Of a stretch of 36,511 nucleotides of DNA, positions 1-36,511 are shown piece after piece. The position numbers and the translations under genes are program-made. Origin of the DNA: a virus; the IMG/VR virus record IMGVR_UViG_3300027782_000183, positions 1 through 36,511 of that record, one strand, 5' to 3'. The number at the start of each line of letters is the position of its first letter. Position 1 is the first letter of the stretch. The notes beneath the pieces were generated by a model. That model saw only the letters and a list, made by a program, of their open reading frames with translations, did not search any database and was not told the DNA's origin.

Positions 1-4
1 TTGG

Positions 5-508
5 ATGGATACAATTGACGCTGGCCGATTTGATGACACAAATAAAGCATTTGTTCCTCCTGAAGTTTATGATTTCAGAATCACAGAACAAAATGCTGAT
101 CATTGGGCCGAATTCGTCGGAGAACACATATTGGCAAATCGACGCCGACCTACTTTTGATTGGCAAAAAGAAACTGTGCAGATGCTGGGTCGTTGGCAAC
201 CTTGGCATGCTGGCCATCGTGCATTGTTTGAGCGTGCTATTGCTAAAACCGGACAGGTAGTGATACAGATACGTGATTGTCAAGGCTGGCAAGGATCTAA
301 TCCATTTGCGATTGATCAAGTTAAGAATAATATACGCAGAGATCTTGACCCTGTGTATCAAGGGCAGTATGAGATACAAGTAGTACCCAACATCGTCAAC
401 ATAACATATGGGCGTGATGTAGGTTACCGGATCGAACAAGAAACATTTGATCAAGCCACACATGATATCAGTGCAACAGCTATCAGAAAAAGTATGGGAT
501 TGGTTTGA
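5..508 (+). CDS. HxGH-type nucleotidyltransferase (cytidylyltransferase/NMNAT-like), probably 5'-truncated by window edge
   Basis: The protein carries the two hallmarks of the HxGH nucleotidyltransferase superfamily. GRWQPWHAGH (about residues 62-71) is the nucleotide-binding HxGH loop, and ISATAIR near the C-terminus is the ISxTxIR signature. These enzymes transfer an AMP or CMP moiety from NTP to a phosphate-containing acceptor such as NMN. The exact substrate cannot be read here. The first ATG is at base 5, but the frame stays open to the window edge, and the first 50 residues look like a linker. In some marine T4-like phages such a domain is fused behind an adenylylsulfate kinase, so the true protein may be longer and start upstream. 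Its stop overlaps the TTG start of the sulfotransferase-like gene, suggesting co-translation. Family assignment is firm; substrate and start are open. Confidence 0.75.
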   Translation: MDTIDAGRFDDTNKAFVPPEVYDFRITEQNADHWAEFVGEHILANRRRPTFDWQKETVQMLGRWQPWHAGHRALFERAIAKTGQVVIQIRDCQGWQGSNPFAIDQVKNNIRRDLDPVYQGQYEIQVVPNIVNITYGRDVGYRIEQETFDQATHDISATAIRKSMGLV

Positions 509-1149
509 CCACAGCCATAACCTGCGGAGATTTGGTATATGTGCGTACATTAAAATGTGCCAGTACATTTTTCTGGAAAACTTTTAAAAAACTTGGGTGG
601 AATGAAATCGATTTTGACAAAATCGATTGGAAAAATCAACGAGTTTTCAGTCACATGATGTACCCTGATCATCGACGACATAGAGGCGTAGCCAAGTATA
701 TCGAGATGCATGATGCATATGATTTGTTTTATGAGAATGAAACTTTTAGAAAATTCATCGCCTATATCCCCGGGCTAGATCAACACAGTGCCAGTTATCA
801 TGATCAATACGGTAATTATTGCAATCTAGTAGATTGGATTCCATTGAGTGGGCGTAAAAAAGGAGTTACCTGGTGGCTCAGCCATGAACAAACAGTGGCC
901 AAGACTGATTCACTTTTACGGCATTACGGAATCAAAGTATTCAATAATTGGGCCTGGGGTCAAGAAAATCGCTCGTCGGACCAACATCAAAAATTAGTAC
1001 AAGATCTCGACGATCTTTGGTCCCAAGGCCAGCCGCATTGGGGAGATTGGTACTACCAGCGTGATCGAATACTTTATGAACGAGTTATTGAAAAATTCGA
1101 CTTTGATCCTAGCAAGACTTGGCTCGAATCCAGTTGGTTGGGATACTAA
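505..1149 (+). CDS. Sulfotransferase-like protein (P-loop-like PAPS-binding motif)
   Basis: Residues 11-19 (VYVRTLKCASTFFW region) resemble the 5'-phosphosulfate-binding loop of sulfotransferases, consensus R-x-x-K-[CTV]-[AG]-[SG]-[ST]. A later block, around YIPGLDQHSASY, sits where the 3'-phosphate-binding segment (R-D-P-x-x-R-x-x-S-x-Y) is expected. Ser and Tyr are kept there but the Arg residues are not visible, so activity is uncertain. If active, it would move sulfate from PAPS to a glycan or other acceptor in the cytoplasm. The start is TTG, overlapping the previous stop as TTGA. The next in-frame ATG would remove the binding loop, so TTG is preferred. The protein is rich in Trp, His and Tyr. 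Linkage with a gene that may be the C-terminal half of an APS kinase fusion would fit PAPS supply, but that is inference. Confidence 0.5.
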   Translation: MTTAITCGDLVYVRTLKCASTFFWKTFKKLGWNEIDFDKIDWKNQRVFSHMMYPDHRRHRGVAKYIEMHDAYDLFYENETFRKFIAYIPGLDQHSASYHDQYGNYCNLVDWIPLSGRKKGVTWWLSHEQTVAKTDSLLRHYGIKVFNNWAWGQENRSSDQHQKLVQDLDDLWSQGQPHWGDWYYQRDRILYERVIEKFDFDPSKTWLESSWLGY

Positions 1150-1152
1150 ATA
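1145..1152 (+). promoter_or_regulatory. T4-type late promoter-like motif (TAAATA core)
   Basis: The sequence ACTAAATA overlaps the preceding stop codon and lies 5 bases before the ATG at 1158. It resembles the T4 late promoter TATAAATA recognised by gp55-type sigma factors, with mismatches at the first positions. Similar motifs occur before several other genes in this window. Confidence 0.35.
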
Positions 1153-1157
1153 TATGC

Positions 1158-1631
1158 ATGTGGATTTTACACCTTCTTCCTGACAGTTTAATTGCCTGGA
1201 TAGTCAACCTTATTTTAATAGCCGGCGCGGTAGTCACTGCGGCCGGCTTTTTCGTGCGCTTTATTCCTTTTGTGAATCAATATCGCATTCCTGTACAGAT
1301 AGCAGGCATACTATTGCTGGTCACGGGTGTGTACTTTGAAGGTGGCTATACCACAGAGATGGCCTGGCGAGAACGTGTGCGTGAAGTAGAAGCCCGGCTA
1401 CAGGCAGCAGAAATTCGCAGCGCCGAAGTCAACACCGAGATTGTTACTCGAGTAGTCACACAGACTCGGGTGGTAAAAGAACGTGGCGATGACATTATCC
1501 GGTATGTGGATCGTGAAGTGGTGAAGAATCAAGAAGTGATCAAGTTTGTAGAAAACTGCCCTATTCCAGAAATCATCGTGAACACACACAATGCCGCAGC
1601 ACGGAATCGACCCATTGAGGAAAACAAATGA
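1158..1631 (+). CDS. i-spanin-like inner-membrane lysis protein (Rz-like)
   Basis: I do not recognise a named family, but the architecture and position fit the inner-membrane spanin. The N-terminus is hydrophobic (about residues 2-34 and 45-63, two to three membrane segments). It is followed by a charged, helical, coiled-coil-like stretch (about 68-130), then a short tail with a lone Cys. The next gene is a small lipoprotein like Rz1, and the one after is an endolysin. In known systems i- and o-spanins bridge the periplasm and fuse the two membranes at lysis. Rz usually has one membrane segment, so the extra segment is unusual and a holin-like role is possible. I chose ATG 1158 because an upstream TTG at 1119 would lie inside the sulfotransferase-like gene. 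The gene overlaps the next start by ATGA. Confidence 0.55.
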   Translation: MWILHLLPDSLIAWIVNLILIAGAVVTAAGFFVRFIPFVNQYRIPVQIAGILLLVTGVYFEGGYTTEMAWRERVREVEARLQAAEIRSAEVNTEIVTRVVTQTRVVKERGDDIIRYVDREVVKNQEVIKFVENCPIPEIIVNTHNAAARNRPIEENK

Positions 1632-1894
1632 GAATAGCATTATTGGGCATAGTATCGTTATTAGCAGCATGTTCAACTGCTGTGCCATTAACACAGAATT
1701 TTCCTGACGCACCTGTGATGCTGATGGAAAAATGTCCTGAATTAAAGACCATCCAGGGTGAAAAAGTCACCATAGTAGATTTCACAAAAACCGTGAGCGA
1801 AAACTATACAACTTATTATCAATGTGCAGGCCGCACAGATGCTTGGATCGATTGGTATCGGCAACAAAAGAAAATATGGGAGCAACTACAATGA
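1628..1894 (+). CDS. o-spanin-like outer-membrane lipoprotein (Rz1-like)
   Basis: This 88-residue protein begins with a lipoprotein signal peptide: MRIA, a hydrophobic core, then the lipobox LAAC with the lipidated Cys at residue 15. The mature part is about 74 residues, with two further Cys residues and an amphipathic C-terminal segment. Size, signal and location directly after the two-segment membrane protein and before the endolysin fit the outer-membrane partner of a two-component spanin. That partner would contact the inner-membrane protein through the periplasm and open the outer membrane at the last lysis step. The start overlaps the previous stop (ATGA) with a GAGGA ribosome-binding site upstream. 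The stop likewise overlaps the endolysin ATG. The presence of a spanin pair implies a host with an outer membrane. The spanin role is inferred from context. Confidence 0.65.
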   Translation: MRIALLGIVSLLAACSTAVPLTQNFPDAPVMLMEKCPELKTIQGEKVTIVDFTKTVSENYTTYYQCAGRTDAWIDWYRQQKKIWEQLQ

Positions 1895-2505
1895 GTATTT
1901 TGACGTTAAATCAACTGAAGCAAATGGTGAAAAATCCGCACATCGACCACTGGTATGAAGCCATTGATCAACTGCTGCCTGACTACGATATCAATACACC
2001 ACAGCGTGTGGCAGCATTTGTAGCACAATGCGCTCATGAATCAGGTAGTTTTGCTTTCATCAAAGAAAATCTCAACTACAAGGCTGCTAGTTTAATGAAA
2101 ACATTTGGCAAGTATTTCCCCACACAGGAATTGGCACAGCAATATGCTAATCGCCCAGAAAAGATTGCCAACAGAGTGTATGCTAATAGAATGGGCAACG
2201 GTGACGAAGCATCTGGTGATGGATATCGTTTCTGTGGGCGCGGGCTGATTCAATTGACCGGCCGTGACAACTACACTTTCTTTGCCGGCAGTCTTGACAT
2301 TCCTGTGGAAGAAGCCAGTGAATATCTAGCCACATTTGAAGGCGCAGCACAGAGCGCCTGCTGGTTCTGGGAAACCAATAACTTGAATCGCTATGCAGAT
2401 TCCGGTGACATCAAAGGGCTCACACGGGCCATCAACGGTGGATACATTGGATTGGAAGATCGTATCAGTCATTATGAACATGCGTTGCATGTGATGGGAG
2501 TTTAA
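1891..2505 (+). CDS. Endolysin, GH19 chitinase/lysozyme-like
   Basis: This 204-residue protein has the GH19 fold signature. AHESGSFAF (about residues 47-55) holds the catalytic Glu, and it is followed by YKAASLMKTFGKYFP and by GRGLIQLTGRDNY (about 117-129), the conserved substrate-cleft motif of phage GH19 endolysins. Phage members of this family cut the beta-1,4 glycan backbone of peptidoglycan. No signal peptide is present, so release to the periplasm needs a holin, and a candidate holin lies at 3241. The ATG at 1891 overlaps the lipoprotein stop (ATGA). A longer in-frame reading from 1822 would overlap the spanin gene by 70 bases and is rejected. Family assignment is strong. Confidence 0.9.
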   Translation: MSILTLNQLKQMVKNPHIDHWYEAIDQLLPDYDINTPQRVAAFVAQCAHESGSFAFIKENLNYKAASLMKTFGKYFPTQELAQQYANRPEKIANRVYANRMGNGDEASGDGYRFCGRGLIQLTGRDNYTFFAGSLDIPVEEASEYLATFEGAAQSACWFWETNNLNRYADSGDIKGLTRAINGGYIGLEDRISHYEHALHVMGV

Positions 2506-2506
2506 T

Positions 2507-3229
2507 ATGGGAATAATCGTCGGACCGGGAATCACAGTAGAAGCAGGAATCACACTAGGGGGCGGATTTGTTCCAAGTGTTGATCTAGTGTATAATCTAG
2601 ACGCAGCCAATTACACAGCATTGCCGGTGAACGGAAGTGTGGTAGCAGGCACAGGGGCCTACACTGTAACTGTGACAAACACCACCAGCAGACTGAGTTG
2701 GAGTGCTACCAATGGTGGTATTTTTACCATGTCTGGTGCAGGAACAACAACCACAGATGCTATAATTGGCGGGCCCAACTGGGTCACAGGTCAGAGTTAC
2801 TCAGTGTTCATGGCATATCAGGCCACGGCCACAGTAGCCGGCCGGCTGTTAAACACCAACAATGAAACCGGCGGCGATTGGTTGATGGGTCTTTACAATG
2901 GCAATCCCAACACATTCTATCCCAATGGCTCAGTGAACTTGCCCGCAACCGGTGCTGATCTGGTGTGGCATTTTGGGTGGGCTACATTGAATATTTCAAC
3001 CGGCGTGGGACAACTTTGGATAGCAACAAACACCCAACCAACCACATTCACATACACAGCTACCAATGCTGCGTTTCGTGGGTTTAATCAGTTGAGATTG
3101 TTCAGTAGAGCCAGTGGTAGTGAAGTGCAGAGTGGTAACATAGGCCTGGTGCAGGCCTACAGTGGCATATTCACCACAGCAGACATACAGGGATTATACG
3201 CTCAATACAAGAGCAGATTTGGATACTAA
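2507..3229 (+). CDS. LamG/concanavalin A-like domain protein, possible virion surface protein
   Basis: The 240-residue protein is rich in Gly, Thr, Asn and Ser with regular beta-strand spacing. It opens with a glycine-rich stretch, then VDLVYNLDAANY. It ends with a strand-rich segment and IQGLYAQYKSRFGY, typical of LamG-like (concanavalin A-like jelly-roll) domains in phage structural proteins, where the last strand is followed by a short helix. Such domains bind glycans or decorate heads and tail fibres. There is no signal peptide or membrane segment. It sits inside the lysis cassette, between endolysin and holin, so either a virion role or a glycan-binding helper role is possible. The domain call rests on pattern recognition, not a profile search. 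Confidence 0.55.
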   Translation: MGIIVGPGITVEAGITLGGGFVPSVDLVYNLDAANYTALPVNGSVVAGTGAYTVTVTNTTSRLSWSATNGGIFTMSGAGTTTTDAIIGGPNWVTGQSYSVFMAYQATATVAGRLLNTNNETGGDWLMGLYNGNPNTFYPNGSVNLPATGADLVWHFGWATLNISTGVGQLWIATNTQPTTFTYTATNAAFRGFNQLRLFSRASGSEVQSGNIGLVQAYSGIFTTADIQGLYAQYKSRFGY

Positions 3230-3240
3230 GGGAGTGACTC

Positions 3241-3753
3241 ATGGCAAAAAAAATACAACAAGAAAAAGAAGATTGGATGAACTCGAAATGGCGCCCAATG
3301 ATGGGTTGGATGTATATGGTGGTGTGTTCATTTGACTTTGTGTTAGCACCTATACTATGGAGTCTGCTGCAAAGCTTCAGCCAAGGATCGGTTCAAACAC
3401 AATGGCAGCCACTCACACTACAAGGTGCAGGCCTGTTCCACATTGCCATGGGTGCTGTGCTAGGCATTGCTGCTTATGGTCGCACACAGGAAAAACTAGG
3501 TGGTGCCAACAACGGTGGTATACAGTTGCCACCCAACGCAGGCACAACATACATTCCGCCCAGCAGCAACACCAACACCAATATCAACTTAGGCAATCAG
3601 CCTATGATGAACACAGGATACGGAACCGTGAGCCCAGGATTTGGCGCAGTGCCACCACAGGCCAGTGTAAATACTGGCTACAACACAGCACCTGTCACAA
3701 CAGGTTGGGGTGGCAAGAAGGCACCTCCACAACCGGACTTTCCAGAGATCTAA
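3241..3753 (+). CDS. Holin, GTA-type 3TM holin-like
   Basis: The N-terminal half has WRPMMGW followed by a hydrophobic helix (about residues 22-45), a short loop, a second hydrophobic helix (about 62-78), and GRTQEK. This pattern (W-R-P start, late hydrophobic helix, G-R-x-x-E-K end) matches the holin family first described from gene transfer agents. The C-terminal 85 residues are low-complexity, rich in Pro, Gly, Asn, Gln and Thr, and probably cytoplasmic. Holins form inner-membrane lesions that let the endolysin reach peptidoglycan and set lysis time. The start has a good GGGAG ribosome-binding site. Only two clear membrane segments are visible. Lysis-cassette context supports the call. Confidence 0.65.
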   Translation: MAKKIQQEKEDWMNSKWRPMMGWMYMVVCSFDFVLAPILWSLLQSFSQGSVQTQWQPLTLQGAGLFHIAMGAVLGIAAYGRTQEKLGGANNGGIQLPPNAGTTYIPPSSNTNTNINLGNQPMMNTGYGTVSPGFGAVPPQASVNTGYNTAPVTTGWGGKKAPPQPDFPEI

Positions 3754-4662
3754 ATGAAAAAACTATTTGCAATACTAGCACTTGGCATCGCTGCTGTAAC
3801 TCAAGCAGCCACATACACACCATCATTCACAGTGGACTATCAGACCTGCGGCAACAAGCCCGTGGTGTCAGGTAATGCTGTCACATTTGGCGCAGGAACA
3901 ACTTGCAATGCCGGGCGTGTGGTATCACAACAAGCATACAAAAACATAACCAAGATCACTGCCACAGTGGATCTTTCCAAGGTATCGCAGAACTATGTGA
4001 ATGCCAGTTTCTACATGATATCAAATCCAACCAATCCAACAACACAGCCCACGGGCAGCAACTACTGCGATGCTGGTGGCAATAACACATCATGGAACTG
4101 CAGAGAGATTGACATGCTCGAGACCAATGGCAACAAGATCACACAGACCACCCTGCACCTGGGTGACGGCGGTATCAACGGACCACAACGGTATGAATAC
4201 AGTTTTGCTGCCACTGCTGATAACAGTTGCTACAACTATTCAACCATGTTGTCATCTCCTACTGCTACTAACGGATTACACAGTCTAGTCAATGTGATTG
4301 ACATGTCTCAGCCGTTTGATATTGCTACTGAATTCACATACGGAACCGCCCCTTCCATGATTGTGAGTTATTCACAAAGCGGACGCAGCGTGATAGTATA
4401 CAATAGCGCAAATGGCACAGGCGCTCAAGGCAGTGGAACTGTGAACATGAATGATCTCACAACCAGTATGGCCAATGGTTATTGGTTAGAACTGAGTTTC
4501 TGGCAAGGTTATAGCCCAACTGGTCCCGGCTCGGCTCCTTGGTGGAACAACACCTGCGGTTGGGGATCATTGTGCAACTCAGTAGGGTCTTATTGGAGTA
4601 TCTCCAATGTGGTTGTGACTGCAGACGGCGTGGTCTCAGCTAAAAAGAAAAGCAAGAAGTAA
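3754..4662 (+). CDS. Exported glycoside hydrolase-like protein, clan GH-B (GH16/GH7-like)
   Basis: A Sec signal peptide is clear: MKKLF, hydrophobic core to residue 16, with likely cleavage at TQA-A. The mature protein is beta-rich with several Cys residues. It contains NCREIDMLETNG (about residues 114-125), which matches the E-[ILV]-D-x-x-E catalytic motif of clan GH-B glycosidases. The flanking YCDA...NCREIDMLE recalls GH7, while the strict spacing also fits GH16. These enzymes hydrolyse beta-1,4 or beta-1,3 glucans and related glycans. The C-terminus is a Trp- and Cys-rich block followed by a lysine-rich tail. The ATG directly abuts the holin stop. A Sec-exported glycanase in a lysis module could attack capsule or extracellular polysaccharide. 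Substrate is unknown and family is tentative. Confidence 0.45.
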   Translation: MKKLFAILALGIAAVTQAATYTPSFTVDYQTCGNKPVVSGNAVTFGAGTTCNAGRVVSQQAYKNITKITATVDLSKVSQNYVNASFYMISNPTNPTTQPTGSNYCDAGGNNTSWNCREIDMLETNGNKITQTTLHLGDGGINGPQRYEYSFAATADNSCYNYSTMLSSPTATNGLHSLVNVIDMSQPFDIATEFTYGTAPSMIVSYSQSGRSVIVYNSANGTGAQGSGTVNMNDLTTSMANGYWLELSFWQGYSPTGPGSAPWWNNTCGWGSLCNSVGSYWSISNVVVTADGVVSAKKKSKK

Positions 4663-4665
4663 ATT

Positions 4666-4890
4666 ATGAGCATAATGAAACATCTATTAGTGGGATTTTG
4701 TCTAATACTGTGTATCGCAACCGTCACACATAATCAACCGGCATGGGCCGAAACCAAACAGGTATGTGTGGATGTGAAGGACAAAGCCGGAGAACCTGTA
4801 AAGGATAAATCCGGCAAGGTCAAGCAAACATGTAAGACCATGAAGAAGCATGAGAAACTCGAAGGCACAAAAGTCCCTGAAAAGAAATGA
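4666..4890 (+). CDS. Small exported lysine-rich protein, unknown function
   Basis: The 74-residue product has a hydrophobic N-terminus ending in PAWA-E, a good signal peptidase I site. The mature part is about 46 residues and extremely Lys-rich (VKDK, VKQTCKTMKKHEK) with two Cys residues that could form a disulfide. An internal near-repeat (VKDKAGEPVKDKSGKVK) suggests an extended, charged peptide. A second ATG nine bases downstream would give a more usual signal peptide beginning MKHLL. No family is recognised. It follows the exported hydrolase by three bases and is probably co-expressed, so a periplasmic or outer-surface role is likely. Confidence 0.55.
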   Translation: MSIMKHLLVGFCLILCIATVTHNQPAWAETKQVCVDVKDKAGEPVKDKSGKVKQTCKTMKKHEKLEGTKVPEKK

Positions 4891-4900
4891 CCCAGTGCTG

Positions 4901-4916
4901 TGTGTATAATTACACA
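4901..4916. promoter_or_regulatory. 16-bp inverted repeat containing a TATAAT box before the dnaJ-like gene
   Basis: TGTGTA-TAAT-TACACA is a perfect inverted repeat with six-base arms. It contains TATAAT at 4905-4910 and ends two bases before the ATG at 4919. It could be a -10 element covered by an operator, or a small hairpin at the start codon. No good -35 hexamer is seen 17 bases upstream. Confidence 0.35.
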
Positions 4917-4918
4917 CG

Positions 4919-5692
4919 ATGACTGATTATTATTCTACACTAGGTGTTCCCCGCACCGCATCCGCTGATGAAATTAAAAAGGCTTTTAGAAAACTAGCCA
5001 GCCAACATCATCCGGACAAGGGCGGGGATACTAAGAAATTCCAAGAGATACAAGCAGCCTACGACACACTAGGCGATGACAAAAAACGTGCGGCTTATAA
5101 CAATCCGCAACCGCAGATGCCTGCTGGTGGTTTTCATCAGAATTTTAATTTCAACGAAATCTTCAACATATTTGGAGCTCAATTCCAACAACCACAGTCG
5201 CGTGGACATGCCCGGATGACATTGTGGATCAAGATACAAGATGTGGCCTCACCCGGAACTAGAGTGGTAGCCATGGGCACACAAACTGGCACACACAACA
5301 TCGAGATCACCATACCCAACGGAATTGAAGATGGAGATAATGTTCAATTCTCTGGGCTAGGGCCCGGCGGGCAGGATCTAGTTATCACATTCCGCATACA
5401 TCCAGACCGTGCATGGCAACGCACGGGCAACAACATTATCACCGAACACTCTGCTAATGTATGGAAACTGATTGCAGGTGGAACCATGACCATGGTGGAC
5501 ATACGCGGTAACCGAATCGAACTTGGCATACCGCCTCGAACACAGCCCGGTAGTTTGTTACGGGCACGTGGTCGTGGTTTACCGGATCGATCAGGCAAAA
5601 TTGGAGACATGATGGTTCGGATACAAGCCGAAATCCCCACAAAGATCTCTGAAGAATTATTGGCTGCTATACAGGTGGAATCAACCAAATAA
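4919..5692 (+). CDS. dnaJ: DnaJ/CbpA-like J-domain co-chaperone lacking the zinc finger
   Basis: Residues 1-62 form a J domain with DYYSTLGV at the start and the invariant HPD at 31-33, which stimulates the ATPase of DnaK. A short Gly/Phe/Asn-rich linker follows (about 68-95). The rest (about 96-250) is the DnaJ C-terminal substrate-binding fold, with IPNGIEDG, LLRARGRGLP and GDMMVRIQAEIP. The CxxCxGxG zinc-finger repeats of class A DnaJ are absent, so it is class B, like CbpA. Length 257 is a little short for CbpA (about 306). Acting in the cytoplasm, it could steer host DnaK to phage proteins. The clpA-like gene follows, making a proteostasis pair. The ATG lies inside a palindromic region with no clear ribosome-binding site. 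Confidence 0.9.
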   Translation: MTDYYSTLGVPRTASADEIKKAFRKLASQHHPDKGGDTKKFQEIQAAYDTLGDDKKRAAYNNPQPQMPAGGFHQNFNFNEIFNIFGAQFQQPQSRGHARMTLWIKIQDVASPGTRVVAMGTQTGTHNIEITIPNGIEDGDNVQFSGLGPGGQDLVITFRIHPDRAWQRTGNNIITEHSANVWKLIAGGTMTMVDIRGNRIELGIPPRTQPGSLLRARGRGLPDRSGKIGDMMVRIQAEIPTKISEELLAAIQVESTK

Positions 5693-5704
5693 GTATCGTA
5701 TAGG

Positions 5705-5733
5705 TTGATCACAACAGGAATCTATAGTATACT
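5705..5733 (+). promoter_or_regulatory. Sigma70-like promoter for the clpA-like gene
   Basis: TTGATC (5705-5710), a 17-base spacer and TATACT (5728-5733) make a good host-type promoter. The expected transcription start falls at or next to the ATG at 5740, so the message may be leaderless. No ribosome-binding site is seen at normal spacing. The same TATACT -10 recurs before 10175 and 32221. Confidence 0.55.
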
Positions 5734-5739
5734 AAACAT

Positions 5740-8013
5740 ATGAGCAACTCACACGGACAAAACGCTATGCAAGACAATCCCGAAATCGACGCAATTATTG
5801 ATGGTGCTGTGAAGATCGCACGAACCTGGCATCACGAATACGTGCTGACAGAGCACCTACTGTTGAGCTTGATACAGCACGAACCATTCCGCAAAACCCT
5901 GAACAAATTTGGCTGCGATGTGGCCATGATGCAAACAGAACTGGGCGGCTACCTAGACAGTTGCCAAAGCCTGGTCACCCAGGAACAGGACTACACCCCA
6001 CGCAAAACTCAGGGCCTGGAACGTGTGTTCAATCGTGCCCTAACACAAGTTCTATTCTCAGGACGTAGGCAAATTGCCACCATAGATCTTTACCTGGCCA
6101 TCATGAGCGAGACCAACAGCCATGCACACTACTTCTTGTTGAAGTTTGGTGTGACCAAAGGTGAATTTGCTGAATTTTGGAAACGTCATTACAAAACAGA
6201 AAAGTCAGCAGGTATGAATGATCAGCAGGCCACAGAAGTGCTGGAAGAATACTGTACCAGTCTCTCTGACATGGCCAAGACGGATCGCTTGGAACCACTA
6301 ATTGGACGTGCCACAGAACTGGAAGAAATGATTGCTGTGTTAGCACGCCGTTTCAAAGCCAATGTGCTAATGGTAGGAGACCCAGGTGTGGGTAAAACTG
6401 CTATCATTGAAGGCCTAGCACAGGAGATTGCACAAGGTCGTGTTCCTGAGTTCTTGAAGGATCACGAAGTATGGAGCCTGGAGATTGGTAGCTTGGTGGC
6501 AGGATCCAAGTATCGCGGCGACTTTGAAGAAAAGTTTAAAGCAGTGATTTCTGCATTAGAAGCCAAAAAGAAATGTATCTTGTTTGTGGATGAAGCACAC
6601 ACAATGAAAGGTGCAGGCGCAGGTAGTTCGGGTAGCTTGGATTTTGCCAACATGTTGAAACCTGCTATCACCAAAGGCAACTTGAAGGTGATCGCCAGCA
6701 CCACATGGGAAGAATTTTACGAGAGTTTCGAGAAAGATCGTGCCCTCATGCGCCGTTTCTACAGGTTGTCAATTGACGAACCGGACCGTGACACCACTGA
6801 GAAGATCTTGATCGGACTCTCACCAAGATTGGAAACATTCCACAATGTGTTAATCGACACAGAAGCCATGACTGCTGCTGTGGATCTAGCAGCACGATAT
6901 ATCCATGACAAGAAGAATCCCGACAAAAGCATTGACTTGTTGGATGCTGCCTGTGCTAGAGAACGTGTGAAAGATGCAGGCAATGTCACTGTGACCAAAT
7001 CAATGATCGAAGAACAAGTAGCACGGGTAACAGGGGTGCCCACAGACCGCTTGCAGAATGAACGCAGTTTGAAGATCGTGGATCTGGAATCAAACATCAA
7101 ACAGAAACTGTACGGGCAAGAGGGTGCCGTAGATGCTGTGCTAGAGCGTGTGTATATCAACTTCTCGGGCATTGGAACGCCAAACAAGCCCATGGCCAGT
7201 TTCCTGTTCCTGGGCCCAACAGGTACAGGTAAAACTGAACTAGCTAAACTGCTGAGTGAAAATCTAGACATGCACCTATTGCGTTATGACATGAGTGAGT
7301 TCCAGGAGAAGTTCTCTGTCAGTAGCCTGATTGGTGCACCTCCGGGCTATGTGGGGTTTGAAGATGGCAACGTGGGTGGTGGTAAACTGATTAGTGATCT
7401 AAGCAAACATCCGTTCTCTGTGATCTTGTTTGATGAAATTGAAAAAGCACACAGTGATGTTACTAACATACTGTTACAGATGCTGGACGAAGGGCATGTG
7501 ACAGGTGCAAATGGCAAACGGGTAGACTGCAAGAACACCATCATTATCATGACTTCAAACTTGGGTGCGCGAGACAATGAGAACAACAACATTGGATTCT
7601 CCACAGATTTAGAAAAATCCGGTGAAGAAGATCGTGCCATGAAAGAGTTCTTCCGTCCGGAACTACGCAATCGTATTGATCGTATCTGCAAGTTCACCAA
7701 GCTGGATACTCTAGCAATCAAGAAGATTGTTGTGAAATTCCTGGATCAACTCAAAGCCAGTGTGGCAGAAAAGAATATCAAGCTGTTCTTCTCAGAGCCT
7801 GTGATTGAATTGCTGGCAGAAAAGGGTTACGATAGCAAAATGGGTGCTCGTCCGTTGAATCGCAAAATCGACGAGTTGATCCGTGTGCCGTTATCAAAGC
7901 GGATCTTGTTTGATCAGCTCACAGATTGCACGTTGAATGTGGTGTTGGACGGTGACAAGATTGAGTTTGAAACGGCTATAAAAACAGAAACCTCTGTGCC
8001 ACTGCCTGTATAA
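5740..8013 (+). CDS. clpA: ClpA-type AAA+ unfoldase with ClpP-docking loop
   Basis: At 757 residues it matches bacterial ClpA (about 758). It has a double Clp-N domain (about 15-150). The first AAA+ domain has Walker A GDPGVGKT near 212-219 and Walker B ILFVDEAH near 280. The second has Walker A GPTGTGKT near 491-498, Walker B VILFDEIEKAH, arginine-finger region RPELRNRID and sensor-2 GARPL. No ClpB-type middle coiled coil lies between the ATPase domains, so this is an unfoldase for proteolysis, not a disaggregase. NNNIGFS near 616-620 fits the IGF/IGL loop by which ClpX and ClpA dock to ClpP. No clpP is seen in the window, so the phage protein would have to use host ClpP. It has its own host-type promoter and follows the J protein gene. 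Confidence 0.93.
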   Translation: MSNSHGQNAMQDNPEIDAIIDGAVKIARTWHHEYVLTEHLLLSLIQHEPFRKTLNKFGCDVAMMQTELGGYLDSCQSLVTQEQDYTPRKTQGLERVFNRALTQVLFSGRRQIATIDLYLAIMSETNSHAHYFLLKFGVTKGEFAEFWKRHYKTEKSAGMNDQQATEVLEEYCTSLSDMAKTDRLEPLIGRATELEEMIAVLARRFKANVLMVGDPGVGKTAIIEGLAQEIAQGRVPEFLKDHEVWSLEIGSLVAGSKYRGDFEEKFKAVISALEAKKKCILFVDEAHTMKGAGAGSSGSLDFANMLKPAITKGNLKVIASTTWEEFYESFEKDRALMRRFYRLSIDEPDRDTTEKILIGLSPRLETFHNVLIDTEAMTAAVDLAARYIHDKKNPDKSIDLLDAACARERVKDAGNVTVTKSMIEEQVARVTGVPTDRLQNERSLKIVDLESNIKQKLYGQEGAVDAVLERVYINFSGIGTPNKPMASFLFLGPTGTGKTELAKLLSENLDMHLLRYDMSEFQEKFSVSSLIGAPPGYVGFEDGNVGGGKLISDLSKHPFSVILFDEIEKAHSDVTNILLQMLDEGHVTGANGKRVDCKNTIIIMTSNLGARDNENNNIGFSTDLEKSGEEDRAMKEFFRPELRNRIDRICKFTKLDTLAIKKIVVKFLDQLKASVAEKNIKLFFSEPVIELLAEKGYDSKMGARPLNRKIDELIRVPLSKRILFDQLTDCTLNVVLDGDKIEFETAIKTETSVPLPV

Positions 8014-8016
8014 ATA
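8009..8016 (+). promoter_or_regulatory. T4-type late promoter, exact TATAAATA
   Basis: An exact match to the T4 late promoter consensus overlaps the clpA-like stop codon and lies only five bases before the ATG at 8021. Transcription would start at about that ATG, so the 54-residue gene would be leaderless, or the promoter mainly serves the genes from 8185 onward. Confidence 0.6.
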
Positions 8017-8020
8017 CGAT

Positions 8021-8185
8021 ATGGCAAAAATACATGAAGAAATAGTTGTGATCAAGCTATCAAAATTGATCAAGGACGGCGCAGCACCAGCTGAAATTGC
8101 CACTGAAGACATGATCTCCTCATTGAGCTCAGTGGTAGAAGAACTCGCAGGTGAGCACATCATCGTGGAAGTAGAAAGAGCATAA
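8021..8185 (+). CDS. Small conserved-looking phage protein, 54 residues
   Basis: This short gene starts with MAKIHEEIVVIKLSKLIKDG and ends with EHIIVEVERA before TAA at 8183-8185. The stop overlaps the ATG of the next gene as TAATG, and the frame is open from a TATAAATA late-promoter motif. Both support a real gene. The sequence predicts strand-helix-helix-strand: an N-terminal beta strand (EIVVIKL), two helices (PAEIATEDMISSLSSVVEEL) and a C-terminal strand (HIIVEVE). It has no Cys, signal peptide or membrane segment. Function unknown. It leads a set with two small proteins of likely late expression. Confidence 0.7.
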   Translation: MAKIHEEIVVIKLSKLIKDGAAPAEIATEDMISSLSSVVEELAGEHIIVEVERA

Positions 8186-8562
8186 TGGCTATTACTACCG
8201 TCACTTTGTTGCCCTACACTGAATACGGTGTTCCATCAGGTAACTATGACGGCAGTAGTGAAGACTTCATTGGCGATCCACAAAAAGCGGCCAACTACTA
8301 TCGGGGTCGTGGCAGCATCCAAACCTTACGTTGGGTGTTCCGTGGTGTGCAAGGTGAAGTCGTGATACAGGCCACCTTAGACAACGACCCTGCCGATTCA
8401 CGTTGGTTCGACATTGCCTCGTACGGTGACGGCAGCTCAGCTGATTCCAGTACCATAACAGACACTTACATCCAAGCGGTCATGGGTAATTTCGTATGGT
8501 TACGAGCAGTGGTTTCAAATTTCAAAGATGGCACGATCGAGGTAGTGCAAGCCACTTACTAA
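8185..8562 (+). CDS. Conserved T4-like phage protein, possible virion component
   Basis: The 125-residue protein is strand-rich, acidic and contains no Cys. It shows repeated turns with Asp, Gly and Ser (YDGSSEDFIGDP, YGDGSSADSSTI), aromatic-rich strands (LRWVFRGVQGEVVIQATLDND) and NFVWLRAVVSNFKDGTIEVVQATY at the end. Such compact beta proteins are common among decoration, collar or tail-accessory proteins of T4-like marine phages, but I do not recognise a named family. It begins on the overlapping TAATG with the 54-residue gene and is followed after one base by another small protein, forming a likely late operon from the TATAAATA motif. Function is unknown. Confidence 0.6.
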   Translation: MAITTVTLLPYTEYGVPSGNYDGSSEDFIGDPQKAANYYRGRGSIQTLRWVFRGVQGEVVIQATLDNDPADSRWFDIASYGDGSSADSSTITDTYIQAVMGNFVWLRAVVSNFKDGTIEVVQATY

Positions 8563-8563
8563 A

Positions 8564-8998
8564 ATGAACACGATCAAATTCGATTGTGTAGTTGGTAGCA
8601 CCAACTACAGTGTGCCACTAGGATTGGAGATTTGGTTAGATCAACACAAGTTATTTGATCAGGATCATGTAGATCAAGTGTGTCGGGTGGAACATGAGAT
8701 CTCCGATGACGACGGTGATCATGAACTAAGATTTGTGTTAAAGCACAAACAGCCAGATCATACACAAGTAGATGCTGATGGCAATATACTCAGTGATGCT
8801 ACAATAACTGTGAGTGATATACAATTTGATGGTATTGATTGCCAATATTTAACAACCAACCTAGCTCGATATCAACATGATTTCAACGGCACCGGCGACC
8901 TAACTACTGAATCTTTCTATGGTGAACTGGGTTGCAATGGCACAGTTTCGTTAAAGTTCTCCACGCCGATCTACATTTGGTTATTAGAAAACATGTGA
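8564..8998 (+). CDS. Conserved hypothetical phage protein
   Basis: This 144-residue acidic protein opens with strands (IKFDCVVGSTNYSVPLGLEIWLD). It has an Asp/His-rich middle (DQDHVDQVCRVEHEISDDDGDHELRF) and ends in LGCNGTVSLKFSTPIYIWLLENM. The C-terminal block looks conserved in related marine T4-like phages from memory, but no function is known to me. It contains four Cys and many Asp and His residues, so metal binding is conceivable but unproven. It starts one base after the preceding stop and is followed by a TAAATA motif and a nucleotidyltransferase gene. No signal peptide or membrane segment. Confidence 0.6.
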   Translation: MNTIKFDCVVGSTNYSVPLGLEIWLDQHKLFDQDHVDQVCRVEHEISDDDGDHELRFVLKHKQPDHTQVDADGNILSDATITVSDIQFDGIDCQYLTTNLARYQHDFNGTGDLTTESFYGELGCNGTVSLKFSTPIYIWLLENM

Positions 8999-9005
8999 CT
9001 AAATA
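8998..9005 (+). promoter_or_regulatory. T4-type late promoter-like motif (TAAATA core)
   Basis: ACTAAATA directly after the preceding stop, six bases before the ATG at 9012, resembles the late motif seen at 8009-8016, with a mismatch near its 5' end. Confidence 0.35.
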
Positions 9006-9011
9006 CTGGGT

Positions 9012-10118
9012 ATGAAACAATTAGTCATCATGCCCGGTGGGTTCCATCCTTTTCACGCAGGTCACCTAGCACTTTATCAGTCTGCTCAGCAGGCTTTTCC
9101 TGGTGCTGATGTCAAAGTGGCAGCTACCAACGACACTTCCGCTCGTCCATTTCCATTCAAACTAAAAGAAAAACTGGCACAGTTGGCCGGTGTGCCACCT
9201 GGTGATTTCTATCAAGTAAAGAGTCCATTCCGTGCAGATGAGATCACAAAGAATTATGATCCTGCAGACACACAGTTGATCTTTGTCCGCAGCAAAAAAG
9301 ACGCTGACAAACCACCTCGACCCGGTGGTATAAAGAAAGATGGCAACCCGGGATATCTGCAACCTATTTCTCGCAACATGGCACCCATGACTCAACATGC
9401 TTACATGGCTTATTTGCCCACAGTTACATTTGGTCCGGGCATGCAGTCAGCCACAGAGATACGCACAGCATGGCCATCACTGGATGAGCGTCGACGCATG
9501 GCCTTGGTCATGAGTCTGTATCCGCACACACAGAAGAATCCCAAACTGGCCAAGACTGTGGTCAAGATGTTGGACACTGCCATGGGCACACAAGTGGCAG
9601 AAGCCACAGGCGATGAGAGATTCGACAGTATAATGAGTAGGATTCGTCAAGAACCAACTATTCCTGACGCACAGATGCCGCCAACTGATGTAAAAGATCT
9701 ATATCATTGGGCAGTCAAACACCACAAGCCGTATCATAAAATCTTTGCCAAATGGGCCAACAGAGAAGGATACAGATCTGTCGCACCAGCATTACAGAAA
9801 GCAGGCAATTTAGACAGTGATGCTTTAGATTACTGGACTCCTGACGTTTGGAAACTGTGGTTTGGCCCTGATTCAGAAATGCCCCGTCACTGGAGCAAAG
9901 AGCGTGTGCCCGATGAATTGAGAGATTATCTCGAGACTGTGTTTGATGCATACGAAAATATATGGCAAGATTGGCCCAATGAATATCGTCAGATTGGTGA
10001 TCAAGGTGTGGCGGAAGAAGTCACACGCCAGATGAGCCAAGGCGGCCTGCGGGCCAGTTATCAAAACAAATACAATCAGCCCATGATGGAAGATTATTTG
10101 GACGAAGCCAGGTCGTAG
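9012..10118 (+). CDS. HxGH nucleotidyltransferase-like protein with phage-specific C-terminal region
   Basis: The N-terminus MPGGFHPFHAGH (about residues 7-18) is the HxGH nucleotide-binding motif, and SATEIRTAW (about 154) resembles the ISxTxIR signature. The first 190 residues are thus a cytidylyltransferase-like domain, paralogous in type to the gene at the left edge but otherwise different. The C-terminal 170 residues are of unknown fold, Trp-, His- and Pro-rich. They contain D-QGVAEE (330-336), a motif reused in the 943-residue protein at 29323, where it may be a processing site. The C-terminus ends in YLDEARS, also reminiscent of an xxE-A cleavage site. The substrate is unknown. A late-promoter-like motif lies six bases before the start. 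Confidence 0.75.
   Translation: MKQLVIMPGGFHPFHAGHLALYQSAQQAFPGADVKVAATNDTSARPFPFKLKEKLAQLAGVPPGDFYQVKSPFRADEITKNYDPADTQLIFVRSKKDADKPPRPGGIKKDGNPGYLQPISRNMAPMTQHAYMAYLPTVTFGPGMQSATEIRTAWPSLDERRRMALVMSLYPHTQKNPKLAKTVVKMLDTAMGTQVAEATGDERFDSIMSRIRQEPTIPDAQMPPTDVKDLYHWAVKHHKPYHKIFAKWANREGYRSVAPALQKAGNLDSDALDYWTPDVWKLWFGPDSEMPRHWSKERVPDELRDYLETVFDAYENIWQDWPNEYRQIGDQGVAEEVTRQMSQGGLRASYQNKYNQPMMEDYLDEARS
10002..10017 (+). repeat. 16-base repeat encoding QGVAE, copy 1
   Basis: CAAGGTGTGGCGGAAG is identical to 30967-30982 in the 943-residue protein gene, 21 kb away. Shorter matches (TGTGGCGGAAG or TGTGGCAGAAG) occur at 18427 and 15902 in the giant gene. All encode VAE in the same frame at a module boundary. 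Confidence 0.7.
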
Positions 10119-10132
10119 AAATTCTACACGCC

Positions 10133-10151
10133 TGCTATACTCCGTTAAATA
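10133..10151 (+). promoter_or_regulatory. Extended -10 promoter (TGC-TATACT) overlapped downstream by a late-type TTAAATA motif
   Basis: TGC followed by TATACT (10136-10141) is an extended -10 element. TTAAATA (10145-10151) lies at its expected start site. A good -35 is not seen. The ATG at 10175 has a GAAAGGG ribosome-binding site. The pair could give early and late transcription of the glycosyltransferase gene. Confidence 0.4.
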
Positions 10152-10174
10152 TTCTACAACATTGAAAGGGCCTT

Positions 10175-11101
10175 ATGGCAGACGAACAACAACTACCTTA
10201 CCAGAACGCATCCCCCGTGGATCAAAACAATGGTCAACAAAGCATCCAAGTAAACATTGATTACTTGAAAACCACAAGAGTGCATATCTGTATGCCTTGC
10301 TATGGTGGACAACTCACTGAAAGCACATTCATGAGTTACATCAAATGGGCCAATGTAGCACGCCAATTGGGCTTGGATTGGACCGTGGAAACCATGACCA
10401 ATGAATCATTGATCAGCAGGGCTAGAAACACTCTCACTGCTAAGTTCCTGCACACAAAAGAATCCACACACTTGATGTTTATCGACGCCGATATCGGCTG
10501 GGAACCTTGGCATTTGCTGGTCATGTTGAATCACGACAAAGATGTCGTGGGCGGGTTGTATCCTATGAAATCCTTGCCAGTCAAATGGTGTGTTAATGGA
10601 ATTCCCGGAGCCGAGCAGAATGATCCATCAGGTTTGATTGAAGTCACAAAGACCGGCACAGGTTTCTTGTTGATGAAGCGTGATGTGTTTGAAAAGCTCA
10701 ATGCACATCCTGCTGTGAAGCCATTTACCAATGACATTGGATTAGATCCTGCATTGAACCCTTACATGAAGACCTATTTCGACACAGCGGTGCGTGAAAA
10801 TCGTTACTACAGTGAAGACTGGACCTTCTGTGAAAACTGGCGAGACATCGGCGGGCAAGTGTTTGTGGACAAGCGTGTGTTGTTGAAGCACACCGGAACC
10901 TATGTGTTTGATTATCAGACACAGGACAAACTGTATGCAGATCTGCATGAAATTGCTGTGGCCAATCAAGCCAACCAACCACAGATCGTCATGCAGCAAC
11001 ACCCTGCGGCAGCCGAGTTAGCAGCGCCAGCTACACCTGTAGAGGCCACAGTGATCGCCACCAACAAGAAGTCTGAAGAGACAACTGCTACTGCTGAATA
11101 G
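10175..11101 (+). CDS. Glycosyltransferase, GT-A type
   Basis: After a short Gln/Asn-rich leader, VHICMPCYGGQ (about residues 36-46) begins a GT-A Rossmann-like fold. LMFIDADIGW (about 100-109) contains the DxD motif that binds the metal and nucleotide sugar. Further segments (VVGGLYPMKS; TGTGFLLMKRDVF; YYSEDWTFCENWRDIGG) match phage and bacterial glycosyltransferases related to GT2. The C-terminal 50 residues are Ala/Thr/Pro-rich and probably disordered. The enzyme would act in the cytoplasm, either on modified phage DNA bases, on virion proteins or on host surface glycan precursors. No base-modification genes are visible here, so the acceptor is open. Confidence 0.8.
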   Translation: MADEQQLPYQNASPVDQNNGQQSIQVNIDYLKTTRVHICMPCYGGQLTESTFMSYIKWANVARQLGLDWTVETMTNESLISRARNTLTAKFLHTKESTHLMFIDADIGWEPWHLLVMLNHDKDVVGGLYPMKSLPVKWCVNGIPGAEQNDPSGLIEVTKTGTGFLLMKRDVFEKLNAHPAVKPFTNDIGLDPALNPYMKTYFDTAVRENRYYSEDWTFCENWRDIGGQVFVDKRVLLKHTGTYVFDYQTQDKLYADLHEIAVANQANQPQIVMQQHPAAAELAAPATPVEATVIATNKKSEETTATAE

Positions 11102-11102
11102 C

Positions 11103-11110
11103 GATAAATA
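11103..11110 (+). promoter_or_regulatory. T4-type late promoter-like motif GATAAATA
   Basis: GATAAATA, one mismatch from TATAAATA, starts just after the glycosyltransferase stop and ends four bases before the ATG of the giant gene at 11115. It would put the giant protein in the late, virion-assembly class. Confidence 0.5.
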
Positions 11111-11114
11111 GATC

Positions 11115-14100
11115 ATGAATTTCCATGATCTTGACAACTTTAATCTCGCCGATGCTGTAAAATTCCATAGCCGTCTGAACCCTAGAATATGGGGTTCAGA
11201 CGAGCACTTGTTGCCTGAAGTGCAAGAAAAACTTAAGGCAATAGCAGCAGATTTCCAAGAGTTCCTGGGCGTGGATGATCTCAAAGTCCAGGACATCACC
11301 ATCTCGGGCAGCAACGCTGCCTATAGTTATACACCCAATTCAGACATTGATCTGCACCTAGTGGTAGAAATGCCTGACGATCCTGTGTATCAGGAATTGT
11401 TCAATGCCAAAAAGTATCAATATAATGATGAACATGACATCCGGATCGGTGGTGTGCCTGTAGAACTGTATGTGCAGCCTGCGGATCAGAAACATGTGAG
11501 CCAAGGCATCTACAGCATAAAGAATAACGACTGGAATCAAGTTCCACAACGCAGACGAGCCCAGGTAGATGATTCATGTGTGCAGAACAAAACAGCAGAT
11601 CTTGATGCTCGTATCCATGCCGCTGTTGAATCCGGTGATGCAGATGCTATCAATCGACTTTGGGATCGTATCAAAGACATGCGTCAAACTGGCCTGGAAC
11701 AGAATGGTGAGTTTGGCTGTGAGAACATCACTTTCAAACTGTTGCGGAACATGGGTTGCATTGGCCGATTAAAGGATGCCAAGACAGCCATTCGTGATCG
11801 TGAACTCAGTCTAGAACAATCAAACAAGCCTCGCAAGCGTGTGAACTATGGCATGCGTGATTACTGGTATCCGGGCACTGCGTATGCTGGCCAAGACCAT
11901 CCTGCCGGCACCGAAACAGAACAAGTGGATGAAGGCGAACAAGTTCCTAGTTGGAACTTATCTACTGCTTCGGCCAAACCCCGAGTTGTAGTGGTTGGAG
12001 ACAGCATCGCCGTGGGCATCGCACAGGCTGCCGGTCTACCATACGAAGCAAAGGTGGGTCGGAGCACTAAACAAATACTTGATGCGGCTGCTTCAAATCC
12101 TCAAGTGCAAGGTGCTGATTTGGCCATCGTAAGTGCAGGAACCAACGACTATCCTATCCGAAATGGTGGTGTGAACCCTAACCCTCGGGCCACAATAAAC
12201 AATATCAGTCGTATAAGAGATGTTCTTGGCGCTAAACAATATGTTTGGATATTGCCCTTCAATAGAAGTGCTGCCCAAGATGTGATGTCGGCCATTGGTG
12301 GGGATGCCTATGTAGACCTTGCTGATGTATCAACCCCGGACAGAGAAGGATTACATCCTACAAATTATAAAGCAGTAGCCAAAGCTGCCTTGTCGAAATC
12401 TGTGAAAGAAGACATTACAGAAAATGTGAATCCAGATCAATTAAAAAAGATACTGCATCGTTTCTATAAGAGTTGTGTAAGCAAGTTAGAGTTAGAGGAT
12501 CCACCTCGACTGCGTTTGGAAACCACTCCGGACTGGAGCAGAGAAAATGGCAGTTTTGGTCAATACGATCCTGAAACAAATACACTGATCTTGGCCACAT
12601 CGGGTCGCCATGTGTTGGATATACTTCGAACCATGGCACATGAGATGACACATCGTCAACAAGATGAGAAGAGTCCGTTGCCCGCAGATGCCGGTGAGAC
12701 TGGTAGCCCTTGGGAAGATCAAGCCAACGCCATGGCCGGTCGTATCATGCGACAATGGGCCGAAGAACAGCCCGACATGTTTGATGGTGCCACCCTGGAA
12801 GAAGCATCGGGCTACATCCCTACAAAGAAACAAGCCAAAGATCCACGATTCGTTATGGCTTTAACTAAAGATGTGCGTCCCGGTGCTGTGGGCAAAGAAG
12901 CCAACAAACTGGGATTACAAACTGATAGCCAAGGGCATCCTGCCCTGCTCACAGCAGGATTACAGAAGATGTTGCGTGAGTTCAAAGAGCAGGATCTGTT
13001 TGAGATCAACATGGGCGGTAAGAATCTGCGAAAAGAAGCAGCCAAGACCGGTGCCCTAGCTGGCATGGAGTTTGAGATGATCGTGCCCAACACCCAAGGT
13101 GAAGACGACGGTGACCTGGAACCTGACTACGATCAAGATGACCGAGCCAGCAGCCCCAGAGACATCCGAGACTTTTTCTATGACGGTGATTACAACAGCC
13201 GCAGAAGTGTGGACAGCCTTATCGACTCAATGATGAATGATTTCTCTGAATGGCAATCGGAAGAATTCGACACTCGTTGGGAGTCAGACAGCGAAGAATT
13301 CATTTACCCCTATATCAAAGAAAATATGGATGACGATGAGGTCAGACACTTGTTGGATCTAGAAGAGGAAGACCCCATCGGCCGCCAAGAATATCTACTG
13401 GTTGCGGACATGATCGCTACCTCACAAATACAACCTTGGTATGAGGACGCACAGGAAAGTGCCAGAGAAGAGTTCTACGAAAACGACGACGCGTTTGAAG
13501 AATGGTTGGGGGATTCAGGCCTAACCATGATGAGTGATATTGAGAATAGATATTCCGGCGACATCAACTGGCCACACTATCGCAGCGTCAGCAGCGGCGA
13601 AGGAGCCTCGGTACAGGAAACAGCAGAATCATTCAGTGCTGCTGTGGGCCGCCCGGCCAGAGCCAGTGATAGTTATCACGAGTATGGACAAGAGCGTCCA
13701 GCACCGGGCAAGAACTTCTATGTGGTGGAACCCGATGGCAGCCTGGAACCAGATGATCCCGATGATGCTGGCCTGGAGTTTGTGAGCCCGCCCTTGCCCA
13801 TAGATCAAATAATGTCGGACCTGAACAAAGTCAAGAAGTGGGCAGATCAAAACGGCTGCTACACCAACAGTTCAACTGGGCTACACATCAACATCTCAGT
13901 GCCCAACTATGATCTCGACCGACTGGACTTTGTGAAGCTGGCCCTGCTCATGGGCGACGAATATGTGCTACAGCAGTTTGGTCGTGCCAGCAACACCTAT
14001 GCCCGGAGCGCCATGAAAAAAGTGCGTGATCATGTGCAAAAACGGCCTTACGAAGCAAAATATTTACTGGACAAGATGAAAGGCCACATGGGCGAACTGG

Positions 14101-17100
14101 CCAGCAAGGCCATACATTCTGGTATCACAGACAAATACACTTCAATCAACACCAAAGATGGCCATGTGGAGTTCCGCAGTCCCGGCGGTGATTGGCTGGG
14201 CGACAACTTCAGCATGATCGAAAACACTCTGTTGAGATTCACTGTGGCGCTGTCGGCGGCCATGGATCCCAAGGCCTATCGTGAAGAGTATCTGAAAAAA
14301 CTATACAAGATCCTGGCACCCAACGGTGAAAAAGATCCTCTAGCCGTATTTGCCAAGTATGCAGCAGGCGAACTACCTGCCACTGCACTAAAGAGTTTTG
14401 TGCGGCAAGCACAGGCGGACCGCAAGGCCAAGAAGTCCGGTGAGGCCATCGTGAATGGTCATCGCTGGAGAGTGTCATTAAAGCCTGAACTGGGCGGCGG
14501 CGTGGTGGAAGTGATGGCCACTGACCCTATAGATGCCAAGAAGCAGGCCATAATACAGCAGCCCAACTGGAGATTTGTGGATAACGATGCAATGACCATC
14601 GAACGCCTGGATGAACCCGCAGCAGGTGCCAGCACCACAGGACCACATCCGCAGGGCCGCGGCAGACCCAATGATCCCAACGGGCGACTGGCTATTGTGA
14701 ATAGAGATGATCCTTTAGTGTTTGCCTACGGTCACGGAACACCAGGACCTGCACCCAACTACTTGTTTAGATTCACCTTGCCAGATGGCTACAGCCAAGC
14801 ACAACTTCGTGCTGTGATGGCGGCCTGGGCTGCTCGAGAAAATGCAAATGCCGCAGATTACATGGTAGTGGATACCACGCAGTTTCTAGCACCGGCGGCA
14901 CCCGAATCCAGTAGTGTGCAATGGAACATCATTGATAGAAACAACAACCTTGTGCATACTTTCTGGAACAGAAATGTTCAAAGAGATGCCAATGCCGCAG
15001 CACATGAATGGTTGATGGCCAATGATGAATTGCCTTCAGTCAATATGCAAGGACCATTTGATGTTATCCCGGCAGCCGGATCGCAGGTGGCATTCATTCC
15101 AGGCAGCACCCTGGATCTGCAACGCCAACGCCAGGCTGCTGATGTAGCGGCCAACACCAGACGCTGGGCGGACTATGAAGCCAGTCAAGCACCCACACCC
15201 ACTCCTGTGCCCGGAGTGCAAGACATTGACATAGAGATCCCCCCGGCACAGACACAGTGGGAAGTATACGATAGAAGCACTGACCGACCAGTGTTCAGGA
15301 TGTATGCTGCCGATCAAGCCGAAGCCTGGCGTAAAGGGCAGGAATGGTTGGCCAACTATGCCCGCATGACTCCGGACCAACCAATCTATGGGATTGATTA
15401 CTCAGTGAGACAGAGCACAGCACCTGTGACCGAAAGCAGAGAGATCACCAAACTTCACAAACTGGATTCAGTGCTGGAAAAGTGCATTGAAATGATCCGC
15501 CGTGGCCACGAAACCAATCCAGAAAAGTATGGGCGTGTGGCTGCTTGTTTGATCGACAACAAAAACAATCACACCTATGCTATCAACATGCCCGGGCCCG
15601 AAGGAACACGCCGGCATGCTGAACGCATGGCCATAGCCAAGCATTTGAAACGCCACGGTCGTATCGGACCCAATGCCATCATGGTCACCACGCTGAGTCC
15701 TTGTGTGAATCACATGGATGAGCGGTATGGCGAGAGTTGCACTGACCTGTTATCAGACTATGGCATTGAAAAATGCTATGCAGGTTGGCAAGACCCCACA
15801 CAGCATCCTGCCGAAGACTATCCGTTCAATCTGCAGGTCACTGACAACGCTGACATCTTCAACACTTGTAAGGACATAGCAGCCAGTTTCTTACCACAGA
15901 CTGTGGCAGAAGGCGTAAATGATTATCTATGGCATGGATCTAGAAACAAGCACGATGTTCTATATCCTCATCAGGCAGTCGATACCGGTGGTAAAGAAGA
16001 AAGTAATAAAAATGCTGTATACGCTACTCCCAATGCCAAATTTGCCATAGCCATGGGATTAACTACTCCTGGATCAGATAATGCAATGTTTCCCAACGAT
16101 CCACAAATGGTTTTATTCAAGGGCGGTATTAGAAAAGGTGAGATGGTTTATTTGCACAAGGTTCCCAAAGATTTATTCATAAAACACAATGGCCGAGAGT
16201 GGTATTCCAAACCGGAAGTTAAAGAAGTTAAGCCTATAGAAGTAATAGCAGTTCCTGTAGATAAATGGTTGCATTTGATTAGACAAGCAACGCCAAAAGA
16301 TTTTGAGTTGCGTAAGAAGTATATGAAGAAAAATGTAGATGAAGCCTACACCGGACCACCAATGAAGTTCTTGAAGCCTGGTGAACTGTCAGGCGGTTAT
16401 AGCCCGCAACAGATGCAGGCCATGGGGTTCAAACAAACTGCGAATGGCACTTGGTATATCCCCATGAATACATGGCAACGACTGGTCTCGGGCGGACAGA
16501 TCCGAGAAGGGGCCCCTCAACCAGGTGAATCATCTGGAGTTGCTGCACAATTCAGACCCGATGCTAACATCCAGACAAAAGAAATGACACTGAATCAAAT
16601 ACTTAATACTGTTAAAGGTATTCCGTATGTAAACAATGTCATTGATGATTGGGATGCCAAAGATCACAGTTGGGGTGTTACTAAAAAAGTCATCGAATAC
16701 GCAAAATATCTTAAAAATAATCCACAATCTGTTGCCAACTTGCCCCCATTGGTAGTCATAGACGGAAACTTAAACGACGGTGCTCATAGACTCTCTGCTA
16801 TAAATCTATTACAACAAAGAATGGATCCTACAAATCCATATTGGAAAAAAGTTCCATTGAAGGTAAACTTTGGCACATCAGCAGATGTGGTGCCAAAACA
16901 AGTTCGTGCCCCTGCTGTGAACAATGTTGTGGTTCCACCGCCTGCTACAAGCAATAAACTCACTGGGCGAGCACCTGCTGGTCCTGATCAGATCACTCAT
17001 GCCTACAGAAACATGAGCCCTGCAGAGTTACAACATGCACTAGAGACTGGGCATTTCCAGGCCAATCCCACTCCAGGAAGAACACCAGGCTGGACTCCTG

Positions 17101-18758
17101 ATCAAAAGTTTTGGTCATCAGGCGATGAACAAGGGCATTTTGGGCGAGACTGGAAAAATGCAGATGACAAGGTCAAAGTGCGTGTGCCTATAGATCGGGT
17201 GCCTACTAACACAGCAGTTGATGTGAGCCATGCCCAGGTCCTGGATAAAACCACTGGCAAGTGGACTACGGCGATGCCAAGATCATCTTCTGCCGCAACA
17301 AGATTAAGTAGACTTGGCGGAGGTGATGATGTTAATACTTTTGGATTTGGTAGCCCGGCTATAGATCAACAATATATCGAAGATCTCAAAAAAGAGATTG
17401 CTAAAAATCCCGGTGATCCATACAATAAGAACTTCCAGGATGAGATTGACCGTATACAGAAAAATATGGCTACTACACAACTGATGAGAGAAGGAGCCGC
17501 TGGACCGTTAGCATCCATGGTGTCGCAGGACCAGGCCGAACGCAACGAATATAAACAGTTTGTTCAATCAAAAGCAGGTGGCGATTGGGATAAAGGAGCA
17601 CAGATGTATGCTCAACTCAAAGGCCGCCCCAGTGATGATATATTTGGTGATTCCGCAAATCAAGATCGATTCATGAAGATGACCTTTGATTTCGATACAT
17701 TCACAGAAGATGATTGGCATAACTATTGGTTGATGGCACAGCATTGCGATAAGAATCGAGATTTCCAACGACAAGCACTGGCAGCAATAGAAAAATATCA
17801 AGGGCAGGATCACCTGAACTATCGTTATCTTGCAGATCGCATCAGTTGCGGCACCACCGGAACACAGAAATATGGCACACAGAACGGGTGTAATATCGAT
17901 AGTGTGCAGGAAAACTTTGCCGACGGCAAGCATCCTGAAGACAAAGGTGATTCAAAACGCCATCATGTGCCCACCAAATCCTCAGTGAGCAATCTACGCC
18001 GGTTTGCCAAGAGCCATTCAGGCCGGGCAGCACAGTTGGCACATTGGATGGCCAACATGAAATCAGGCAAGCGGAAGAAGACCAACGAGGAGGCCATGAT
18101 GGATGTTATCAGCCCCGGATTTGTGGCCGACTGGGATGACGATGCTGGCCAGATAAGATATACCAAGAACAATGTGGTTATTCCATATGGCACAGCAGAA
18201 TACAATGCTGCTCGAGCACAACATGTAGAATACAGAAAAAATCTAAAATACAACAAGTTGAAACAGACCACGGACCCGATTTATAATCAAATTCGTGGTG
18301 CATTTGAAAAAGAACAGCAATCACCTACCAAGCCAGGTGCTGCTATCGCTGTGCCGCAAGAACTATTCCCACAAGACAAGGTCAAACCTCCGGTCAAATA
18401 CGATGATCCAACCGACGACGATTTTGTGGCGGAAGACTATGGAAGCATCAACGAGGACACTGTGGCCACTATCAATCTGGGCGATATCATTGTGAACCTG
18501 GACGATCATGCTCTGGATCGACAACAACAGCGTGGTATTGACGACAAATCATTTGATTCTGCCATACGCAAACTCAAACTGCCTCGAGTGATAAAACAGA
18601 TGTCTCAACTGGCGGTGGGCAATAGATTTTATGTGCTGGATCACACTACCAATGTGGCCCTGGGCATGAGAAAGATTGGTGATGTCAAGTATGTGTTGAA
18701 GACCGTGTATGTGGGTCGCCCTGCTGACTATAACATAGCAGAAATCATAACAGTATGA
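11115..18758 (+). CDS. Giant 2547-residue multidomain 'polyvalent' protein: NTase, SGNH hydrolase, zincin, amidoligase, deaminase, ParB-like and others
   Basis: Domains in order: pol-beta-type nucleotidyltransferase (GS at 65-66, DxD at 77-79); SGNH/GDSL hydrolase (GDS 295-297, GTND 342-345, EGLH 411-414); zincin metallopeptidase (HEMTH 509-513, likely third ligand E534); amidoligase-like enzyme (GMEFE 650-654, LEFVSP 887-892, GLHIN 922-926); two short repeats (about 1275 and 1375, QWxxxDR); cytidine deaminase-like domain (HAE 1501-1503, PC 1529-1530, C1542); an LWHGS domain that may be ADP-ribosyltransferase-like (1600-1740); ParB-like DGAHR (1888-1892); a second possible ADP-ribosyltransferase-like block (AYRNMSP, 1963 on); a DUF6624-like block ending YGTQ (2253-2256); a basic phage module (2281-2325); and a DUF4258-like C-terminus (DHALDRQQQRGI). 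[ILVM]xE sites resembling prohead-protease sites separate the modules. The frame is intact over 7.6 kb. Multidomain proteins of this kind (polyvalent proteins) are thought to enter the host with phage DNA. The outer domains are more certain than the two ADP-ribosyltransferase calls. Confidence 0.85.
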   Translation: MNFHDLDNFNLADAVKFHSRLNPRIWGSDEHLLPEVQEKLKAIAADFQEFLGVDDLKVQDITISGSNAAYSYTPNSDIDLHLVVEMPDDPVYQELFNAKKYQYNDEHDIRIGGVPVELYVQPADQKHVSQGIYSIKNNDWNQVPQRRRAQVDDSCVQNKTADLDARIHAAVESGDADAINRLWDRIKDMRQTGLEQNGEFGCENITFKLLRNMGCIGRLKDAKTAIRDRELSLEQSNKPRKRVNYGMRDYWYPGTAYAGQDHPAGTETEQVDEGEQVPSWNLSTASAKPRVVVVGDSIAVGIAQAAGLPYEAKVGRSTKQILDAAASNPQVQGADLAIVSAGTNDYPIRNGGVNPNPRATINNISRIRDVLGAKQYVWILPFNRSAAQDVMSAIGGDAYVDLADVSTPDREGLHPTNYKAVAKAALSKSVKEDITENVNPDQLKKILHRFYKSCVSKLELEDPPRLRLETTPDWSRENGSFGQYDPETNTLILATSGRHVLDILRTMAHEMTHRQQDEKSPLPADAGETGSPWEDQANAMAGRIMRQWAEEQPDMFDGATLEEASGYIPTKKQAKDPRFVMALTKDVRPGAVGKEANKLGLQTDSQGHPALLTAGLQKMLREFKEQDLFEINMGGKNLRKEAAKTGALAGMEFEMIVPNTQGEDDGDLEPDYDQDDRASSPRDIRDFFYDGDYNSRRSVDSLIDSMMNDFSEWQSEEFDTRWESDSEEFIYPYIKENMDDDEVRHLLDLEEEDPIGRQEYLLVADMIATSQIQPWYEDAQESAREEFYENDDAFEEWLGDSGLTMMSDIENRYSGDINWPHYRSVSSGEGASVQETAESFSAAVGRPARASDSYHEYGQERPAPGKNFYVVEPDGSLEPDDPDDAGLEFVSPPLPIDQIMSDLNKVKKWADQNGCYTNSSTGLHINISVPNYDLDRLDFVKLALLMGDEYVLQQFGRASNTYARSAMKKVRDHVQKRPYEAKYLLDKMKGHMGELASKAIHSGITDKYTSINTKDGHVEFRSPGGDWLGDNFSMIENTLLRFTVALSAAMDPKAYREEYLKKLYKILAPNGEKDPLAVFAKYAAGELPATALKSFVRQAQADRKAKKSGEAIVNGHRWRVSLKPELGGGVVEVMATDPIDAKKQAIIQQPNWRFVDNDAMTIERLDEPAAGASTTGPHPQGRGRPNDPNGRLAIVNRDDPLVFAYGHGTPGPAPNYLFRFTLPDGYSQAQLRAVMAAWAARENANAADYMVVDTTQFLAPAAPESSSVQWNIIDRNNNLVHTFWNRNVQRDANAAAHEWLMANDELPSVNMQGPFDVIPAAGSQVAFIPGSTLDLQRQRQAADVAANTRRWADYEASQAPTPTPVPGVQDIDIEIPPAQTQWEVYDRSTDRPVFRMYAADQAEAWRKGQEWLANYARMTPDQPIYGIDYSVRQSTAPVTESREITKLHKLDSVLEKCIEMIRRGHETNPEKYGRVAACLIDNKNNHTYAINMPGPEGTRRHAERMAIAKHLKRHGRIGPNAIMVTTLSPCVNHMDERYGESCTDLLSDYGIEKCYAGWQDPTQHPAEDYPFNLQVTDNADIFNTCKDIAASFLPQTVAEGVNDYLWHGSRNKHDVLYPHQAVDTGGKEESNKNAVYATPNAKFAIAMGLTTPGSDNAMFPNDPQMVLFKGGIRKGEMVYLHKVPKDLFIKHNGREWYSKPEVKEVKPIEVIAVPVDKWLHLIRQATPKDFELRKKYMKKNVDEAYTGPPMKFLKPGELSGGYSPQQMQAMGFKQTANGTWYIPMNTWQRLVSGGQIREGAPQPGESSGVAAQFRPDANIQTKEMTLNQILNTVKGIPYVNNVIDDWDAKDHSWGVTKKVIEYAKYLKNNPQSVANLPPLVVIDGNLNDGAHRLSAINLLQQRMDPTNPYWKKVPLKVNFGTSADVVPKQVRAPAVNNVVVPPPATSNKLTGRAPAGPDQITHAYRNMSPAELQHALETGHFQANPTPGRTPGWTPDQKFWSSGDEQGHFGRDWKNADDKVKVRVPIDRVPTNTAVDVSHAQVLDKTTGKWTTAMPRSSSAATRLSRLGGGDDVNTFGFGSPAIDQQYIEDLKKEIAKNPGDPYNKNFQDEIDRIQKNMATTQLMREGAAGPLASMVSQDQAERNEYKQFVQSKAGGDWDKGAQMYAQLKGRPSDDIFGDSANQDRFMKMTFDFDTFTEDDWHNYWLMAQHCDKNRDFQRQALAAIEKYQGQDHLNYRYLADRISCGTTGTQKYGTQNGCNIDSVQENFADGKHPEDKGDSKRHHVPTKSSVSNLRRFAKSHSGRAAQLAHWMANMKSGKRKKTNEEAMMDVISPGFVADWDDDAGQIRYTKNNVVIPYGTAEYNAARAQHVEYRKNLKYNKLKQTTDPIYNQIRGAFEKEQQSPTKPGAAIAVPQELFPQDKVKPPVKYDDPTDDDFVAEDYGSINEDTVATINLGDIIVNLDDHALDRQQQRGIDDKSFDSAIRKLKLPRVIKQMSQLAVGNRFYVLDHTTNVALGMRKIGDVKYVLKTVYVGRPADYNIAEIITV

Positions 18759-19291
18759 AACTGTTAGAGTTCAGCCCGTCAACCTTGCAAGGTAGTTTTG
18801 AGTCGGGCTTGATCCTGAACAAACTGTGGCTGATACATGAACTGAAGAAAATACAGGATCAGTTCTCAACTATCTATGTGTTAGGCTCATGGTATGGAAA
18901 CATGAGCATATTGTTGAACCGCAGCGGTATTGAATATGATCACATCGTGAATGTAGACAAGGATCCTCAAGTGGTGCGTCGAGCACACCGCATAGCCCGT
19001 ATCTTGAACATTGACGATAGGATCGAGCCCATGATCAAAGACGCTAATCGACTGGATTACAGGCAACTGGACGAGGATGGACTGGTGATCAACACAAGTT
19101 GTCATGACATGGCAAATCGCGGATGGTTTGATCACATACCCGCGGGGGTATTAGTGGCGTTGCAGAGCCGAGACGATGTGGATCATGATCTCAGTGCGTA
19201 TGATCTCAGTCGGACTCTATATCAAGGCTCAAGATCAGCTGAGGATCCAGAAACAGACTACACAAGTCTATTACGCATTGGGGTTAAATAA
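18755..19291 (+). CDS. Class I SAM methyltransferase-like protein
   Basis: The 178-residue protein has IYVLGSWYGNMSILL (about residues 40-54) as a glycine-containing motif I and IVNVDKDPQVV (about 63-73) with the acidic residue that would bind the SAM ribose. GLVINTSCHDM (about 108-118) sits at the motif IV position. Together these give a Rossmann methyltransferase topology, though motif I is not the classical GxGxG. It begins MKLLEFSPSTLQGSFESG, which partly resembles the capsid-targeting tags of the following genes but lacks the final xxE. The start overlaps the giant gene's stop (ATGA), so translation is probably coupled. The target is unknown; an enzymatically dead member is possible. Confidence 0.6.
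   Translation: MKLLEFSPSTLQGSFESGLILNKLWLIHELKKIQDQFSTIYVLGSWYGNMSILLNRSGIEYDHIVNVDKDPQVVRRAHRIARILNIDDRIEPMIKDANRLDYRQLDEDGLVINTSCHDMANRGWFDHIPAGVLVALQSRDDVDHDLSAYDLSRTLYQGSRSAEDPETDYTSLLRIGVK
19283..19290 (+). promoter_or_regulatory. T4-type late promoter-like motif GTTAAATA
   Basis: GTTAAATA overlaps the upstream stop codon and ends five bases before the ATG at 19296, the same placement as at 1145, 8009 and 11103. Confidence 0.4.
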
Positions 19292-19295
19292 GCAC

Positions 19296-19724
19296 ATGAG
19301 AAACTTTATTAGACTTGTTGAAGCAGTGGAAAAAGGTTGTCCGGTAGCCACGCATGACATTGAACTCAATCTCAAGAATCGTCAAGCAGCCATAGATGAT
19401 TATCACTACGGCCCAGCCAATCCGCTAGAGCCCGGCGACTATTGGAAAGGTGCTGCGACCCGTTGGGCTGTGACAGAAAAAACTGTCAAGACCATGCTGT
19501 GCGGAAACTGTGCTGCATTTGATGCCAGTGATACCATGCGAAAATGTATCGAGTCTGGAATCCGCGGTGATGACTCACATGTGGATGCTGCGGCAACAAT
19601 AAACCTGAGTGATCTGGGCTACTGCAACTTTTTGCACTTCAAATGTGCCGGCACAAGGACCTGTGCTGCTTGGGTAGTGGGCGGTCCTATCACTGAAAAA
19701 GATCGCGGAAAGAAGGTGATGTAA
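19296..19724 (+). CDS. Cys-rich protein with capsid-targeting-like N-terminus
   Basis: I chose ATG 19296, preceded by a TAAATA motif; a longer in-frame reading from 19176 would overlap the methyltransferase-like gene by 116 bases. The 142-residue protein starts MRNFIRLVE-A, close to a T4-type capsid-targeting sequence with an LxE cleavage site. The rest has a Cys cluster: CGNC near 67-70, a Cys 13 residues later, GYC, then FKC and RTCAAWVVGGP. Spacing of the CxxC, C and GYC residues loosely resembles high-potential iron-sulfur proteins or a zinc-binding fold. That is a suggestion only. No membrane segment. It opens the array of tagged genes. Confidence 0.65.
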   Translation: MRNFIRLVEAVEKGCPVATHDIELNLKNRQAAIDDYHYGPANPLEPGDYWKGAATRWAVTEKTVKTMLCGNCAAFDASDTMRKCIESGIRGDDSHVDAAATINLSDLGYCNFLHFKCAGTRTCAAWVVGGPITEKDRGKKVM

Positions 19725-19729
19725 ATGAA
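19713..19729 (+). repeat. 17-base leader repeat, copy 1 (copy 2 at 20200-20216)
   Basis: AAGGTGATGTAAATGAA spans the ribosome-binding site and first codons of the gene at 19725. It recurs identically at 20200-20216 before the gene at 20212. Similarity continues through the encoded tags (MKSxEFITE followed by xxRxLEE), suggesting duplication of leader plus tag. Confidence 0.75.
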
Positions 19730-20195
19730 GTCAAGCGAATTTATCACAGAAGAAATCCGACAGTTGGAAGAAAATCTACACCAGTGGTTCAAAGAAAAAT
19801 GGGTGAGATTTGGCCCTGACGGCAAGATTCGTGGCGACTGTGCTCGTGGAAGTGAATCAGAAGGCAAGCCCAAGTGTTTGCCGCAGGCCAAGGCGCACGC
19901 ACTGGGCAAGAAAGGGCGTGCGTCAGCAGCAGCAAGAAAGCGTAGACAAGATCCTAATCCTGATCGTCGCGGTGCTGCTATCAATGTGCCTACCAAGAAA
20001 CAGGTCAAGGAAGATCACGATATATGTCCGCATTGCGGCGGTGCCATGTATCCTGAACACATGATCACAGAAAAGAAAGATGCTTGTTACTATAAAGTCA
20101 AGGCTTCGGCAAAAGTATGGCCGTCGGCTTATGCTTCGGGTCGCTTGGTGCAGTGTCGCAAAAAAGGCGCAGCCAACTATGGTAACAAGTCCTAA
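19725..20195 (+). CDS. Capsid-targeted-like basic protein with DUF5872-like segment
   Basis: The N-terminus MKSSEFITE-E matches the T4 internal-protein tag pattern with an ITE cleavage site at residues 7-9. Residues about 24-70 (WFKEKWVRFGPDGKIRG..., SEGKPKCLP, KKGRASAAARKRR) resemble a short basic domain found in many phages (DUF5872-like, from memory). CPHCGGAMYP (about 105-114) is half of a zinc ribbon. The C-terminus KVKASAKVWPSAYASG...CRKKGAANYG is a second small module seen in T4-like phages. The protein is highly basic, fitting a DNA-associated internal protein. The ATG follows the previous stop with no gap, behind AAGGTGATGT. The leader and tag are nearly repeated before the next gene. 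Confidence 0.7.
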   Translation: MKSSEFITEEIRQLEENLHQWFKEKWVRFGPDGKIRGDCARGSESEGKPKCLPQAKAHALGKKGRASAAARKRRQDPNPDRRGAAINVPTKKQVKEDHDICPHCGGAMYPEHMITEKKDACYYKVKASAKVWPSAYASGRLVQCRKKGAANYGNKS

Positions 20196-20199
20196 CGGA

Positions 20200-20216
20200 A
20201 AGGTGATGTAAATGAA
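20200..20216 (+). repeat. 17-base leader repeat, copy 2
   Basis: Identical to 19713-19729. Here it is mostly non-coding, lying after the stop of the preceding gene, while copy 1 encodes the end of the upstream protein. This supports a duplication of the start region and not chance codon use. Confidence 0.75.
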
Positions 20217-20919
20217 ATCGCATGAATTTATAACTGAAAGCGTCCGCCACTTGGAAGAAAAGTGGAGTCAAAAATACAAAAGCAGTATCAACTGCTCACA
20301 TCCAAAAGGGTTTAGTCAAAAGGCCCACTGTGCTGGCAAGAAGAAACACAACGAATCAGTTGAGATGGAAATGGTGTGTGAAATGTGTGGCATGTGCGAG
20401 ACACATGGTGATCATTCAAGAGACAATCTAAATGAAAAATGTTGGGACACACACAAACAAGTTGGTATGAAAAACAAAGGAGGACGAATGGTTCCTAATT
20501 GTGTACCAAAGGAATCAATCACAGAAGATCTTGACCCCGATCAACAGTTTGATATCATAGAAGAAATGGTCATGGAACTAGCAGAGGCACATGGTGTTGA
20601 TGCTGAACAGATCTGGGAAGACTTTGAATCCGTAGACGACGAAGAACTGTTTGAAACAGCAGCCTGGCGACGAAGCGCAGGCAAGAGCAAAAAGGGCGGA
20701 CTCAATGCCAAGGGTGTGGCCAGTTATCGCAGAGAAAACCCCGGTAGCAAACTACAGATGGCTGTAACAACCAAGCCGTCGAAACTCAAGCCCGGATCAA
20801 AAGCAGCCAAGCGTCGTAAATCATTCTGTGCCAGGATGGGTGGTGTAAAAGGTCCAATGAAAAAGCCCAATGGCAAACCCACACGCAAGGCATTGGCATT
20901 GAGGAAGTGGAACTGCTGA
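20212..20919 (+). CDS. Capsid-targeted-like mosaic protein with several short Cys/basic phage modules
   Basis: It begins MKSHEFITE-S, a near-perfect internal-protein tag. Short modules follow: WSQKYKSSINCSHPKGFSQKAHC (about 17-45), a CEMCGMC cluster (about 61-67), CWDTHKQVGMKNKGGRMVPNCVPK (about 81-105), an acidic helix-rich middle (about 108-150), and a basic C-terminal block AAWRRSAGKSKKGGLNAKGV...KSFCARMGGVKG ending LRKWNC. The last block matches a widespread phage domain I recall as DUF6321. Its strong positive charge and paired Cys suggest nucleic-acid or zinc binding. The protein looks assembled from units reused among T4-like phages. Internal ITE-D (about 106-109) could be a second processing site. 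The stop overlaps the next ATG (TGATG). Confidence 0.75.
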   Translation: MKSHEFITESVRHLEEKWSQKYKSSINCSHPKGFSQKAHCAGKKKHNESVEMEMVCEMCGMCETHGDHSRDNLNEKCWDTHKQVGMKNKGGRMVPNCVPKESITEDLDPDQQFDIIEEMVMELAEAHGVDAEQIWEDFESVDDEELFETAAWRRSAGKSKKGGLNAKGVASYRRENPGSKLQMAVTTKPSKLKPGSKAAKRRKSFCARMGGVKGPMKKPNGKPTRKALALRKWNC

Positions 20920-22415
20920 TGAGAGCAAGGGAATTTCTACTTGAGTATAATACTGCAGAGAGCCAGGACTTGTCACGGATCAGTCGTGCGGTAGCCGACT
21001 ATCTCACGGCAAATCCCAAGGCAATGATATCAGGTAACATAATCAACTTGCGTCAGATCCCAATGCCTGCAATGTCAACTCCTGTGGGGCAAGCACTAGT
21101 TGATGCAATTGAAGTAGCAATGACCGGAGATGCGGGCATAGGCAACAGCCCGCATAGCCTCACAAAGAAATTAGCAACAGCCGATCCTAATTTTAGATTC
21201 AGTGGTGACCCAGGTGTCAGTAAGCCATATACTTTGGCCAGAGACGATGCTGCCAGAGCCCCCGGGCAGGTGGCCAAACCAGTTCAATCAGCTGTGTCCA
21301 CCGGAGGAAAATTACGAATACAATTAAACACACAAGTTCTGCACCTAGGCAATTCCACAGGTCGGTTTGCGCTTCAATCAAGTATGGCTCACGAATTAAA
21401 GCATCAGGCAGATGCTATAAAAGGCATGGATTTAGGTAAACTAAAGAAAAGTATAAGCCGGAACAATTGGTTCAAACGGGCACTTGCTGATTCGGATGAA
21501 TACGAAAAGTCGTTGTTAGATTGGTATAAACGAAATCTTGACGATGCGGTGCAGAGAGTGGATCCAACAAGAAAAGCAGAAGTGGACCGCCTGTTCCAAC
21601 AGAGCTGGGACAAACACCAAGCTGACATTGCCAACAAAAAAAAGTCATACAATCCAAAACTCCCTGTAGAATACAACCGTAAAGTTTATCTAGGTGACCC
21701 CACGGAGGTCAGTGCAAGATTTGAGGAAGCAATGGGAGACGTTGCCAAGAATATAAAAAAAACAACCACTAACGATGAAATAATCCCTCTCATCAAGGAA
21801 TCGTTTAAAAAGTTTGACTTGTATGATACAACATCCCCAACCGGGTGGGAAGATGCACAAAAAAATCCTGCGTTTAAAAAACTGTTGACCAATTCGTATA
21901 AATTGATACAAGCCGAGATCGCTAATCCAGTGATAGGTACTAACGCACAGTATTCATTGAGTAGAAGAATTTTTGTAGGATTGATGGATGCAGTAAAATT
22001 CGTCGGCAGTGAGTTTTATGATATGTTCCGGTACGCAGCCAACATGATTCCCAAAGCCATATCCGAACCTGTGGCCGCAGCGGCAGGCAAGGCCATGTCA
22101 GCAGCGGCTCCTTTTGTTCGCGCAGCGGCTCCTGTTGTTCGTGCAGCCACAAGCCTGCCAGTGGCATTGGCCACGCAGACAGATAATCTAGGCCCTGTAG
22201 TTCCTGACGAAGGACCATACGCCGGAAGCGACTTGGACATGACAGGCCGACCATGGACACCCCAAACTATAAACTCATACAATAAAGGAATAAAATTCTA
22301 CAAAGAGTGGGAACCATGGACTCCCGAAAACAAAGGCATGTTCCAACGCGAAGTAGACAAACTGATAGCCAAAGGCATCACAGGTGAAGATTTAAGAAAG
22401 TATCTCAAACTATGA
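20919..22415 (+). CDS. Capsid-targeted-like putative zincin metallopeptidase (HELKH)
   Basis: ATG 20919 overlaps the preceding stop and gives MRAREFLLE-Y, the internal-protein tag. At residues 158-162 lies HELKH, in the context SSMAHELKHQADA, a typical HExxH zinc-binding helix. Glu residues around 263-270 (TEVSARFEEA) are candidates for the third ligand. The central part is helical and charged. About residues 385-425 form an Ala/Pro/Val-rich segment with a 21-base tandem repeat (AAAPFVR, AAAPVVR), likely a linker, and the C-terminus is a small helical domain ending DLRKYLKL. No membrane segment is evident. Substrate unknown. If packaged and injected it could cut host proteins or act on peptidoglycan crosslinks. 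Confidence 0.65.
   Translation: MRAREFLLEYNTAESQDLSRISRAVADYLTANPKAMISGNIINLRQIPMPAMSTPVGQALVDAIEVAMTGDAGIGNSPHSLTKKLATADPNFRFSGDPGVSKPYTLARDDAARAPGQVAKPVQSAVSTGGKLRIQLNTQVLHLGNSTGRFALQSSMAHELKHQADAIKGMDLGKLKKSISRNNWFKRALADSDEYEKSLLDWYKRNLDDAVQRVDPTRKAEVDRLFQQSWDKHQADIANKKKSYNPKLPVEYNRKVYLGDPTEVSARFEEAMGDVAKNIKKTTTNDEIIPLIKESFKKFDLYDTTSPTGWEDAQKNPAFKKLLTNSYKLIQAEIANPVIGTNAQYSLSRRIFVGLMDAVKFVGSEFYDMFRYAANMIPKAISEPVAAAAGKAMSAAAPFVRAAAPVVRAATSLPVALATQTDNLGPVVPDEGPYAGSDLDMTGRPWTPQTINSYNKGIKFYKEWEPWTPENKGMFQREVDKLIAKGITGEDLRKYLKL
22101..22142 (+). repeat. Two tandem 21-base units encoding AAAPxVR
   Basis: GCAGCGGCTCCTTTTGTTCG and GCAGCGGCTCCTGTTGTTCG, each followed by one base, lie back to back in frame. 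A partial third copy begins at 22143. They extend the Ala/Pro/Val linker of the metallopeptidase-like protein. Confidence 0.7.
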
Positions 22416-22615
22416 GAGCCAGAGAATTCCTCCGCGAAGAATTACTTACAGGATTCCATGTGTATGGTGCGTCTGTGCGGGTGAAAAATCCCGCGTATAC
22501 TACCAGTGTAGATGTGGCCATATTTGCCAAATCACCAGCCATGGCTCGATTGCTACTGCAAGCTCAATATGGCAAAGACAGCATAGTGACCAATGTGCAT
22601 AGGATAGACGAATGA
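22412..22615 (+). CDS. Small capsid-targeted-like protein, 67 residues
   Basis: The tag MRAREFLRE-E is identical for its first seven residues to that of the preceding protein. The mature part, about 58 residues, predicts strand-strand-helix-strand: FHVYGASVRV, TTSVDVAIFA, SPAMARLLLQAQYG, SIVTNVHRIDE. This compact alpha/beta layout with a long helix after two strands resembles small single-domain phage proteins, but no family is recognised. Start and stop overlap both neighbours by ATGA, so it is translated in the same tightly coupled chain. It is of the size of the small T4 internal proteins. Confidence 0.7.
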   Translation: MRAREFLREELLTGFHVYGASVRVKNPAYTTSVDVAIFAKSPAMARLLLQAQYGKDSIVTNVHRIDE

Positions 22616-23091
22616 GAGCACAAGAATTCATCACTGAACTAAAGATAGACAACAAGCATGGACTGGGTGCTGTGCCGCACAATGCTGATGTCGATTACTT
22701 TGGCTTACGCACGGTCATGCGACCCAGCACATTCCTCAAACTCAGTTTGCCCTTGGACAAGAACAGTCCCGACGAACGCGAAACCATCAATCATCTAAAG
22801 AAGCAGATCAACGATCAAGGATTTGGAGCACCATTCCTTACTATCGCAGTGCCACAGGAGTGGGAAGACGGTGACTTCAGCATGGAAGCCAAGGTGCGTG
22901 ATCATGACGGGCGACACAGGATGTATGCCATACAAGAAGAAAACAATGATGCACCTGTGGAAACACACATATTCATTCCGCACTTCCGCCGCAGAGACAT
23001 CACTGATCCTATCATCAAGCAGTTACGCAATGGTGTGTTGAGTCAGAATGGGCACTTCATAGGTGGTCCGATATTTGGAGATGCTAAATGA
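22612..23091 (+). CDS. Capsid-targeted-like protein with ParB/Srx-type DGRHR motif
   Basis: The tag is MRAQEFITE-L. The body begins with a block containing GLGAVPHNADVDYFG and a strand-rich segment (PFLTIAVP). It then has DHDGRHRMYAIQE with DGRHR at residues 99-103, followed by PVETHIFI. A D-G-x-H-R loop followed by a helix is the signature of ParB/sulfiredoxin-fold domains, which bind CTP or ATP and in some members act as nucleases or phosphotransferases. The similar DGAHR module occurs in the giant protein at 1888-1892. No helix-turn-helix for DNA binding is seen, so it is not a classical partition protein. Overlaps both neighbours by ATGA. Confidence 0.7.
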   Translation: MRAQEFITELKIDNKHGLGAVPHNADVDYFGLRTVMRPSTFLKLSLPLDKNSPDERETINHLKKQINDQGFGAPFLTIAVPQEWEDGDFSMEAKVRDHDGRHRMYAIQEENNDAPVETHIFIPHFRRRDITDPIIKQLRNGVLSQNGHFIGGPIFGDAK

Positions 23092-24335
23092 GAGCAAGAG
23101 AATTTATACGTGAAGAAGTTATAAAAGCCGACATAGATTGGCAACAATGGGCCGCGTCCATGGCCCTGGCGGCCATTGAGCAAGATTTACCTAGAGGTTT
23201 AGACGCTATCATGTATCTCGGAATCATAGGAGATCCTAGCGGACTAAACATGGAGGTAAGATTAAACCGTCCTGCAAACATAGGGTTGGACTTTAGTAAA
23301 CAAGGTCAAGGTTATCTCTCGGGTAGTGCTGTAGGTCAACATTTTATAGGTGGCGTAGGCATCGCGCAGAACGGAGACCCAGATTCAGTAAAAGATTATG
23401 ATATACTGCTAAATTTTAATGGTGACTCAGTTGACAAGTGGGTAAAGAAAGAAAATATGTACAGCACCTGGATAGGCCACGAACTACAACACCGAGGTAT
23501 GGAAATAGTAGCAAATATCGGCGCTATCCAGGATAAAATACCTGAAAGATCAAAATTTGTTTTTCAGAACGGCAACCGATGGAGGACACAAATACCAGAG
23601 ATAGGGTTCGATGCCAAAAAACTCGACACGTCAAAAGGGGACTACAGAGCCTCTCGAGCGGTCAGCGATTCCCACTTAGAACACATGTTATTATATTCTC
23701 TGTTTCCTTCAAAATCATCTTTAGATAATCCCCATAGTCCACAGTATGCAGAACAGGTGAAGAAATATAGACAAATATATTTTGATATAGAAGGTGCTGC
23801 CAGGGCCTATGTATTGAGTTATCCTATTCCTCCAGGTTCGTTGGCAGCTCTAAGAAACGAACTTGAGGGCAAGGCTCCTGACGGCTACAAGTTGGTGATT
23901 GGTAAGGATCTAAGAGGTAGACCAACGTATGCATTACAATCAGAAAACCCAGCAGCGGTACAGGCAGCAGCAGCAATAGCAGCAACACCAGCAACGGTAG
24001 CAACCGCAGCGAAACCAGCAACCGCAGCGAAACCAGCAACACCAGCAACCGCAGAAAAGCCAGTAGCAACAGCAGCAGCAACAGCAGCGCCAGCAGCGCC
24101 AGCAGCACCAACAGCACCAACAGCACCAACAGCGCCAGCAGCAGCAGAAAAGCCAACAGCAGCGACAACACCAAAAACTTACACAGTACAACGCGGTGAC
24201 ATCCTGGGTCGTATAGCTCAAAGATTCTACAAGGGTCGATTGAGTGATTTACTTCGAGCCAATCCGCAATTTACTTCCAATGGTCGTAATCCCAATTTGA
24301 TATTCCCCGGTGATAAAGTCATCATCCCAGACTAA
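23088..24335 (+). CDS. Capsid-targeted-like putative metallopeptidase with LysM domain
   Basis: The tag MRAREFIRE-E is followed by an N-terminal domain with WIGHELQHRGMEI, an HExxH zinc site at residues 131-135. About residues 285-362 are a long Ala/Thr/Pro/Lys linker. The C-terminus (about 364-415, KTYTVQRGDILGRIAQRFYKG ending FPGDKVIIPD) is a clear LysM domain, which binds N-acetylglucosamine-containing peptidoglycan. The combination suggests a virion-carried protein that reaches the cell wall and may cut peptides there. The zinc enzyme role is inferred from the motif alone. The start overlaps the upstream stop (ATGA). Confidence 0.75.
   Translation: MRAREFIREEVIKADIDWQQWAASMALAAIEQDLPRGLDAIMYLGIIGDPSGLNMEVRLNRPANIGLDFSKQGQGYLSGSAVGQHFIGGVGIAQNGDPDSVKDYDILLNFNGDSVDKWVKKENMYSTWIGHELQHRGMEIVANIGAIQDKIPERSKFVFQNGNRWRTQIPEIGFDAKKLDTSKGDYRASRAVSDSHLEHMLLYSLFPSKSSLDNPHSPQYAEQVKKYRQIYFDIEGAARAYVLSYPIPPGSLAALRNELEGKAPDGYKLVIGKDLRGRPTYALQSENPAAVQAAAAIAATPATVATAAKPATAAKPATPATAEKPVATAAATAAPAAPAAPTAPTAPTAPAAAEKPTAATTPKTYTVQRGDILGRIAQRFYKGRLSDLLRANPQFTSNGRNPNLIFPGDKVIIPD
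23947..24172 (+). repeat. Low-complexity Ala/Thr/Pro-coding repeat region
   Basis: The region is built from GCAGCA, ACAGCACCA, GCAGCGCCA and AAACCAGCAACCGCAGCG-type short repeats that encode an Ala/Thr/Pro linker with AEKP spacers. The AACCGCAGCGAAACCAGC segment occurs twice in tandem. The composition differs from the neighbouring gene body and is likely to expand or contract by slippage. Confidence 0.85.
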
Positions 24336-24350
24336 ACAAGAGAATACACT

Positions 24351-24905
24351 ATGAGATCACAAGAATTTGTCACTGAAGGCGGGAAAGCCGAGCCCGGACC
24401 AACCGACGCCCGCAAATGGGCGCCAGATCAGCCTGTGCCTGTCGGATGGTTGCAAGCGTGGAAAGGTGATGCACGTACTGGCGAAGTAGAAACTCTGCCC
24501 CTTTCTTTTAATCCAAATGGACAAATGACCAAACTATTGTCTGCATACAAATGGGCGAGAGATAAAAAACTGCTACCTGTGATACCGCCTGAAATTTGGG
24601 CAATGTTGGCAATGGTCGAAGGCAGAGAAGATTTTGGATACAACGGCCTGGTGCTCGACAATCGTCCTCAACAACGAAAGTTTTTGGATCAAGTGGTGCA
24701 GGCAGGAATGACTGACTATTTAAATCAGTATTGGATTGCCTTCTTGCATGAGAAAATCGCAACGGCTCAGCGAACAGGCATACCATTTTATCGAGTATGG
24801 AATGGCTCGTCGATGTATCAAGCACGGTTTAATGCACAAGCCGACGCTTTAAAAAATCCTAAAAATAAACCATTCTTAGATTGGTTCAAACAACAATTGG
24901 CATAA
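24351..24905 (+). CDS. Capsid-targeted-like protein of unknown function
   Basis: The tag is MRSQEFVTE-G, with valine at the cleavage-site position where the others have Ile or Leu. The rest is helical and Trp-rich: DARKWAPDQPVPVGWLQAWKG, LLSAYKWARDKK, PPEIWAMLAMVEGREDFGYNG (about 84-104), then long helices to the end (PFLDWFKQQLA). The WAMLAMVEGREDFGYNG stretch has a lysozyme- or transglycosylase-like feel (catalytic-type Glu near a G-x-x-x-F-G-Y loop) but I cannot support a family. Its neighbours, a LysM protein and peptidoglycan-binding proteins, make a wall-related role plausible. A 15-base gap separates it from the upstream gene. Confidence 0.6.
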   Translation: MRSQEFVTEGGKAEPGPTDARKWAPDQPVPVGWLQAWKGDARTGEVETLPLSFNPNGQMTKLLSAYKWARDKKLLPVIPPEIWAMLAMVEGREDFGYNGLVLDNRPQQRKFLDQVVQAGMTDYLNQYWIAFLHEKIATAQRTGIPFYRVWNGSSMYQARFNAQADALKNPKNKPFLDWFKQQLA

Positions 24906-24909
24906 TATT

Positions 24910-25113
24910 ATGAGAGCACGAGAATTTACACGTAAGAAAAAGCCCGAACCACAAGAGCTAGATGAACTGAGCTTTCTAGGGTCACCCTGCACCAAGGATT
25001 GTTCCGGGCACAGAGCAGGATATTCGTGGTCTAAAGCCCGTGGCAACCGCACAGCAATGAGCCACAGCAACAGTTTCAACAATGGAGCAAGATTGGCCAG
25101 TCAGGGCAAATAG
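24910..25113 (+). CDS. Small basic protein with degenerate capsid-targeting-like start
   Basis: The N-terminus MRAREFTRKKKPEP keeps the MRAREF part of the tag but has lost the xxE cleavage residue. The rest (residues 25-67: SPCTKDCSGHRAGYSWSKARG..., SHSNSFNNGARLAS) is a short motif with CxxxC and His residues that I recall as common in T4-like phages, often as one module in larger proteins. It is basic and small and may bind nucleic acid. Loss of the site raises the question whether this protein is packaged uncleaved or is a degenerate copy. Confidence 0.65.
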   Translation: MRAREFTRKKKPEPQELDELSFLGSPCTKDCSGHRAGYSWSKARGNRTAMSHSNSFNNGARLASQGK

Positions 25114-25121
25114 AATAAATA
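25114..25121 (+). promoter_or_regulatory. T4-type late promoter-like motif AATAAATA
   Basis: AATAAATA, one mismatch from TATAAATA, lies in the 38-base gap just after a stop codon and 30 bases before the ATG at 25152. That gene has an AGGA ribosome-binding site at normal spacing. It is the best-placed late promoter candidate inside the tagged-gene array. Confidence 0.5.
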
Positions 25122-25151
25122 AAGAATGGATCACACTCTGAGGAACATTTT

Positions 25152-26753
25152 ATGAGATTAAAAGAATTTATCAAAGAAGCAGGGCGCAACGGCAGCAATG
25201 AATTTGACGCAGCACCCGGGGCTGCGCCTGCACAAACACCCGATTGGTTGAAAAAAGTTGGCAATTATCTCGGAAACAAAATAGGCCTTAAAGAACCTGT
25301 TTCTCTAGAACCCGGCGCACTACCAGTGGAACCAAAAAAATCTACTTACACAGGCATTGATCCTATAGTAAGACAACAAGCAGGACTTCCACCTGCTACT
25401 CATCAGGAGATTGATGCGTACATGAAAGCCAATCCTCCTGTAGTCGGTAATCTAGTCGGTCGTGATGGAAAACCTGTGCTCAGTGGTGGCGCTCTAGAAC
25501 TAGAACGAGCTGCTAGAGAAGCAGCACCAAGAGAGTTTTACCCTCCGCTTGAAAAAGCAGCAGTGCCGCCAGCACCGGCAGCTGGTATGAGTGATGCTGA
25601 AATCGCCGCCAACGCACAACGAATTAAAACTCCTAGAGAACAAGGCAATTATCTTAACAAGGATTTTGATGATCGTTCATTTGATAGGAGTCCAGTTGCA
25701 CCCGGTGGATCCGAAGCACCGAAAACAAAGGTCGCTGCACCATCCAGCGCAACCGTGCAGGGGGGTGCGGCAGGTGCAGACAGCCGCCTTTCAAAGGCAC
25801 CGCCCGTAGCAGTAACACAACCAATTTCAACAACAACAATAAAAACAGAACCAATCGCCGCGGTTGACGTCGATCAAACAGACGCCAACGGTCGAAAATT
25901 AAATCGTCTCACAGGAAAAGTTGACGGTGAAAATACCGAGCAAGATGATGCTGCACTAGCAAGAATCAAAGACTTGTCTCAAGATCCTAAATTAGATACA
26001 AGCAAAGCAAAATCAGGAGACCAAACTGTTAACATCGGTGGTAAAAGCGGAGACGCAGACGCTGATGTCGGCCCTGTAGTGGAACCTAATAAAGATCAAA
26101 AGAAAAAACCCAGTGATACAAAATCATCAGTCAACGGGGGAATCAACATAAGTCCAACCGTGTGGGCATATGCCATCAACATGGGACTTATCCAAAACGG
26201 CAAATTAGATATTGAAAGAATCAAAAAATTCCAAAGGTCTCAAAGCATCGAGGACGACGGCATCATTGGAAAAGATACTTCCAATGCTATCCTGTCTGTT
26301 GGAAATGCCTATCGGGGTGCAGGAACAGGTCGTGGTGATTCGGGCAATCCCGGAGGTACACCAATCAATGTAGATATGCCAAAACAGATAGGATATGTAG
26401 AGCCGTTGCCCGGTGTCAAAGACAGCAAGGGTCGCCAAGTATGGAAAAAGGCCGACGGCGTTCTTGCAGGATTTGATCCGTATGAACGCAGGATGTATCG
26501 CATAGGTAATGTATATAAATTGATGCGAGATCCTAACGCCGGGGCAGAGACCGGCAATGGCAAGCTACAGCCCATTGGCAAAACCCACGAGGGACTCACC
26601 ATATATCGATATGCCAACGGCAGATTCGGAGCATGGGATGCAGACAATCGAAAGATGATACCCATAGACGCACCAGCATCGCAAGCAACTGTTGCAAAAG
26701 AATCTTCTGATATGCAACGCATGAGATTACTGGCAGGATTGACTGGAAAATAA
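25152..26753 (+). CDS. Capsid-targeted-like protein with peptidoglycan-binding domain
   Basis: The tag MRLKEFIKE-A is followed by a long disordered region (about residues 12-325) rich in Ala, Pro, Gly, Asp and Lys. Around residues 330-390, GGINISPTVWAYAINMG and IKKFQRSQSIEDDGIIGKDT match the PG_binding_1 pattern (helix bundle with F-Q-x-x-x-x-x-x-D-G-I-x-G). A C-terminal region of about 120 residues has repeated short strands and Trp/Tyr residues. The end, ESSDMQRMRLLAGL, resembles C-termini I recall from other phage internal proteins. It would bind the cell wall. No catalytic domain is recognised. A late-promoter-like motif and ribosome-binding site precede it. Confidence 0.7.
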   Translation: MRLKEFIKEAGRNGSNEFDAAPGAAPAQTPDWLKKVGNYLGNKIGLKEPVSLEPGALPVEPKKSTYTGIDPIVRQQAGLPPATHQEIDAYMKANPPVVGNLVGRDGKPVLSGGALELERAAREAAPREFYPPLEKAAVPPAPAAGMSDAEIAANAQRIKTPREQGNYLNKDFDDRSFDRSPVAPGGSEAPKTKVAAPSSATVQGGAAGADSRLSKAPPVAVTQPISTTTIKTEPIAAVDVDQTDANGRKLNRLTGKVDGENTEQDDAALARIKDLSQDPKLDTSKAKSGDQTVNIGGKSGDADADVGPVVEPNKDQKKKPSDTKSSVNGGINISPTVWAYAINMGLIQNGKLDIERIKKFQRSQSIEDDGIIGKDTSNAILSVGNAYRGAGTGRGDSGNPGGTPINVDMPKQIGYVEPLPGVKDSKGRQVWKKADGVLAGFDPYERRMYRIGNVYKLMRDPNAGAETGNGKLQPIGKTHEGLTIYRYANGRFGAWDADNRKMIPIDAPASQATVAKESSDMQRMRLLAGLTGK

Positions 26754-26754
26754 T

Positions 26755-27516
26755 ATGAAATCATTTGAATTTTTATCTGAGGCTCCTTCATTTACTCCAG
26801 GTGGTGATGCTAAACGCACATCTGGTAATATCCCCAACAGTCGATCAATGAAATGGATTATTCGAGATATAATTACTGTAGGTCCCGACGATACATTAGA
26901 AAATATCTGTAGAGATTACGACACCACACCCGAAGGGCTCGCATGGTTAAATCCTGGACTAGATCTGAAAACTTTCAAGCCAGGAACATTTCTAAGAGTG
27001 CGTGGTGATAATCCCAATGGGGACAAAACACCAACAGTTAAAAAAGTTGACAAACAACCATCAAAAGGCGGCGGAGCATCGGGTAATGCAAAAACCGCAT
27101 TGGATTACTTCATCCAGCAAGGATGGACACCAGAACAAGCAGCAGGTATCGTGGCCAATCTTCAAGCAGAATCATATGATCGAATCGATCCTGCCGCAGT
27201 AGGAGACGCTGGTAAAGGATATGGTATTGCACAGTGGCATGGCTCTAGACAAAGAGACTTTGAACGGGTTATGGGCAAACCTCTCAAAGGATCTGGCTTG
27301 GAAGATCAATTGAAATTTGTTCAATGGGAACTCACCGATCCTAAATCCACCGAACGTCGTTCAGGAGCTCGTTTAAAAGCAGCCAAAACAGCCGCCGAAG
27401 CTGCTGCAATAATAGATCAATATTATGAACGCAGCAGTGGAATCCATAGACAAAAGCGCATAAAGTTCGCACAGAATCTAGTGCCCGGTAATCAACTAGC
27501 TGAGCCGAGGCCATAA
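26755..27516 (+). CDS. Capsid-targeted-like lysozyme (phage tail lysozyme type) with LysM-like segment
   Basis: The tag is MKSFEFLSE-A. About residues 36-82 (IITVGPDDTLENICRDYDT ending FKPGTFLRVRGD) read as a LysM-like repeat. After a Gly/Lys linker, residues about 118-245 match the phage tail lysozyme family: ALDYFIQQGWTPEQAAGIVANLQAES, then YGIAQWHGSRQRDF, and LEDQLKFVQWEL. The Glu of QAES is the likely catalytic acid for cutting glycan strands. A muralytic domain behind an internal-protein tag is unexpected, since such domains are usually on the tail. It could be injected to open the wall during entry. The ATG follows the previous stop after one base. Confidence 0.8.
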   Translation: MKSFEFLSEAPSFTPGGDAKRTSGNIPNSRSMKWIIRDIITVGPDDTLENICRDYDTTPEGLAWLNPGLDLKTFKPGTFLRVRGDNPNGDKTPTVKKVDKQPSKGGGASGNAKTALDYFIQQGWTPEQAAGIVANLQAESYDRIDPAAVGDAGKGYGIAQWHGSRQRDFERVMGKPLKGSGLEDQLKFVQWELTDPKSTERRSGARLKAAKTAAEAAAIIDQYYERSSGIHRQKRIKFAQNLVPGNQLAEPRP

Positions 27517-27713
27517 TGTTGATATTTGAGCTGTTCCAACCACAGACCGAGGGCATGGGTTTCCTGGGTGAAAAAGACGTGGAAGAAGCAGCCAATGCTG
27601 CCCAACAAGCAGCTATCGCTATCGCAATGAAAAAAGCCGGTAAGAAGCCCAAGACAGAAGGCTTGCGAGATCCAGTAGGCATTAAAAAGAAAAACGGGCA
27701 AACTGTGAGATGA
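27516..27713 (+). CDS. Small protein with divergent capsid-targeting-like start
   Basis: The 65-residue product begins MLIFELFQPQTE-GMG, reminiscent of the T4 Alt start (hydrophobic, E-L-F) and of the tags nearby, with a QTE-G site. The middle is an Ala-rich helix (EEAANAAQQAAIAIAMKKAGKK) and the C-terminus is basic (KKKNGQTVR). The start overlaps the lysozyme stop (TAATG), and the stop overlaps the next start (ATGA). Unknown function. The alternating Ala/Gln helix could be an oligomerisation or membrane-interacting segment. Confidence 0.6.
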   Translation: MLIFELFQPQTEGMGFLGEKDVEEAANAAQQAAIAIAMKKAGKKPKTEGLRDPVGIKKKNGQTVR

Positions 27714-28036
27714 ATCGACGAGCGCTTATCATCAAGGCTGACGTATCGGTGAAGTGGAGGGGTGATCCTCCTAGTTATAGAGTATACGTAAATGATGAGA
27801 TGTTTGCGGAACGAACATGGATATGGCGAGAAGAATATCTTGAAGAGATGTTACAAATAGATGCTCCGCCAGGCGAATACAAACTGCGTTGGGAACTGGT
27901 TCCGCCTGCCACAGGAAAGATCACAGTGAAAAACGTAAGGATTGAGCAAAGACCATTTATGTTAGGACGCATATTTGCCATACCTTATGTGAATGTCACA
28001 AAGAATATATTAAGGATCGCCAATGAGAGCACATGA
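27710..28036 (+). CDS. Small beta-rich conserved phage protein
   Basis: The 108-residue protein reads as a beta sandwich: ALIIKADVSVKWRG, SYRVYVNDEMFAERTWIW, EYLEEMLQIDAPPGEYKLRWEL, GKITVKNVRIEQRPF. The pattern (short Trp-rich strands, an EEY acidic turn, a PPGEY hairpin) resembles carbohydrate-binding or adaptor beta sandwiches, and I recall similar proteins in marine T4-like phages without an assigned role. It does not carry the tag. Its start overlaps the upstream stop by ATGA and its end overlaps the following gene by 14 bases. Confidence 0.6.
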   Translation: MNRRALIIKADVSVKWRGDPPSYRVYVNDEMFAERTWIWREEYLEEMLQIDAPPGEYKLRWELVPPATGKITVKNVRIEQRPFMLGRIFAIPYVNVTKNILRIANEST

Positions 28037-28235
28037 AATAATGGAAGATGCAAGTGGCGGTAGCACCGGCTCAGGATCAATAGCACCTGTGAGCCAGGCT
28101 TTAGGCATGCAAACAAGACAAGGCGGATCTATGTTGAGTGGTAAATACACAACGGATCCTACTCCTAATACTCCGAAAGAATACAAAAGGAACAAGCATG
28201 CTCTCAGACAGTTTAAAAACGCTCCTGGCAACTAA
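28023..28235 (+). CDS. Small protein with capsid-targeting-like start
   Basis: MRAHEIMED-A keeps the MRAxE part of the tag with IME as the cleavage-like site. The remaining 60 residues are low in hydrophobics and rich in Gly, Ser, Thr and Pro, with GSIAPVSQALGMQTRQGG and a basic end (KEYKRNKHALRQFKNAPGN). They are probably extended or disordered. The gene overlaps the upstream gene by 14 bases and the Dps start by 38 bases, unusually long overlaps for this phage. Both frames look coding. Function unknown; it may be a short DNA-binding internal protein. Confidence 0.55.
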   Translation: MRAHEIMEDASGGSTGSGSIAPVSQALGMQTRQGGSMLSGKYTTDPTPNTPKEYKRNKHALRQFKNAPGN

Positions 28236-28638
28236 TTTTGCCTACTATCTAAAAGCTCAGGGCTTTCACTGGAATGTGGAAGGTCCGGACTTTGGAGAAC
28301 TGCATGAGTTTTTCCAAAACGTCTACGAAGATGCTTACTCAGCATTGGATCCCACAGCAGAATACATCCGTTATCTAGGTGAATATGCTCCGGCCAGTTT
28401 TGAGCGTTTTAGTGAACTAACCGAGATCTCAGGACAAACAAAGATTCCTCGTGCTCGACTCATGTTGGAAGAACTCAAAGTCAATAACGATCAGATGCTT
28501 GAATTGTTGAGCCGTTGCTTTGACGAAGCCAACAACGACAATGAACAAGGTATCGCCAACTTCATAGCAGAACGACTCAGTGCCCATGGCAAGTATCGTT
28601 GGCAACTGACCAGTTATTTGAAAGTTGAGAGAGCATGA
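28198..28638 (+). CDS. dps: Dps-like ferritin-fold protein
   Basis: The 146-residue protein from ATG 28198, preceded by AAAGGA, matches the Dps family. YYLKAQGFHWNVEGPDFGELHEFFQNVYEDAY (about residues 16-47) contains the HWNV-x-G-x-x-F motif with the ferroxidase His at 24 and acidic residues on the next helix. LDPTAEYIRYLG follows, and the final helix ANFIAERLSAHGKYRW is typical. Dps forms dodecamers that oxidise and store iron and protect DNA, sometimes by direct binding. There is no Lys-rich N-terminal tail for DNA binding. It carries no capsid tag but sits inside the tagged array. A longer reading from 28138 would start within the overlapping gene and lacks support. Confidence 0.85.
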   Translation: MLSDSLKTLLATNFAYYLKAQGFHWNVEGPDFGELHEFFQNVYEDAYSALDPTAEYIRYLGEYAPASFERFSELTEISGQTKIPRARLMLEELKVNNDQMLELLSRCFDEANNDNEQGIANFIAERLSAHGKYRWQLTSYLKVERA

Positions 28639-29321
28639 ACGACGATATATCAAAGATTCTAGACCGGTTGAGAGTGATCGAATCTGACACTACCCCGGTA
28701 TCAGTTAAACACGGATTGAACAAGCAACAGAAGTCAGTGCCACAGTTACCTGCATTATTTAAACCTGAAAATGTATCACCGGTGTTGGGCAGCAACAATC
28801 AAAAGAAACCACTGGGCAAGAACATGTTTGGCGACAGCAAAGAACCTGTTGCATTAGCTCGACACATGAGTGAAATCGACGAAGACATGCTGAGTCGTGT
28901 GAAACAAGATCTTGGTCAATATCTGGACTATCTCGAAGCCAAAAAAGACGACGAGCTTGACGACAAGAAAAAACGCCTAGTGCGTCAAGCTGCCCAGAAA
29001 GTGCAGGATCGGAATCCAGCCAAGCCCGGCAATCAGGACGAATACAGTGAAACTGAAGAACCCATGCTGTCAGGCACTGCTATGATGAGCCCAGTGAGCG
29101 TGGGTGAATCCACACATCTAAGAACCATTGCACTGGAAGATGGCAGCTGTCTAGAATGTTGGGGAAATCCTGATTCTAGCATCGAGATACGACTCGGCGG
29201 TCGTGTGTTGCCCAGTAGGTTTCGCACATTGGATGAAGCCGAGATGGCTGTGGAGATGTTCCGAGCACATCGCAGAGGTCTGCCGCGAGACCCTAGTGAC
29301 GATTACTTAGAAGAAGCATGA
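28635..29321 (+). CDS. Conserved phage protein of unknown function
   Basis: It begins MNDDISKILDRLRVIESD and continues with KHGLNKQQKSVPQLPALFKPENVSPVLGS, a segment I recall from several T4-like marine phages. The middle is charged and helical (about 75-120, KQDLGQYLDYLEAKKDDELDD). A second module (about 160-228, HLRTIALEDGSCLECWG ... LDEAEMAVEMFRAHRRG) reads as a small alpha/beta domain. VIE-S at 14-17 and IDE and LEE near other junctions are candidate processing sites, but the canonical tag is absent. It overlaps the Dps stop (ATGA). Function unknown; possibly another internal or scaffolding-type protein. Confidence 0.6.
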   Translation: MNDDISKILDRLRVIESDTTPVSVKHGLNKQQKSVPQLPALFKPENVSPVLGSNNQKKPLGKNMFGDSKEPVALARHMSEIDEDMLSRVKQDLGQYLDYLEAKKDDELDDKKKRLVRQAAQKVQDRNPAKPGNQDEYSETEEPMLSGTAMMSPVSVGESTHLRTIALEDGSCLECWGNPDSSIEIRLGGRVLPSRFRTLDEAEMAVEMFRAHRRGLPRDPSDDYLEEA

Positions 29322-29322
29322 T

Positions 29323-32154
29323 ATGATCATCGACCAACTGTTCACCCACCCTATTTTTGAATCTCAAACGGATCCCATAACACAATTCGCCAGCAATGCA
29401 CACGAAGAATGGCGTAGGAACTTTGACCCCACAGGCACCAAGCCGCGGATCAAAAAGAACAGTGATGGCACAGAAGGCGATATCAATGTGCCCTTTGCCG
29501 ACTTACATCCTGACTGGCAGAAAGAAAATCTAGCAGCAGGTCGTGCTGCCCAGCATGCTGTGAAACATTTTGGCCGTGACATGGAAAAGGCTGCTGAATT
29601 TATCCACCGCCAGTGGATGAAACGCAATCCCAAGGCTGATTATAATGCTGCACAGCATGTTCCATATGATGATTTGTCCGATGATGAAAAAGAAAAAGAT
29701 CGTGTTCATGTTCGCACCATGATGCGGTTGATGGGTCATCAAACAAATGAAAGCGGTCTACGAAAATTCAGTCACAAGAAGAATCGTTTCAAGAGCCTGC
29801 ACAAACTGCAAAATCCTCTAGGAGAAGAAGACGCCATAGATCCAAGCCGTCGTGGATTCCTAAAAAAGGCAGCAGGTGCGGCAGTCGCTGGTGCAGCAAT
29901 GTCTGCGGCTGGCCCAGAGATTGTGACCTTGGTCAAAGGATTTGCTGAACAAGCCGGTGGGATGAATGGCATCCAGGCTCTCAAAGCCATGCTCAAAGTG
30001 GCCACTGCTGAAGAACTATACAACATGTATGATTATCAGGCCGACTCTGGCATACTGGCAGATGCCATCACTGACAGTGATATGAGAGCATTGCAGCGTG
30101 TAAAGGGATTCAGGGACTACGAGGACTGGAGTGATTTTGAAGAATATTGCGAAGACAATAATGATGTAAATCCCGTTGAAGAGTTTGAAAGATTGACCGG
30201 GCGATCACTCAAAGTCTCCTTGGTAAATGACATATTAGAGAAGGTTGATGATACCTGGAGCCTGGAAGACTTTTTTGATGAATATCCTGACGCATTGAAA
30301 ATCATCAACCCGTTTGAAAATGGATCCATATCCATGCCCACTTTGCAACAATTAGGATACATCGATACAGCGGCCAAGGGTGCTCATTTGCCTGCACCTA
30401 TCGTGGCCATGGCCAATGCCGTCTCGGGCCTGGTGCGGCAGATATTCAAGTCCAATGGACAATCGCTGGCTGCACCACAACAAACAACTGCTCACCCAGC
30501 ACGACACACACCAGCATTGCCTGCACCGACCCGTCCTGAATTTGATATGACTCCTGATCTAAAACAAAAAGAAAAAGTTCCTGTGCAGCGTAAAGGAGAC
30601 GATGAAGAGCAATACTACAGACCCGCGCCCGAACACATCCAACAAGCGTTAGATTCTGGCGAATTGGGTGATAAAAACTTTTTTCAATCTATTGTGGATG
30701 GGACCGATAAGAACCCATGGGTCACTCCAGAAAAAGCGCAGGAAATATTAAATAAGTATTATGGGCCGAAAGACATGGCAGAAGGTGAATACGATAGTAG
30801 AAAACCGTTTGGTGTGCGTTATAAAGTATTTGCTGGTCGTGAAGGCCGAGTGACCACTCGAGAATATTGGACTAGCTCAGAGCAAAAATTACAAAGGGCT
30901 GTGGCCAAAATTGAAGCACTAGACAACTTCTACGAAATTGATGGATATAGTTATCCTAAAGAATCACAAGGTGTGGCGGAAGGCTTGACAGAGATGGACA
31001 AGAGCCAAACACCTCCGGGTCGTGATACTGGTCCTCGTGAGGGTCCAGAGAAAATAGCAAAGCCAATAACAAAAGAAAAAATGGTCAAACACGCGCTTGA
31101 TGCGCTTTCCAAATCAATGGCTAAAAAAGATGACAAGAAAAAAGATGTCAAAGAATCAGACAGTCTGATGCTAAAACTGAAAAGAGCCTTGATCAAAGAA
31201 GGCCGTGTGAAAGAATTAGCCGACGATCTCAAAATCATGCCCGACTCTGACTTCATGAAGAAATACGGCAAGGTCAAGGCTGCGATCCGCAAGGACATGA
31301 AACGAGTGGACGAGGCAGCACAAACCAATTACACTCCTCAGGAAATGGCAGACATTCTAAGTGGTAAAAAAACACAACAGCAAGTGGATGCCGAACGAGC
31401 CAAAAAAATCGATGACCAAACTGATGACCTTGTCATGCGAGTAGACAAACAAGGACGCCGGGTTGATAAAAATGGTAAACTTCTTCCACCACCGAAAACT
31501 TGGACAAATCCTCCAATAAACCCACCACCTGGAAAGATGCAGCAATACGAAGATTTGAATGAACAAAATGCAGCCGGCCAACAGTTTGTGGGAACTGGCA
31601 CAAGTAGTAACTGGCAAATGTCGGTAGATATTGCTGCCCGGGATGCCAGACGAAAAGCAGCACAAAGTATCGCCGGCACTGCTAACTTTCCTAATGGAGT
31701 TCAGTTGCCCGCAGGAACAAAATACGGTCCACAGGATACCAAGTCCGATGGAACAGGCAAATATGTATCTACATACACGATCACTCTACCTGCACCCAGT
31801 CAATCAGCCGAGCCGCCACCAGCAGCACCGGCCAATAATTATCTAGATAGTTCTCCTGCTACCAGTGGTGCAACAGGAAGCATGAGCACCGGAGCACCAG
31901 CTGCTGTTGGACCTGCTACTGGCAACTATATGAAAGTAAATGAGCTCAGCACCAACAAGCTGAGTCAATACAAAACTGCTGCTGCCAAAGATGCTAAAAA
32001 AGCCGATCAAGCTGGTGATTTCAAACGCGGTGATCGACGTCTCGGCGGCATGGTGCAAGCTACAAAGAAACAGTTTGATAACGATGCCAAAAAGGTGGAT
32101 GAGAGTCGCGCTGCTCGTAGAGCACTTATGGCCCGGATTGTAAACGCACGTTAA
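29323..32154 (+). CDS. 943-residue modular protein: RyR-like region, internal Tat-like signal and phage-specific repeats
   Basis: The start is MIIDQLFTHPIFE-S, a divergent tag with an IFE site. Residues about 25-140 contain RyR-domain-like blocks (HEEWRRNFDP; VPFADLHPDW; VPYDDLSDDEKEKDR). Residues 175-182, SRRGFLKK, followed by an Ala/Gly-rich hydrophobic stretch, form a full twin-arginine signal motif, directly after LGE-E (166-169). A middle region (about 195-390) is helical. Between MAE-G (485-488) and VAE-G (551-554) lies a compact module (KPFGVRYKVFAGREGR ... FYEIDGYSYP). A charged helical block follows, then a segment with NWQMSVDIAARDARRKAAQSIAG, and a C-terminal module MKVNELSTNKLSQYKTAAAKD. 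It looks like a string of reusable units. Specific function unknown; virion-associated by analogy. Confidence 0.7.
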   Translation: MIIDQLFTHPIFESQTDPITQFASNAHEEWRRNFDPTGTKPRIKKNSDGTEGDINVPFADLHPDWQKENLAAGRAAQHAVKHFGRDMEKAAEFIHRQWMKRNPKADYNAAQHVPYDDLSDDEKEKDRVHVRTMMRLMGHQTNESGLRKFSHKKNRFKSLHKLQNPLGEEDAIDPSRRGFLKKAAGAAVAGAAMSAAGPEIVTLVKGFAEQAGGMNGIQALKAMLKVATAEELYNMYDYQADSGILADAITDSDMRALQRVKGFRDYEDWSDFEEYCEDNNDVNPVEEFERLTGRSLKVSLVNDILEKVDDTWSLEDFFDEYPDALKIINPFENGSISMPTLQQLGYIDTAAKGAHLPAPIVAMANAVSGLVRQIFKSNGQSLAAPQQTTAHPARHTPALPAPTRPEFDMTPDLKQKEKVPVQRKGDDEEQYYRPAPEHIQQALDSGELGDKNFFQSIVDGTDKNPWVTPEKAQEILNKYYGPKDMAEGEYDSRKPFGVRYKVFAGREGRVTTREYWTSSEQKLQRAVAKIEALDNFYEIDGYSYPKESQGVAEGLTEMDKSQTPPGRDTGPREGPEKIAKPITKEKMVKHALDALSKSMAKKDDKKKDVKESDSLMLKLKRALIKEGRVKELADDLKIMPDSDFMKKYGKVKAAIRKDMKRVDEAAQTNYTPQEMADILSGKKTQQQVDAERAKKIDDQTDDLVMRVDKQGRRVDKNGKLLPPPKTWTNPPINPPPGKMQQYEDLNEQNAAGQQFVGTGTSSNWQMSVDIAARDARRKAAQSIAGTANFPNGVQLPAGTKYGPQDTKSDGTGKYVSTYTITLPAPSQSAEPPPAAPANNYLDSSPATSGATGSMSTGAPAAVGPATGNYMKVNELSTNKLSQYKTAAAKDAKKADQAGDFKRGDRRLGGMVQATKKQFDNDAKKVDESRAARRALMARIVNAR
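30967..30982 (+). repeat. 16-base repeat encoding QGVAE, copy 2
   Basis: Identical to 10002-10017. Here it marks the end of the KPFGVRYKVF module in the 943-residue protein, with a second AEG motif at its start. Confidence 0.7.
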
Positions 32155-32169
32155 GTTAGCCAAAAACTC

Positions 32170-32198
32170 TTGTGATAACTTCACAAAGTTGTTATACT
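32170..32198 (+). promoter_or_regulatory. Sigma70-like promoter for the dsbA-polymerase operon
   Basis: TTGTGA (32170-32175), a 17-base spacer and TATACT (32193-32198), preceded by TGT as an extended -10, form the strongest host-type promoter in the window. It lies in the 66-base gap before 32221, consistent with early expression of replication genes. GGAGA before the ATG is a ribosome-binding site. Confidence 0.65.
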
Positions 32199-32220
32199 GA
32201 GTTTTTACTGGAGATACTCA

Positions 32221-32475
32221 ATGAAAACTTTTAACGGCGATCAAAAGATCAAACTCACACAGATCATCAACGAAGGCATGCAGGTCATGCACGAAGTGGA
32301 TACTCTCAGTGCCGGACTCAACGATACCATCAAGGCTATCGCCGAAGAACTAGAGATCAAACCTGCTGTGCTAAAGAAAGCTATCAAATTGGCACACAAA
32401 GCAGAGTTTGGTAAAGCCAAACAAGATCACGAGCAACTAGAAACCATCCTGGAAACTGTGGGCAAGACTCTTTGA
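32221..32475 (+). CDS. dsbA: DsbA-like small double-stranded DNA-binding protein
   Basis: This 84-residue, mostly helical protein (IKLTQIINEGMQVMHEVDTLSAGLNDTIKAIAEELEIKPAVLKKAIKLAHKAEF) matches the pattern of T4 DsbA and its marine-phage homologues. It has an N-terminal helix, a loop, then 'I-x-x-E-L-x-I-x-x-x-x-L-x-x-A-I-x-L' and a C-terminal helix. In T4, DsbA binds DNA near late promoters and helps late transcription. It is first in an operon with a membrane protein and DNA polymerase, behind a strong host-type promoter. Assignment is by pattern only, and moderate. Confidence 0.65.
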   Translation: MKTFNGDQKIKLTQIINEGMQVMHEVDTLSAGLNDTIKAIAEELEIKPAVLKKAIKLAHKAEFGKAKQDHEQLETILETVGKTL

Positions 32476-32780
32476 CGCAGAGCTTCGCCGAATGGCGCAG
32501 CGGCATAGCCGAGTATGTTCGAGCAGATTTTCGTGCGTATCCTCTTCGCTTCTGTTTAGAATCGTTAGGGTGGGTGATATCTCTAGGGTGTAGTCTGACC
32601 TACGCTATCACTGTACCCAACTTGCCATTCATTCCACTATACATGGCATTTATCACCGGATGCTTGATCATGTCGTGGTGTGCGTACACTCGTGGCAGTT
32701 TTGGCTTCCTAGGAAACTATCTGATACTAAGTATAATCGACAGCGCAGGGCTGATCAAATTGCTATTACAAGGCAATTGA
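32472..32780 (+). CDS. Small phage membrane protein
   Basis: The start is TTG at 32472, overlapping the previous stop as TTGA. The next ATG would lose half the protein including the first membrane segment, so TTG is preferred. After an amphipathic N-terminus (SFAEWRSGIAEYVRADFRAYPLRF) come hydrophobic segments at about residues 29-47, 53-70 and 80-99. FCLESLGWVISLGCSL and WCAYTRGSFGFLGNYLILSIIDSAGLIKLLL look conserved from memory in marine T4-like phages, where a similar protein sits beside polymerase genes. It would lie in the inner membrane. Function unknown. Confidence 0.65.
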   Translation: MTQSFAEWRSGIAEYVRADFRAYPLRFCLESLGWVISLGCSLTYAITVPNLPFIPLYMAFITGCLIMSWCAYTRGSFGFLGNYLILSIIDSAGLIKLLLQGN

Positions 32781-32827
32781 GAGTCGTTCACTTCACGAAC
32801 ATGAATCACGGCAGACCAGCCATAATT

Positions 32828-32833
32828 GGAGGT
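32828..32833 (+). promoter_or_regulatory. Strong ribosome-binding site GGAGGT, unusually close to the polymerase ATG
   Basis: GGAGGT ends two bases before ATG 32836, closer than the usual five to nine bases. In T4 the polymerase represses its own translation at this kind of site. No convincing operator hairpin is visible here. Confidence 0.5.
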
Positions 32834-32835
32834 AC

Positions 32836-35502
32836 ATGAGTTACGTTGACGCACTTTATGATCGAGCACACGATCGCATACATGTAGTTGAGAGGAAAAA
32901 TGGCGAGAGAGTCTATCGCGAATATCCGGCCAACTATGTGTTCTACTACGACGACCCCCGAGGCAAGTTCCAATCAATCTACGGCACCCCCGTGGCGAGA
33001 TTTTCCAGCAGAAACAACAAAGAGTTCCGCAAAGAAGTGCGTATGCACTCCAGCAAGAAGATCTACGAGAGTGATATCAATCCCATCTTCCGCTGCTTGG
33101 AGGACAACTACAAAGGCCAAGATGGCCCAAAACTACATACAGCATTCTTTGACATTGAAGTAGACTTTGATCCTGAACGCGGATTCTCTCCAGTGAGCGA
33201 TCCATTCAACCCAGTCACGGCAATCTCTATCTACATGGATTGGTTAGATCAGATAGTCACGCTGGCCGTGCCACCACGGCACATGAGCATGGAGACTGCA
33301 CAAAATATTGCTAGTGAGTTCACCAACTGCTTTATGTTTGAGAAAGAAGCAGACATGCTGAAATCATTCTTGGACTTGATCCAGGATGCAGACATCCTTA
33401 CTGGATGGAACTCAGAAGGCTACGACATACCTTACACAGTGAATCGTATCAGTAGGGTACTAAGCAAAGATGACACACGGCGCATGTGTCTATGGAATCA
33501 ATTTCCCAAGCAACGCATGTTTGAACGCTTTGGTGCAGAGAATGAGACCTTTGACTTGGTAGGGCGTGTGCATATGGACTATATGCAACTGTATCGCAAA
33601 TACACTTACGAAGAACGCCACAGCTATGCGTTGGATGCTATTGGTGAATACGAAGAGATTGGTCGCAAGACTGCGTTCGAAGGAACACTAGACCAACTTT
33701 ACAATCAGAACTTCAAGACCTTTATTGATTACAATCGCCAGGACACAATGCTGATAGGCAAGCTGGATAAGAAACTGCGTTTCTTGAGTCTAGCCAACAC
33801 CCTGGCGCATGAAAATACCGTGCTGCTGCAAACCACAATGGGTGCAGTAGCAGTAACTGAGCAGGCCATTATTGTGGAAGCTCATGAGCGTGGTATGGTA
33901 GTTCCCAACCGTAAAGAAAGACTCTCAGATGAAGACACGCAAGCCGCAGGTGCCTATGTTGCTTATCCCAAAAAAGGCATCCACGAATGGATCGGTAGTA
34001 TTGACATCAACTCGCTCTATCCCAGTGCTATTAGGGCCCTTAACATGGGGCCCGAAACCATTGTCGGTCAACTTCGGCCTATAATGACCGATAGGCTGAT
34101 CAAGGACAAGATGGCCAAAGGAGACAGTTTTGCTGCTGCTTGGGAGGGATTGTTTGCTAGCCTTGAATACACAGCCGTGATGGAACAACAACGCGGTACT
34201 GAGATCACTATAGATTGGCAGGATGGTGCAGAAACCATACATTCCGGTGCCGAGATATGGAAGATGATCTTTGACTCTAATCAACCTTGGATCTTATCAG
34301 CCAATGGCACCATCTTCACATATGAGAAAGAAGCTGTGATTCCAGGGTTGCTCAAGCGTTGGTATAGTGAACGCAAAGACATGCAGAAAAAAGCCCGAGA
34401 ATACGAAGGCAAGGACGATGTACAGTTTGAATACTGGGACAAACGACAACTGGTCAAGAAGATTAACTTGAACAGTTTGTATGGTGCTATCTTGAATGCC
34501 GGGTGCAGATTCTTTGACAAGCGCATCGGCCAATCAACCACCTTGGTAGGTCGCAGCATTGCCAAGCACATGGATGCACATGTAAATGAATGCATCACCG
34601 GAGAATATGACCACTCGGGTAAAAGTATCATTTACGGTGACACAGACTCTTGTTACTTCAGTGCTTGGCCCATGCTGGAGAAAGAAGTTGCGGAAGGCAG
34701 GATGGAATGGTCTGCTGAGACTTGTATCGCGCTATACAACTCCATAGCAGATCAGGTGAATGAATCATTTCCCAGCTTCATGGAACAGGCGTTCCATTGC
34801 CCAAGAGAGATGGGGTCAGTGATCCGTGGTGGTCGAGAGATTGTGGCTAGAACTGGCTTGTTCATCACCAAGAAGCGTTATGCTGTGCTATACATCGACA
34901 AAGAGAACAAGCGTGTGGATGTGAACGGCAAGCCAGGCAAGGTCAAGGCCATGGGCTTAGATTTGAAACGTTCGGACACGCCTGTAATAATTCAAGAGTT
35001 CCTTAGCGAGATTCTAAATAAGGTACTAACAGGAACACAGAGAGAAGAGATCGTGGCACGAATAAGAGAATTCAAATACGTATTCATGGAACGCCCGGGC
35101 TGGGAAAAAGGTAGTCCCAAGCGTGTGAACAACTTGACCAAATATAGAAAAGAAGAAGAGCGACTGGGCAAAGCCAACATGCCCGGTCATGTGCGAGCAG
35201 CCATGAACTGGAATAATTTGCGTAGGATGAACTCAGATAATTATTCAATGCAGATTGTGGATGGCATGAAGACCATTGTATGCAAGCTCAAAGGCAATGC
35301 CCTGGGATGGACCAGTATTGGCTATCCCACTGATGAGATGCATTTACCGCAATGGTTTAAAGACTTGCCGTTTGATGATGGTGAGATGGAAGCCACTGTG
35401 GTGGATCAGAAAATCGACAATCTCTTAGGAGTGTTAGGATGGGATTTGAAATCCAGTACCAACACAGAAAACACATTTACTAGTTTATTTTCTTTCGAAT
35501 GA
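32836..35502 (+). CDS. 43: Family B DNA polymerase, T4 gp43-like
   Basis: This 888-residue protein has all expected motifs. The 3'-5' exonuclease has FDIEVDF (D106, E108), LTGWNSEGYDIPY (Exo II) and YNRQDTMLI (Exo III). In the polymerase domain, motif A is SIDINSLYPSAIR (D390), motif B is KKINLNSLYG (about 541-550) and motif C is YGDTDS (600-605). KKRYA follows as the KxY element. The C-terminus ENTFTSLFSFE resembles a sliding-clamp (gp45) binding peptide. T4 gp43 is 898 residues, so the length agrees and no intein is present. It replicates the phage genome with the clamp, loader and primase-helicase, none of which are in the window. The stop overlaps the next start (ATGA). Confidence 0.97.
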   Translation: MSYVDALYDRAHDRIHVVERKNGERVYREYPANYVFYYDDPRGKFQSIYGTPVARFSSRNNKEFRKEVRMHSSKKIYESDINPIFRCLEDNYKGQDGPKLHTAFFDIEVDFDPERGFSPVSDPFNPVTAISIYMDWLDQIVTLAVPPRHMSMETAQNIASEFTNCFMFEKEADMLKSFLDLIQDADILTGWNSEGYDIPYTVNRISRVLSKDDTRRMCLWNQFPKQRMFERFGAENETFDLVGRVHMDYMQLYRKYTYEERHSYALDAIGEYEEIGRKTAFEGTLDQLYNQNFKTFIDYNRQDTMLIGKLDKKLRFLSLANTLAHENTVLLQTTMGAVAVTEQAIIVEAHERGMVVPNRKERLSDEDTQAAGAYVAYPKKGIHEWIGSIDINSLYPSAIRALNMGPETIVGQLRPIMTDRLIKDKMAKGDSFAAAWEGLFASLEYTAVMEQQRGTEITIDWQDGAETIHSGAEIWKMIFDSNQPWILSANGTIFTYEKEAVIPGLLKRWYSERKDMQKKAREYEGKDDVQFEYWDKRQLVKKINLNSLYGAILNAGCRFFDKRIGQSTTLVGRSIAKHMDAHVNECITGEYDHSGKSIIYGDTDSCYFSAWPMLEKEVAEGRMEWSAETCIALYNSIADQVNESFPSFMEQAFHCPREMGSVIRGGREIVARTGLFITKKRYAVLYIDKENKRVDVNGKPGKVKAMGLDLKRSDTPVIIQEFLSEILNKVLTGTQREEIVARIREFKYVFMERPGWEKGSPKRVNNLTKYRKEEERLGKANMPGHVRAAMNWNNLRRMNSDNYSMQIVDGMKTIVCKLKGNALGWTSIGYPTDEMHLPQWFKDLPFDDGEMEATVVDQKIDNLLGVLGWDLKSSTNTENTFTSLFSFE

Positions 35503-36511
35503 AACTCGGCGAAATAGTTGAATATCTAAATCATCTAGACACCTTGAGTGTTCGGGCTGCGTTCTCTTCGAGTACCGCAGAGATAGCCAGGGTCACTCAA
35601 ATTGTGCAATATCATGACATACAGATTGGCAATATTGCTGCCGATCTACTTTCGATACAACAGGATCTAAATAATTCTCTCACACAATATGAACAAAAAT
35701 TAAAACAACTGCGGCAAGATGTACAGATTTTGATCGAGAAACAAGAACCGGAGTATTTTGCTGCGGGTACAACTCGTTACCGAAACAGTATAGGGTACGA
35801 CTCTGCCGAATATATCTTAACAACAAACCGAAATATAGATGCCAGCTCTGAAACTCATCTGCGAGATAGGATAAACTCTTATACTAATTGGCAACATCCA
35901 GGACTAGTGATTCGGCCGGCACTCAGTCCCGGCCTGGACAGTACAGTAGCATTTGATCCGTTGTATCTAGTGGACACACATGAAGATCTGTTGACCCCTG
36001 TGAAATCATTGTTTACACCGGAATACCAACGCAGACTGAGATATTATGTAATACAAGATCACACAGAGGCAGATATCTTTTTCAATCTGCCGCACAATCA
36101 ATTTGGATTTGTTTATGCATTCTATTACTTTGATTTCAAGCCATTGGAAATTATACAGAAATATTTGAATGAAGTGCTGTTGTTGTTGCGCCCCGGAGGT
36201 ACTTTCCTGTTCAGTTTCAACGATTGCGATCAATGGAGGGCAGTGAGAGCAGTGGAAAATGGTTCTCATTACTATACGCCTAAGAGATTGATTCTAAAAC
36301 ATGCTCAAAACATAGGATACGAAATAACGAATATCTGTGCTACCTCAAACGGAACAACCTGGATAGAAATAAAAAAACCCGGTGTGCTTGATAGTATACG
36401 TGGAGGGCAAGCACTAGCAAGTATTTTTAGACAAACTGTTGACAACACATCAAAAGACCTTTATAATGCAATGACCTTGGATATGCTGATCAAGTTAGCA
36501 GAATCTTTAAA
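35499..36511 (+). CDS. Coiled-coil plus methyltransferase-like protein, 3'-truncated by window edge
   Basis: From ATG 35499, which overlaps the polymerase stop, the frame stays open to the window end (337 codons). Residues 1-90 read as a coiled coil (repeated Leu/Ile heptads: LTQYEQKLKQLRQDVQILIEKQ). After that come GLVIRPALSPGLD, FDPLYLVDTHEDLL and VYAFYYFDFKPLEIIQKYLNEVLLLLRPGGTFLFSFNDCD, the last being typical of the strand after motif IV in class I methyltransferases (L-R-P-G-G). No clear SAM-binding GxGxG was seen, so it may be inactive or divergent. I recall similar genes after gp43 in marine T4-like phages. The antisense reading at 36006 is a shadow. Confidence 0.6.
   Translation, partial: MKLGEIVEYLNHLDTLSVRAAFSSSTAEIARVTQIVQYHDIQIGNIAADLLSIQQDLNNSLTQYEQKLKQLRQDVQILIEKQEPEYFAAGTTRYRNSIGYDSAEYILTTNRNIDASSETHLRDRINSYTNWQHPGLVIRPALSPGLDSTVAFDPLYLVDTHEDLLTPVKSLFTPEYQRRLRYYVIQDHTEADIFFNLPHNQFGFVYAFYYFDFKPLEIIQKYLNEVLLLLRPGGTFLFSFNDCDQWRAVRAVENGSHYYTPKRLILKHAQNIGYEITNICATSNGTTWIEIKKPGVLDSIRGGQALASIFRQTVDNTSKDLYNAMTLDMLIKLAESL

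Follow-up and report, generated by a model that had tools for sequence, protein, structure and literature searches.

Prohead-protease-like sites at the module joints of a giant phage protein, a candidate cargo polyprotein

In phage T4 the published cut motif of the prohead protease gp21 (S77) is L/I-X-E, its substrates include IPI-III, Alt, gp22, gp67, gp68 and gp23, and the short N-terminal tag, the capsid targeting sequence (CTS), combines a targeting part (residues 4 and 7) with a processing part (residues 8 and 10), an Asp at position 10 being inhibitory to processing (PMC9026906). Internal cuts of T4 core proteins break up the scaffold, while the retained cargo mainly loses terminal propeptides. 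The divergent T4-type proteases of phiKZ and SPN3US cut after x-x-E at several sites per protein, and the identified gp245 cleavages yield N-terminal propeptides, except for the protease's own cut (PMC10052503, PMC5694885). Polyvalent proteins of phages and conjugative elements carry many unrelated effector-like domains on one polypeptide, are shuffled between elements and have been likened to polyproteins, with release proposed to occur through embedded zincin or assemblin-like peptidases (Iyer et al. 2017, PMC5512222); DarB of phage P1, a polyvalent protein of ~250 kDa, is packaged whole into the head (PMC9024508). In the T4-type Campylobacter group II phages short DNA repeats at module borders promote rearrangement, the repeat regions being long and almost all extragenic and the moved units being blocks of genes (PMC4546147).

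Here, a 36.5-kb IMG/VR fragment (36,511 nt, IMGVR_UViG_3300027782_000183; the window) was analysed, in which a giant ORF (11115-18758, plus strand), open throughout, encodes a protein of 2547 aa (P0001). We consider it quite probable, from sequence comparison, that this giant is a cargo polyprotein cut in its linkers, at [ILVM]-x-E, by a T4-type prohead protease (Peptidase_S77). The system shares with T4 the cut motif, two-part N-terminal tags and, in relatives of the giant, a T4-type protease and capsid protein, but cuts at the giant's internal sites would part folded enzymes carried on a single chain, a module polyprotein for which phiKZ and SPN3US offer no counterpart. At least two disparate effector-like domains, as in polyvalent proteins, are present (deaminase and amidoligase above the Pfam cut-off; NTase, SGNH-like and zincin-like domains in addition), one of them again a zincin, but the giant's release sites would be those of a prohead protease acting in trans. 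The DNA repeat found in the window and in relatives differs from those of the Campylobacter phages in being ~17 bp long, intragenic and in frame, and in encoding the presumed cut site. In the literature searched, no paper describing modular phage polyproteins with joints at protease sites was found.

Modules of the giant and placement of its sites

P0001 contains 30 [ILVM]xE sites, and 28.6 are predicted from its composition, a chance count as the sequence-only reading had expected. Since the number of sites alone is uninformative, all weight was put on their placement, and module borders were taken from data which that reading had not used. Viral contigs were scanned with the whole protein, with single modules and with one DNA repeat, which yielded ~400 loci (4.2 Mb; the scan with the ParB region, 3 loci only); across these, the modules of P0001 occur in 40 arrangements, singly or chained. 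The modules are as follows, a slash marking the presumed cut.

11115..11933, plus strand: module 1, nucleotidyltransferase-like (NTase), aa 1-273, PHROG 36119, end EQVDE/G (E273)
11934..12422, plus strand: module 2, SGNH/GDSL-like hydrolase, aa 274-436, end DITE/N (E436)
12423..12803, plus strand: module 3, zincin metallopeptidase-like, aa 437-563, end TLEE/A (E563)
12804..13004, plus strand: module 4, conserved ASGYIPTKKQ element, aa 564-630, end DLFE/I (E630)
13005..15434, plus strand: module 5, amidoligase region, aa 631-1440, end PVTE/S (E1440)
15435..15911, plus strand: module 6, cytidine-deaminase fold, aa 1441-1599, end TVAE/G (E1599)
15912..16343, plus strand: module 7, LWHGS domain, aa 1600-1743, end NVDE/A (E1743)
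16344..16508, plus strand: module 8, aa 1744-1798, end QIRE/G (E1798)
16509..17912, plus strand: modules 9-10, ParB-like, second ART-like block and helical block, aa 1799-2266, end SVQE/N (E2266)
17913..18455, plus strand: module 11, NFADGK basic module and tail, aa 2267-2447, end SINE/D (E2447)
18456..18758, plus strand: module 12, DUF4258-like C-terminal domain and stop, aa 2448-2547

Pfam matches were obtained for module 5 (Amidoligase_2, E=8e-7) and module 6 (dCMP_cyt_deam_1, E=5e-12), weakly for module 2 (Lipase_GDSL_2) and module 12 (DUF4258), and under the cut-off for module 3 (DUF6782, E=2e-4); scans against PDB and NCBIfam added nothing except the deaminase. Module 7 had no match in the Pfam scan and no relative in a search of bacterial and archaeal genomes or among cultured phages; by eye its LWHGS and VYATPN motifs look ADP-ribosyltransferase-like.

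Of the eight N-side homology breakpoints counted as well supported (seen in at least 6 loci each), seven have a site no more than 8 residues away, where circular shifts predict 1.4 (p=0.0008), so that the non-chance placement claimed by the sequence-only reading holds and the permutation of sites against homology-defined borders favours protease sites. When all 24 N-side breaks are taken, 12 lie near a site at 8 residues (4.3 expected, p=0.0008), and the effect is weaker at 3-5 residues (p=0.06-0.11). C-side breaks alone gave no significant proximity to sites, the breaks at about 1093, 1145, 1303, 2321 and 2345 have no site, and the raw permutation with all homology breaks in P0001 was only moderately significant, owing to spurious breaks from weak BLAST fragments.

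The supported borders are E273, E436, E563, E630, E1440, E1599, E1743, E1798, E2266 and E2447. The sequence-only reading had placed the giant's domain borders at prohead-protease-like sites, an interpretation that the comparisons support: the ORF and every glutamate it listed are present, and eight of its ten named borders are retained. The other two, E2126 and E2440, found no support, and E630 and E2266 had been overlooked. Its amidoligase unit (564-1440) keeps the border at E1440 but has to be split at 630, and its ParB/second LWHGS-type block (1799-2126) keeps its start after E1798 but extends to E2266. Almost no homologues cover E2126, which is placed between two helices modelled with fair confidence; E2440 lies inside module 11. 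No [ILVM]xE occurs between 1862 and 2125, which leaves the ParB-like and second ART-like blocks without a site between them.

Several borders are marked by the relatives themselves. Homology breaks near residue 444, at the start of module 3, in 70 loci, and at ~2264, next to E2266 (VQE/NFADG), in 104 loci. E630 (LFE/INMGG) is retained in 95% of homologues; the element of module 4 is preceded by LEE, VAE, LKE or MSE depending on context. At the E1440 joint an insertion of ~370 aa is found at VTE/ in L002. Natural deletions run from site to site: the giant of L036 lacks the SGNH module exactly from E273 to E436 (EQVDE/SVELDHLKKILHRFY), and that of L003 lacks the LWHGS module exactly from E1599 to E1743 (QAIAE/AYDGPQMKFL) as well as all of E1798 to E2266 (QIRE/NFADG). 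The linkers between NTase and zincin (P0001 aa 240-290) are in relatives often Gly-rich, GGDGGGGES[VIM]xE, or end in MFLxE.

In the AlphaFold model of the N-terminal half, low-pLDDT stretches at 231-288, 430-439 and 557-635 hold E273, E436, E563 and E630 between better-modelled domains, the fold of module 2 spanning 291-429 and being followed by the linker 430-439; mean pLDDT is only 60.8 and further low-confidence stretches exist. In the alignment-based model of the C-terminal half, mean pLDDT is 56.7 and not even the deaminase is well modelled; the quality being insufficient, its low-confidence stretches were excluded as evidence.

P0001 starts with MNFHDLDNFNLADA and has no canonical CTS tag M[RK]xxEF[ILV]xE, and for this reason it was not classed as a CTS internal protein of the T4 IPI-III kind; it would resemble one only in how its joints work. 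Its N-terminus, MNxxDL, is similar to MNIFELF and MILNEVY, with which small head genes of L052 and L053 begin. Tagged ORFs and further mosaic ORFs are found elsewhere in the window.

9012..10118, plus strand: second mosaic ORF, joints QVAE/ATGDERF (cut after 9602) and QGVAE/EVTRQ (cut after 10016)
19725..27516, plus strand: clustered ORFs, each bearing a CTS-like tag M[RK]xxEF[ILV]xE/ at its N-terminus, with starts at 19725, 20212, 20919, 22612, 23088, 24351, 25152 and 26755
29323..32154, plus strand: third mosaic ORF, 943 aa, joints QGVAE/G and KVNE/LSTNKL

The 135-aa module between QVAE and QGVAE of the second mosaic ORF is exactly missing in L057 (MGTEVAE/QVTRQ), and the KVNE/LSTNKL joint of the third aligns with a tagged stand-alone ORF (L015:2257-3564, MKTTDFLTE/LSTDKL).

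Joint sites across the viral loci

Conservation at the orthologous joints of P0001, taken one by one, is not clearly above that at other sites, and tests over all loci were therefore used. An N-terminal tag M..E[F/L/I]xxE is carried by 308 ORFs, all (308/308) on the coding strand. Stand-alone ORFs of tag plus module include MRAREFITE/NFADG (L004:14370-14939), matching module 11, MKASEFIVE/TTIGHL (L005), MRAHEIINE/VFVG (L002) and MRANEFIVE/GVAE/GSEQKYLWHGS (L038). Tagged stand-alone copies exist for module 3 (L033:12253-12636 and the start of L008:10156), module 7 (L038:9995-10504; flanked on both sides by QGVAE in other loci) and module 12 (L005:3113-3490, L002:13074-13637), and a stand-alone deaminase (L032:10961-11470) begins at the start of module 6.

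The part of each sequence that follows the tag was aligned to internal stretches of other ORFs; with the tag excluded from the query, the P1 residue of the subject was not selected by the alignment. In 115 of 441 non-redundant junctions [ILVM]xE stands exactly at the mapped P1, a 13-fold excess over the average of 8.7 at other offsets, and the controls [ILVM]xD, [ILVM]xQ and [ILVM]xK gave 3 each. In the well-anchored set the match was exact in 94/227 and within 2 residues in 144/227 (control offsets 15 and 22). Tagged stand-alone relatives thereby show, in these alignments, that they begin exactly at internal module starts after [ILVM]xE. The whole tag is retained in 1 of the 94 joints; P3 (V, L, I, M) and P1 are kept and MR..EF is not, and the joints therefore correspond to the processing half of a T4 CTS and not to its targeting half.

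An all-against-all comparison of the ORFs gave 50 non-redundant indels of at least 35 aa, picked regardless of sites. A site is present at the empty joint in 44/50 (control windows, 30%) and at all three ends in 31/50 (control, 7%), and among distinct inter-module linkers 131 of 139 contain a site, with 62 expected from shuffled linkers. Aligned proteins agree in showing modules that shuffle as units with their ends at [ILVM]xE.

Aligned relatives with differing flanks were finally examined for selection. Glu at P1 is conserved in 78% at joints, P2 in 23% and the flanks in 50%, and the whole site is retained in 67% at joints vs 41% at other [ILVM]xE of the same proteins, figures that are descriptive and not probabilities because the comparisons share ancestry. 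These alignments show P1 Glu held by protein-level selection while neighbouring linker residues drift, and the expectation of the sequence-only reading that sites would be kept where linkers vary is borne out over all loci. By tags, indels, linkers and conservation alike, hydrophobic-x-Glu stands at the presumed cut positions, as in substrates of a T4-type prohead protease.

A DNA repeat at QGVAEG joints

Wherever QGVAEG, the most frequent joint, occurs, its coding DNA is an almost identical ~17-bp sequence, CAAGGTGTGGCGGAAGG, far beyond codon bias: in 128 distinct QGVAE contexts Ala is GCG in 92%, vs 7% in these ORFs overall. When one mismatch was allowed, 166 contexts were obtained with sharp conservation about -2 to +17 and the QGVAE frame in 165. 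The 15-bp core occurs twice in the window, vs 0.07 expected.

10002..10016, plus strand: DNA joint element CAAGGTGTGGCGGAA (15-bp core), in frame as QGVAE
30967..30981, plus strand: second copy of the joint element CAAGGTGTGGCGGAA, followed by GGC and read in frame as QGVAE(G)

In five loci (L120, L103, L016, L020, L033) 6-10 copies each of the dispersed in-frame repeat CAAGGTGTGGCGGAAGG(C) are found at joints, and some ORFs terminate with the repeat, as QGVAE and a stop codon, immediately ahead of the following gene (L247:3568, L279:4781: CAAGGTGTGGCGGAATAACATGG). Cassettes lie between direct repeats of the QGVAEG DNA (L026 vs L030; L355 vs L392).

Because this subset of joints is a fixed DNA sequence, recombination at joints encoding the cut site is the probable route of module exchange; the ~17-bp repeat would be a recombination point, and joints may double as DNA-level shuffling points. 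It could be asked whether the joints are recombination points only and have no protease role, VxE or LxE arising only because the repeat is translated or because fused tagged genes left a trace. The DNA-level fixation of the QGVAEG subset and the cassettes with flanking direct repeats speak for this explanation, which we nevertheless hold to be unlikely: most joints consist of unrelated DNA (GTGGATGAA, ATTACAGAA, CTGGAAGAA, ATCCGAGAA, others) yet keep hydrophobic-x-Glu, P1 is conserved next to a hypervariable P2, and the joint motif is the same as in the tags and the capsid protein. Fused tags should moreover leave MRxxEF, seen in the one joint of 94 given above, and a scar of fused tagged genes was ruled out since the targeting halves of the tags are not left at joints. 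As joints with unrelated DNA keep V/I/L-x-E, DNA-level and protein-level constraints act together. The fuller proposal of an in-frame shuffling system, in which CAAGGTGTGGCGGAAGG would serve both as recombination point and as prohead-protease site QGVAE/G, so that modules could be gained or lost and still be released separately, is one for which we see the chances as evenly balanced.

Protease, proposed processing and delivery

The window, being a fragment, holds neither protease nor capsid genes, and the protease was for this reason inferred from relatives. Three long relatives (G013, G015, G019) encode Peptidase_S77, the T4 gp21 family, together with a Gp23 capsid protein, and in G019 the giant has a relative as well, of the NTase-zincin-GYIP type (L042). 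The capsid proteins of the relatives carry YLSE/SVSAGAT, MLAE/NASAGAT and YLKE/NASAGST ahead of the mature region; by our own reading, LSE/S, LAE/N and LKE/N would sit where T4 gp23 is cut. The cultured cyanophages S-SRM01 and S-B68 have similar tags, MKNFHQFITE/A and MKNFNSFLTE/A.

As a cargo polyprotein, the product of the single gene would be one chain of some twelve modules, either enzyme-like or small, which would join the prohead core and be cut by the prohead protease at its joint [ILVM]xE sites during maturation; the separated effectors would then leave with the DNA and act in the host. If this is true, it explains how many injected effectors are carried in single giant genes, gives a reading rule for polyvalent phage proteins (cut at hydrophobic-x-Glu joints), makes dozens of effector modules available for expression with their precise limits, and means that one DNA repeat serves both gene shuffling and protein release.

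Delivery of the giant at full length, like DarB, or its processing after injection by its own zincin appears very improbable to us. P1 heads do take in giant proteins intact (PMC9024508), embedded zincins have been proposed as processing enzymes (PMC5512222), and module 3 is, weakly, zincin-like; but many ORFs that lack a zincin have joints of this motif too, the motif is that of the CTS tags, which in T4 are sites of the prohead protease, and the zincin is itself a shuffled, tagged module. That a loose motif was matched by chance to borders chosen post hoc, for which the expected site total and the two unsupported sites among the ten named could be cited, is contradicted by four internally controlled tests (tags, indels, linkers, conservation) and can practically be dismissed.

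Mosaic ORFs of the relatives include a second class of N-termini, M[NI][LI]x[ED]LF, for example MNLHSLFENVAE and MNLNELFSNK (L213, L234, L256, L372, L371, L103, L120), which may be another head-targeting tag. In the 345-kb contig G019 one in-frame TAA breaks the gp23-like capsid gene (L053:5249-6466), for which a sequencing error, an intron or recoding are alternative explanations.
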